From Asterella californica (Eukaryota > Streptophyta > Marchantiopsida > Marchantiales > Aytoniaceae), in assembly GCA_036924285.1 (NCBI GenBank), contig JAYKYS010000039.1, forward strand, positions 1 through 64,000: 64,000 bases of DNA, in the 5' to 3' direction. The notes under the pieces are model-generated. The model was not told where the DNA came from. It saw nothing but the letters and a program-made list of their open reading frames with translations, and made no database searches. Each line of letters starts with the position of its first letter. Position 1 is the stretch's first letter. The position numbers and the translations under genes are program-made. Positions 1 to 64,000 of this stretch are shown piece after piece.

Positions 1-2700
1 TTCTGTTCAAGCAGAATTCTACATTGCCTATCTTCAAGGCTAGGGGTTATCCATGTATTTGTTGTAGCTCCGGTCTAGTCTTCTAGTCTTAACTTCTTAA
101 GTACTGGTGATGAGGGTGTATTCCGTCTAACCTGAGATGCCTCCAAAATATTTTGGACTGAAAAGTGCTCCGTTTTGCTATTCGTTTCTTAACTATGGTT
201 CTTTTTCTTTCTCTAGTTTATTAGTCAATTTTACTTCCTTTGGTGGAATGTTTGCTTTCTTTCGATTGCGTTGGGAGTTATGCTTATCAGAGTGTAATGC
301 TTTCTTAAAACTGTTAAAGGACTCCTGTTATGGTGTTCCTTTTGTCAGTGACAACGAACTCGTCGCACTATAGCCATCTGTTTAGCTATCTCTCATCAAC
401 CTGTATTGACTGGCTATCTGGATATGGTGTCATAGTTGCGATTCTTACGTTCATGTTTGTGCCAAGAGGACTTCGAGTAGCAGGTCGCATCAGGCCGCAG
501 TGATCAATGCAAAACTTTCAGGCTAGACCGAATGTGAGGGGCTATAGTGGACTCGTACCCATCGATGCGATATGGGGCCAGATAAAACTGCAGTACAGAC
601 GTTCGCCTTAATGCGAATGTCAGGCCGCATCGTATTGAGTACTCTGCTGCTGCAACTGCTTCCAGGCGACTGATTTATTAGTCTCACCTAACAACAGAGA
701 AAGTAACTGAAAGTCATTCATTCATCCAAGATTTAACATCATGCTTGGCAGGACCCTGCTGGATTCCAGAGCTTGGCTTGTTGCAGTGCGATGCCTTTCG
801 CACTGTAATAATCGCCTTTCATCACGCCACAGCAAGAAATTGTTGGAGGTTCTGTCGTACGCGACGATGACACAAAGAAGTGAAACTCTTGCTCGAATTC
901 CGCATATAATTCTTACATATGCGCTTTTCCATGAACATTTAATTTTACAGTGCTCTGTACATTCAGTGCTTCAGGGTCGGTCATGTTTGAATCTGAACTC
1001 CATAATGTAAAATTCATACCTGGAGAAATTCATAAACGCAAGAGCTTAGATTCCGAAACTCCACGGTACGAGGTAGAAATGAGGAGCACAGGTGAGTCGT
1101 GTGACTCTTAGAATTACGGACGAAGTCCCGTACGAGTCTTTCATTTGATCATAAACTCTCATGCATCTGCGAGGGACTTATGACGGCATGAAGTTGAACA
1201 CTTCCTTCTGACGAGCCGAGTTGATGGACGAAGGAGAAGCGGTGCAGATTATGCCATCGCATCAGACAGTGGGACGGCAGTCTGAGATTTTACTTAAAGA
1301 TTTGCAGTTTTTCTCGTACCTTCTACAAGCGAGGAATTTTCTGAGTAAAACTTACATATCCCACTTTCAGCATCTTGGTTTGTATATGTAGTGTATCTCA
1401 CCTGGTCAAGGAAGTTCTTTTATGCACCGCTAGTACATCCTTTGTTTCAGAGCCTGCAACTTCTGTGGTCCAAGCTTGGCTTGATGATCTGGATACCTTC
1501 TTTCTCTTACAGTATTCCCGCAGTTCACTCTTACATTAGTCGTTTACGTATTTTGAACCAACTTCGGAGTGTTCTGCTTCTTGTTAGCTTCGTCTGTTGT
1601 GTTCCATGTACATGCAGCTCATTTGGCTTAATTTGACAGCAAATGTAAGGGGTACGTAGTCGGCAGTGTACTCGAGTGCTGATCTTTGTCCAGCTCTCGT
1701 TCACGTCCTTCAGCATTCTAGCGTTCCAGTTGGTCATAACTCACGAAGTGTACATTCCTTCACCAAGGTGTTCGTCAGATAACTACGTTGTTCTAATGTT
1801 CACAGTACAAAATCAACAGAGCAGAAAACGTACTATCCTTGAGCCTAGATGCGCAAGTCTCCTTAAGAGACTTGCGTGATCCCGGATCCAGGCTTGGATC
1901 CGTCCCCGTGATACGCGAGGACGAGAAAAAAACTACATGCCATGTCTGAGAGATTAGCATTATGCTGCACCGGATTCAACGTTTGCTTAGATAGCCACGT
2001 TCTGGAAGATGAGGATGAACCGGATGTGTGCTAAAACTCTCGTCATGTCTGGCCCTGCACTTGTAAGATCCGAAGGTGGCGGTGATAATGGTGGATTCTA
2101 GTGATTTGACCTTGAAGCTTCATGATGAAGTCCGATCCTGAAGACAAGCATATGCTTAAGTCTCTTTGTTCCCTTTTTTATTCAGTGTTTGTTATTGTTT
2201 TGAAAATCAACGTGGACCATTGTAGATCATGTCTGCATTTTCAACATTGTAACTTTTTAGATTCATAAATTATGAATTTCCGTAGTGAGAAAGGACGTGC
2301 CGATAATGTCATCCTTAGGTAAGGTTATGGTATACGGAAATGTGTGCTTGCGCTCACAGTCACTCATTGCAAAGAGATCCAGCTTTAGGGATTGCTCCTA
2401 CAGCAGAGATTGCTTCTCCAGTCGTTAGCAGGACTACTTTTCACGGTGTCAACAACGTGACAGTAACAGGGTCCCGCCGTGAATGCAGTGGCTCAGTATC
2501 AGTTGACTGTTTACATTCGCTGGCCATTCGGTTACTGTTTTGGTCCTGCCGCTTAGGACCCTCTTGTGTCTGCGAAGTTGGATGCTTCAACTTTTGATTT
2601 TGGAGACACGAGGAATTGCCACTTAGCGCAATGGTCCGTTCATCGGCGATGAGAAAGATTGCACATCTTTATATGTTTCCATTTCATCTGAGGTTTGGGT
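1..2700. other. AT-rich intergenic DNA
   Basis: I recognise no gene here. Short open frames on both strands (for example 137-373 and 741-1010) lack motifs and look like chance frames. A CAGGYCGCATCAGG-like phrase occurs around 482-500 and 618-632, but I see no repeat boundary. Confidence 0.5.
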
Positions 2701-2710
2701 GTTGTTCCAG

Positions 2711-2799
2711 GGACATGCCTCACCACAGAAGATGCAGCAAACGCTTTGAGGAAACTGGGAATATACATGGATAATGAGGGATTTCTTATTAAATCATAA
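2711..2799 (+). pseudogene. possible isolated terminal exon
   Basis: A TTGTTCCAG acceptor-like site at 2702-2710 is followed by an open frame of about 29 codons ending in TAA at 2797-2799. Its peptide has an amphipathic, real-protein look (TTEDAANALRKLGIYMDNEG). I do not recognise the family and see no matching upstream exon. It may be a stray exon or chance. Confidence 0.15.
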
Positions 2800-2974
2800 G
2801 AAATCCAACAAAAAGCAAAAAAAATAAAAGTTCTGTTAGTAAGATCATCCCGTAACGATAAAAGGTTAATTATAAATTTTTATATTGTGCAGAGTCATGT
2901 CCTGCATGTAATGCCCTGATAAGTTATCGTCAACGTCTCCCGTGATGCCACACAATTTTACGTATTACCTGCTT

Positions 2975-3601
2975 TCATGTTGAGAATGTCCGATAACCTG
3001 TTGACTTCCATATGATGTACTGTACAAAGTTCAATTTGAACCTTTGGACTCTTTGGCCCTTCGGGGCACGCTTATTATTATCGTTTACATTTAGTTGCAA
3101 GCTCTCAATAAGATCCACCCATATTCTCCTTATTTCTTCTCTTCTATATATATATTTCTCATGGGAAGTTACGGAGACTGGCATCATTTCCGTACCAAAA
3201 TTCTGGCTAGTTCGACAACCATCAGCTGAACCCCTAAGATATCTGTCTAAAACGAGTAGATGAAACTGCACATAAACTATATGATCTAAACTGCATTTCC
3301 TGTTGCTCTTATTGTCCAAGCAGACAATAAGAGCAACATACAGCAGAGATTGATTCTTAGTAGGCAGAATTATGTATGGATGGAGCTTTGCCTCGGTTGC
3401 TTTAAAGACCTGATTAGACTTAGCTAAATCCTCCTCAAGCTGCTTACTGTGTTCCTTCAGCCTCACTACCTTTGTCTTTTCTTCATGCAAGCTCACGCTG
3501 CTATCGAATTCTTTTGGGCAGTTTCTTTCAACTTCGTCAATGTCTACAGCTAGGTCTACCGAATTGGAGAGTCTGATTAAAACACATGAAGAGAGTTCCA
3601 C
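2975..3601 (-). pseudogene. coiled-coil protein fragment, unknown family
   Basis: An open frame of 208 codons. Only the N-terminal third looks like protein: residues about 25-75 are charged with heptad-like spacing (LHEEKTKVVRLKEHSKQLEE), typical of a coiled coil. The remainder is cysteine- and tyrosine-rich, lacks recognisable structure, and contains a perfect 16-bp hairpin at 3301-3338, so it is probably non-coding readthrough. A second coiled-coil segment on the opposite strand starts at the same base where this frame starts (3601), which suggests one coiled-coil gene broken by an inversion. No function can be assigned. Confidence 0.25.
3301..3338. repeat. perfect 16-bp inverted repeat, 6-nt loop
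   Basis: Arms 3301-3316 (TGTTGCTCTTATTGTC) and 3323-3338 are perfect reverse complements around the loop CAAGCA. It has no flanking U-tract and lies inside a coding relic, so a terminator role is unlikely. It looks like a template-switch scar. Confidence 0.85.
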
Positions 3602-3858
3602 CTCACCAGGATGCGGTGGACTCTTTAAAAGCTGAGCTCTTGGATGCGAAGGAAAAGATTGTAAGTGTCGAGGAATCTAACGCTGAAAGATCTGAACTTG
3701 GAAACAGCTTACAAGTTGCTGAGGAGAAGGTTACCTAGCTAATGGAGAAGCTAAAGTCCGCACGAGGCAAATTTAGGGATCGTGAGGATATGGCTCACGA
3801 TATAGGATATAGGATCATGAGTCAGTCTCTATTGGTTTCTTTTAGCTCTATTCAATAG
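3601..3858 (+). pseudogene. coiled-coil protein fragment with in-frame stop
   Basis: Reading from 3601 gives a continuous helical, charged peptide (SLKAELLDAKEKIVSVEES, then LGNSLQVAEEKVT), a TAG at 3736-3738, then LMEKLKSARGKFRDREDMAHD and a final TAG at 3856-3858. There is no start codon. Composition and heptad spacing indicate a coiled coil. It adjoins the minus-strand coiled-coil frame that begins at 3601, in divergent orientation. The internal stop and missing ends mark it as a relic. The family is unknown. Confidence 0.35.
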
Positions 3859-4571
3859 AGCCCTTGGCATGATATGAAACATTTTATTTTGCAAATAAAT
3901 CTTTCAAAAATACATAAGTGGGAGTGGAGAAAAAAACAGAATATCTAAGGATATATGAGTAAACTAATCAAGACTTTCATGACTTGTAAATGAATTTCAA
4001 GATCATTCAGTTGTGGTATAGTACAGTTATTATAGAGCCAACGTTATTGGAAGTTATTAATATAATTTTTTTCTCAATATTCAGCAGTTCTTGTCCAGAT
4101 GAATCATAATTTGTAAAGTTGGTGAATAGTTGTAAGTTGATTTTTTATTTAATAGATTTTTATTTGGGATAGAAACAAGAGTTCCGACTGTTACATCAAA
4201 ATGACTGTGACATTCATCTCAATCACGTTCGGCTTGTCTTTCATATTTAGATACGATCTATATTTTCAAGTCTTTAATTTCCGTTCCCCTCGTCGATGCG
4301 CGATGGGGATGATGATTCTCAAGTCTTTAATTAAGCTGTTCAAAAACGATAAAACTATTACCGTCTTCAAGACAGACACCACCAGATTCTTCCCTCGAAG
4401 GAAATCTTCTCTATCTTTGAGGGTTCACTCGAGCTAAAACATCACTAACAAAAAAGTTTAGGCGCTGTATTGTGCAGTTGATTCATTTCCTCTAAATGTG
4501 TCGACGAAGTCAGAGACAAGATTGACGCGCATGCTAAGGAGTGGGTATTGTAACTAGGTGTTGTTGCACAC
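3859..4571. other. AT-rich spacer
   Basis: No gene seen. A phrase of about 65 bp at roughly 4105-4170 (atttgtaaagttggtgaata) recurs in diverged form at roughly 5145-5215, so the segment between may be flanked by an old direct repeat. Confidence 0.35.
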
Positions 4572-4576
4572 CTAGT
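4553..4576. repeat. 9-bp inverted repeat
   Basis: ACTAGGTGT at 4553-4561 pairs perfectly with ACACCTAGT at 4568-4576 around a 6-nt loop. It lies at the 3' end of the 170-codon minus-strand frame. Confidence 0.7.
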
Positions 4577-5084
4577 CACTACATACTGTGGTTGGCCCTC
4601 GCCTTAGGGCTCTTACTACTCTGAAAAGAGGACTGGCAAGGTGCTTCCAGTCACTATCTCCAGCTTTCACGTGCTCGTGCTCCATAGCTTCACCGGATAT
4701 AACCTTCAAGTGCCTTATACAGTTCTGTAGAGCATAGCTGGCAATCCTACTTTCATGGCCTGTAAACTCCCCTTGAGAAGCAGCAGCTTGCCTCTGAGAA
4801 ATACCAGCCAACTGACTACCAGTGGTACTTTTTTCACCCCCTACATCCAACTCTCTCCGGTGTAACTGACTCGCATAGGTATTTAGAAGATACACGGTGC
4901 ATACAATGCTAATGAATGGCTTGCGTTGGTTGACCATGTTGCGGGGGGCTAGAGAGCTTGCACCCTTCCCCACAGGTTGGCTGTTAAAGTCTTTAGACGG
5001 GGCACCTTTTTGACATCCTTCGCTTACCGCTTTACTTGAAATCTTGCCAATAGTCTTCACTTGCTTTTGCAAAATTTGTTTCAA
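4572..5084 (-). CDS. hypothetical protein, 170 codons
   Basis: An uninterrupted frame from ATG at 5084 to a stop at 4572. I recognise no domain. The sequence is rich in Gln, Ser and Arg, has one short hydrophobic stretch near residues 57-68 (FISIVCTVYLLN) and a basic C-terminus (VVRALRRGP). There is no convincing promoter or splice context. It is longer than expected by chance in DNA of this composition, so it is listed, but it could be a fragment or a chance frame. Confidence 0.2.
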   Translation of the reverse strand: MKQILQKQVKTIGKISSKAVSEGCQKGAPSKDFNSQPVGKGASSLAPRNMVNQRKPFISIVCTVYLLNTYASQLHRRELDVGGEKSTTGSQLAGISQRQAAASQGEFTGHESRIASYALQNCIRHLKVISGEAMEHEHVKAGDSDWKHLASPLFRVVRALRRGPTTVCSD

Positions 5085-5624
5085 AAAAGTCGGAGACAGT
5101 CATCGAGTGTGCTGATGCAGCACTTTTAGTGGGTTGAAGAATTTGTAATTTGTAATTTGTAGAATTGATGAATAGTTTTAACTTCATTTTTCATTTAATA
5201 GATTTTAATTTCGTATGGAATCATAGTCACGAAATCTATTTTCTATGAGAGTTGCGAGAGTTAAGCTGACTGTAAAGGTCATTTGAAGATAAGTTGTTTT
5301 AGTCTCGCAGTCCTACCACTTTGCTATAACTTCTTTTATATTCTTATCAACATGATGTGATTACGTTCTACAGGTGAAACAAAGTAATAATATTGATCCA
5401 AAGCAAGACCTAACTGCAGTAAAGTGATAGTATCGATCCAAAGCAAGACCTTCTTTCATAACGACATTTTATCTCTGGAATAAATTTAAAGAGATCATAA
5501 CTACTGCTTTTAATCATGAAGGTAAGACCTAAGACATCTAATTGAAATAGCTTTTTGTCTATGATCATGATTGTATATATTTTATCTATCTTGGATAGAA
5601 AATGATATTATGTGTATTTTTCAG
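5085..5624. other. spacer with short tandem repeat
   Basis: A unit of about 40 bp containing GATCCAAAGCAAGACCT is present twice around 5375-5455. The first exon of the RPA-like gene may lie here, but I cannot place it. Confidence 0.35.
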
Positions 5625-7421
5625 GTTCATATATACGATGGATTCCACTACGTCCAAAAAATGAAAAAGATTTCCACCAATGATATAGCAGGAAATTAAC
5701 CCATAGTACAAATACTAAAGCAGCCAAGTTCTGCTCCAGCATCTCCTGTAAAGTCTCCAAAAAGGAACAAAATAGAACAAGAGATAATTATTCCATCTGA
5801 AACTCCAACTGTAGATAAAAACTTATCTATATTTATGGATAATGTAGAATATGTGAAAAGAAATGATATTTTTGAAGGAATTATATTAAACAAATATGGT
5901 AATATTAATAGATTTATAACAAAAAGCTCATTTCTTCTTTTCGATATGGTTGATCGTCGTATGAAAAAGACGATTACATGTAGTGCTCAAGGCAACAACG
6001 TTATAAACTGGTCAGATAAAGTGAATAGAAATACGTATTCTAGGATACAATACTTTGGTCGTAAGGCCGTGTAGGTAGAGAGACCAGTAAAAACTCTCAG
6101 TCACAGAGAGAATGTCAAATTCATCCTCTTGATCGATGAGCAAACAACAATTCAGACCATTACACCTTGGAGTTCTACTCCAATTTTCAAATTCCGACAC
6201 TTCATGCCTCTCCGAATGTGCATGCGTCATCTTACTGTTTTCGATTCACGACAGTAAGACATATCTGTTGCTGTTATTGCTGTACACGGTGAAAACGAAT
6301 ATCAAAAATTTGAGATCACAATTGTGGATGGTGATTCTGAAGAAGGCAAGATGACGGTAAGTAATTATGTACATTAAATAACTTACGTTTCTAAATTTAC
6401 TTCGCAACTGATTTCAAAATTTTGCATTCATGAAACTTCTAGACTAACACATTTTCTTTTCATATTGTAGTTGATCATCCATTATGATTTCGCAACAGAG
6501 TATAAAAATATTGAGACTCGTTTTCACTCTGGACATGCTGTATTGTTGCACTTGAAATCAGTATCAAGACAGATTTTGTCCACAAGAGAAGAAAATGATC
6601 TTCCAAAGCTACATACACACGCAGCTACTATATGGGCAACTCCTTCGATCCAATCGAGAATTGATGTTTTGAAAAGAGTGCGGAGCGCTCACATCACAAG
6701 AGAAAATAAAAACATCAAGGTATATAAACAATTTTTTATGTGAATAATCAACTTTTCTATTCTCAGATATATCTTATGTTTATAACTTCTTTTCATGTGT
6801 TTAGGTACGTGGTACTTTCAGACCACGTAATTATGATGATAGACCCTACAAATACACATGCGTCACGTGCAATTCGACGCACTTACAAATTCAAGATTTG
6901 AATCATCTTCGAGGCTTTTGCGAAAGTTGTAATCTGGATTGTCAATTATGATCTGTGCTATGGATTGAAAGGTATGTGGAAGATCTTTCCAATGGTAAAC
7001 AATACATGGTCCATGCAAAAGGTAATTGGTTCCAAGATCTAACGGGCCTAGTGGAAACAGAGGTTGTCTAAAATTATGACAGCGACAACCATCGGGATAT
7101 GCTATTGGATCAAATTGAGGAGATCGCTACATTAGAAATTTTCTCGTTTAATTCAAACGGTGATTTTTGTGGATTTGATCAGGTTTATATTTATACTCAT
7201 TTCAATTGTAGAAGTATCATGATGATTTTTAATAATTTCTTTAAAACATTGACTCATGTCATCTCAAATTAATTGCATCAATATAAGAATCGCTATCGAA
7301 TATTACAAAACCACTAATATAATGACATCATTGAACGTCTAACTTTTCTTTTTAACATATCAAGGAGACTACATCTGCTGAGGGAGAATCGTCAAAAACC
7401 TCCACAATTCCAACCGTTTAA
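5625..7421 (+). pseudogene. RPA-like ssDNA-binding protein of the Helentron, with introns
   Basis: Spliced reading gives exons about 5625-6356, 6471-6719, 6805-7182 and 7365-7421, with GT..AG borders (GGTAAG at 6356-6361, TTGTAG at 6465-6470). The first exon opens with a YDGFHYVQ-M phrase like the start of RPA70 OB folds. A second OB-fold-like block follows (residues after 5835, ending IFKFRHF). Exon 3 holds a zinc ribbon CVTC..CESC as in the RPA C-terminal domain. It probably coated ssDNA during rolling-circle transposition. In-frame stops at 5697, 6072 and 6256 and one in exon 3 show decay. The first exon upstream of 5625 is not located. Confidence 0.6.
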
Positions 7422-7853
7422 TCTTTCAACATCGGTAAAGTTCTAAGAACTTTTTTTATATCTAAATAATCTAGTTACACAAACATACGTAACATTGAAC
7501 ACTTCAAGATCTGTTTTGTCTTCTGCATTTATTGTCACTATATATATGATATTTTACATAATTATAGTTTTACCATTGTAGTTAATTTCATATATCTAAT
7601 TTATAATAAATTTTATTTCTGACTTTTATTTTATAGCATTTTTGTTTAAGCATTCAAGTAAATCAATATCAGTTGTAAATATTCCAAGAGAGTTCATTGC
7701 TTGAAGTTTTCCAACAACGCTTTCTTTGATGTTGTTTTTCAGGTATATATCACATGATCAAACGGAGTCTGACCTAAGGTGATATATGTAGAACTTGAAA
7801 TTCTTTTCCAATTGCAACTCTATGAACGTGCGAAACACATGAAACAATAAAGC
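7422..7853. other. AT-rich spacer inside the Helentron
   Basis: Separates the RPA relic from the minisatellite. No coding or RNA signal seen. Confidence 0.4.
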
Positions 7854-8098
7854 CCACGGAGAAACGTATAAACTGAGAGAAACGAAAAACAAAAAGCGCT
7901 TTGAAACAAGAAAGTCCACGGAGAAACGTATAAACAGGGAGAAACAAAAAACAAAAAGCGCTTTGAAACAAGAAAGTCCACGGAGAAACGTATAAACTGG
8001 GAGAACAAAAAACAATAAGCGCTTTGAAACAAGAAAGTCCACGGAGAAACATATAAACTAAGAGAAACAAAAAACAAAAAGCGCTTTGAAATGCTACG
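7854..8098. repeat. 62-bp minisatellite, four copies
   Basis: Units start at 7854, 7916, 7978 and 8039 with CCACGGAGAAAC and contain AAGCGCTTTGAAAC. Copies differ by a few bases. The array gives overlapping open frames on the minus strand that are only a product of the repetition. Confidence 0.9.
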
Positions 8099-8245
8099 AA
8101 ACGCTACGACACGCTTTGAAACGCTTTGAAACAAAAACAAAAAATGCTATGAAACGCTTTGAAACGCTTTGAAACAAAAACAAAAAATGCTTTGAAATGC
8201 TTTGAAACGCTTTTGAAACATTTTTGAAATGCTTTTGAAACGCTT
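8099..8245. repeat. short tandem array of ACGCTTTGAA-type units
   Basis: A run of decamer-like units (CGCTTTGAAA, TGCTTTGAAA) separated by ACAAAAACAAAAA stretches. It continues the 62-bp minisatellite, whose unit also contains GCGCTTTGAAA. Confidence 0.75.
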
Positions 8246-8470
8246 ATTTACGAAATTTACTACCATTCATATGTGATGTGATTCACAAACATCTTTGCGA
8301 ACAAAAACAAATCAAAACGTAAAATTTAATTGAATTGAACGGAAAATTCAAGATTATTTCAAAGGTAAATACATCAGAAACGTTCATTACTCTAAAAACG
8401 TGACATCATTTTATACAAATTACATCAAACATCTTCACGCAGTGAAAATGTATGAAATTTAAACTTAATG

Positions 8471-8662
8471 CAACATATGAAATGTAGCAAATCTTCAAGA
8501 TTACATGATTTATGTGCTTCTGCTCCACACTGTTCTTGCTCAGAAAACTACCCAGATGAGAAGAAAGAGAACTCAAACTTCGTCTCAAACCATAATCAAA
8601 CAACCCAAGTTGAACAGCATGACGGTCATCATAATCAAGTAAGTGGATTACAACCTTTGCAT
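8471..8662 (+). repeat. direct repeat copy 1 (OTU N-terminal region)
   Basis: 192 bp nearly identical to 9034-9226. It begins CAACATATGAAATGTAGC and ends CAACCTTTGCAT. This copy keeps the reading frame that the downstream copy lost by a 1-nt insertion, so it preserves the ancestral N-terminus of the OTU protein. Confidence 0.9.
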
Positions 8663-8715
8663 ACAACAAGGAGCATGTATGGACAGATGTCACAGTAGCG
8701 TAGTAGCTGTCCTAG

Positions 8716-8982
8716 GTGAAGGAGTCATCAAGACCCGTAATACATCCCTGCAGATATATTCAACCTCCAGCTGCTAACAGAATCACTATTCCACTAAAAA
8801 ATCTATTATTAATTCAAAATAATCAAGACGTGGAATCAAAACTAATTATTACAAAAATTCGTGCAAAAGTATCACCTTTTAAAAAAGAAGTTCATAAATT
8901 TATTTATTCTAATTTAGAAGGTGAAATGCATTGCAGTACAAAAGTCAATCATGCTTCAAAATATATATACTTATTGCAATAA
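8716..8982 (+). CDS. 88-codon frame between the two OTU-start copies
   Basis: An open frame ending at the TAA at 8980-8982 that reads like real protein (lysine- and isoleucine-rich, VESKLIITKIRAKVSPFKKE). It lies between the direct repeats and shares the AT-rich codon style of the Helentron genes. I do not recognise it. It may be a displaced part of a Helentron protein or filler copied with the duplication. Confidence 0.2.
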   Translation: MKESSRPVIHPCRYIQPPAANRITIPLKNLLLIQNNQDVESKLIITKIRAKVSPFKKEVHKFIYSNLEGEMHCSTKVNHASKYIYLLQ

Positions 8983-9033
8983 AAAACGGATTGCATTATT
9001 AAATCAAATGTATATTAATTTATACGTTTGAAA

Positions 9034-9226
9034 CAACATATGAAACGTAGCAAATCTTCAAGATTACATGATCTATGTGCTTCTGCTCCACATTGTTCTT
9101 GCTCAGAAAACTACCCAGAGGAGAAAAAAGAGAACTCAAACTTTGTCATCAAACCATAATCAAACAACCCAAGTTGAACAGCACGACGGTCATCACAATC
9201 AAGTAAGTGGATTACAACCTTTGCAT
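9034..9226 (+). repeat. direct repeat copy 2 (OTU N-terminal region)
   Basis: Pairs with 8471-8662. Relative to that copy it has one extra base near 9140 (TTTGTCATCAAAC against TTCGTCTCAAAC), which puts the ATG at 9040 out of frame with the OTU domain. Confidence 0.9.
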
Positions 9227-10132
9227 GATTTTCATGGATTACAATTTCTAAGTTTATCAAACAACAAACATAATGTTCAGATGTCTAAAGATTTGTCTGA
9301 ATTCAAAAAGTGTGAAGATTTCGTATATACTCCAGGAGATTGTATGTTTGATTCGATACAATATTTATTGCATCATAAATTTTCTACCGCATTTTTACGA
9401 AATCAAACTCAAAATGAACTTTATAATATCTACTCAAGAGCTAGAGATACACATGATTCATTACTATTATCTTATTTCATGGAAGATGAATTAAGAGTGT
9501 CGCATCGTGTCGAATCTGTAGATGGATATATAACCAAAGTTGGTAAAATGGCAAAAGAAGGTGGTGCGTGGGGTGATTCTTTATGTCTCTTAGCTTTATC
9601 CTCCGTACTACAAAAACATATACACATCTACAGTTCTACTTCTAGAAAGAATATAATTCAATTTCCAAACAACAACTCGTATCATGTTACTTTCAATCTT
9701 CTATATGATGATAATGAAGGTAGTTCCGGTCATTACTAACCAATCGTATTGATTCGTGATGAATTTCTTACTGAGAAATGGGAGTATATAGTGAAACAAC
9801 TGCAAGATTTACGATTAATTCATCTAAATGTACCAATAGTACAATTAATACATAAATTTATAAGTAAAAATCCTATTTATGAGAATGACTTAAACACTAT
9901 TCAAACTAAAATTTATAAACTAGGTATAGATAAACTAAATATCCAAAAGACCAAAGTAAACCATCCTTTGCAAGATATTGACTCTCACCAATTAAACATT
10001 TTATATTCAGAACTATTATTATTCTATCAGAGATATCCGTATTTATCCATAAGAGATGTCATAAAAAATTTCATACAATCTCATAAACAATATGAGATAC
10101 AACTCTTTAGAATGAAAAAAAACACTTTCTGA
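9040..10132 (+). pseudogene. OTU-family cysteine protease of the Helentron
   Basis: The OTU core lies at about 9290-9739. The catalytic Cys is in PGDCMFDSI (codon 9341-9343) and the catalytic His is in SSGHY (codon 9731-9733), with the expected hydrophobic strand HVTFNLLY before it. OTU proteases cleave ubiquitin-like tags. In Helentrons such a domain accompanies the transposase, role not established. The frame is broken by the 1-nt insertion near 9140 and by TAA at 9737-9739 directly after GHY, where a Gln would fit. The same frame then runs on to 10132 as a Lys/Ile-rich tail without known domain. Confidence 0.75.
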
Positions 10133-10273
10133 CATAATAAAACAATACAAAATAATGAATAAGACTAATTCAATTAACACATCTAACCGTATTTCTAAAA
10201 AACGGAAAAACTATCATTAGAAGAAAAACACGTAGATACTTACTCCAAGTCTTTACTCGACGTTCCATATCAT

Positions 10274-12833
10274 TTGTGTGACATATGCTATAAACGTGAT
10301 TTCTTGAAGAATTTAAAATATATCAATCAAATTCATTACGATTTCATTTGCTCTTATGCTGAAACAACTAACATAACTTTTGAACAGCTTAAAGATAATA
10401 CAAGGATTTGTTTGATGTGTATGCGGTATATAAACGATAACAAAATACCTCTTTTCTTTGAGATATCTAGAGTTTACAATAACAATACGATACCATATCT
10501 TGAATTTTTAAACGAAGTCAAAGAAAGATTGATCTCACCGCGAGTCATGTTCGAAAATATTCATATATACAATGGGTTTCAATAATGGCATCTAAGAGGT
10601 AGTGTTATCAATGTCCCGTCAAATACAAACATGGTCCAAACACATTTATCACGTATGGCTGATGAAGAAGGTTCTATCATAGTAGAAATCAAAAGAAAAC
10701 TAACTCTAAAATCAATCTATAAAACAAGCTACGTTCGACCTAACAAAGTAATGCGAGCTTTACATTATCTTACTGATACACACTTATACAAACATCACAA
10801 TATCGAGCTAAATGAAAATTGGATTCACACTTTTAACGACAATTATTCCAAAGAACAACTCCGATTCGATGAAGTAGAAACCATCGAAACAAATAACGAG
10901 TTCGATAAAAATAATCATGAACCAAATACAAACACTGATACATTTATTGTAAACTTTTTAGATCCTGAAATGATTTACGCCAATGAAAAGTATAAACTTA
11001 CTGTGGCTCCTAGCGAGAGATATCACCCTTTGAGTTTATTCAAAGATGAATTTTGTGAAGAGACTAATTTTCCTAGTTTGTTTTTTGGCCACGGAAGAAA
11101 CAAACAAATCGTTTCAAAGATGTCATATCACAAACTAGCTTCATGGGAATTATTATACAAAACTCATAAATTTGCTAGACATTTACCAAACATCTTTTTC
11201 AAGATGTCCAAAATCTGCATCGAGAAAATTCTAAGCATTTCTTGGATTCGAGTAAGGAAAAGTAAACTACATGGCTCTCCTTTGACGGCGAAACAAGTCA
11301 AGGATGACAATTTCAAACAACAACTTCTTATATCAGATAAAGCTTTTCCTTGTTTGTCCCAATTACGATTCACTCCAGACTATTACCAAGTCGTTAAGCG
11401 AAATCTTTTCGTGATGATCCGACAATTAGGAAAACCTACATTTTTTATTACTTTAACTGCGAACGAAAAAAACTGGAAATCGTTGATGAACACCTTATTC
11501 AAATTGAACAAAATGGATAACCATATACCATTGCCGGACGATGAAAAAACCTTAAGTTCTTCACAAAAACATCAACTTCTTAGACAAGATCCTGTCACAT
11601 GTGCACGATATTATGAACACAGAACCGTAAGCTTATTCAACATAACCAATTAATTTTAGGAAATGTATCTGATTTTTTTTCGAAACTGAATTTCAAAGCA
11701 GAGACAGTCCACATGATCACGGACTATTGTGGATAAAAAATGCTCCTGTTTTCAAGATAGATCCTGATGAATCAATAACAACTTTCATAGAAGAGTATAT
11801 TTCTACTGATCATCACTTATTGAGCGAAGAGATGATCAAATGTCAAACTCATCATCACACAAATACTTGCTATAAGAAAAGATCTTCTTCTTGTCGATTT
11901 CGATGTCCATGGCATCCCATGTCGAAAACAACAATATTATAACCTTTAACTAACGATGAACTTGATGATGAAACGACGAGAGATATAAAGCTTAAATCTA
12001 TTAGAATTTCAAACATCATTTCTTCTTTCAAAACTGGATTGGATATGAACTTCGATAAGTATCTTCAACATTTAGAACTTACATATGAAACTTACTTATT
12101 AGCTTTAAGATATTCTATATCAAAACCTTCTATATATCTCAAACGTCATCCAATAGATATTTCCATTAGTTCTTTTCCAAAAAATGCTGCTTCCATTTGG
12201 CAAGCCAACACAGATTGTCAATACGTGTTGGATCCACATGATGCGGCACAATATTGTAACTCAAAAGTAGACAATACAATAACAAATGAGATGAAGAAAA
12301 TTAACAATAAATGTACCGAGGAAAATCAAGAAGTAACCACACGGATAAAGAAGTTAGGCAATGCATTCTTGAATTCAAGACAAGTTTCGGCTCAATTAGC
12401 CATCTATACAATCTTAAAATTACCTTTGTATCATGCTTCTCGTTCTTTTCAATTCATAGACACTAGTAGTCCATCCGATCGAACCTTCCTCCTCAAAAGT
12501 TCCAAACAACTATCTTCTGAAGATGATTCTTCAACAAACATAGGATTGCCATCCATCATAGATAAGTATGCACGACGTCCACAACATCTGCAAACAAATT
12601 CAATGGCTTTGATAGAATTCGTAGCCAAGTTTAATACTTCACAAAATAGAAGATTGAGAAAATCTAAAATCATTCGATGGATATGTTTCGACCAATATAA
12701 ACAACCAGAAGACTATTTCAGAGAGCAAGTACTGTTATATGTCCCTTTTCTTTACGACGAGAACAACATTAAAGATTCAACTGAAACATGGGAAAATACA
12801 TATAATAGACATAAATCACATATTCTATTGTAA
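10274..12833 (+). pseudogene. Helentron Rep (HUH nuclease) segment of the transposase
   Basis: Starts with a Cys-rich motif (CDICYKRD, later CLMCMRY) and a block ERLISPRVMF..RGSVINVP as in the DUF6570/Helitron-like N-terminal region. The Rep core follows: PTFFITLTANE, DPVTCARYYEHR, then EFQSRDSPHDHGLLWIKNAP with the paired His of the HUH site (codons 11712-11714 and 11718-11720), and later FLNSRQVSAQLAIY and LPLYHASRSFQF. Rep nicks and joins ssDNA in rolling-circle transposition. In-frame TAA at 10583, 11940 and 12831, and frameshifts near 11650 and at the T-run near 11682, disrupt it. The residue between the two His is Asp rather than hydrophobic. Confidence 0.8.
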
Positions 12834-14545
12834 CAAAATTTATATACTTTTAAGTACAATACGGATGAAGTAAACGAGGATTGGAAGAAATTTGAGGATG
12901 AGGCGGCAGAACTTGAAGAAATAAGAGAATATCATAACGAACAAAGCGAACCGGAACAGGATTCAAGCAATTTGGATTTGGACAATGTCGACTTAATGCA
13001 ACGAACTACTCTTAAATGTACTTCTAAGACTACAAATCGTGAAGAAACCTTCCCGATCAAAGATCTTCTAATACCAATAGAATCATTTTGTGCTGAATTA
13101 CGTCAATTGAACAAACAACAAAAGCTAATCTTCAATGATTGTATGTACAAAAAGAGACACTTTCCACATGAACCAATCCATTTATTTCTTACGGGAGAAG
13201 CAGGAACCGGCAAAACATTCATCTTATTATAAATTATACAAGGATTGTCATGGATATACGAAGATGATAAATCCAGATTTAATGATCTTGAACAAATAAA
13301 AGTTTTGAAGATAGCATACACAGGACGAGCTGCATATAACATACAAGAATGACTATTCACAGTGCGTTAGCGATCCCTAAAGACTCTTACGATATAAACG
13401 TATCAAAATTAAGTCCAGATCGACTAGATAAATACATCAAATATTATAGCCAATTAAGATTATTAGTGATAGACAAAATCTCTCTAATGGGCGCAAGAAT
13501 GTTCTCTTACATAAACCAAAGACTACAACAAATAACTCAGAATTTCAACCTTCCATTCGGTGGCATAGATATAATTGTTTGCGGTGATTTTTATCAAGTA
13601 CAACCTGTTCAAGATTCATGGATCTTTCAATCTTCTAATATTTATTCTCAAAATATTACCGCTAACATATGGTCTTCATTTTTCAAACACTGTGAACTGA
13701 CTCAACCTATGCGTCAGAACAATACAGCTTTTATACAAATTTTGAATCATATTCGCATCAACCAACAAACATCTTCTGATCTACATTATTTAAATTCAAC
13801 TTATCAAAAAATGTATTCTAACCAAACGATATACCTCATTTATTTTACACTAACAAAGATACGAAACTTCATAATCAATATGTATTTAGTATAACTGATG
13901 GGAACGAATATTTATTCCATTCAAAAGATCATTTTTCTTCCGTTATATCGAAAAGATTTAAGATATCCATAAATCCAAAAGATACAGCTGGATTACACAG
14001 TACTTTATCTCTAAAAGTTACCATGTTAGTAGAATTATGTTATAATTATAACACACGACATGGACTCACCAATGGAAGCAATGAGATTTTCATGTCCACA
14101 ACAACATATAACGATGATCAAATCATTTGGATTCAATTTTTTGATCCAAAGATTGGAACACAAACGAGGAACAAACAAAAATATTTGTATTCCAATAACA
14201 TTCATCCATCTTGGACGCCCATTATGAGAATTTCACAACAGTTTCCAATCAATAAATATACCAAAGAACATAAGATCACTAGAACACAATTCCCTGTTCA
14301 ACAAGCATCTGCACGAACTATCCACAGATCGCAAGGAGTGACCATGCATCAGGTAGCTTTCAGTCCCAAACACATAAATCGACACGGATTGACATACACT
14401 ACATTATCCAGAGTGAAAAATCCTAAGCACTTACATATATTACAATTGATCGAGCATCGTCATATAGTTGTAGACAACGGAGTCACTCTCGAAATGAAAC
14501 GGTTGAAACTAAAATCATCGTGGCAATTCCACATCCATGATCTTC
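12834..14545 (+). pseudogene. Helentron Pif1-type helicase segment
   Basis: Continues the Rep frame. Superfamily 1B motifs occur in order: Walker A LTGEAGTGKTFIL (about 13185-13225), TIHSALAIP (about 13352), a Walker B region VIDKISLMG (about 13466-13492), GGIDIIVCGDFYQVQPV (about 13559), LTQPMRQ (about 13698), then TIHRSQGVTMHQ and YTTLSRV near the end. The helicase would unwind the element during transposition. In Walker B the usual Glu after Asp is Lys (codon 13475-13477). TAA at 13230-13232 and frameshifts near 13345 and 13835 also break it. Confidence 0.85.
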
Positions 14546-15224
14546 AGATGAATATCTCATCTTCCACTTACATGCTCATACAATTTCTAAACACAAGATC
14601 ATTAATAAAACATCACCTTGATGTTCGAGCAGATCATAATTTACAACTATCTGATATTTTGTGCTTCAGTGAGACACTTATACAAAATCCTAGTTCTGTT
14701 TCACATTTTAAAGACGTCGAACGCTTTCAATATATACATACGTACACAAGTCGAGGTTTGCTACTAACATATCGAAACATAATGCAACTCTCGGCGCATA
14801 ATATTTTTGGAACTCATAACATGGAAATAATTTCTGCAGATTTCAACATTCTAACTCGTCGTGCAATTCACATCATAGTTGTATACAAATCTCCTCGTAT
14901 GCATGTCGATGAGTTTTTGATCAATTTTACTATCATTATTCAAAACATACCTAAGGATTATCCCACGATAATCGTAGGAGATTTCAATATCGATCTGCTC
15001 AAAATTGATGATCATCAAACTACATCTTTCGCATCTTTCATGACTTCATTCAATTTCTTCACAAAACCAACCACAAAATATGGATCAAATCTAGATCAAA
15101 TATGGGCTAACGTTACACAATACGAAAATCTCTCTTCATATCACATGCTTATTGGATAGATCATGATCCTATTTTTATTCTCTATAAAAAGCCATCACAT
15201 GTTACTATGTTCTCATTTACGTGA
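14546..15224 (+). pseudogene. Helentron C-terminal EEP/AP-like endonuclease
   Basis: In frame with the helicase C-terminus. EEP motifs are in order: FLNTRSL, a catalytic Glu in CFSET (about 14666), VYKSP, VGDFNIDL with Asp and Asn (about 14974-14997), SNLDQIWAN (about 15087), then IDHDPIF after a frameshift near 15140, with a stop at 15222-15224. This domain resembles endonucleases of CR1-like non-LTR elements and is diagnostic for Helentrons. Its exact job in transposition is unsettled. It is better preserved than the Rep part: one frameshift, no nonsense codon seen. Confidence 0.75.
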
Positions 15225-16131
15225 AAAATAAATTCAATCTTCTTTTCTTCATGTACTCATCAATAGAGCTATACAAGTGATGTTCATGATCATATATTTC
15301 AGATTCAAGAGATTTTCAACACTTGCGAAACAAGGTACTCCCTTTTACGTTTCTTGAAAAATAATAATTTTTATATAAATTGTAAATCATCATCATGTCA
15401 TGAGCTATTGACTTTACAAAATTCCTAAATGTATGCATCCACAACTGTTCAATACAATATAAACATGCTCATTTTAACATCCATAATATTCCAAATGTTT
15501 TGTTTCGCAGTTACGATTCATCATTGCTCTCAAGACGACCTCAAGATTCAAATCATTCTATACATTTCTTGCATATCTTATATATTATCGATACTCCCGA
15601 TGTACATAATCTTCACAACATGTCTCACAATCTTCATTATATATTTTCTCATTTGAAAAATAATCATATGTTATTATATTTTCATGTAGCTAAACAAATT
15701 AGTCTATTTATTTTCTTAATAAGCTCATTATTCGAATCATTCATACAAATTCATATGCATCGAGTTAAAGCTATTTTAACAATTATGACATCATATACTC
15801 CTATATATATTTTTTACAATAATTGCATCATACACAAACAAAAAACTAACACAATGTTATTTATGTATCTTTCCCTAACTTCCATAAATTTTGAAATGTA
15901 TGTAGTAACAGAGTCTGAAATTATCTTTCCTAACCTCCACAATATTCTAAATGTTCTTTTTTGCAGTTGTAACTTATCACTACCTTCGAATCGGTCCAAA
16001 GACTCATCAACTTCTACATTTTCATACATTTGAAGATTCTTAGGATCACTATCCTCAAAATGATCCGAAGCTTCACAAGTATATATTTGCATAAATGATG
16101 CAGACATGTTACTATCATCATATGAAGACAT
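15225..16131. other. AT-rich 3' flank of the Helentron with degenerate repeats
   Basis: Two diverged copies of about 95 bp, at roughly 15480-15575 and 15935-16030 (CCATAATATTCCAAATGTTTT and CCACAATATTCTAAATGTTCT), and a recurring TTGAAAAATAATNAT phrase near 15350 and 15650. A minus-strand frame at 15814-16131 begins acid-rich (MSSYDDSNMSASF) but has no known domain. It may be the element's 3' non-coding tail. Confidence 0.4.
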
Positions 16132-18721
16132 GTTGAAAGATGCATGTGATGACTTACATAAATTTATGAACTACTTCTTTCAATCTCTGAAGATAATTTT
16201 ATCATGGCTTTCAAAGACTATATTGATTTTCATCATTTTTAATATTCATCCACGTCTATAGAATTACACTTTCACATATATCACTTTCTAAGACTCGTGG
16301 GATGAGATGGATTTCATTTTTAACATTCACCTTCACAGATTTCACCTTCTAGGATTGTGAGGTCTTGCAAACGCATAGCCCTTGCAATTCCATTGCATGC
16401 ATAGCGACTTGTTTGAATTTAAATTCAATCATAAATAATCATACAGAGAATTGCAAAAAAGTGAAATGAAAATCCATAAGTGAAGTCTATAGCAACGCAC
16501 CTCCAACCATTGCTTGTTCTTCCGGACGTTTCTCAACTATTATAAAGTATTCAATTAATACTTCAGTTTATTACCTAACTCTTCGGTCTAAGAGTAGTTA
16601 ATTTAAAGTTAATAAATTAACCTTGCAATCCTCTTCAGTCGAAAGATGGGAGGGGTGAATATGCAAGAGATACTTCTTTCCGACATACATAGTTTGCTTG
16701 TACACAAGCAATCACAATCCAACTTTTCTAGAGTCTCGATAGTCTTAACAGTTAAAGTATATAGGATCTCATCGAATAAAATACACATGGTAATGAAAAT
16801 GAACTATTAAAGTGACAATAGACTATTGCTCGAAACAATATATGGTATAGAACTGAAACGGTTAGATTTATATCGTCAATATAAAAAAACGAGCTTAGAC
16901 TTATTGGTCATTTCCATATGTATTCGCATAAACTAATGGTAGAAAGAATATTCCTGTTTCTTTAGAGAATCTTCCCTTTCAACTTTGAAATCCCCAAGTA
17001 CTAGCACATCTTCAGCAGATAGAGTAAAACTATGATAATCAAATGGACGATCAGCATATATTATAATTATTAATTGTCTTAGAACGAGATATAAGAAGAA
17101 TAAGTAGACCGGCAAACCATGGTCCAAGCTTTAGTCACTGCTAAATTCCTGATATCTATCTTATCTTTTGAGAGCATATCGTTTGATCTGAAAAAGCGGT
17201 TGGGAGAAAGCATATAATTTTGTCACTTGGTTCCACAGCAAGACAACTATAACATTAAAATACGCATCCCAAGTGAGGTGGGGAAGTTTCAAGCGAAAAA
17301 GACGTAGAAGAATTCTAGGCTGGCAGTGATCTTTCGTTGAGTATGTAGACTGGGGAGAGAGAAAAACAAAATATTAACTTGTGAAAAAAATGTTTTCTTT
17401 TATCTCCAATGTGGATTGTACACTCAAGATAAGGCTAGTGTATGCGGGGCTCAACTTTGGGGAACTTTTGTTTATTTTGTGTTCCAGTAAATTATCTAAT
17501 TTAAACTTAAATAATTAAAAAAATATAGCTATCTATGTAATATTAATTGTTAGCCAGCCCTAGATTTACGAGGAGTTCTAAAGATAATACATAAGCATAG
17601 CTCGTGCACACACGCTTCTTGAACTATTATGGCAGTCCTCTTACTGCTTAGAGGAAAATGGGAATCCTGAAATTTAATTCATTCCCTAACCTCCCGACCG
17701 TAAAGATTAGGGAATAAATGACTGGAATAATCTAATAGTGTACTACCCTAAAACTACAGTATTCCATAAACCAGTTCGTACGCGGAGGCTAACACTAGAG
17801 TGCCTATTTGGCATGAAAAGCTGTATAGGACAGGTTATAAAACCTATTGAAGGAAAACAGTTTCATCCGGAGGACTTCTTTTTGTGCATTAGAAAACTAA
17901 AAGAAAAATGTAAAATAGCTATGAAGAAAAGAGTGAGAGCGATGACACATCTTTGCTGATTCTTACAGGTATCTACGGAGGTGCTCCCATTTACGGAGAA
18001 ACCTTTTACACATGTGACAAGAATGGGAAAGGTTTGAAGGGCCATTTACGGGACCTTTTTTGACGAGTTTAGGTTGATACTTCCACCATATTTGTTTCTT
18101 TGATTATTAATACTTTTGATGTACGCCAGTTCTGGTTTATATCAACAAATGATTTACCATCATGTATTTTTCGTGTTTATTTTAAATATTTTCGTTCTCT
18201 ACAAAATAAAAACCGGTTCTGGTTATGAGAATTTCATAAATACCTTCACTATGATTGTGATTTAGTTACTGATGTTATCATTCAAAACCATTCTTTATAA
18301 GTAACCATACCATAACCATAAAGGTGTCTCTGTATAACCAAAGGCCAAATTCATTCCTCAAATTAGAAGAGTTCATATTGCCTGTGGTATAGTTTGCATA
18401 TATCCATGAATCATTTAGCTCCGTAACCTGCTTGGACTGCTCGGACTTGAGTCTACATGGCGTCTACGTTATGCTGAGATGGAATGGGACTTGAACCATA
18501 TAATTACCTCACTCCCGAAAGTAGTGGCCATTGCGAACTGAGAATCACGGCCAGATCCAAACATAACCTATAAGCATAGCGTGCAAACACATATATCTGA
18601 AACTACAAGACAAGAATCCTATTATCAAATGATCACTATTCATGATAGATACTAACTTTTATTTAGCTTTTTTTATATTAAAATTAAATAATACATTAAT
18701 GAGCATGCTGCACTTTTTCCA

Positions 18722-19120
18722 TTTTCACAGAAGAGGTGAATATGCATGCTGGATAAACTTCTGAGAACTTTTACTCGCTGACTGTTTCCGAGGAAATATG
18801 TAAATGTTAACTAAAAATCATATACCAAACGAGTGAAAAACTGTTAACTGAAATGTTAACTATTACTCCATACCTGGAAAAACAAAAAGGTCAAAAGAAA
18901 ATCATAAGTCATGAAATGTTAACTATTACTCCATACCTGGAAAAACAAAAAGGTCAAAAGAAAATCATAAGTCATGAGTAGACTGCCGCATTGCTAAAGG
19001 TACAAGTCAGAGAACCTCAACTATTAATGCATTCATTTACTTCCAGTTTAATCTATTACGGAAGGGTTGGGTAATTACCTCCTCCATAGAAAGATGGAAA
19101 AGATGAATAATATACATATT
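18722..19120 (+). repeat. double-hairpin repeat family, copy A
   Basis: Begins GAAGAGGTGAATATGCATGC and contains CTTCTGAGAACTTTTACTCG, TACCTGGAAAAACAAAAAGG and AAGGTACAAGTCAGAGA. It ends with two hairpin-forming stretches (19040-19110). It shares order and wording with copy C at 41615-41990 and, inverted, with copy B at 22497-22965. Confidence 0.65.
18850..18975. repeat. 63-bp perfect tandem duplication
   Basis: 18850-18912 is repeated exactly at 18913-18975 (starting GAAATGTTAACTATTACTCC). It is internal to copy A of the hairpin repeat and appears recent because I see no difference between units. Confidence 0.9.
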
Positions 19121-22100
19121 TGCCAAATAACAGCATCGTATTTTTTTGGGTTCTCTCATTAAGACCAAAATCTAGAAACAGAACTTATGTGAAGTCAATC
19201 GACACGACTCGAAAGTCGAACTTCTACTTGGAGATCATCATTCAGTTAAATCATTTTATGATCAATGGAGATTAAATAATAATATGTTCAGTATGTTAAA
19301 CTTATGTCACAGTTGCATAGTAGATATGTGATTGTCCCATGAATTGACGTAGTTAATATTTGTTTCACGATTTGATGGATATTTATTGTCCGTGTATTTC
19401 ATTCCGAGTAATAAAAACTCCATTATTTATGTGACTCGGAAATCCTAGAAGAAAAGCGGCAAACATTACTCTAATCAAGAAAGGTTCTCCATTACTGGGT
19501 TCTTAAAGCCCAGGTGCCTTATTCAAAAACCAGGAATACTTCATTCTGCGGTGGGCGGTATGCGAAGAAAGAAATCTAACCATTATACTCAAAATATTTT
19601 TGTTAATATATTCATTTTCCGGTGAATCACATCTGTTAAGTAAGGACTTGAATAAAAGCTCTCTTAGAGCTTTACAATATATATTTACTTCAAACTTATT
19701 ATTGAATATCTAGTGGAAAATATAGAAATGAGAATTTGATGATTCTAAAACAAAACAATATCTTCTCTCTAAATTAAAAAAAAACACAAAGAAAAGATAA
19801 TATTCTTTTCTTTGCTTGTATACCAACACCTGGGGTTTAAAGAAAATGCGGAGACTTACTTTAATGTACAAGCATTGGTGTTATCAGAATATAGCTTACC
19901 AATTATTCTTATATTTCCCCGACAAGTATCATATATATATCCAAAATTTTGGTAACATTTCTGGCCTTAATTTCTCGAACTCTGCTCCACAGTCTTTTTC
20001 GAGTCTTAACTCTATAATCTAGATCTGTTCGTCCACTGTTCGAATTCAAGCCAATTAATGCCAGATCGATGACCTGGCAATTCATGCTGTGCAATGGCAG
20101 CAGCTTCCGACTGTGGAAAGCTCCACAGTGTAAAGAGGACTAAAAACAAATCACACAAAAAGAATTTCTCATATTCCAAGATTTGTACAACGTGCTCCTT
20201 TGGATATTATTTCTCAATGAGAGCATTGAGAATATTTGAAAGCATCTCAATGAAGATGTCGTTATTACCATCTTCTATGAAAATAACCATATTTATAGTT
20301 GATAATTGAAGACGCTATAAAAGATAAACATAAGTCGATAGGCTGATAATCTTCTGTAAAAATATTTTAGATTGAATTTTTTATAAATACATGGCTGGTT
20401 GCTAACATGCACTTTTCATATTCAGATGAAGTGACATTTTGACATGTTGAACAAGCTGTTGCAAATCAAGAGTAAGGTCAAATAATGCAAGTTTAGATGG
20501 GTGGAATCAAGTCCGGAAAACATATTACGGTTGCGGTCAAGTAAATTCTCTGGAGAACTTGAGTCTACCTGACTATGTACAGGTGACTTGAGAACTCATT
20601 TTTTCCTCATCTGAGTGATGGAGAATTTTGTTTTTTTATTCCTCCCCATGAATGACCTCATCTGTACTGTATCATGTGACATTTGTCATTTGATACCTCT
20701 CATTTCAGACTGATCAACAATGTGGTTCGAAAAAGGAGAAAATGGAAAAGAGAAGAAGATAAGATGTGGTTATTCAAGTCCTGTGAAGAACGGCATGCCA
20801 CATTCATGTGAGCAGTTCTTCTTCTTATATAATTTCTTCTGATTTTCGTTTTCTTTTTATTTAAATGTATACGTTAGGCTTCTGCCTCTGACGGGCTTCT
20901 CTTACTCATTTCTCGTTCATTATTCTTGACATTTTCTTGTATGTTGGTGCTTCCGAACCTCTCCATTCATATGCTCGTGCATTTTGTACATTTATTCATT
21001 ATCTTATACTCTTCGTTGCATGGTTTTACTCGTCAAATATTACCAGTAGTAGGTTGCTGAAACATGAAGTTTAAAGATTTATGTCCTGAATTGTCAAGTC
21101 TTCATTCCGCTTGCCACAATGAAGCAGAATGGGAGTTCTTTAATAGCAATTTTCCACCTGCTAAAAAGTGTATAAGTAAAACACTAACAAAACTTTATCA
21201 GACTGTAAAAGGTCGCTAGCAGCAATGGTAAGGTAACGTGGAGAAGACCAAATTTATCCACTGGTGTAATGTTGCGGAATGCTTGCGAGTGGCGTGTCTT
21301 TAATTGTCTTACAAATATTATATCGGTCTTTTAACACTTGCATAATATTCATTGCCATGTGTACCCAGTCCGATGTCAGCCAGGTTGAGGATTTATGTTT
21401 GTCTCCATACTCCACTCTGAAGTTTGTCTACAAAGTCTTCACGAGGGCTACAAGGTGTACGGGTGTATGTCTCCACGTTTTTCGGGAAGTTCTGTAACAG
21501 AAATCAACCGCGTCGATGTATCAGCTTTGTACGGCAGGAAGATCCATACTTGCACAGAAGCTTTGCCGGTCCATGTTTGCACAAAATGTCAATTCTAGTA
21601 GTGGTGAAGTTCCTTGGTAGGAGTAGAGTTCCAGTTCCTAGCACGAACGAATGCATGTATAATCTGACACGAATGCACTTTTGAGACTTTTTCTATGGAA
21701 CATAAAACAAGACTTCTCTTGACAAGTATGAACACAAAGTTGTAAATGCACGAAAACCCATACAAACTTTTCCATGGTGGATCTTCGAGGATCGGAAGGT
21801 GTACCGGAATAAAATGTCACTACAAGCCACTCCATCTGGCAGCGGCTTAGGCTCATAAGGACACTGGCGCAAGACCTTCCTCTATACATGTATGATCACA
21901 TTGTCCCAGTTCATTCCTTGTATTGAGTTTTAATATTTTGGAAACTAATAATTCCATAATTCAGTTCAGAAACAATGACATGTTCTCTTACTTAGTCAGG
22001 TGCCACCTGAATAAATAAAATAACCCTGTAACTCTTTCAAAAATTACAGACATTTTTCTCCTGTTCTGGTGTCAAGTGACTAGTGCCTCTAGAGATTCAT

Positions 22101-22496
22101 GAGTTTTTTGTTTGTTTCTTCAATCAAATGATACAGGATTCGAGCTCTAGTGAGCAGATCTGCGTATACAGACGGTTGTCATTATATTAAATTAATATAT
22201 CAGTAAAAACTATCTACTCCAAGGTAACATAGATATGAGAATCCAAGGTTTTGTTCTCTTCTTTTCTGAAACCCAAAATATGAAGTCCATTATAAATTTT
22301 TTCCTTTATTACGATAACAGAAGTTAAGATTTATAAATTCTTCTGTATTAACCTTACATTCTTAGCACCAAGTTTTATTCATCCATTATCCATTTTCTAA
22401 CCGCTAGAAATCAGCCAACTCTGCTGCAGTAACCAGTATTTGTAACAAATTTATCTTTGTCATTTTCCCCACTTTTCATACGCAGCCTTGCTGGGA

Positions 22497-22965
22497 TGCA
22501 TTCATACTGAGCACCCTGCATATATATTCACCTCCTCCATTCTTCAATGGAGGAGAAAATTATCCAGAGGTTTAATTTATTATCTAATCCTTTCTGCCAG
22601 AAGGACTATAGTAAATTACAGTAAATTATAATATTACTAATTATTAGTTCTTGGACTTGTATCTTTAGAAGCACTGTAGTTTACTCATACCTTATGGTTT
22701 ATATCTGAGTTTTTTCTTTTTCCAAGTATAGACTAATAGTTAATATTTATAAAATATCTTTATTATTTTCAGTCACTTGGTATATGATTTTCTGATTATA
22801 TGTTTGTCAGGTTGACAAACAAATGAAATCAGGTTATCAACCTAATGAAATGAAACCTTGGTTGTTTGCTTGAAATTTCTGATTATATGTATTATATATT
22901 TCCTCGGTAAAAACAAACGAGCAAAAGTTCTCAGAGGTTCATCCTGCATGTATATTTGGGTGTAT
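22497..22965 (-). repeat. double-hairpin repeat family, copy B (inverted)
   Basis: On the plus strand it starts with the hairpin TTCACCTCCTCCATT..AATGGAGGAG, then AATTTATTATCTAATCCTT..AGAAGGA. It ends TTCCTCGGTAAAAACAAACG and GCAAAAGTTCTCAGAGGTTC, the reverse complement of the start of copy A. Confidence 0.6.
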
Positions 22966-24211
22966 GAAGCATACGTTAGAACATAACTTAAACTAAAATC
23001 TGAATTTATTATATGATACCCTAAACAAAATCTAACCCTGTCAATATAATTAGTTACTTTTTCTCAAGATGATTTAAATTGCTTCATAACAGATTACCAA
23101 CAAAAACTAAGTAAACAAGGAAATATGGGCTTGCAATGGAATTGTTGGTTATTCATTAACGACTTTGATCTAGATCTAATTTAACTCACATTCATGGTTA
23201 TTCATCTTCCTTCCATCTGAAGATAGAAGAGTACAACAAGCTTAATTTATTACCTAACCCTCAGGAAAAATTAGGTGATAAATTCTTAGCATGCAATTGT
23301 ACTCTAGAAAATGCATTTGTCTGTGTTCAGTTTATAGATTATTTCTGCATATTGTCATGAATATAAATCTAAATATCATTTAATATTTAACATAAATAGA
23401 TTTTATATTCTTCATAATTTACTTATATTTCCTTATAATATTTATATAATTTTGAATAACATAAAGAGAAAAATTCCAAAAGTTCGATCGAGCATGGTTA
23501 TTAACTCATTCCTCCCCTCCTCAGCATCCCTTTCTCTTCTTACAATACGCGACGAAAGTCGTTCCTTCTTCCCGGTTGTTACAATCCACGTATATGTATT
23601 CTAACGCATTACAACAAGAAGAAGCGCGACGCAATGAATACCTAAGGATAGGAAGACCCCATCAAACAACAAATAGCTACGCTTATAATGGAAATGCGAA
23701 AATATGCGTTAGTGTTTTGTCGTCTCTCTCCTTTCCGGGTTTCACAGCACCTCTCTCCATCCCCGGCTCGCACTAACCCTATGCTAATACGACAACATAC
23801 ATTACGCTACAAAAAGCTCCATTCCTTTCGAGTTCTCACAATCGACGTATAACTATGCTATAACTAACGAAGAGAATGATAGTGAAAAGTTTCCCACTAC
23901 ATGAACAGTTACTCCTTTTCCTGGTTATGGTTCTATGCGCTTAACTTTTCTGATCTCTTCTCGTAGGTCTGGTCACCGGGTGCACTATTCTTTCCCTTTC
24001 GAAACCGATGATTGACCGCTGAGTGGTTTGGATTAAGATTAGTATGATTTAGTTTCTCTAGTTAGCGCTCTAGTCTCGTCCGATGACTTGGTCCAGCATA
24101 TGTGAAACCAGGCCCATGCTACGAATGTAAGTCGAGACAGTGCGGAAGGTCTGAATCGTTTACCTCACACTCCAGTGAAGGCAGGGTAGTGTTCTTAGAT
24201 GTCGTTATTTA

Positions 24212-25501
24212 GTGAGAGTTTCATCGACCGATAGTTACACTCTGAACACTGCAAAAATGATGCCACGAAAAGTTATTCATGGACTGGATGTCGTCCATCC
24301 AAAAAGTTTCACTCGCTCCTCGATCAGGAGGAAATTCCAGCTTCCTGTTTTCCAATATGAACGCCTTGAGCAGAAAGGGGTTTCTTCAGGTGAAGCTCCA
24401 AACTCTCTCCTCAGCAGATTGTGGTGCAATCTTTTGGACTCACAAGCTAGTATGTATACTAGGTAGAAGAACAAAGGACTGGAACGAGAAAACCGAAATT
24501 GATCGAATATTTAACTAACCCGCCAAAGAAATGAAGCTAGAGATCGGGGAAGGTTAACAACGAGAGGGAGGAGCAGCAGCAGCAGGAAGAAAGGCTTCTG
24601 TCAGACCGTTTTCAGTCACTTCTGTATATACTGTCGGCTGGATATACGGTGAGCAGCAATAGAAGGAAAGACTTTTATTCAGATGCTTGTTCGATCACGT
24701 CTATGTATCGTCAAGACGAATGTAAAGCACTGTGTAATATAAGATTCTCGAACGTGCAAAATTAGAGGCTTATTAGGTATAGTACAAAGCTATCAGGTAT
24801 ACGTCCTAGCACAGCACATCCAGTTGCCCAAATCCCAGCATATCTTCAGCCAGGGCAAGGATCCGTTATCGAGCATGAACAGCGGCCACATGATCGGTCA
24901 TTGACAAATTGGTTTCCGAAGACGCTGAAGAATCTCCAGCAGGGTTTCTGGAACGATGTGCACAAGAGTGGAACAGGCGATTAGATCACAAGTACTTCAG
25001 ACTTTTGACAATTATTATTTCTACCTGACCAACAATTATGCTCGATCAGCTTAGTCGACACAACAGATGCCAGTCAGTCAAGATCCTTCCAACCAACGAG
25101 TGCAGCCGCTTTCTCTCGCTCTCTCAAATGCATTTGTAAATTTGTGTTCTACACAGCAACCTCAGTATTCTTGTTTCCTGACCTGGGTAGATGGATCTTC
25201 AGTTGGAAGGAACTTGATCGGGAAACATGATGATATAACCGGGGTAATATATGGGAGCAGAGCTATCAAAGATCCAGGAATGGAATGTAAAAGCCTGGAA
25301 ATTTCATAACACAGGCCGACGAGTGTCAATTCACTTGCTAGATTGTCTGTTGCGCAACAAAAACAACAAGCACGAGACGATACTTGATTGATGTTAACAA
25401 GAGAAAGTCGCAATCCGATAAAACTGAGTGCCACCTAGTAATTTTTAACCTTGGCCGTTGCGCGAGCACTTGTATCGGTTCGTTCATATAAATATGATTG
25501 C
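24212..25501. other. no recognised gene
   Basis: GC content rises relative to the preceding region. Overlapping short frames on both strands (24212-24518, 25067-25434) carry no motif I recognise. Confidence 0.35.
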
Positions 25502-25880
25502 TCATAGGGATGAAAAGTTAGAAGTTTGACGAAGAGATGGGAGTAGGAGAACAGTCGACGTAGGGGATGAGGATGTAGACTGAAAGGTAACGACATCGCT
25601 CTGAGGAGTCGGCAAATGATTTAATAATGGTTTGACAACCACCACTTCCACAACACGGGCAAATTTATCCGGACTCTCAAATAAACCGGTATTCACGACG
25701 TCCGGATCTGCTGGGCCTTTGTTTTGGGCAGTCGTTCTCTTCGAGAGATAATTAACTTCTCCCACGAAGTCTCCGAGTAAGGCACGATGCAAGCTGTGTA
25801 GTGCCTCATACCTGACGTCGATGGCCGGATCATGCAAACAGTTAACGTCCTTGTTGATTATCTTCATTAGCTCTTCATCA
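25502..25880 (-). pseudogene. HEAT-repeat fragment resembling DNAAF5/HEATR2 N-terminus
   Basis: The frame opens DEELMKIINKDVNCLHDP near 25880, continues VRYEALHSLHRALLG, and reaches VVVVKPLLNH. A 1-nt slip near 25614 then continues FADSSERCRYLSVYIL. Two HEAT repeats with the D-x2-E-x-C-R turn are visible. Spacing and wording match the start of the dynein axonemal assembly factor 5 family, a cytoplasmic factor for preassembling ciliary dynein arms. It would make sense in a plant with swimming sperm. Only the N-terminal region is present, with a frameshift. Another HEAT protein is possible. Confidence 0.45.
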
Positions 25881-25976
25881 GATTACTCTGTGTGGGAACC
25901 AACGACCCTTCGACGTCAGCTATGCCCTCTTCTTGCAGTTCGCTTGTACTTCTCTCGGCACAACTGTCTGCTAACA

Positions 25977-26369
25977 TTAGACAACTATCCTCCTCACCAT
26001 TCGTCGAAGGATCGCCTCATCATCGCTGTTTTCCACAGCTGGGATTTTGGACGGCCGCTCAAGGACTTCCTCGTAGGATGTTCCGCTTAGCCGGGGATCT
26101 TCAAAAGTTTTAGTGTCTGCAACTGCGACTTGCATCGTCAACTCGGGACTCTTCTCTTTTTCCACGTTCTCGAGGATTGATCTTGCTTGTTTCTCTTTTT
26201 CAAGCCTGCGAAGTATTGCTTTTGCAGTGCTCCGTAAGCCATTGTGATGTCCATTCAACTTCGTCGTATTACTGTGATGTCTTGGTATTCCCAGAATAAA
26301 TGGTTGAGTGTCACAAGCACCACCACCATCACCATGGTTTGCATCAAAGGAGGTTAAGATAAGAATCAC
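25977..26369 (-). CDS. 130-codon charged frame upstream of the HEAT fragment
   Basis: Contains a charged helical stretch (AILRRLEKEKQARSILENVE) and SDDEAILRRMVRRIVV. It lies just upstream of the HEATR2-like fragment on the same strand and could be its 5' part or an unrelated frame. No domain recognised. The 15-bp hairpin at 26353-26389 overlaps its start. Confidence 0.2.
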   Translation of the reverse strand: MILILTSFDANHGDGGGACDTQPFILGIPRHHSNTTKLNGHHNGLRSTAKAILRRLEKEKQARSILENVEKEKSPELTMQVAVADTKTFEDPRLSGTSYEEVLERPSKIPAVENSDDEAILRRMVRRIVV

Positions 26370-26389
26370 TTGAAGATTCTTATCTTAAC
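26353..26389. repeat. perfect 15-bp inverted repeat, 7-nt loop
   Basis: GTTAAGATAAGAATC at 26353-26367 pairs perfectly with 26375-26389 around ACTTGAA. It resembles the hairpins at 3301 and 33259 in arm length and loop size. Confidence 0.85.
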
Positions 26390-28673
26390 GCATTCCAGTT
26401 TGTCTGAGACTTAGGAACGTGATTTCGTGTCACAACAAACTGATTCTTTAATGTTTGCCAAATATCTGAAACTGACCGTAACTCGGTTTTGTCCTTGCCA
26501 CCTCCATGAATGACTTCACAATAACGAAGAGCAAACCGATCAAAACTCCGACTTATTACTTAATATTTCTCCACAAGTGAACGAACAATCCTAATATCAA
26601 GATAACTGCACACAAAGGAAACACAATTTTGTGAGAGGTACTGCTATAAGGGAGAGAAAGATGTAGAACCCAAACCACAGCAAGGAAGGTAAAAGAGACT
26701 GTGAACCTTAGTTATGGAACGGTAACATAGGCTCATATACCATAGTCAATCACCGTACAGTTGATGGATTCAAGGGCCCTCGCGCACAGAGCTAAGTGAT
26801 TTAATCCGAACTATCAATTCCTCTCAAGCAGAACCTGTAATACAATTTCCTGAGGTATCAACCTTTCTCTCCAAATTCAATTAAACCCGTAAGAGGTAAT
26901 GAACAGAAGTACACCCTACCTAACTAGAACATACATGCCTAGGATGAAGTAAAAACACTCGGAGTTACAACATAGGTTGTAACTTCCTGAGGTTTGAGCC
27001 CCTGTCACGACCCTGTGAGCTCCATTAAGTAACTGAATGGTGACGGTCGATAAAGACATGTGCTTCGATTGTGTACGCTTCGATCATGTTGCAACAGAAG
27101 TCGTGGATTACCAAAAACAACACGTTGGAGGTACATGTCCGAGCCCTTCTAACGATAAGAATGAAAGGCACTCAGTAAATAGATTCTCCAAAGTCATTTG
27201 GATAATACAAAAGATAAAGAGAAAAACCCCATTTGACATAAAAATTCCCCTGTTTCAGTAGATCGGTTTCAGGAATACCAACGAGTTAGATGGTGCACTA
27301 CCCATATGTTGTTACTCTGAGAACAACAAAACCTAAATCCTGAAGCTTGACTGCACGGGTTCTGTAGAATACAAAAATTCGCTTGATCACACCCCAGTAA
27401 GTTCCTTGAACTTGAACCTTCTTACTATGTATGGCTTGATCACAACCCTGACTTGCTGTTGTCTGTAAAACCAGTCACTTTGTGATGTTATTCACATATG
27501 AGACTCACATATTAAATTTCCGAGCATGTATGGTCTAACTATTTTGAATAATGTAAAAAATTTAAATTACAGTTATATTTAGTCACATATGAGACTCTAC
27601 ATATTAAATTTCTGAGCATGTATGGTCTAACTATTTTGAATAATGTAAAAAATTCAAATTACAGTTATATTTAGTCAAGGTTCGAAGCACTAAAATGATG
27701 AACCAAAAGATAAAATTACTGGTTCTACTGTCAATAATCCGTCAGGGATATGATCAATTCTAGTGCCGATCGCACTAGCAGGCTGCTTCCGAATAGCGTT
27801 GGACCAGATTTGGTGATTCTAACCATTGCGTTTCTGAACAAGCTAATCTACCATCATTGATAGTCAATCAACCAATGGCTGAGAGCGGAGCCCGGCATAA
27901 AGGTTCTAGGTCAAACTAATCAAGGCAATTAATCAGCAGAACTTATCATACTGTAAAAAGTACGAGGGTGCACGACAGTTCGAAGACATGAAACTCAAGA
28001 ATCGAGTGAAAGTGATGAGGGAAAAGCACTCTCTAAAAGAAAAGGAGTGCGTTTTGGAATGTTCAGAAGGAAAATTCATCGATTTTGCTTCTATTTAGTA
28101 TTTTACTGTCCAGATGCTCGAAGGTCTTCTACATGAGAGGATCAGCCATGCGAACGTACTCCCTGGGCTCACACCAATCCGGATAAGCTTCGTAGAAGAC
28201 ATTGTAACCGCCGTGCAAAATACATGCGAGGGAAACCGAGCTCCGGATAGAGCTCAATGTGATTTCTGTGATTCCCAATAGATGTGACGCTTCCTGTCAA
28301 GATTCCTTATATGTCTGAACAGCTTTGGTGCTCGGGCAGATGAGAACTCACAGTGTAATATGACTGCAACCTTCTTCCCCACTTAGAGTACAACCTTTAG
28401 ATACTGCTCGGGTCTGGGAGACTCAAAACTCTCCTTTATGTGACCACCAGTGTACTCGAACTTGTGGCGAGAATTATAAGCACGACATCGTTTGGAAACT
28501 TTCGCTCTCGCTCTCCTGACAGAAGTTCCTCCATGTTTTCAGTTCTTCGCTCTTGATTTGAGAAATAGTACAAAGTCATAATTAATTTCAGAATTTCAGA
28601 ATCTCTGATATGCTCATCGGTAATTAGATGGACTGCCATATGCATTCACTGAATCGGATTCTCTCTGTATATT
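26390..28673. other. intergenic, no recognised gene
   Basis: No motif-bearing frame. GCTTGATCACACCCC at 27381 and GCTTGATCACAACCC near 27433 echo the 12-mer in the ends of the element at 57.9 kb. Confidence 0.4.
27492..27674. repeat. 91-bp tandem duplication
   Basis: 27492-27582 is repeated at 27583-27674, beginning TCACATATGAGACTC and ending ACAGTTATATTTAG. Units differ at only a few positions. Confidence 0.9.
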
Positions 28674-28949
28674 TTGGTACCCTCAAAGGTTGTCGTGGGG
28701 GTAGAATCTCTTCAGACTGAAGTTCAGAAGCACTTGCAGAGACATACTTTTCTGGGGTTTTGTGGCATGGGAGGTGTTGGTAAAACGACCATGGCAAGGG
28801 TAGCGTTCAACACCCTGTCTGTCACATTTGAGTACACTTGTTTCGTGAGTGAAGTGAAGCTGATCCAGGGAAACAAGGAAGAGATCAAGGAGAAGGTTTG
28901 GAAGAACATGCGTCGCCATGGCCAGTCTATCTACTGTTATGCTCGGTAA
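28674..28949 (+). pseudogene. NB-ARC (NLR immune receptor) P-loop fragment
   Basis: The frame reads VVVGVESLQTEVQKHL, then LGFCGMGGVGKTTMARVAFN, the P-loop (kinase 1a) of plant NB-ARC ATPases, followed by TCFVSEVK at the usual distance. NLRs are cytoplasmic immune receptors that switch between ADP and ATP states. Only the first 60-80 residues of the NB-ARC are present. The frame ends in TAA just after 28946 and I find no kinase-2, GLPL or LRR sequence downstream. It is a truncated fragment or a single exon of a broken gene. Confidence 0.65.
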
Positions 28950-31900
28950 TTCACACTGTTCTCCCAAAGGAACAGAGTCATCCTCAAGCGAACTGAAGGG
29001 CGAGGGAACATCGAGTTCACAAGCATCAAACGCCGTTCTGGTCATTACAGAAGGTGTCCCTTTGCTGATCAAACAGCTTGAAGGGACTTCAGAGGCGGGC
29101 ACAGATTAGGAGACCACTAGACGTCAACGTCCTTGAATTGGTTCTCCGATATACTGATCTTGCTTGTATGAACAACTGAGAGGCGATACTGTGACGTCAG
29201 AGGATAACTGCTCAACTTCCGCCTCCATCATATGCATTCAAATGGTACTGATAAAATACTGGTGTCCAAAGCATTCACAACGACAGACCGTCGTTGAGAT
29301 CCTCAACTGTAACGTAAGCTCCATCTTCGCACTCGAGCTAAAAGAGCGAGTGTCCATCCCAGAGCGCAGGCAAGAGACACTGCAGAAATCCAAACAAAAT
29401 TTTCCAAGAACGATGAAACTCTGTCTCCGTCGGTCCGTGTGTTTATACAATCCTTATAAATTACCCCGCACAAGGCATTCGAGTCAATCCGATCAGCAAA
29501 GATTTGTTTGCCGCATCATAAGGAAAAGGAGAACTGGTAAAAGGGAAAGTGACATATCCCGTCTATGCCCCAAAAGCATCTGAAGTGACGCTTGATTTAC
29601 GACTACAATGACCAACCCGTGTTGTTTCCCTACCGTCTTCTGCATACACATATCAACCAGACACACGCGTACACAGTTCCAACGGACACTCATCCTTCAG
29701 CATAGGAAACTTTCATATGTGGATCAATCCAGACAGTTATTGGGGTGAATGATCCACAAACGCACACAAATACTTTCTCCACTGCAAAAGAAGTTCACTC
29801 AACAGCGCAGTAGACACAGCCGCTATAGGAATTAGGGGCCAAACTCTTAGAACCGTTGTGTCTGCTCGCTCTTGGTTGGGACCGGAGACTAATTTCAGAA
29901 GGAGGTAGCGAGTCAAATCTTTCAATCATAGGCTCAATCTCAGTCGAAAACTTGGGACAAGTGAGACTTCAAACCCTCAGCTGAAAGACCAAACTCACTG
30001 AGAGGACTTGCCGTGAGAATCGACTCTGCTTGACTTCTTAAGCTTCTTACGAGTCGAAGGCCACGGTTCAAACCGTGAGGTGACTGAATCAACCACTACC
30101 GCTCACCCCGTGTGGAACACGAGTGACCATGAGCCTCCTCGATGAGAGTGCACAAGTAAAAGAGAGAAAGTTTACAGCAGTTATGCAGACCTCTCACATT
30201 GTGAAAGCTGTTTTGGATTGTGGACCTTGCCTCATAGCAGTGCCGGAGCTGATCGAATTCACTCCTACGGTTTCTCGGATCAACGTACTCTCAGCAGGTG
30301 TCTTGTAAATTTGGGCGCACGAAGTTTTATTTTAACTTGCTCCCAAGAGTTGTTCAATGTGGTGATCATTGTGTCAATCTATCTACAGGACTTTGACATA
30401 GGAAGGGAACTGAACACAACGATGGAAATAGGTCCAGGCTAAGCATTCAAAGGTGTCGTGGAGTTTTGGATCTGTTATGATGACCTTTCGATCTCAAGCT
30501 TGTGACAATCACGCAAGGTAAACTCGTAAGAGAAACGGGACGCAATGGATAGCAAACGGATGGGAAGGCCCCCTCAAGCCAACTCGTAAGGATGGGTTCA
30601 GTGCCTACTTACAGTATCAAAATAGTCTACTCTGTGATGTTCACGTGCAGACTTGTGTAGAGTAATGCCCGGGTAGGAGGGTTCCCAGTGGAGAAGAGAA
30701 GGGAAGGCTCTTAGTGCGAGTCTTTACTGAGACATCACGGTCCATGGTGTGTGGTTTTCAGTAAAATGTATAGACTAGTTTCGATTGATTTGAGTTTGAG
30801 TGGTACTTTGGTCTCCTCTTATATCAAGGATCAAGGATCAGGGTATTATCGGTCTCTTACACCGGTAGAGGAAATATTGTCAGATAATAATGCACAAAAC
30901 TCAAAATAATAGTCTGAGATCGCTCTTTCCCGAGAACAGGTTTTCTTGCTACAGATAACAGCGACATTCCGATGACAAGGACTGAGCGGTCTGTGAACTC
31001 TCATCGTCAAGCGTAAACCCAGAACCTTCACCAGGAATGCTCCATAGTGCTAATGGCAGCATTGACCATTTGCAGCACTTCTGATTATGTCATGTCCCAA
31101 ACACTGCTTAGAGGACCAGATAGTCTCGAAAGTTCTCGTTCGCACTAAGCCTGAAGATTGCGATCGATAATCTCATGCGAGGATATTTTCCAGAAGCAAA
31201 CCTGTTTCTTGAGTTGATAAACTGTTGAGGTCATTCGCAGCCATTTCGTAGCGATTGGCTACTGTGGAATGCTGGACACAGTCTTGGAAAACAGATCACT
31301 CTGCATCAATCTGTTCCTTGACCGCCTGCAACTGCTCTATGCTCACTTTCACTACCAAGAAGCAGCGGCCAACTGATCTCCCCCTAAGATTCAACGCACT
31401 TTTCCTCCATTCTCTTTTCGATCGAATGTTCTCTCACCTTCACTGCCGTCATGCCGGTGTCCTCTCTCTCCCTCGAATCATCCTTCTCCAACCGCACTTC
31501 TGTAAACCCTACGCACAAACGATCAATCACAGATTCGAAAACGATCGCAAGCAAAGGGAAACTGATACGTCAGATGGGGCAAACATCCAACGGACAAGTT
31601 CCATATCTTACAAGGGGCTAGCACAAAACAAGGTGCCGCGCAGCGGAACTGTGAGGCTATGCATTTGGTAAAGAAGAGAATGTGCATCCAGTTAGAGACA
31701 AGAAATACTGAAAACGCATATGAAGCCCAAGCAGAGAGCATATTTCCATTTCTTTTGGCGATGGTTGGTTATGCAAACGAAAACCGAGACAGCCGCACTT
31801 GTCAAAACAGAAATTAAAACGCACACTAGAATCTTATCACAGCCGCGAGTATAGTAGACAAGATGCGTGAACAGACCATAACCATGCATAGCGGAGCGGA

Positions 31901-32048
31901 GCGCGTGAAATGTTTGCACTGCATCTCAGTAACCTGCAACTGAACCCGCACCGTCATCTTACTGAATCGCGCTGCACGGTTTCCTATACAGGAATACTTC
32001 AAACATAAGCGTCAGACAGTCAAACAAATAACAAGGTCGTGATCTTAC
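28950..32048. other. intergenic, unassigned frames
   Basis: Frames at 29164-29583 (139 codons, plus) and 31255-31671 (138 codons, plus) are of moderate length but show no domain, signal peptide or membrane segment I can support. I see no NLR continuation. Confidence 0.35.
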
Positions 32049-32476
32049 AAGCAAGACGTGCCGTAGACCAAGGGTTGGCTTCCAGTCCTTTTCCAAAGTG
32101 TTGACACAGATTTCGCCGTTCTTATCGATATTCGGATGGAAGATCCTTGTCACGAAGTACCCTGCACAATGTGCAAAAGAAGAATGCGTGTCAGTATACA
32201 TCCCCGAGTAAACACAAGTAGGAACTACCTCAGCAAGCGATCGCTTCAAGTAAAGAAACTCAAGCTCAGAACTGTAATGTTCGCTGCTTTCCACTAAACT
32301 CTTCCTTGACTGGCCATCAATTTCTAGCTAGTAAACCAATTACCAAAGTGACACCATTAATAAATCAACACAGTTCTAAATTACAAGCTGTACTAACCTT
32401 TCGGTGGTGTCTGAGGGAAGTCCTGATTCAATATCCCGCTTCATGCGGAATATACCACCTTCATAAGGTGTACCAT
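32049..32476 (-). pseudogene. UBE2S/UBC22-like ubiquitin-conjugating enzyme, two exons
   Basis: Exon A (32476-32398) follows a TTTCAG acceptor and reads GTPYEGGIFRMK, then after a 1-nt slip NQDFPQTPPKG. It ends at a GT donor. Exon B (32161-32049) begins after TGCAG and reads [19 protein letters not shown], then [16 protein letters not shown], before GTAAGA. Splice phases agree (codon split G|GG). This is the E2 core of the UBE2S class, with GEICVN supplying the active-site Cys. These enzymes extend Lys11 chains for the anaphase-promoting complex. N-terminal and C-terminal exons are not found. The extra base in exon A marks a frameshift, so it is probably a fragment. Confidence 0.75.
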
Positions 32477-32855
32477 CTGAAAGCACAAAAATCGGTAGTA
32501 GTTAGAGTCACGAGAGATAGCAAATATAGAAGATCGTAGCAACTCTTCTTAGGACAGCTAGAATAAAACATACTGGTGTGCTAGACCTTCAACTCGAACG
32601 AAACTGCGCTCGTTAAAACATAGAAAGTCTTATGTGAAACCGTGCATCCAGCGAGAAGGTACAGCGATAGAAAGACAAACATCTCGAATATGTTCGAAAC
32701 ATACAACCTGCAATCTCCCCTGAACCGAGTCCGCAAGGCACTCAATCAGGCCGGCCAGCCAGCCCACATAGTTTGCTTATGTATCCGCTCGATGACTTGC
32801 AGCAAGAAGCAGCCCCTAACAAACTGTACTGATCAATCTCTCTTGGCATCGTCGT

Positions 32856-33025
32856 CAACGGAAGTAAACTGCTGCAGCTGCTAATTAGAACGTCCTTTGA
32901 AAAGGCGATTCATACACTAGCTTCAACGGAAGTAAACTGCTGCAGCTGCTGCTAATTAGAATGTCCTTTGAAAAGGCGATTCATAGACTAGCTTCAACGG
33001 AGGTAAACTGCTGCAGCTGCTAATT
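32856..33025. repeat. 68-71-bp direct repeat, two full copies and one partial
   Basis: Units start CAACGGARGTAAACTGCTGC at 32856, 32924 and 32995. The second has an extra GCT. Each contains CTGCAG and GAACGTCCTTTGAAAAGGCG-like wording. The third copy breaks off after CTAATT. Confidence 0.9.
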
Positions 33026-33258
33026 CTAAGGCCGGCGGGGAAATGGCTGCTCTGCTCAACGTCATACTGAACGGCGCGCACGGCGACATGATCCTTCCGG
33101 ACAGACTTTCATTGAGTGTACAGCAGAAAGCGGCATCAAGCCCCGAACAAACTGTTCAGACTGGAGGACGACATCTGAGAGCAGGGCAGGTGTCTGAGCA
33201 TGGCGCAAAGTATGGCTGCAACGAACGCGGATGCTAACCCCGCCAGCAGCAGTATCCC

Positions 33259-33292
33259 CATAAGCACATTCCAGAGCTGGAATGTGCTTATG
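33259..33292. repeat. perfect 15-bp inverted repeat, 4-nt loop
   Basis: CATAAGCACATTCCA at 33259-33273 and its reverse complement at 33278-33292 around GAGC. It lies about 80 bp upstream of the ankyrin gene start and could form a hairpin in its leader. Confidence 0.85.
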
Positions 33293-33680
33293 AGTAAATT
33301 TTGTGCCTCGTTGGGTCGAGAGAATTTGCCGGAGTTCATTGATCAGGGGGTGAACTTGTGCCTGCGCAGCTATGGCTGCAGAAAGCGTTCTTGCGTTCTT
33401 GTGGTTGTTCGCAGTAGGGCCCGCGCGCCTCGTATTAGAATTCATGGCCAGCTCCCCGCATCGAAGTCTAGTTTATTGTGCGAGAGACGCCGATCAGTAC
33501 ACGGCACTTCACAGAGCGGTCATGAGCGACAATCTGGAGATCGTCAGACTGCTCTTTCGCATCTACTCTACTTCCCCTTCCCTAGACCTGCACGCCCGGA
33601 ATGGCTGGACTGCTCTCCACATTGCCGTGTTCGCAGAAAATTTTGACATGGTCGATTTTCTGATGAAGTGGTACGACGAC

Positions 33681-33770
33681 AGCGATCATTCCCCACCTCG
33701 TGATTGGGACTTTCGCGACGACAACAGCGATCATTCCCCACCTCGTGATTGGGACTTTCGCGACGACATG
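33681..33770 (+). repeat. 45-bp in-frame tandem duplication in the ankyrin gene
   Basis: 33681-33725 and 33726-33770 are nearly identical and encode SDHSPPRDWDFRDD twice, between the second and third ankyrin repeats. The reading frame is kept, adding 15 residues. Confidence 0.95.
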
Positions 33771-34245
33771 TGGATGACTCCGCTGCAGTATGGAGTGTTG
33801 GAAGGCTTCAGCAAGGTCGTCGGCAGGCTACTGTATTCAAAAGCTTTCGGACACCATGTCAATTTTGTAGATTACTTCCGACGGTCGACCATGCACATGA
33901 CTTGCGGCCGTGGAGACTCTGTGCTGGTGCAGGAGCTGCTGGCTAAACCAGTCGTCGACTCGAATTCGGTCGATTGCTGCGGTTACACTCCTCTGCATTG
34001 GGCCGTGTATGTAAGCGCAGCTGAAATTGTGAGATCATCCGTCACCAAAACGACAGAGAGAACGATTAGAATGACTGAAGAAGACAGTCAGGGTCGGCCG
34101 GTTCTGCAAATTGCAGTAGAGCACCAAGAGATCAATCACAAAGTGGGCAAGGATATACAGAAGCTTCTGCTAACAGTTCCCGAAATGAAGAACGAGGTGG
34201 AGGGATTGTATCGAGACAGACAAGTATTCGTTGACGCCGCAAACG

Positions 34246-34307
34246 TAATCATCGTCGATGCAGCATTGATCGCCAGTAATCATCGTCGATGCAGCATTGA
34301 TCGCCAG
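34246..34307 (+). repeat. 31-bp tandem duplication breaking the PGG frame
   Basis: 34246-34276 (TAATCATCGTCGATGCAGCA..) is repeated exactly at 34277-34307. As 31 is not a multiple of three it causes the frameshift. The 290-codon frame from 34297 carries the rest of the gene. Confidence 0.95.
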
Positions 34308-35169
34308 TGTGACATTCGGAGGATGGCTGCAGCCTCCCAAAGGCTCTAATTTGGACCTACAAATCTTCTGGGTTTTCAACAGTCTCTCCTTCTTCTGCTC
34401 CCTGGCCACAGTCCTGGCCGGAGCGGGCACGGTTCTGCCCATGTCCGACGTCTATATCAGCAACGCGGTCAGAAGCATTCGGCAATGGCTGGCCCTCACA
34501 TCATTCCTTCTTCTCATCTCCGTCCTCTTGGTACTCGGAGCATTTGCTGTCGCCGGGTTCGCGTCTCTGCCACCGATTCCACTCTCGCAAAGGAACATGA
34601 TCATAACGACGAGTGTGGGCATCATCATCTGCGGCACCACCGGCGTCTTCTTTCTCAATCGGCTTTTGAAAATTAAGGTTATGAGGGGTTTCATGGTTCT
34701 CTTCAGTAGTCTCTTTCGCCGCATGAGGTCTAAACGCAGAAGAAACATTTTGCAAGCGGCCACTGTTCTGGTTAAAAGAGGGCTATTCGACGGTTTCGAT
34801 TTGGGGGTATATTTCGATTTGGTTCCTATTTTAGAAGGCCATCTGAAGCGACAAAGCGGAAGTGACGATGCGAATGAGAACGTCAAGGAAACTATGAAAG
34901 TCTTCGAGGAAGCTTTTCAGACGTTTAGAATCGGAGGGGTAGTTGACAAGTTCCGCATGTTGAAGCTGACAGAGGTTACTCACGATCATTTGCATCTCTG
35001 GGGACAGTTTCCCCCTGAGCATTATCGTAAACGAGCGCTCGAGAAAGACATGCTATCGTTGGCCAAAGCCAAAACTAACATTTTTCAAGAGAAGAAAAGA
35101 AAACTTGATCAAGAGAAAACACTATTGTATACCCTTGACATGTCTTTCAAAGAATGGAACTCAGGATAA

Positions 35170-36322
35170 AGTATGACCTTGACATATCATTCGTCAAATT
35201 GATTACTCAAGAACTTTTGTGTGAAGTCTAATTAATTGTAATACAGTGGAGGAGTTTCTAATAGTTTAGAACAAAGTATGATATCATCGTGAAATCTTGT
35301 TTTTAAATTGGTGTCTCGAAAGAAAGAGTCAAAAAGTAGAAAGAATGAGTTTTTCAAAGTTAATGTATTTTTTTTCTAAAAGTTAGTTTTAAATTTGATT
35401 GCAGAACGAGAAAATGAATATCTTTGAATTCACGATCTTATGGAAAACTTTGTTTCTAGTGAAGTTCATTGTTAGCACCTATTCCGAGTTAAAATTTGTT
35501 TAATAGAACATTTTTTATGCATGCACGAATATATTATGGATAAATGATCTTAGACAATAGAATGATTAGAGCGACGACTAAAAAAGAAAACTTTTTGCTA
35601 TAACAAAAATAATATTCTTGGATAGGAAAATAATGTTCATGGATTGGACCTCGTCCTAGCGGGAAAAATCTTCATTCGCTCCTCTGTAAAAAAGCTCGTT
35701 CAGGCGGCTTTGCACACTGGAGATATGGTGCGAACACGTGTCTCCAAGTGCACTGAAACTCAGAAAAGGTTTCTCCCTTCCTTAGTTAAGAAAGAAGGGA
35801 GATCCCATTGTGTTTCTATTGTTCTACAGAGAGCTTTAGCAGATACCGTTCACAAGAGGATAATCGCAGGAGGTGATGCTTCTTCAGATGCACCTGTTGT
35901 ATGTAGAAGTACTGACTTTTTGATCTCCGACATTATAGGTGTTACTGATGATCGTAGAGCTACTGATAGCGGGGTTCTCCTCTTTGGGGTGGGTATTGCT
36001 TGGCCCTCCGGGTCTTACTTTCCCTTGTAAGGCTTGATGGGGTCTTCTCACCCGTTTGCTATTCATTGGATCGCGTTTTTCCGGTTAAGAAGGTGCTAAG
36101 AATTGAACTCTCACTTCTACAATAAGATATTTATTTATTTTAGATCTCATCATTTCTTTTTAGATTTTATTTCTTCTGAGAGAATCGAGGAAACATTTAT
36201 TTGAAACGAGCGGAGAAGTACAAGGGCGTCTCACCATGACGGATCACAGACGGGATGTACGGTTTCCACTGTCAGTTTGACCACCGTGCTCCGGAGAAAA
36301 TGACTTTCAAGCCGCAAAAGCT
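35170..36322. other. 3' flank of the ankyrin gene, one unassigned frame
   Basis: AT-rich to about 35640. A 128-codon plus-strand frame at 35644-36030 (LPSLVKKEGRSHCVSIVLQR) has no family I recognise. It contains a 9-bp inverted repeat TCTCCCTTC..GAAGGGAGA near 35773. Confidence 0.35.
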
Positions 36323-36358
36323 ATCAGAGGCCTCGGTGCCAGCTATCAGAGGCCTCGG

Positions 36359-36745
36359 CCTCGAGAGGGTGCGGGCTACCGGAAACCATTGAGCACACTT
36401 TCTCGGAATGTCCGAAAGTTAAAGGCTAGATGGGAGAGGTTGAGCCTCCAGAATCCAGACTGCGGGCTAAATTACATGGCAGGAAGCAACTTGTTAAAAA
36501 CGATAGAAAAGGCTCTTGAAATAAGGGAAACCAACCCCGCTCTTCTCTTATTTCTGATAGAGCACACTCGGTCGGCTTGGGCAGAGAGAGCTGATAAAAT
36601 CTTCAGAGGACTCAACACTGAAAGACCGGCCGCTAGAATTCTGGCTGATGTTAGCAAGTCTCTTTGGGCAGGATTGCAAGAGGATGCTAGTCTAAAAAGC
36701 AAGAAGGCTTGGACTGAAGCCATGGCTACCCTCAGCTCAGTATAG
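36359..36745 (+). pseudogene. C-terminal zf-RVT end of the outer LINE reverse transcriptase
   Basis: Starts GCGLPETIEHTFSECP, the His/Cys motif typical of the zinc-binding end of plant LINE reverse transcriptases. After a 1-nt slip near 36420 it continues ARWERLSLQNPDCGLNY and FLIEHTRSAWAERADKIF, to a stop at 36743-36745. The same block, in close paralogous wording (ETIEHCFWECASSKERW, LVEHTQTVWKERADWIF), occurs in the inner LINE on the other strand, so both belong to one family. All upstream RT domains are missing (5' truncation). Confidence 0.75.
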
Positions 36746-36806
36746 AAAATCTGGCAGGCCAGGACAAGAGTCGACCATTCCACGACTGACAACTAGGTGA
36801 TGAACA

Positions 36807-37194
36807 ATGACGGACAAGCATACGAAAACGACGAAGAGCGTCAAAGGGACGAAGGGCAAGAATACAAGACCGGAAGGGAGTGAAGAGGAGCGGGGCGTCT
36901 ACGAGCGGATGCTGCGGAGCAAAGCCTTCTCAACCCTGTTCGAACGCATTCTCTCCTCCCGGACTGAAGACTCCAACAGGAGGCCGAACAGATTTGGGAC
37001 GGCGGCGGGGGCTTCGGGTGGGCCCGTCAGCAGAAAGTCGCAGGATCGGCCTGCCAGCACCATCACTCAGATCGAGGTCAGAATCATTGAGAATGGAAAG
37101 AGCAAAAACATTACCTCGGGGCTCGAGAGAAGTTACTCCATCGAGAGTAAAGTCAAGGACAGCGATCACAGAGGCCAAAAGAAGAGTCAGTTTA
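36807..37194 (+). CDS. frame downstream of the outer LINE RT, unknown
   Basis: A basic, Ser/Arg-rich frame (MTDKHTKTTKSVKGTKGK) beginning 61 bp after the RT stop and cut by the inner LINE insertion at 37195. Beyond the insertion the plus strand resumes at 39970. It could be a small second ORF or 3' UTR of the LINE. Confidence 0.25.
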
Positions 37195-39953
37195 TTTTTT
37201 TTTTATTTTTTATTTTTTTTTGTTTAAACCCGCAGTGGGCGGGGAGACTTTATAGAAATCGGCCACAATAGCCCACGCTTACAGAGAGACTTACTGGTCC
37301 TAGCCCACGGATTCCGGCAGACGGCACTCGGCCCGCGAGGAAGCCCTAAACTACGACCCCAGTCTCAACGCACTGCCACCTCGTGAATCTGCGGGAGGAG
37401 AGCCCTCTCGCCTCGATCTGACAGCCATCGAGGTCCCTACGACCACCGTTGCTGTAATCGAAGCCTTTCTGCCGACCAGTCAGCCCGATTCTCACCTGAG
37501 AACTGTTACTGCTCAGATTCTCGCCATCATCACGACACTCTTTTTTCTCTTTGGTCGCCGCCGTATGATTAGTTTCAGCGCCGCGCTCCTGCCAATCTTT
37601 GAAGCTTCTCCAGGCGTGCATAATCATGGTCATGTGGCGGCAGCTCCTCTTCAGGTTCGAGGTGTATTTCCCTTTCATCATTCGCACCTTTTCTGACTTA
37701 TCCGTGTTTCCTTCACGGTGTGTGTAGGTCGATCCAGAGGTCGTCCCCTTCCGGCCCCACCTCTCTCAGATGTTGACGTCATCGTGGAGGCACAAGATAC
37801 GAGGTAGTCGTCTGTGTACGACGTCTTCCTGACTGCTGCCCCTGTCGATTTGGGTCTTCTTTCGACCGCGGCCATCTTCGACCTCGTTGTGGATGGGAGT
37901 ACCAGGTTTGGTCGTGTTATTCCTCTCCCTTTCGTTGTTATTTCTCTGTCGAGCACTCGTGATCTTAATCAGCGAAGTGATAGACCCCGTCCCCGCCATC
38001 GTACCCAGCATTATCCCCTGGCATGCAGCCCGCTTTGGGCCTCTCCAAGCGAGTGCATTGCCTTGGACCATGCGTTTCTTTTCTCCTTGCTTGCATTTCT
38101 CTTTAGATCAGCCCATAGTATTCTCGCCACCTCCGCCAGCGCTCTTGCTGCCGGACGGTGAGACCTGATCCCCCGAAAAATCCAATCCGCCCTCTCCTTC
38201 CATACCGTTTGGGTGTGCTCCACCAGTATATACACGAGGGCCGGGTTGTGATTTCTCAGCTTTAGAGCCCTGTCGATCGAGGCAAGGAGGCCGCTCCCTT
38301 CCTCGTAGTCTAGTTCACAGCTGGGGTTAGACAGATGAAGTCTCTTCCACCTTTCTTTGCTCGATGCGCACTCCCAGAAGCAGTGTTCTATTGTTTCAGC
38401 CTCATTGCATCCTTTTGGGCATTTCCCGTCCCCTATTCTCATCTACTGGGCACGTAGACAGGTGAAGAATCCACGGTTTAAAAGTCTCCACAACCAGAGG
38501 TTTACTCTCGTCGCCCCCCCTTTTTGCCAGACCCCCTTCCATCTCTCTTCCCATGTCAGTCCTGTGTCTTGTGTTCCCCACGGTGTGCTGAGAGTGTCAG
38601 AGGAGGGGGTGGGAGACGAAAGCATTCCCTTCCATACTCGCAGACCGTGCCTCGATCCCTTCGCGGTTCCCTTCTCACTTACCCAGGTCCAGTTTTCACT
38701 GTCCTGAAGGCCTCCTTGGGTCACCTGAACATCACCTGCCCACCTTGTCAGTCTTCCCAGGTTTGTATTCCCGTTCGGGTCAGTTCCCATCCTCGATTGT
38801 CCCAAAGAGGTCCCCCTCATGGAGTTCCAGAGGTCTTTCGGCTTTAGGGCCGTCAGGGTGGACAGCTTCTCCCTTTTCATGTTTCTTAGAATTTCCCTCT
38901 TCCCCTGCTCATCTAGTTAATTGTTCTGCATCCATATTTCAAGAGCCAGAGAGGAGTGAAGGGTCCCCGGTAGCTGCACTCCGCACTCGACGAACCTGAG
39001 CCTCTTGACCACCTTCTTCCAGCTCTTTAGCATTCTGTTCAGTGTCGGCAATCTTCTAACTCTGACGCTCCGGTATCATCATAAGGCACTCCTCCGGAGT
39101 CCATCCCTGCATTCTCCTCTTCTTTTTATCCTCCTTTATTGCTGCTTGGATGCCCCACTTGGCGATGCTCACCCACTCCTGTTTGCCCCCGTCCAGTAGC
39201 TTGGAGATGTACTTTACTTGAAGGGCTTGAGCCACTGTTTCGAAGGAGGGAATCCCCAGACCCCCTTCTTCCTTCGATCTGGTAATGACCTCCCAGGCGA
39301 TCAACGGTGTCCTTGGTCTGTCTTCCTCCCCTTTCTCCCACAGGAAACTCCTGCAAACTTCCTCCATTCGTTTGAATCCCGTTGTCGTACAGTCAGCTCC
39401 GGTGAGTTGATAGACCGGCAAGGCCCGGAGGACGTGAGTTAGCAGTACCACCCTACTGGGCCACGATAATAGTCGGTTAGACCAGTGTTGAAGCTTATCT
39501 TGCAGCCTTCCAGTTATCGCTTCCTCTATCTGGGTTTCTTACAGGTCAGTTCCTATCCAAGCTCCCAGGTACTTTATCATCTGCCCTGGTTTGGCAATTA
39601 TGCACCTTGAGTCCTCCAGCCAGCCCGGGAGTCCTCCATCCCATCGGGATGATCACCGATTTGCCTAAGTTAAGAGAGGCCCCAGAGATGATCTCGTACT
39701 TATGTAGCAGCGTCCGTGTTGCTTGAAAGCACTTCTCAGTTCCTTCGATTATGATCCCGGTGTCGTCCGCAAATAACCGGTGCAGGAGAGGCGTGCCTTC
39801 TCCCGTGCATAGTCCATCTATTTGCCCTTCATCCCTTGCTTGTTTTAGCATGTCATCAGGGGTTGAGTGGCTATCGCAAAGAGGAAGGGGGCGACCGGGC
39901 ACCCTTGCCGGACTCCTCTTCCTAGGTTGATCCCCTCGGTGAAACCCCCGTTT
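37195..39953 (-). mobile_element. inner LINE, minus strand, 16-bp target-site duplications
   Basis: AAGAAGAGTCAGTTTA at 37179-37194 recurs at 39954-39969. The T-rich run at 37195-37221 is the A-tail of a minus-strand element. The element is 2,759 bp and 5'-truncated within the reverse transcriptase. It inserted into the outer LINE. Confidence 0.85.
38011..39953 (-). pseudogene. LINE reverse transcriptase (C-terminal half)
   Basis: From the 5' truncation it reads INLGRGVRQGCPVAPFLFA (RT block 4), then RLFADDTGIIIEGTE with the catalytic Asp pair (near 39761-39773), GASLNLGKSVIIPMG, IKYLGAWIGTDL, RTPLIAWEVITRSKEEGGLG, and finally the zf-RVT end ETIEHCFWECASSKERW. This enzyme copied LINE RNA at the nicked target. 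Several frame changes (near 39860, 39620, 39540 and 39055) and a stop at about 38440 break the protein. The 5' endonuclease domain is absent. Confidence 0.8.
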
Positions 39954-40041
39954 AAGAAGAGTCAGTTTAGCCACAGTGCCCGACAAAGCTGTCAGCAACA
40001 ATAATTGCACCAGTCTGCACGGCCCGACGAGGACCCGGATC

Positions 40042-40258
40042 CAGTGTTGGGGAAGGTTTCTGTCGAAAATCGGTAAATTTCCGGTGGATGGAAGGGAAAT
40101 TTCGAAAATCTTAAATTTTCGCCGGAAATTTTGACTAGTTTCCACTAAAATCTCAACTTTTTGTCTCGGAAATTTTCCGGCAGATTTGGGTAAAGACCGG
40201 TAATGTCGATTTTGAACCGGAAATGACACAACGTAACGCCGGTACTCCCCGAACATTG
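40042..40258. mobile_element. hAT-like MITE, 217 bp, 8-bp target-site duplication
   Basis: CCCGGATC at 40034-40041 and again at 40259-40266 flank a 217-bp insert whose ends are imperfect inverted repeats: CAGTGTTGGGGAAGG on the left and CAATGTTCGGGGAGT read inward from the right. An 8-bp duplication plus CARTG termini fits the hAT superfamily. The interior repeats AAATTTCCGG/CCGGAAATTT words and codes for nothing. Confidence 0.85.
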
Positions 40259-40266
40259 CCCGGATC

Positions 40267-40563
40267 ATGATGAGAATGATCAACTCGATCGAGAGGAGGA
40301 TCGACACCATCGAGTACACGGAGAAGGAGAGGAAGAACGAGGCCGCGCTTAGGTCGAGGAAGACGAGGAAGTGTGCGGGGAGGAATGCGGGAAAGGACGC
40401 GCGGTCGTACGGTGCCCCTAGCCTTAGGAGGCTGGTCGTGTACAGGGGCCGGGCCGCCGGGACGGGTGGGATCTCCAGTGCCCGGCCGGTTATTTGGATG
40501 GGGTGGGCCTCGGTTTTCTGTCGCGGGCCAGTGATGCCTCGCTGTACGGGTGGCCCCCTTTAG
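40267..40563 (+). CDS. 98-codon frame in the 3' part of the outer LINE
   Basis: Begins MMRMINSIERRIDTIEYTEKE just after the hAT duplication, in GC-rich DNA, and ends before the polyadenylation-like AATAAA at 40571 and the A-tail. It is charged and helical at the start, then Arg/Gly-rich. Probably a remnant of the LINE 3' region, function unknown. Confidence 0.2.
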   Translation: MMRMINSIERRIDTIEYTEKERKNEAALRSRKTRKCAGRNAGKDARSYGAPSLRRLVVYRGRAAGTGGISSARPVIWMGWASVFCRGPVMPRCTGGPL

Positions 40564-40859
40564 CCCCTTTTTAATAAACTTTCACGTGGCCTAGGTGACC
40601 TTTCCCTTAAAAATAAAAATAAAAATAAAAAAACAAAAACAAAAATAAAAATCAGAGGCCTCGGTATTATCTCGATTTTTTTCGTCTCCGCAGTGAACCG
40701 GAATATTTACCGGGAGCATAAATACCTGCAGTACCCAGTGGAGTATGCAGTGACTGCCAGAAATGCAGCAACGCCGGCACAAAAACGTGAAGGTTTAAAT
40801 AGCAAACGTCTCCTACAGGTGGATCAGCAGAAGCAGCACACGGCATAGTTATTATTATT

Positions 40860-41600
40860 TCGTAACGGACTTTGCAAAGAACATGGCGGACACCAACATC
40901 AGTATGGATGGATGGGGCAGGTCTGGAGACTTGAACGTACGTTGAACTGTTGACGACCGATTCATGCAGTGAATGAACAGTAGGATGATATAATTCAGTC
41001 GGAGTCAGCTTTCCTGCGACCGACCGCAACCAAGACTCCAGAGCATGACCGTGACCTATCGACTCGTGTGGGTGACACTGACCATCAGCGGTACATAACC
41101 GCACTCACGTTCATTTGGTTAAGCAACACAACATTACCAGGATGTGCAGTCGATGGAGTATTTTGCTGAAAGAAAAGTTTGTATGAAAATTCTCATGAAC
41201 TCGGTCAAGCAGAGTAAGACATTGTATCCAACCTCCAAGCACGGGATCCGAACACGGGACCCCCTTGGAAGGAGGATCAGAGCTGAACCGTGATCTAGAA
41301 AATGAGAACCGTCACCGATACCCCAGAGCTAATGCTCGGGTCTTTGATCCTCTGTTTGTTGTCTCTCTCTAAAAGACCAATTGTGTTCGACTTCTTGCTT
41401 CAACGAATAGCAGCCACTAGTCGGAATCGATTGTATATTGTCTTGGAGATTGCACTGAAATCAATGGTTCCGTTCTCATTTTATCTATCAATGTCTCGAT
41501 AGATAAAATTGATCATTGATAGTTTATATAGAGTTTTACCTGCTCCCTGATATTATTTATAATAATCTGTGTTAGACATCTACGATGATCCATCTATCAT
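40860..41600 (+). repeat. large repeat, plus copy (partner at 57.0-59.2 kb inverted)
   Basis: Two contiguous blocks, 40860-41110 and 41113-41600, match in inverted orientation 58935-59185 and 57015-57530. Shared wording includes GGTCTGGAGACTTGAACGTA and ATTGTGTTCGACTTCTTGCT. The inner block carries TTTTATCTATC..GATAGATAAAA near 41479-41508. Likely an old unclassified transposon. Confidence 0.8.
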
Positions 41601-41614
41601 GATCCATCTATCGG

Positions 41615-41990
41615 TGATAGAAGATGAATATACATGCTGGATGAACTCCTAGAAATTTTATTCGCTTAATGATATCGAGAATATATATATGTGTTAAGTA
41701 AAAAATATATACTAAGTAAATATAAGGAATTAAAATATTTTACAAATATGATCTATTATCCATACCTGGAAACACGAAAAGAGTAAAAAATAACGTATAA
41801 GTCTTGCCTTGAGTACCACGCTTCAGAAGGTACAAGTCAGAGAGTCCCCACTCACTAATACAATAATATACTCAGATGTTAATTTAATACTTAACCCTTC
41901 CTGTTGGAAGGGTTAGGTATTAAATTAACCTCATGTATATTTACCTCCTCCATCGCAAGATGGAGGAGGTGAAAATATGCAGGTGCTCTG
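41615..41990 (+). repeat. double-hairpin repeat family, copy C
   Basis: Starts GATGAATATACATGCTGGAT and contains CATACCTGGAAACACG and AAGGTACAAGTCAGAGAG. It ends with hairpin 1 (arms 41878-41901 and 41906-41929, 24 bp, one G-U-compatible mismatch, loop TGTT) and hairpin 2 (ACCTCCTCCATC, loop GCAA, GATGGAGGAGGT at 41943-41970). A third partial copy follows near 42224-42290. Confidence 0.7.
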
Positions 41991-42290
41991 CTCGAAAGTG
42001 AAATATGCATGCAAGATCAGTAATACACATAACGTATTCATCGATCGTTTTATTTTATTCTCGTATGTTTTCTTCTTTATTTAAGCATCTTTGGGTGAAA
42101 AGATTAAAAGTCGACTGTCCATTATCTTTTCAACCATCCATTTTTTGTTCATCGGAGTTGCCGTCGTTCTTGCTCTATTTCATTATTCATCCTTTTGTCT
42201 CAAATATAATATGAATATGATATCCAAAGAGGTTAAATTTATTATCTAATGTTAACATACTTGGGAGAAGGATTAGTTGATAAATTAAAT

Positions 42291-43319
42291 CTATACAAAA
42301 GAAATTCTTTTATTCGCCAGACGAGTTGGTTTTTCTCTCGAGGTGAGGTTTCACGTCCGTTACTTACGAGTTTTCTTTGTTATTTTAGCATATGTTTAAA
42401 ATTCTATCTTCAGTTTAAAATTTAGCAATTGTTTAAAGGCAATCAACGCAACCGATGGTAACTGCCGTCTGAAGCTTATTTGGAGGTTTCCCGACTAAAG
42501 TATGGGGGAGTTTTCGGGAACGATGGCCTTTCTATTCTCGGTACTAGACCGATGTTCAAAAACTAAGGACAACATTCTCTCTCCCCCTTGCATAATTCAC
42601 CTTTTCCTTCGATAATAGTGCAAAGTTATCACATCACTTTTTCGGCGTTAGATGATAAACTAAATTTATTATAAATTTTAAAAAGTGAATCTTGTAGTTT
42701 TTGGAGTGCGTTTCAACTTAAATGATTTATGTGTTTTCTCTCACTTTTCTTGCACAGATTATGTACATAATATATAATTTTTATTTTGAAAATATCTCAG
42801 TTTTGATGATATTTTACTTTTTTATTTAACATTTAGAAATTTATAGTTAATATTTCATAAACAACCATAATCTAACCCTGATTTATAGGTCCCCGGCCAT
42901 AAGTACATGTTGCAGGTATTGCCGCTGTGCCCGTGCGAGGCTTTTCATCGTGACCAGCGTTTCCCCTTTCCGCACAACGTCATTACAGTGAAGCTTCATT
43001 ATAGCAAATTGTCTACTGGCTAAAAGTTAACAACTAAGGTGGTAAGAATGGATATGATATCTCGAGCACCAAATTATTTCAAAAAAGAATTTCACAAAGA
43101 TAGAAAGAAATGTCATATGCCATCACATATCCACATCTAATACATCAACATGTATATTTGTTTAGAAAAATATGATTACATCATATAAGATAGACTTCTA
43201 GGTCATATAAGAATTAGCTCTCTCTCTAAGAAGACTGAAAGTAGTTTAACATTGTTTGGCTTCCATACCTCATATTCTTAGTCATCTGCTATTAGTACAT
43301 TTTAATCATGGATGAAGTC
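42291..43319. other. AT-rich intergenic DNA
   Basis: I see no gene, RNA or repeat boundary here. Confidence 0.4.
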
Positions 43320-43670
43320 TGTTGTTTTCAAACAAACATAGATCGTTCTTATGCAGGATATCGATCTCGTTGTCGTTGTGCTAATGGACATTCTTTGACT
43401 ATGTACGAAAGATGATTGTGTGGGTCGAAACGAGCGTTGATCTTGATAATCTTGTACCACGAGAGAGTGGTCATTCTCATCGTAGCAATCCAGATGAACT
43501 CATCATTCATCAGTAGAACGTATGCGAGAACGTGCTGCCTCTAAGAACACATCTATACCACAGATTTATCAAGAAGAGGCAAATACGTTAGCATCTTTCG
43601 TATCAGCTTTTGTAATGTTACTTGAAAGCGAAAGCGACGAAGATCCTCCAAAAGAAGAAGGGTAGTGAGG
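43320..43670 (+). pseudogene. FLYWCH-type region of a MULE transposase
   Basis: Fragments in changing frames: RSRCRCANG, SGHSHRSNPDE with the His-x-His of a FLYWCH zinc finger (about 43470-43500), then ERMRERAASKNTSIPQIYQE and EANTLASFVSAF (43513-43620). The MRERAA..SIPQIYQEEA wording is characteristic of FLYWCH proteins associated with Mutator-like transposases. The domain binds DNA, probably the element ends. Several frameshifts break it. Confidence 0.55.
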
Positions 43671-44028
43671 ACAAGGTCTAAAGATTGAACAAGCGATAAA
43701 TCTCATTGAAAATAGGCTGAGTAGTTCTCAAATATATTATTTGAACCGTAAATTATTTATAGAATTTTGACAGAAGTAAATACAAAAGACATTATATTTG
43801 TAGATAAATTCCGTCCAGAAATATTCTGCAGTCAGAAATTTTATGCGAGGTACGGAGTCATAGAGATTGGAGAAAGTACAATATAGTCTACAAAGAACAA
43901 ACAGTCTACAATCTCTCTATAATTTTGAGCTCCTGCTTGTTCCAGTTTTCAAGATGTTATGTGAACGCAATATCATCTGAATTGTAGTTGAAGTGCATGC
44001 ATATCTCTGTTTTCAAACTTGTAATTTT

Positions 44029-44257
44029 TGTAGAAAGATCGATACTTCGAGGACACTCCAAGAAGAGAGAGAGCGAGTAGACAAGGAAGTAAAATAAGAA
44101 TGAGATGAGAGAGGCTTTGCCTCTCTCTGTATATATAGTGGAGGTGAGTACAAGGGAAACCCTAATGGTGGGTTAGCCCTCTAACTAACTCTAACAACCC
44201 TAACCACTCCGGCTAATGGTAGCCGTCGATCTACTAGAGCTTGGGACTATATCAACA
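44029..44257 (-). repeat. copia 3' LTR
   Basis: 229 bp. In element orientation it begins TGTTGATATAGTCCCAAG and ends GATCTTTCTACA. It differs from the 5' LTR near 44049 (CGAGGACAC against CGATGACAC) and near 44095 (AATAAGAATG against AATAGGAATG). The gag-pol frame ends inside it at 44200. Confidence 0.95.
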
Positions 44258-47200
44258 CTCCCCTTCAAGCTCATCTCTACATCCTGTACTCCTAGACAAT
44301 GTCTGAAAGCATCAAACTTATCTCTAGGCAACGCCTTAGTGAAAATATCGGCAACCTGATCTCCTGTGCTCACATAACTGAGCTCAATCTCTCCTGCAAG
44401 GACCTTCTCTCTAATAAAGTGATAGTGCACCTCAATGTGCTTCGTCCTAGCATGGAAAACAGGATTACTAGCTAACTTCATGCTGCTAATGTTGTCTGTA
44501 TATACAACAACAGGATCTGTACACTCCACACCAATATCAGATAGCAGACATCGAAGCCAGATCGATTCGCATGTTGCGTTCGTTGCTCCTCGATACTCTG
44601 CTTCCGTGGATGACAAAGCAACTGTGGGTTGCTTCTTAGAAGCCCAGCTTATAGCAGCGCTTCCAAGTCCAAAAGCGTAACCTGACGTGGATCTCCTGTC
44701 GGTACTTCCTGCCCAATCAGCATCTGTGTAGCCATGTAACAACAATGGTCCACCGTATCGATAGTGAAGTCCGTACTGCATCGAGAACTTCACGTAGCGG
44801 AGGATCCGCTTGACAGCCTCAAAATGTGGTCTCCGTGGTGACCGCATGAATTGACTAATCAGACCGACAGCATAGCTCAAGTCTGGTCTGGTGATGGTCA
44901 AGTAGATAAGACTCCCAACCATCTGTCTGTACATGCGTGGATCATCCAGCAACTCACCATCCTCTGCTCCTAGCTTTACCCCTTGCTCTAATGGTGTAGC
45001 AATGGGTTTGCAATCAAGCATACCAAATCTCTCAAGCATATTGAGAGCATACTGTCGCTGTACAAGCCAAACATCCTTCCCATCTCTAATGAACTCCACG
45101 GCAAGGAAGTACTTGAGTTCTCCTAAGTCCATCATCTCGAACTCGGATTTCAAGTGATCCTTGATCTGAGAAATAAGCTCCTCAAAGTTACCGGTAATGA
45201 TCAAGTCATCAACATAGATGGTGATCACAACAATCCGGTCTCGTATTCTCAATGAATACAAGGTAGAGTCTGAACTACACAGGTGGAAACCAAGAGACTG
45301 CAAGTAAGAATTGATCTTTGCATACCATGCTCTTGGTGCCTGTTTCAGACCATAGAGAGCCTTCCGTAACTTACATACACGGGAAGGGAACTTAGGATCC
45401 TCATAACCAGGAGGTTGCTGCATGTAGACCTCCTCCTCAAGATCGCCATTGAGGAAGGCGTTCTTGAAGTCCATCTGGTGCATCTTCCAACCTTTCTGAG
45501 TTGCAACTGCAACTGCTGTTCGAATAGTCACCATCTTCGCAACATGAGCAAAGGTCTCCTCAAAATCCACTCCATGTTGCTGTGCGTAGCCCTTAGCTAC
45601 CAATCTGGCCTTGTACCGACACACGGTACCATCCGAGTTGCGCTTGACCTTGAAAACCCACCTGCAACCAATCGCTTTCTTACCCTGAGGTAAGTCTACC
45701 AACTCCCAAGTCTATTGGTGATGAAGTGCAGCAAGTTCAGCTTCCATAGCACTTACCCATTGGGTCTTGTGCATCGCCTCCTCAAGCGAACTCGGTTCCT
45801 GTTCCTGAAGAACATTGGCCATATATGCATGGTGCGCAGCAAGAAAACCTTCATGCATATACCTACTCACTGGATGTTTTGACTGCTCAGATCTGCGAGA
45901 GGTAATCGGTGCACTAGTCACCTCCCCTTGCAACTGATCTGACGTAGACGCCAAGGTCTGGGACAAAGTATCCAAGGGATGTGAAAGATCCACATATCTG
46001 GATGAGTCAAACATACGCTGCAATAGCACGCGCTCATCCTGTGTAGAAACTACACTAGTTCCACTAGGCTGTGTTACGTGGACTCCAGCGTTAACAACAG
46101 CTCTATGTGCAACAGATTCTGATCTGGAATCAGTGACTTCTCCAGATCCTCCACTCAACGTACTACTCTGAGGTACTACATTGGACTGACTCCTTGGTTC
46201 TACAGTAGGTACAGGGATGGCTATCACAGGTGCAGGTGCAAACCAAGACTGTAGCTCATCAAACACGACATCTCTACTGATATAGAACTGCTTGGACGAA
46301 GGATTGTAGCACCTATATCCTTTCGTATCAGAAGCATAACCAAGGAAGATACATCTATCTGCTTTCGGATCTAGTTTCTTACGTCTTTCATCAGGTATGT
46401 GCACATAACAGATACATCCGAAAACTTTAAGGAAAGAGTAATCAGGCTTACTGCCTGTGAAGACCTCCATCGGTGTCTTGCTGTGGACTGCCGCTGTAGG
46501 CATCCGGTTCATCAGATACACCGCACATGAAACAGCTTCTGCCCAGTAAGGTCTAGGCATGGTCTTCTCGTTCAACATCGCACGAGCAGCTTCTGCTATG
46601 TGTCGATTCTTGCGCTCCGCAACCCCGTTCTGCTGCGGACTGTAGCTGCAGGTCTTCTGGCGTCGGATACCATGCTCACGCAGATATGCATCGAACTCTC
46701 CAGAAAGAAACTCGCCTCCTCCATCAGATCTCAAATAGAGATAGATGCTCCAGACTGTTTTTCCACCAACTTGCGGAAAGTCTGGAATGCTGACAGTACT
46801 TCGGCAGAGGACTTGTTTCTCAACAAATAGATCCAAGTATAACGCGAATGATCATCAATGAACGACACGAAGTACTGGTCATACTTGACTGAGAAGCAGT
46901 CCATACATCAGTGTGAACAAGCTCCAGAAGCTTGTTCGCTCTACTGCCTGATCCCTTAAAGGGCTGTCTAGCTTGCTTGCCGAATTGACATGCTGCACAG
47001 ACTCCAATGGGCTCACTGGATTCGAATTTGGGCAGACCTGTAACCAGGTCAGAACTCGGAAGGCTTTTCAGCCTCTGAAAGTTCATGTGCCCAATTCGCT
47101 TGTGCCAGATGTCAATATCAGACACTACTGGACCACTCTGTCCATACATGGCAGCATGTAACTTAGGCGCAGATGCATCTAGTTTAAACAGCCTACCACT

Positions 47201-48481
47201 CTTGATACCTCGAGCTATGACAGTGCCATTCGAATCTTCAATAAAGCATCCATCTTTATTAAAACGCACTTGCAGACCCTGCTCTATCAACTGTCCTACA
47301 GATAGCAGGTTTCTAGTCAATGTAGGTACATGTAAGACATTCCGTATACCAGTAAACGTTGAGGCAGGAATGTCAAGTGGAATGTTACCCTTGTGCTGGA
47401 TCTTGTGCTTGGTGTCATCTCCTGTCACCATAAACTGTGGAGTCTCCACAGGCTCGAGTGAACTAAACCACTCCCGATGGGGAGTCATGTGACTGGTGGC
47501 GCCGGAGTCGATCACCCAGTCAGTCTGTGGCTCGAAAGCCGCATAACTCTGATGCGTAGTAATCAGCAATTGCTCCGAATAGACATGCTCAGTGACTGCA
47601 TAGCCTTGCTGGTTGCTGTTACCTTGTTGGGGGTTGTTGTCGTGTTGTCTCTGATCGTTCTGCTTCTTGTAGCACTGATTCGCATTGTGGCCTTGTTTCT
47701 TGCAGTAGTTGCAGGAACCAGGCGCTCTTCTCTGATTGTTGTTGGAACCACCAGACTGTTGCTGGTTCTGCTGGTTCTGCGATTGCTGTTGCTGTTGCTG
47801 TCCGCGACCCCGACCACGTCCAGCACCTTTGCCACGACCCCTACCTCGATATCCTCCAGAACCTGCAAAATAGACAGATTCTTGCTGACCCGTCGAAGTA
47901 GAACTCCCCAGTAGGCGCACCTCCTCTCCTAACATCATAGGAACAAGCTCATCAAACCGCGGAAGAGGTTCTCTGGTCGAAATCGATGTTATGAACTGTT
48001 TGTACTCTGCAGGCATTCCTTGCAATGTGGCTCCGATCAAGACAGTGGGATCAATCTCGACTTTGACAGAAGATAGCTGATCCGCAAGCTGCTTGACCCC
48101 GTTCACATAGTCGTTTATGCACATCGACCCCTTCTTCACGATATTGAACTGCTGCAGCAATTGTAGCTTCCGCGCCTCTGTTCTGGATTGAAACAGATGC
48201 GCGAGTGCATCCCAAGCTTTCTTGGGCGTATCACAATCCTGGATGTGACCGATCATCGATGCTGAAACTGTCAGCGCGATGTAGTGAATAGCCTGATATG
48301 AGCGCTTCTTCCACTCCTTGAATTTCGGATCAGAAATTGGCACTTCAGGCGCTTTCTCCTCCTCAGTGATAAGATCCCATAGATCTTGTCCCTGCAGGAA
48401 AGTCTTCATCCGGAACTTCCACACTTGGTAGTTGTTCTTGTCGAGTTTCTCTCCAGTGATCAAAGACACAGACTCCGCCAT
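44200..48481 (-). pseudogene. copia Gag-Pol polyprotein, two frameshifts and one stop
   Basis: Best start MAESVSLITGEKLDKNNY at 48481; the open frame extends to 48568. Order: Gag (NNYQVWKFRMKTFLQGQ), RNA-binding zinc knuckle CNYCKKQGHNANQC, protease WVIDSGATSHM, GAG-preintegrase WHKRIGHMNFQRL, integrase (HTDV, FIDDHSRY, SPQQNGVAERKNRH carrying the D, D and E), reverse transcriptase (MDFKNAFLNG, YVDDLIITG), RNase H (YTDADWAG, SSTEAEY) to HFIREKV and FTKALPR. Frame changes near 46905 and 46740 within integrase, and TAG at 45712-45714 before the RT block, inactivate it. Everything else is well preserved. Confidence 0.95.
44258..44266 (-). other. polypurine tract of the copia element
   Basis: GAAGGGGAG in element orientation, directly abutting the 3' LTR. 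It primes plus-strand DNA synthesis. Confidence 0.85.
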
Positions 48482-49141
48482 AGCTGCAATGTCGAAATTG
48501 CACTGTTCTGTACGCGGAAAACCTCCCAGAAACTGCACAAAACTCGTCTCTCCCCACCGCGCGATCAAGAGTTGTCACAAGTCACGACGAGGCGACTCCA
48601 CGAACTCCTCCTGTAGCGACAACGAGAAAAGAACCTGTGCGCGAACTGTAGGTGTACAAAACACGACGGAAACGTCGAAAGAACACACCAAGAAAGGTCG
48701 AAACTGGACCAAATGAGGTCGAAAATGGGCGTGCGACCCCTTGAAATTTTCAGATATTTTCAAATAGCTAAACCCTAAACCCACCCTTATTCGAAACAGG
48801 ATTAGTTTTGGACTCAAGTCCTAAACTTTTGTTTTGGTCGAAAAAGATCCGTTTGAAAATCTGCCGCTGGAAATCTCCAAATCGACTGAAACTTGGCCCA
48901 GTACACAATTCGCACCTTCTGAGCAAGACAGCCTTGGAAGGACTGGTCGACAGAAAATAGCGAGAAAAAATCGTCTAGGCCTCCGAAATCGCGTTCAAAG
49001 TTTCTGGTGGCGAAAGAAACGGTTTCGCCTCACCCGAACGCATCAGCAGGATAGAGCTCGACATCAGACACAACTCCGGCTGCTCTCTCCTGTACTCCAA
49101 ACTCCATCTTGCCTATCAGCAAGGGACACACACTCTCACCA

Positions 49142-49153
49142 GCTCTGATACCA
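49142..49153 (-). other. primer-binding site, initiator Met-tRNA
   Basis: TGGTATCAGAGC in element orientation, directly abutting the 5' LTR. It matches the 3' end of plant initiator Met-tRNA. Confidence 0.95.
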
Positions 49154-49382
49154 TGTAGAAAGATCGATACTTCGATGACACTCCAAGAAGAGAGAGAGCG
49201 AGTAGACAAGGAAGTAAAATAGGAATGAGATGAGAGAGGCTTTGCCTCTCTCTGTATATATAGTGGAGGTGAGTACAAGGGAAACCCTAATGGTGGGTTA
49301 GCCCTCTAACTAACTCTAACAACCCTAACCACTCCGGCTAATGGTAGCCGTCGATCTACTAGAGCTTGGGACTATATCAACA
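49154..49382 (-). repeat. copia 5' LTR with TATA box
   Basis: 229 bp. A TATATATA core lies at 49255-49262. Next to it, a 9-bp perfect hairpin GAGAGAGGC-TTT-GCCTCTCTC (49232-49252) would lie near the start of the transcript. The plus-strand limit gives the element-orientation start TGTTGATATAG. Confidence 0.9.
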
Positions 49383-49418
49383 TTTTTGGTACTTGAATCA
49401 TCACTCTGATGGTCAGAA

Positions 49419-50525
49419 ATGTTGACTAGAGAGCACGACGTCATCAGCTACCTCCTTTATCTAGAAAATGTCAAAGATATTGTTGTACGACCAAGCTTGC
49501 AGTTCATGGAAGGGAGGCTGTTAATCTTGTTTCAGTTACAAAAGATGCTACGATGGTTTTTGGCTCGAGAACTGACTTTGTGTACTGCTTCCAACATTTA
49601 CATGGATGGAAAATTTGATGCTTGTCCTCACTTGTTTTTACAACTGTTCATAATGTACACTTTTTTTGCGACATGCAAGTACCGTTGTTGTATATTCTCA
49701 TGAGCAGCAAAGATAGAGAAGCATATATATTCGTTTCGTGAAGGACTTGGCAGTTCACCATGAATGACGTTTTTTTCCCGAACGGATTCTAAGTGACTTC
49801 GGATCTGGTTTGATATCTACTATCCGTGATGAGTTTCCAGAGTCTTCACATCGAAGGTGTTACTTCCCACTCAAGGAACGACATTTTTCTCTCAAACAAA
49901 TCCTAAATTACTTCGGATCTGGTTTGGTATCTGCTATCCGTGATAAGTTTTCAGATTCCTTGCATCGAAGGTGTTACTTTCACTTCACTCAAGCAATTTG
50001 GTAGAATGTTCAACATTTGGGTTTGACTCACATGTACATCTGAAGTGACGTCATAAGAGGAGAGATTCGACAACTTCTGGCTCTAGCTTTTATGGCGAAG
50101 TCCAAGATGGTCTTCAAGCAATAGTCCTTTCACATTCACATAGAGATCATGTTAAATTGAGGAGCTTGTTGGATTATTTCAGTACTTATTGATGTGCGCG
50201 TGTTCTATTGAGGATGTGGAATGTATATGACAGTCATCGGAGGAGAGAGAACAACAACTGTGAAGGTTAGCACCAAACATTCAACCGGATGGTGAATCAT
50301 CATCATCCAAACATTTATCAACTGGTTTCATGCCTCATAAGTGAACAAGCAACAGAAGTTCGAGAATGACTCCAGATCTTTGCAGGGCAACTTATTCAAC
50401 TTTGAAGTAAAACTTACGCAAGTATTAATTATGCTCTATATACATTGAAAGACCAATATGACACATGTCTTCTTAGTATGGTTCAGTACTTGACTGCAGT
50501 GAGTTATAACTTAGCAAGCATGTAG
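49419..50525 (+). pseudogene. MULE transposase core and C-terminus
   Basis: Pieces in order: NIYMDGKFDACPHLFLQL (first catalytic Asp in MDG, about 49596), SSKDREAYIF in a shifted frame, DFGSGLVSAIRDKF (second Asp region), HRRCYFHFTQAIW, LALAFMAKSK, then NNNCEG-stop-HQTFNRMVNHHHPNIYQ with the third catalytic residue Glu (about 50260-50320). It ends YLTAVSYNLASM at TAG 50523-50525. This is the DDE core of Mutator-like transposases. Stops (one replaces the usual Trp after CEG), frameshifts and a tandem duplication at 49763-49995 show decay. Confidence 0.75.
49763..49995 (+). repeat. tandem duplication of about 115-119 bp in the MULE gene
   Basis: 49763-49876 and 49877-49995 align throughout (TTCGGATCTGGTTTGRTATC and CATCGAAGGTGTTACTT in both). 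The unit encodes the second catalytic-Asp region, which is therefore present twice. Confidence 0.85.
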
Positions 50526-50670
50526 TTTGAGTGTGATAACTCTATATGGTATAACACTAAGTGAATATCTAGTGAATATTATATTTCTCTATTCTTATTT
50601 TATATTAAATATTTTTGATTCTCTTAATATAGTTTTTATAACATAAAACGTTTTGTATTATATGAGTTAT

Positions 50671-50888
50671 TGTTAAAGATAATGTCTAGTCTATAGTCAC
50701 ATCTATAGTCACCTCCATAGGCACATCTACAGTCACATCTCTATGACTAATGACTGACTAGTGACTAACCTCTTGTCCATAGGTTAGAGTATATAGCAAC
50801 CCCTTCTTGGGAGATGATGAGTCGACTGATTCCTTTGCTGATATCTCTTATACAAGAGAGACAAGTTACTTGGTTTGGTTCTTTAACT
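50671..50888 (+). repeat. probable 5' LTR of the older copia
   Basis: About 218 bp with TGTTAAAG and CTTTAACT ends (last base apparently mutated from A). It carries short repeats of TCTATAGTCAC near 50690-50730 and a TATATAG at 50790. It is inferred from the adjoining PBS, as no second LTR exists for comparison. Confidence 0.5.
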
Positions 50889-50900
50889 TGGTATCAGAGC
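50889..50900 (+). other. primer-binding site, initiator Met-tRNA
   Basis: TGGTATCAGAGC directly after the LTR-like segment. Confidence 0.9.
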
Positions 50901-51346
50901 TTAGGTACGAGCATTAGCAAGGAGATTGAGGAACCAGAGAGTAAAAAAAGACATAGAGTGAGCACATCACCTTCAACTGAAATGAGAGAAAGTAGACGAA
51001 AATGTCTAGTCAAACCACCTTTGACTGTATTTTTGGAGGAGAAGGAGATCGAATTAGGCAAATCGGAGAGTGGATTTAGGGGTTAAAAAAGCTCCGCCTG
51101 GAAAGAGCTTCCAAACAGTTCAACTTTTGACCCAAACGGACCTCGAATAAGGAAGTTACACTTTGAGGAACCCTTGGTCAATGGAACTTTGACTATGTTT
51201 TTGAAGGTCTTAACGATCAATTTTGGCAATTCTGAGATTTTTTCCGTGTTGGACAACGTGCAAAGGATAACAATATAGACACTACTTCCACCTCCACAAT
51301 CACTTTGAGGAGTTCCAGATTTTTCTAGCTACTTAACTTTCTACCG

Positions 51347-54300
51347 ATGATCAACGTTAGTGATAGCTTGCTTCATGATCATCATAAATTGGATAGTACA
51401 AACTATCCAATATGGTGTTTCAAGGTTCAAGCCATTTTTCAGAATTATGACTTGTGGGACATAGTGCTAGGTAATGAAGAAAGACCTTTTGAATCACCAG
51501 CAGCTATCAAAGCCTGGAACAAACGAGATCAACAAGCTCTAGCCATCATCAAAAGGACCATCAAAGACTCAGAAGTCTTAGATATCTTGGAGGCTAAAAC
51601 TTCGGAAGAGGCTTGGGATACATTCACCAAGAAACATGAATGAGCAGCTCGAGGGAGAAAGAGAATGTTACGCAGAAAGTTAAATACTTTGCAAATGGCT
51701 ATGGGCATCTCACTCGAAGAGCACTTCAATACAGTTAAAGGGTTGGTAGAACAACTGAAGACCTAGGTGGAGGTATAGACGAGGATGATTTGGTGCTGAT
51801 AGTGCTCCAGAGCTTACAAGAACCATACAAGCATTTTGTCAAAGCTGTAGATGTACACAAGGATCTTGTCACATTTGAAGAACTGCAGACTCTAACTTTG
51901 CAAGAAGCTATGAACATTGAAACTAAGTCAACTCAAGCAACTGTCACTAATGATGCTGCTTTCTTCTCCAAGAGGAGAGATCATAAACGTGGTAGACCTC
52001 AAGACTCACAATCAAAACAGAAGGAGCATTGGGACAACAAGAAAGGCAAGTTCAACAAACGAGACTCAGAGGGCAACTCCAACAAACCAAAACATGGGAA
52101 CTGCAACTACTGTAAGAAATGCGGTCACTACGCGTATGAATGCAGAAAGAAGGCATCTGATCAACGTTCCAACACCAACAACAGAGATAACTTCGTACAG
52201 GCAACTGATAACAAAGAGAAGTTATTCTTCACTGCCATGTACACTGATATTCATGACAACAATGGTGGATTGATTCTGGAGCATCGAATCATATCACATC
52301 AAAGAAAGAGTGGTTTCAAGATTTTCATCGTCTAAATGGACTTGAGATACGTCTAGGTGATGGTAAGAGATATCAAGTCCAGAGGAAGGTAACATTCATA
52401 TTAAGCTATCTTTAGGTCAGATTCGAACCATTGGAGGTGTTTGGTTTGTATCTGGTGTAGTGCATAATCTTTTGAGTGTTGATAAACTTGTTACAAAAGA
52501 GTTTCAACTGTCATTTGATGCACAATGATGTTCTATTCTCGACCAAGGATCTGTGGTAGCTACAAGGTTGAAGCCACTTGTATGAGTTACAAGTCTTACC
52601 TTTGGCAGCTGCAGTTCTAGCTGCTGTAACAAAGACGAGCGAATTATGACATCTTCGACTTGGACACTTACACTATCAGAGAATGCAGAAGTTGTTTCAT
52701 GAGAACTTGGCACTTGGTGTTTCCAAACTCGTCCTTGTAAACACCCTGTGTGAAGTTTGTCTCAGATCTAAACAGACTCGAAGGAAGTTCTTCAAAACTA
52801 CTGCAATAAGAGCAACAGAAATCCTTCAGCTGTTACATACAGATCTCTGTGGACCTTTTGAGACTATTTCGCTTGGAGATTCTAAGTATTTTATGCTCGT
52901 TGTTGATGACTTCTCGAGATACATTTGGGTTTTCTTCTTGTTAAGAAAGTCCGAAGCACTCTCGCATCTTCAACAGTTTGTTAACATGGTGGAATGACAA
53001 AGTGGACAACAAGTGAAGAAGCTATGAAGTGATAGAGGAGGAGCGTTCACTTCCAAGGCAGCTGACAAATATTTCACTGAGAAGGAGATACTACGGCAGT
53101 TGACTATAACTTACACGCCTCAGCAAAATGGAGTTGTTGAGAGGAGGAACAAAATTGTCATGGAGATGACAAGAAGCCTTCTTCTTGAGCAAGATCTTCC
53201 AAAAGACCTTTGGGCTGAAGCTGTGAATACTGCGGTTTACCTTCTCAATAGAAGTCCAACTAATGCTATGTACAAAAAAACTCCATTTGAACCTTTCACA
53301 AGGAAGAAACCATACCTCTCTAACCTACGAATTTTTGGATGTAAAGCATATGCTAGAACAAAAATTACTCCAAAAGTTTGATGATAGATCTCAGATCTGT
53401 ACATTCATACGATATCCAGAAAGAGAAAAGGGATATAGGCTGTTGAATGCTGCAAGAAAGATCATCATCAGTTGAGATGTAGTATTTTTAGAGGTCCCTT
53501 CATCTCAAAATTCACAACATCATCTTTCTGACCTACCTCTTCTCTCAATCCGAACACCTACTTCAGAGAATCATGAAGAAGAAACTCTAGTAGAACCACC
53601 ACCTACACCACTTACACATGTTGAAGTTACTGAATCAGGTCCAACTACAGCAGATTCGTCTCTGATACACTAGACTACTTCAGATTCGAATCTTGCCGCC
53701 CAACCAAGGAGACCCATCAGAACAAGGAAGGTTCTTGCAAGGCTAGAGGATATATTCTCATGGCTGAAGCTCAAGGTGATGGAGAAACTATTACATTTGA
53801 GGAACCTTTCAGTAAAGGTCAATGGAGACGTGCTATGCAGGAAAAATATGATGCATTACTCAAAAATGCAACCTGGAGCCTAGTACCTCTTCCAGCAAAC
53901 AAGAAAGCACTTGGCTGTAAGTGGGTTTATAAGATCAAGAGACATGCGGATGAAACTATTGAGAGATACAAGGCTCGTCTTGTTGCAAAAAGTTATTTGC
54001 AGACTCAGGAGAAGATTTTCAAGAGACCTTCACAACTGTGGTAAAACTTAACTCCATTTGAGTTCTTTGTACTCTTGCAAAACTACATGGTTGGAAGTGT
54101 TTACAAATGGATGTTAAGAATGCATTTCTTAATGGGATTCTTGAAGAAGATATCTACTTGCAGCAACCACCTGGATTTGTTCATAAAGGAGATGAACAAA
54201 TAGTATGCAAGCTGCATAAGACATTGTATGGCCTCAAACAAGCTCCAAGGGCTTGGTACACAATAATTGACAATTTCTTGAAGCAGCAAGGCTTCTCTCC

Positions 54301-54729
54301 TACAAAAGGTGATCCAAACTTTTATGTTTTGATTACTTCTCAAGATATTGTGTTACTGTTACTGTACTTGGATGATCTGATAATACTGGGAAGTAATCAA
54401 GGAGGAGTACAGAAGATTCAGCAAGCTTTATGCAAGGGTTTGGAATGAAAGATCTAGGACTTCTCAACTTTTGCCTTGGAGTTCAGTTTCTGGAACACAA
54501 TGAAATGTTATACCTCTCTCAGGCAAGATACACAGAAAGTATACTTCAGGATTACTATCATTTTAAGATTTCAGATCCCTTTATGAAGAAATCTACACAA
54601 ACTCTAGTGCAAATTATCATGCAAGGTCTAAAACAAACTCTCCTACTAAAATCTAGATTTAAGGTCTCACATAGATTTGATATAGAGCTTCAAATTATCT
54701 TGTCAACTTCAAACCCGAGTAGTTCGTAA
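51347..54729 (+). pseudogene. copia Gag-Pol relic
   Basis: Gag begins at ATG 51347 (KLDSTNYPIWCFKVQAIFQN), with a zinc knuckle CNYCKKCGHYAYEC (about 52110). Protease is present in a shifted frame (DSGASNHITSKKEWF, about 52275). Integrase follows: LLHTDLCGPF, VVDDFSRYIW, TPQQNGVVERRNK. Reverse transcriptase follows: KALGCKWVYKIKRHADE, MDVKNAFLNGILEED, YLDDLIILG. RNase H is missing. At least eight stops or frameshifts (for example at 51643, 52996, 53379 and 54043). It is older than the neighbouring copia. Confidence 0.9.
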
Positions 54730-55294
54730 ACCACAGGTCCAAATCACACAGTTGAGATGATGCTGGAAACATCTCCTCTTTCCAATGATACCAAGCATGA
54801 GCCAAACTGAGTTGTGTGGAGATAACTACTTCCGTTAAAAGTTTACTGATCTCTTCACTTTAGTAAATCTGCACAAGATCTCGTGTTGATTTGCTGAGTA
54901 GATCCATCTTGATCCAAAAACCCATACGAAGTATCTATTTTCCAAGCGAAAAATGACAACATCTAATCAAAATTCTGCTACCAAAACTGTAAGAGTCCTC
55001 AGCTTTTAATACTCTTTGGAAGCTAAGGGGTAGAAATCCGGATGTCATGCATGCAAACTTGCCAAGTGTCATGTGTCCCAAAAGGTTGGATGGTGCATAT
55101 GAGTAGTGACACCTCATCTTAATCTACCACCTCAGCTCTAACGCTGTAATAAGTAGAGTCCTACTTATCAACTAGAGGAGAAATTGGTTTGGTAGAAGTC
55201 TTTGGTATAAGAATTAGTTACGGCTAAGTTGGCCGAAGAATACATGCAGCAAATAGTACTTCTACCAATAGGCGAGTGCGCCAAAAGTCCGCCG
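54730..55294. other. spacer, no gene seen
   Basis: Contains ATAAGTAG-AGTC-CTACTTAT at about 55150-55170, a small hairpin upstream of the heat-shock-element array. The start TGTAATAAGTAG could be the left end of an LTR that carries the array (speculative). Confidence 0.35.
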
Positions 55295-55300
55295 GGAAAC

Positions 55301-55428
55301 TTCCAGAAGGAAGCTTCTAGAACTTTCCAGCCGGGGAGCTTCCAGAAAGAAGTTTCTAGAAAGAAGCTTCTAGAACTTTCCAGCCGGGAAGCTTCCAGAA
55401 GGAAGTTTCTAGAAAGAAGCTTCTAGAA
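55301..55428. promoter_or_regulatory. array of eight TTCNNGAA heat-shock-element modules
   Basis: TTCCAGAA at 55301, 55340 and 55393; TTCTAGAA at 55315, 55354, 55368, 55407 and 55421. At 55310-55322, 55363-55375 and 55416-55428 the wording GAAGCTTCTAGAA gives perfect three-unit elements with 5-bp spacing. The array is built from a tandem unit of about 53 bp. Heat-shock transcription factor trimers bind alternating nGAAn units. A TATA box follows 140 bp downstream. Confidence 0.8.
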
Positions 55429-55567
55429 CTTTCCAGCGAGCCTTCTACGTGGCTCATTCTGAACCTCTAGATGTTGTTCTAGATCTAAGGCTGCATGTAA
55501 GCCACATCAGCGATTCGCGTAAGAGATGAACATTGGCCGGAAGCTTATCATGTACTATTCCTCTCAC

Positions 55568-55577
55568 TATATAAAGG
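55568..55577 (+). promoter_or_regulatory. TATA box downstream of the heat-shock elements
   Basis: TATATAAAGG at 55568-55577, following the array and an ACGTGG core at 55446. Transcription would start near 55600 on the plus strand. Confidence 0.6.
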
Positions 55578-55675
55578 CTGCGAATGCACCACCACGGGCA
55601 TTCGAGTTTCGCGTTCACTCTAGAGCCTCATCTTACAAACGCCATATCAGTATCTTCATCCAATCAGCACTTGCA

Positions 55676-55882
55676 ATGTCAACACTCTCCTCCATCAGCA
55701 CTCCAGATGCCACATCAGCTTGTCAAACGTCTCATCAACTATCTCTAAAAGTCAACACTGCATGTAACTCCGTTTTCTTAGCTCTGTCCATGATCAAAAG
55801 ATTAATTTTGATCTCATTGGCAAGGGCTATCAATGCTGCTATAAATTCAAAGACATGTTTGAAACAAGTTGAGAAATTCTAG
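55676..55882 (+). CDS. 68-codon frame downstream of the heat-shock promoter
   Basis: First ATG after the predicted transcription start, giving MSTLSSISTPDATSACQTSH to a stop at 55880-55882. It is Ser/Thr-rich then hydrophobic, with no family recognised. If the array belongs to an LTR, this may be leader sequence rather than a gene. Confidence 0.25.
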   Translation: MSTLSSISTPDATSACQTSHQLSLKVNTACNSVFLALSMIKRLILISLARAINAAINSKTCLKQVEKF

Positions 55883-57014
55883 CATGGAACCTTATATTAA
55901 TACTATAATCGATCCATGACACAACACCGCAAACAATTTTGTCATAGTTAAAATCAAGAATGTGTGGCATAAAAAATGGAAGAAGAAGAAGAAGAAATGA
56001 GCAGTCAAGGGTTATGGCAAGGTGCGGGGAGGAGACAAACGGCATGTTGCAAACATATTTCTTAGAGTTGGAATCAGAGTCAGTGAGAGAAGTTAATCAG
56101 CAACGCTGCAAGCACACATAAGTCACATTCGCAAGAAAAGCTATGATCATATGCGGGTTAAGTTTCAAGGTCCTCAGTGGGAATGGAAGTTGCAACAGCT
56201 AATCTTTGACATGAAGTTATTTGTCATAAGTATCGGCGTAACTTTTTGAGAAATCATGAGAGGATGACAGATTTTGAAGCTTTGACTTCACTTGCTGAAC
56301 CTCAAGCAATGCATGAAAGTCAGATCTCTAGATAATGTGTATGGAGTGGAGTTCTACTTCCCGTTCTTAATAGCAGTAATGTCTGCTTGAAACTCAAATC
56401 CCTCTAGCTTGTATGCAGCTTCTTGCCTCTGCTTGGTAATTTTAGTTTCGTATATATAAATGTAGATAAATGTATGCATCCTCAGAAACAAGTTCACACT
56501 TCTGAAGACATTGAGTGATGAAATCAAAGTCCAAAAAACTGACCCCCTGCTTAATCATCTTCTGAATCTCAGAGACTGCATCCATGTGCACCACATGCTT
56601 CCATTCAATAGCAAAAACATGAATGGCTGTCTTCGAGGTCCTGCATTGGAATGATCCACCTTGTTCCAGAAACCTCTTCTCGAGTCCCGAGTCTCGAGGC
56701 TAGTTCCAATAAACCAACTTGCTTGATAGTCCTTGGAAAAATGGATTCACCATATGAACTAATGTAAACTGTTTTATTGAAATGCTACATGAATACTTCA
56801 GAAAGCATATTATTTCATTCTGAAATTTACCCTACACTCAAATAGTGTGTAAACTTAACTTAAATACGACAAGTGATAATTTATTTATGTGTAATCGGAA
56901 TTAGTGCTAAACTCTAATATTGTTTACGTAGGACATAGGAAGTTTGCCATGTGAGTAACACATGTTTATCCATCCAAATTTACTACTCCACAGCAAATTT
57001 TGAAATGACACTAA
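55883..57014. other. intergenic, no gene seen
   Basis: AT-rich. No motif-bearing frame on either strand. Confidence 0.4.
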
Positions 57015-57530
57015 TAGAGTTGGGTCGTGTACATTATGGATAGATAGATCATCATAGATGTCTAACACAGATTATTATAAATAATATCAGAGAGCATGTA
57101 AAACTCTATATATAAACTATCAATGATTAATTTTATCTATCGAGACAAAAGAAAACCAAAATGAGAACGGAACCATTGGTTTCAATGCAATCTCCAAGAC
57201 AATATACAATCGGACTTCGACTAGTGGCTGCTATTCGCTGAAGCAAGAAGTCAAACACAATTGGTCTTTCAGAGAGAGGCAAGAAACAGAGGATCAAAAA
57301 TCCCCGAGCATTAGCTCTGGAGATATCGATGATGGTTCTCATTTTCTAGATCACGGTTGAGTTCTGATCCTCCTTCCAAAGGGGTCCGGTGTTCGGATCT
57401 CGTGCTTGGAGGTTGGATACAATGTCTTATTCTGCTTGACCGAGTTCATGAGAATTCTCATACAAACTATTTTTTCAGTAAAATACTTGTTCGATTGCAC
57501 ATCCTGGTAATGTTGTGTTGCTTACACTCT
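57015..57530 (-). repeat. inverted copy of 41113-41600
   Basis: Reverse complement of the inner block at 41.1-41.6 kb, with scattered substitutions. It shares TATCTATCGAGACA and AGCAACACAACATTACCAGG (as reverse complement). Confidence 0.8.
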
Positions 57531-57849
57531 CTAGTCTCAAGATAACGACGTCCATTAATGAAAACACAAGCCAGATTCCAGACTTGTCGATATCTTTAGG
57601 TTTTTATGGATTTTCATGACGTTGATTTAAATAAATTATTTCCATCATCTATCATTTGATCTTATCATCAACCACCATTTTACTTTAAAAAGTAAAATAA
57701 AAACTCGGGATCAATAATATAAGCATTGAGACCACTATAAAGAGAGCCGGAAAGTGTTGTCTTCTAGACATGCAGCCGCAAACGATATTATTGGCCTGTT
57801 ACGATATCTGTTCAAATACTGTACTGAAAATAGGGATGGTTCGAGCTTG

Positions 57850-58660
57850 CAAGAATTGGCTTGATCATACCCCCAGTACGATCGCTGCGCTTGATCATAC
57901 CCCTCTTAACGTTTGGTTGCTTGATCATACCTCCAATCTGTCATCGTCCGTCTGCTAGTATCCGCGCCATGTAGATCAGACCATGTCACTACCAACATGG
58001 CATGTGCATAGGCGTAAAGAGCGAAACAGTCTGTTTCGCTCCTTACAAGCGAGCGAAACATGACACTGCATCGCATGCCTGTTTCGTCCTGGAATGCAGC
58101 GAAACATGTTTCACCTCGCGGTTCAGCATTAGGTCACAGCTGTTAATATATTGACAGCTGCGACCTAATGCTGAACCGCGAGACGAAGGTAAATTCGTCA
58201 TGGTTTCTAGCGAATTTATCTTCGTCAGAAACCATGGCGAAGGTAACTTCGCTAGCGATTCAACATCAGGTCGCAGTGAATACAAACAGGGCCTCCTAGA
58301 AATCATGGCGGAGGAAAAATTCAAGAGCAAGTGCGGTCCAGTACTGCACCTCCGCCAATACCTTGTTTCGGAAGAATGAGCTTTGACGGGTTAGATTATT
58401 CTGAAATCTGCAAGAATCACAAGCTGAAACGCCTCGAGTCCCAGAAATTCTTCTCAGTGTGGAGAATGAACGAGGTCTCAGGCAGTCGCGGTTCACGTCG
58501 TCAGCAAGAGAGAACTCCAGGCTGGCAGTGTAGAGTGACATGGCTTGATCTACCGGTAGGACGGATAATGGCAAGTTGGGAGTATGATCAAGCAATCAAA
58601 CGTTAAGAGGAGTATGATCAAGCGCAGCGATCGTATTGGAGGTATGATCAAGCCAATTCC
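57850..58660. mobile_element. inverted-repeat element with three 30-bp-spaced 12-mers in each end
   Basis: The left end (about 57854-57945) and right end (about 58567-58658) are inverted repeats of about 100 bp. GCTTGATCATAC occurs at 57859, 57889 and 57919, and its reverse complement at 58582, 58612 and 58642, each series with exact 30-bp period. The interior contains further palindromes and no gene. Regularly repeated motifs in the ends suggest transposase-binding sites of a non-autonomous DNA transposon. Target duplication is unclear. Confidence 0.7.
58115..58182. repeat. 29-bp inverted repeat, 10-nt loop
   Basis: Arms 58115-58143 (CTCGCGGTTCAGCATTAGGT..) and 58154-58182 match at 28 of 29 positions around TAATATATTG. 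A second imperfect palindrome built on CATGGTTTCT..AGAAACCATG follows at about 58198-58237. Confidence 0.9.
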
Positions 58661-58934
58661 TGCCGAGCTTGAGCACTGGGAGGGCAGTTGCCGTAAAAAA
58701 GATTTACACTTCTGCTAACTTTAATGTGACAGTTCTTTATTGAAGATACTGTGGAGGGCATCCGCCTTGACAACGGTACGGGAAAATATGATTACCACTT
58801 TTGACAACCATTATTTCCGGAACACTGGATCCGGAGATACCGTAGACCGATATAAGTTAGTGACAGACTTGACAGAATTTAATTCTTCTAGGATGTTGGC
58901 ACGTAGAGTCCAGAGGCTCTACGTCCGTCCCATG

Positions 58935-59185
58935 CATGATAACGAAATGAACGTGAGTGCGTCATGTACCGCTGATGATCAAAGTCACCCACACAAGTCG
59001 ATGATGGGTCACGGTCATGCTGTGGAGTCTTGATTGCAGTCGGCCGCAGGAAAGCTGACTCCGACTGAATTATATCATCCCATTGCATGAATCCGTCATC
59101 AACAGTTCAACGTACGTTCAAGTCTCCAGACCTGCCCCATCCATTCTTAGTGATGTTGGTGTTCGTCATGTTCTTTGCATTATGT
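58935..59185 (-). repeat. inverted copy of 40860-41110
   Basis: Reverse complement of the outer block at 40.9-41.1 kb (AAATGAACGTGAGTGCG; CAACGTACGTTCAAGTCTCC reads as its complement). About 1.4 kb separates it from the companion block ending at 57530, while in the plus copy the blocks adjoin. Confidence 0.8.
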
Positions 59186-59634
59186 TTACATATTCCTTTT
59201 CATTTTTCTTTTCTCTTTTTTTGATCTTCGAATTGGTACATTCTGTGGAGAATTGAGTGAGTATTAAATGATTTTAGATTTCTTGAGAATTTAGGGTTAT
59301 AGAGTCTTCTGTTTAGGGTTCTTGAGAGACTTTTGAGATCTTTTTAACTGCATTTAGTGTGTTTTCTCTTTCTCTTTCTCTTTTCTTCTTTCTTCTTCTT
59401 TCTTTTCTACATACAAGGGTTCTTCTTTTTAGTGGTTTTGTTTTTGTTTTATCTTTTGTTTTTTGTTTTTTATTTCGTTTTGTTTTGTTCTTGTTTTTGT
59501 TTTTTGTGATATATTTTGTTGTTGGTTTTTTCAAGATGTTTTTATCACGAGTTACGTTGTCATGTTGTGGACCGACTCCTATCTGAAATTCAAAATTCGA
59601 TGCTTGTCACTCCAAAGACACTCATGAGAAGAGC
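59186..59634. other. pyrimidine-rich and T-rich low-complexity DNA
   Basis: A CTTT/TTC tract at about 59365-59410 and a GTTTTT-type tract at about 59440-59525. Open frames here are compositional. Confidence 0.7.
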
Positions 59635-60140
59635 AAGCTAGACCTCAGCTAACGGGCTTTTGGCATAGTTTCGAGTCTCCACTTTCATCGCATTAGTGGC
59701 TAGAGCTCATTGTTAACACTCCATAGGCACTTCATCTACTTGGTTTGGACGCCTAGTGGAGAAATTGCAGGACTTGAAAGATGGAGAAAACAAGCTAGGT
59801 CCCAGCTTACAGGCTTTAGGTACAACTTCGGATCTTCTCTTTCATCGCATTGATGGGTAGAACTCATTGTCAGTTTTCCATGGGCATCTTATCTACTTCG
59901 TTTGGACGCCTAGTGGAGAAGTTACAAGACTCGAAAGATGGAGGAAACAAGCTAGGCCCCAGCTTACGAGCTTTTGGCGCAATTTCAGATCTTCGCATTC
60001 ATCGCATCAGTGGGTAGAGCTCATTGTCAGCTTTCCATGGTCATCTTGTTTACTTTGTTTGGACATCTAGTGATGAAGTTATACGACTCGAAAGAAGATA
60101 AAATCAAGTTAGGCCTTAGTTACTTGCTGACTGGGTATTT
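59635..60140. repeat. 157-bp tandem array, about three copies
   Basis: Corresponding points ATCTACT at 59734 and 59891, and TTTACT at 60048, give a 157-bp period. Each unit has AARCAAGCTAGRYCYCAGCT and CATCGCAT..TAGAGCTCATTG. Copies differ by 15-20 percent by eye. Confidence 0.8.
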
Positions 60141-62716
60141 GAGGCTTCAGGCGTTATATCAAAGACGCAAGGGGTCTGCTTCATATTTTCTGAGAGAACT
60201 TCGTACGTACAGAGATTGTGAAAAGAGGGCAGCTTAAGGGCTAGCTTGTGTCTGCGACCTGTCGGTGGATGGTTTGAGGATTGGGGAAGTCCAATACACG
60301 CGTGCAAGGTGTCATTGGGTTCAGATCTATGCAGGCTACGTACAGGTTAAGACGATTTGGGAAGAGACGGATCGAGGAGTGCATACTGAGGAAAATTGAG
60401 ACGCAAGAGGGAGATTTGAGAGATTTCAGTTACCTGTGAAGGAGAGTTGGACCATTCGGGCCGTTCCGGAGTCCAAACTGTCCTTGGATCCATCGGGATC
60501 AGAACACCGAGTTCTACAGGAAATTGAAGACGATACGGGTTTTCATCGGGCGGTTTAGGAGTTCTGAGTGAATTGGCTCGCAAGGAAGCGTTACGTCAGA
60601 TTTTCTTTCGCTTGCGACTTGAGATTGGGTTGTTCTTCGCGATGGGTGAGCCAAGCTCTTCGTTCTTGGTGCCTACGCGATCAAGGAGTCTTCATCTACT
60701 CATAGGAGAAGACATTACGTTAATTGGATTGTTGGTTAAGGTGTGGTGAGTGTGGTACCCACAAATTACAGGATACACGAATTTTTGAAATTTTTAAGAA
60801 TAATAACTTGTTTATATAACTGAAGAAGCGTTGTTACTTAGGATTACGGCTTCCTTAGAAGGAAGATGATCTTATGAGCTTTTTGTAATAAGAAGTTGAC
60901 TTCTTCGGAAGACGACCGTCTTCCGGGAAGCATCTTCTCGATGGTGGCTTCGGAAGACGGAAGACGGCGGAAGGCACGCATCTTCCAGAAGACGGCAACC
61001 GTGGAAGCTTAACCACGTAAGGAGTAGGTGTACCTACCAGGTAGCACCGAACAGATTAGATAAGTCGGGAGCATCGAACCCCTAAACCGCGGGGAAGACA
61101 GCGCAGGAAGCGCATTACCACAGAAACCTACATGCTTCTCGCATCGAGAGATTGGAGACTTAGAAGATCGATTCAGGTAGCAAGTTGATTTGAGTGAGGA
61201 AAGCAGCGAGTGAAATCGAGTGAGGACGTGATCGATTCAAAGTTAGAAGGAGGGCGAAGTCGAGCTACTGAGCGCAGGACGCGTAGAACTGAAGGCGTTT
61301 CCTGTGAGCTCCTGAAAGCTGACATTGGAGGGTGGCTGAGTGGAATCGAAGGAGGAATTGAGGCATAGTCAAGAGCTGACAGCGAAAGAAGTTTGGAGAG
61401 GGCGCATTAGAGTTGGGACCAGAGCCAAAAGCGCACGGAAGATCGAAAGCAGCTCGAGAAGTCGGCAGAAGACAGTAGAGGTTCTTCCCATGTTCTCTTC
61501 CTTTACCCTACCGCTTCTCGCCCTTTGCTTGGTATCCCCCACGCTTCCTCGGTTGTTTGCAGGCAGCCTGATCGGTCAATCCCCCATCCCTATTTTTCTT
61601 TTGTGACATTGGGCGCGGAAGCGCTGCCCAATTTCCAACAGCCCTCTTCTTGCTTCTTCCCGAGCTCAATTCGAACTTCCTTAACCATCGCCCTCAAATT
61701 GGAGATTCCAGTTATCAATTTCCTTATCCTACTATTCTTCTACTCCCAAAACCTGGAACAGAAGACACTTCGGAAGGTCCTCAGAAGACGCTTCTGAGGA
61801 CTGAATGTCTTCGGAAGCCCGACTGTCTTCGGAAGCCTGACTTCTTCGTAAGACGACTGTGTGCTATTCGTATCAAGAGTGGATTTGCTTTGGTTTGGTG
61901 TTGCGAGAGACTTGGTACGAATCTTGAGATGGCTTGGTGAGTTGTTTTGTCATTTCAAGAACTTGGAAGACGGGAACTAGGTTTGTGCCTCCCGATCTTC
62001 CACGCTTCTCAAGTCCACATCTTCTTGGAGAGACTAGAAGATTGGAATGGCTGACAAAATGCACGAGAAGACGTGAGGGTCCATTTCGGGCCTCTTCTGT
62101 CTGACCCATAGCAGCCCATCTCTTCTTCTTCCCGAACTTAGGAGAGAGTTGTGAGAAGTCTTGCTGGCAGAATCTGGAGAGAATGGTCGAGGGTCATGTC
62201 TTCTCACCAGCAGCAAGCTTCTTCTGCGTGTGTATGAGAGGTGAGAAGTCAGAAGAACAGAATGCAATTGTCTTGAGTCTGTTTTGAGGATAGATTGCGC
62301 GTAGGAAGAAGAAGACAGGTGAGACCAGTGAAGGGAAGCCTGACTTCGGGAAGTCTTCCGAGAACGCTATTGAAATCGGAAGCTGTCTTGAGAGTCTTCC
62401 CAGAGGCCACTGTCACCGTAGGAGCCCGCAACCATCTTATGAACCTCTCATGTACTCTACTTCTCATATCTTGTATCTTCAGTTAGGAAGTAGGATGTAA
62501 TGCAAGGTGGGTTGTCTTCTTAGGAATCCATTCGAGGCCTTGCTTAGTTAGGATTGATTAGATACAGCTCGGAGGATGAGAGGAATTTAAGAAGCACTGT
62601 TAGAATCTCGGAAGACGGAGTAACTGTCTTCTGGAAGACTAGATTCGTCTTCTGAGAGTAGGAGTTCGACTATGAGAACGTAGGGAAGGACTGAGCCTTC
62701 AGCTCACAGTAAACGC
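60141..62716. other. GAAGAC/GTCTTC-dense region, possible LTR or leader of a retroelement
   Basis: From about 60900 on, CTTCGGAAGACG-like words recur on both strands (60915-61000, 61760-61860, 62350-62400, 62610-62650). No gene recognised. It leads into the gag-like relic and may be its LTR/leader. No PBS found. Confidence 0.4.
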
Positions 62717-63484
62717 GTGTGGCTTAGTGCAACAGAGTGTACGAGTATGTCGATGCATCCACGAGGATTGGTGCTACCAGCGGCAGAGTTGGCCGAGGTT
62801 TCACCCTTCATCGAAGAGTTGGATCTCGACTTCTTCATATGGAACTGGAACCTTGCCGATGAGGATCTTCTGGGGGAAGTCTGGGCAGCGTTACCTCCAC
62901 CCAATCGTGTATCTGCGAAGGCAGGAGTAGCTCGTGGAAGACCATCTTCCTAGAACGAGGATTGGTGACGCGTGGTCTTTCACAGACCAGAAGCTAAACA
63001 CTGCAGGTATTGGTACGAGAAGAAGGTCTCACCCATCATCTCAGGGCGGTGGCACGTGCCTGGGAGCACCACTTGTCTCTTCCTGGAAGAAAGATAGGGA
63101 AGGAACGGATGGAAGATCGAATCTTACCGAGATCCACGGAAGCGTCTTCTGGCGAAGCTGTTTCTGCATCTCTTTCCCAAGGGGAAGGTGCAGAAGACGA
63201 GGTATCTTGGGGATCATGATGTAGCGTTCCTGGAAGCCGTGTGCATCGGGGAGAATGTCAACTGGAGGTCGTACATCCACTCTTACGTGCAGCTAGAGCT
63301 GACGTACTTAGGTACCCCGGAAGGAGGGCATCTCACCCCATTCTTCTGTTACCTGTACGTGGCCAAGGGGGATCTCACGGACGATCAACTGGCAAGATAT
63401 AGACCAACAGAGCAGCGTGAGGAGAAGGAGGAGACCTCGGAGGAAGACGACCGAGCAGCAGCAATGACTCCCCTCCCACCCTGA
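62717..63484 (+). pseudogene. retrotransposon gag-like / putative plant transposon protein
   Basis: One frame runs from ATG 62717 with stops at 62951, 62966 and about 63107 to TGA 63482-63484. Start: LPAAELAEVSPFIEELDLDF. Core: RYLGDHDVAFLEAVCIGENV, NWRSYIHSYVQLELTYLG, HLTPFFCYLYVAKGDLTDDQ, then an acidic tail REEKEETSEEDD. The core resembles the plant transposon protein domain found at the start of many plant retroelement polyproteins. It carries three stops and is cut off from its pol region by the window end. Confidence 0.4.
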
Positions 63485-64000
63485 TGCCGTAGACGAGGCC
63501 TGGTACTCACCAGAAGACGCTTCTGGTAAAAAAAGACGACTCCAGTGGGTCGGAAGACGCGACATCACCACGGAAGATGGGTTCTAGGAGTGTACCTAGG
63601 AAGCCCACCTCCTTTCCGATCATCCATTTTGGATCGGAGCCTGATTCTCAAGATGAGTCACCGAGTGCAAGAACTGAGCAAAAGACCGCTTCTGCAACAC
63701 CAGAGAGTCTTCCGAAGACTCCAGAAGACGAAGATTGGATGGGTACTCCTACTGCAAGGCGAGGAAACGCAGTAAAAAGGACCGCTTCTACCACGGAGAG
63801 GGATCTTCCACCTCAGAAGACGAGAAGAGTAGCTCCTTCTCCTGTGCAGAAGCAGAAGGCGACAGCAGAAGACGAGACATCCTTGCCTCTAGGAAAGAAG
63901 GAAGGTACCTCCAATCGATCTATGGAGATAATCTTGTCTTCCGCAGGAAGAAGACTGGAGGAGTTCAGTGCCTCTTCCACTCCGAGATCCAGCCAGCTAT
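63485..64000. other. continuation of the GAAGAC-rich element to the window edge
   Basis: The words CAGAAGACG and CTTCCGAAGAC continue. Frames are short and charged (KKDRFYHGEGSSTSEDEKS). Probably the interdomain part of the same retroelement. Confidence 0.35.

Follow-up and report, generated by a model that had tools for sequence, protein, structure and literature searches.

A degenerate copy of a probable Helentron in a contig of Asterella californica

The 64,000-bp stretch of DNA analysed here (the window) carries the remnants of a rolling-circle transposon, which raises the question whether the element is a Helentron, with an endonuclease joined to its Rep-helicase, or a canonical Helitron, and whether it resides in plant DNA. 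Elements of this kind are already known, mostly from animals; what makes the present one interesting is its host group. One of the names given to related elements, Helitron-5_SMo, carries a suffix that presumably stands for Selaginella. Helitron2 has been reported from Chlamydomonas and as Helitron-5_SMo (available text of PMC3627910), and according to the available text of Thomas et al. 2014 (PMC4067079), Helitron2 and proto-Helentron have a related Rep-helicase but lack the EEP endonuclease, Helentron-type Rep proteins occur in fungi, and similar sequences are found in oomycetes and algae. An earlier note, made from the sequence alone, had described Helentrons as known mainly from animals, oomycetes and fungi. 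The Phytophthora element, however, is described without the EEP endonuclease (PMC4067079), and the fungal proteins screened had none; the endonuclease-bearing Helentrons, often with OTU, are treated as a distinct group of which no fungal member was found (available text of PMC5148889). For plants, the 2014 survey mentions few matches, short and low-copy, for which contamination could not be excluded (available text of PMC4067079), while the accessible part of a land-plant review covers Helitrons with RepHel and RPA and does not contain the word Helentron (PMC9033089); the available text of PMC6213432 says nothing about plants. In the titles and abstract openings listed for the open-licence literature on Helentrons (plants, gymnosperms, land plants; since 2018), a verified plant Helentron is nowhere reported. 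Our preferred reading, to which we assign a probability of roughly 0.9, is that the element derives from an autonomous Helentron, is now degenerate and represents an old insertion in a plant genome.

Remnants of a single large protein

Pfam and tblastn searches placed the collinear remnants of one large protein at approximately 9242-15188 on the forward strand, in the order OTU protease, DUF6570, Rep/HUH, Pif1 helicase and C-terminal EEP endonuclease:

9242..9748 (+), OTU cysteine protease domain, with GDC and GHY present
10187..11626 (+), DUF6570 and the first part of Rep (Helitron_like_N)
11673..13343 (+), remaining Rep (HUH motif, two-tyrosine motif) and start of the helicase with Walker A
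13352..13843 (+), Pif1 helicase core, Walker B changed from DE to DK
13822..15156 (+), helicase C-terminus fused to the EEP endonuclease in one open frame
15147..15188 (+), EEP tail (AYWIDHDPI), shifted into frame +3

The nearest database protein, designated P0001 (2126 residues), has an identical domain order and covers 99% of the joined query (10199 to 15156) at 39% identity. It aligns with the window in five collinear tblastn segments of changing frame (9281-9745, 10187-11626, 11673-13343, 13352-13843 and 13831-15114), which excludes a chance resemblance, and collinear tblastn alignments were also obtained for P0035, P0003, P0004 and P0002. The OTU domain, an accessory protease that is common but not universal among Helentrons, is located in an ORF at 9044-9736 (+) (Pfam OTU, E 6.5e-12), shows 27% identity to P0035 and 32% to P0001 at 9281-9745, and has the catalytic pair (GDC and GHY) that the earlier note had pointed out. 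The ORF at 10586-11650 matches Helitron_like_N (E 4.3e-13) and DUF6570 (E 4.1e-6), and the HUH motif SPHDHGLLW lies at 11673-11939, in a frame that differs from that of the Helitron_like_N piece. The pieces 11673-11939 and 11943-12830 had no Pfam match of their own and were positioned by tblastn, the segment 11673-13343 being 40% identical to P0001 residues 924-1488. The Pif1 core (43% identity to P0001) falls in an ORF at 13340-13891 (Pfam PIF1, E 2.8e-18). The Rep/HUH and Pif1 motifs recognized earlier are borne out by these matches, and belong to one protein, collinear though split by stops and frame shifts. The end previously set at 15224 is also a good one, as the EEP tail, 64% identical over 14 residues to P0002 (tblastn), reaches 15188 in another frame.

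The intact ancestor would have encoded a single polyprotein comprising OTU, DUF6570, Rep/HUH, Pif1 and EEP, and perhaps also a second, spliced protein from upstream exons. Judging from the families concerned, Rep would nick one of the strands where the element ends and stay attached via its tyrosine, Pif1 would peel off the single strand, which would then be inserted elsewhere, EEP presumably nicks the target, and OTU may process proteins or strip ubiquitin. What the sequence itself shows is the order of the genes, the identity of the domains, the position in the trees and the decay; transposition is predicted.

The polyprotein is interrupted by stops at 10583, 11940, 12831 and 13230, another stop follows GHY at 9737, more are located in 10130-10199, and the frame changes near 11650, 13345, 13840 and 15130. 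A deletion of 9 nt near 12270 has removed the second tyrosine of the Rep two-tyrosine motif, and the Walker-B pair is DK in the window versus DE in the ten relatives compared; the HUH motif still has its histidines and Walker A its lysine, and five positions of the EEP domain are retained. With these stops and frame shifts, the lost Rep tyrosine and the changed Walker-B glutamate, the copy is dead and unable to make the polyprotein; the earlier note does not mention the stops and frame shifts. The use of TAA as a sense codon was also considered, the five stops counted from 9737 to 13230 all being TAA, and was dropped because the residues of the relatives at these positions differ; the TGA at 10130 and TAG and TGA codons upstream argue against it as well.

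In this single decayed copy, poor material for such a search, no subterminal inverted repeats, 3' palindrome or T-rich insertion site were found above chance. Exact inverted repeats between the flanks consisted of one 12-mer, two 11-mers contained within it and two further 11-mers, not above chance, and one arm of the 12-mer, at 15161, lies inside the EEP tail. Searches of the flanks for 12-mers (at most one mismatch) followed by a hairpin gave none, compared with 0, 0, 3, 0, 0, 0, 0 and 0 in eight crude shuffles, and no second copy of the element was found within the 64-kb window.

The EEP endonuclease and the affiliation with Helentrons

The frame shared by the helicase C-terminus and the EEP endonuclease, 13822-15156, is open over 445 codons, matches Exo_endo_phos (Pfam, E 8.8e-6; 26.1 bits, cut-off 24.5), and is 40% identical to P0001 residues 1652-2082 across the junction, in agreement with the in-frame EEP domain described in the earlier note. 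The helicase-EEP junction is spanned by the tblastn alignments of five relatives (P0001-P0004 and P0035). Among the aligned database proteins, 56 of 64 have at least 150 EEP columns filled, or 55 after setting aside P0038, whose EEP columns hold an unrelated tail that is 12% identical and lacks every catalytic residue; fewer than 150 of these columns are filled in P0008, P0019, P0020, P0023, P0027, P0033, P0036 and P0042. The N, E, GDFN and LDQ positions of the fused C-terminal EEP are retained in the window and the last DH stands in frame +3, the H aligned at this last position having been rejected as an artefact of the broken frame. An EEP-only tree of 20 rows grouped the window with P0001-P0004, P0035 and P0037 at 90/96, just below the star threshold of the tool, and agrees with the Rep-helicase tree.

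Rep-helicase trees were built from the Rep-helicase columns only, one with 40 and the other with 24 rows. The joined query had 34 homologues at E 1e-3 or better, 29 of which were aligned (P0025, P0026, P0031, P0032 and P0034 were left out), and a further search yielded 562 proteins over threshold, 42 being aligned among the 120 matches listed. The window belongs to a set of ten rows (with P0001-P0004, P0035-P0038 and P0042) supported at 100 in the 40-row tree and at 100/100 in the 24-row tree; for both trees the tool warned of an odd letter make-up in the window, P0038 and several others. P0016 and P0041 are the next rows beyond this set, and the named animal rows (Oculina, Mytilus, Saccostrea, Labeo and others) fall outside it. 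The window is 36-43% identical to the set in Rep and 36-46% in the helicase, versus 25-34% and 28-35%, respectively, for the ten other database rows compared; the animal Helentrons P0006, P0007 and P0029, also outside the set, show 26-35% identity in Rep and helicase. Like the window, the database relatives among the matches listed have DUF6570 and often OTU, whereas many Helentron-type matches among those listed carry PF04843 without the OTU that the window has. An IMG/VR scan gave 72 pattern matches, none of them a relative. In a contig scan, among the 80 loci retained of 349, one locus filed as Photobacterium (L001) matched over most of the protein and the other 79 were mainly helicase matches in records filed as bacteria; these loci were set aside.

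Canonical plant Helitrons with RPA share the rolling-circle Rep-helicase and the host kingdom with the element but lack EEP, and separation from them was assessed with a single canonical row, a 163-residue fragment of the bat element Helraiser (PDB 7lcc), present in the 40-row tree only, with 15% of columns filled and a very long branch. This very distant outgroup shares 24% identity with the window across 156 residues of Rep, and canonical Helraiser matched the Helentron Rep profile at E 4e-11 and the whole-protein profile, via its helicase, at 2.5e-50. EEP domains are common in LINEs. A canonical plant Helitron, with RPA and RepHel, might therefore have come to lie next to an unrelated LINE endonuclease, and many plant Helitrons do possess RPA genes (available text of PMC4683698), but the low identity to Helraiser speaks against such an arrangement, as does an EEP domain that lies in the frame of the helicase and aligns over the junction with P0001-P0004 and P0035, and we regard it as very improbable. 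An independent LINE insertion, the possibility that the earlier note had raised against its own reading, is unlikely given the shared open frame, the junction-spanning alignments, the collinearity with the relatives, the 55 relatives with EEP and the concordant EEP tree. Both the EEP domain in frame with the helicase and the Rep-helicase trees support the assignment to Helentrons rather than to canonical Helitrons. In the 40-row tree the window, within this comparison to the Helraiser fragment in place of a canonical plant Helitron, stands apart from the canonical row, so that the grouping with canonical Helitrons which the earlier note had named as refuting its reading is likewise not seen there. 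The presence of EEP also distinguishes the element from Helitron2 and proto-Helentron, and Rep, Pif1 and EEP in one protein is the arrangement of animal Helentrons (available text of Thomas et al. 2014, PMC4067079).

Plant DNA context

The same 64-kb sequence contains two elements of the Ty1-copia type:

44029-49382, Ty1-copia element with LTRs 99% identical and gag/RVT_2 domains
51739-54445, second Ty1-copia element, broken, in pieces

The sequence TGGTATCAGAGC, which we take to be the usual plant copia primer site, has two exact sites in the window, at 49142 and 50889 (0.01 expected by chance), and the site at 49142 is the one seen to adjoin an LTR, that of the first copia element. No tRNA or Rfam family was detected in the window at gathering scores. 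Two of the nine database members of the ten-row set are proteins of Cryptomeria japonica, P0036 (LOC131876217) and P0038 (LOC131860407), which are 36-41% identical to the window and located on contigs of 933 and 737 Mb; their gene models lack EEP, in contrast to the window. Among the ten rows the window branches outermost, the remaining nine joining at 85/82, so that the tree does not place it nearer to Cryptomeria than to other members of the set. The copia elements, the plant-type primer sites and the Cryptomeria relatives indirectly support the view, also that of the earlier note, that the window is plant DNA.

The contig, or its first 24 kb, might instead stem from an organism that lives on the plant, be it an animal, an alga or a protist. 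Most named hosts among the matches listed are animals, records filed as bacteria carry such proteins too (L001, P0015 and P0117), as contamination would produce, and Thomas et al. 2014 were unable to rule out contamination for the plant matches of their own survey. Against this origin, which we consider improbable, stand the two Ty1-copia elements and the two plant-type primer sites on the same sequence, although the nearest is about 29 kb from the Helentron, and the Cryptomeria contigs, which are too large for small contaminants. The observations are also compatible with a chimeric contig. Together, the window and the Cryptomeria proteins suggest that genuine plant Helentrons exist. Land plants may even possess an old clade of their own of complete Helentrons with OTU and EEP, separate from the animal ones and comprising the window, the Cryptomeria genes and several database proteins, a tentative proposal that we rate just short of an even chance. 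Plants may carry a little-studied Helentron branch, which repeat annotation seeking canonical Helitrons only would miss, and with a plant-like long sequence and a set that includes conifer contigs of chromosome size, old descent versus transfer becomes directly testable.

A spliced gene upstream of the polyprotein

Upstream of the OTU domain the following features were identified:

5628..6356 (+), exon 1 of a decayed gene with introns
6471..6719 (+), exon 2 of the decayed gene
6805..7185 (+), exon 3, with a CxxC...CxxC pattern
7840..8245 (+), tandem arrays, a 62-bp unit x 4.1 and then CGCTTTGAAA-like units
8446..8662 (+), first of the two copies of a duplication, about 220 bp long (OTU polyprotein start)
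9006..9226 (+), second copy of this duplication

The three exons are separated by two GT-AG introns. Exon 1 has 3 in-frame stops versus 19 and 20 in the other frames, a codon score above all 3000 background draws, and is followed by GTAAGT; exon 2 is an open frame preceded by AG and followed by GT, with a codon score reached by 0.03% of 3000 draws; exon 3 has 2 in-frame stops and a score reached by 0.9% of 3000 draws. These small fractions are rough, as the background consisted of the flanks, of which 15.3-24 kb also trained the test. The codon bias of the proposed frame resembles that of the other genes of the element, and the other two frames score lower. The region 5628-7185 is likely a spliced gene in decay, lying on the strand that also carries the polyprotein.

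Its identity as an RPA gene is unproven, and is suggested by the CxxC...CxxC pattern and the general look of the sequence. The RPA-type zinc ribbon of the earlier note corresponds to this pattern, but RPA homology was found neither in Pfam nor in the protein database, the PDB or an RPA profile: the exon read-through matched no Pfam model at E 1, its pieces gave weak unrelated matches at E 10, none of 1564 candidate proteins was matched at E 1e-3, no RPA chain was recovered from the PDB, and exon 3, scored with a profile built from three RPA zinc-ribbon domains of solved structure, ranked 967th among itself and 2000 of its own shuffles, no signal. Two single-sequence folds of the gene (pLDDT 40 and 30) were uninformative. 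To speak of all three accessory functions, as had been done, is too strong, OTU and EEP being present and RPA unproven. The failed homology tests do not refute RPA, because the RPAs of Drosophila Helentrons are described as distant in origin (available text of PMC4683698). The lack of any homology would also fit a gene of the host or part of some other transposon, which would leave the element with OTU, Rep, helicase and EEP only; we hold this to be a doubtful though substantial possibility, as the strand, the similarly AT-rich composition and the codon bias are all those of the polyprotein, and Helentrons frequently have a second ORF for RPA (available text of PMC4067079). The tandem arrays detected by Tandem Repeats Finder lie downstream of the exon gene and ahead of the OTU gene; they are followed by the two copies of the duplication, 92% identical to each other, the second of which runs into the OTU frame.

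Cysteine proteases and taxonomic labels of related proteins

Three database proteins related to the window Helentron (P0006, P0011 and P0012), together with many others among the 120 matches listed of 562, carry PF04843 (Herpes_teg_N) in place of OTU, as if these were two kinds of cysteine protease substituting for each other in Helentron proteins. Helentron-like proteins are also found in bacterial records, comprising the contig-scan locus L001 (CAMQXY010000195.1) and the proteins P0015 and P0117, which are filed as a Photobacterium MAG, Pseudomonadota and Thiodiazotropha, and which probably represent MAGs contaminated with eukaryotic sequence.

DNA directly downstream of the EEP domain

Immediately after the EEP endonuclease domain lies a 209-codon open frame (15404-16030, +), which displays a frame-specific codon score and has no match in Pfam. 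It is overlapped on the opposite strand by an ORF (15817-16170, -) that is also protein-like in look, and a 38-nt repeat has copies at 15475 and 15931.

Other open frames and repeats in the window

33372-35169, +, ankyrin-repeat ORF with a second, membrane-rich-looking ORF overlapping it
44029-49382, -, Ty1-copia retrotransposon with 229-nt LTRs (99% identical) and a plant-type primer site
51739-54445, +, second Ty1-copia element, broken, with pieces of gag and RVT_2
59634-60104, three tandem units of 157 bp (units 2 and 3 being 79% and 74% like unit 1)

The membrane-rich-looking ORF has no match in Pfam; it and the ankyrin-repeat ORF are perhaps parts of a single gene of the host, divided by an intron or a frame shift. 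The Ty1-copia element on the minus strand is a recent insertion. A further TGGTATCAGAGC, the plant-type copia primer site, was noted with the broken element, at 50889. Stretches of 40873-41428 and 57213-59179 form inverted pairs (90-92% alike, 16-18 kb between), likely one repeat in two copies.
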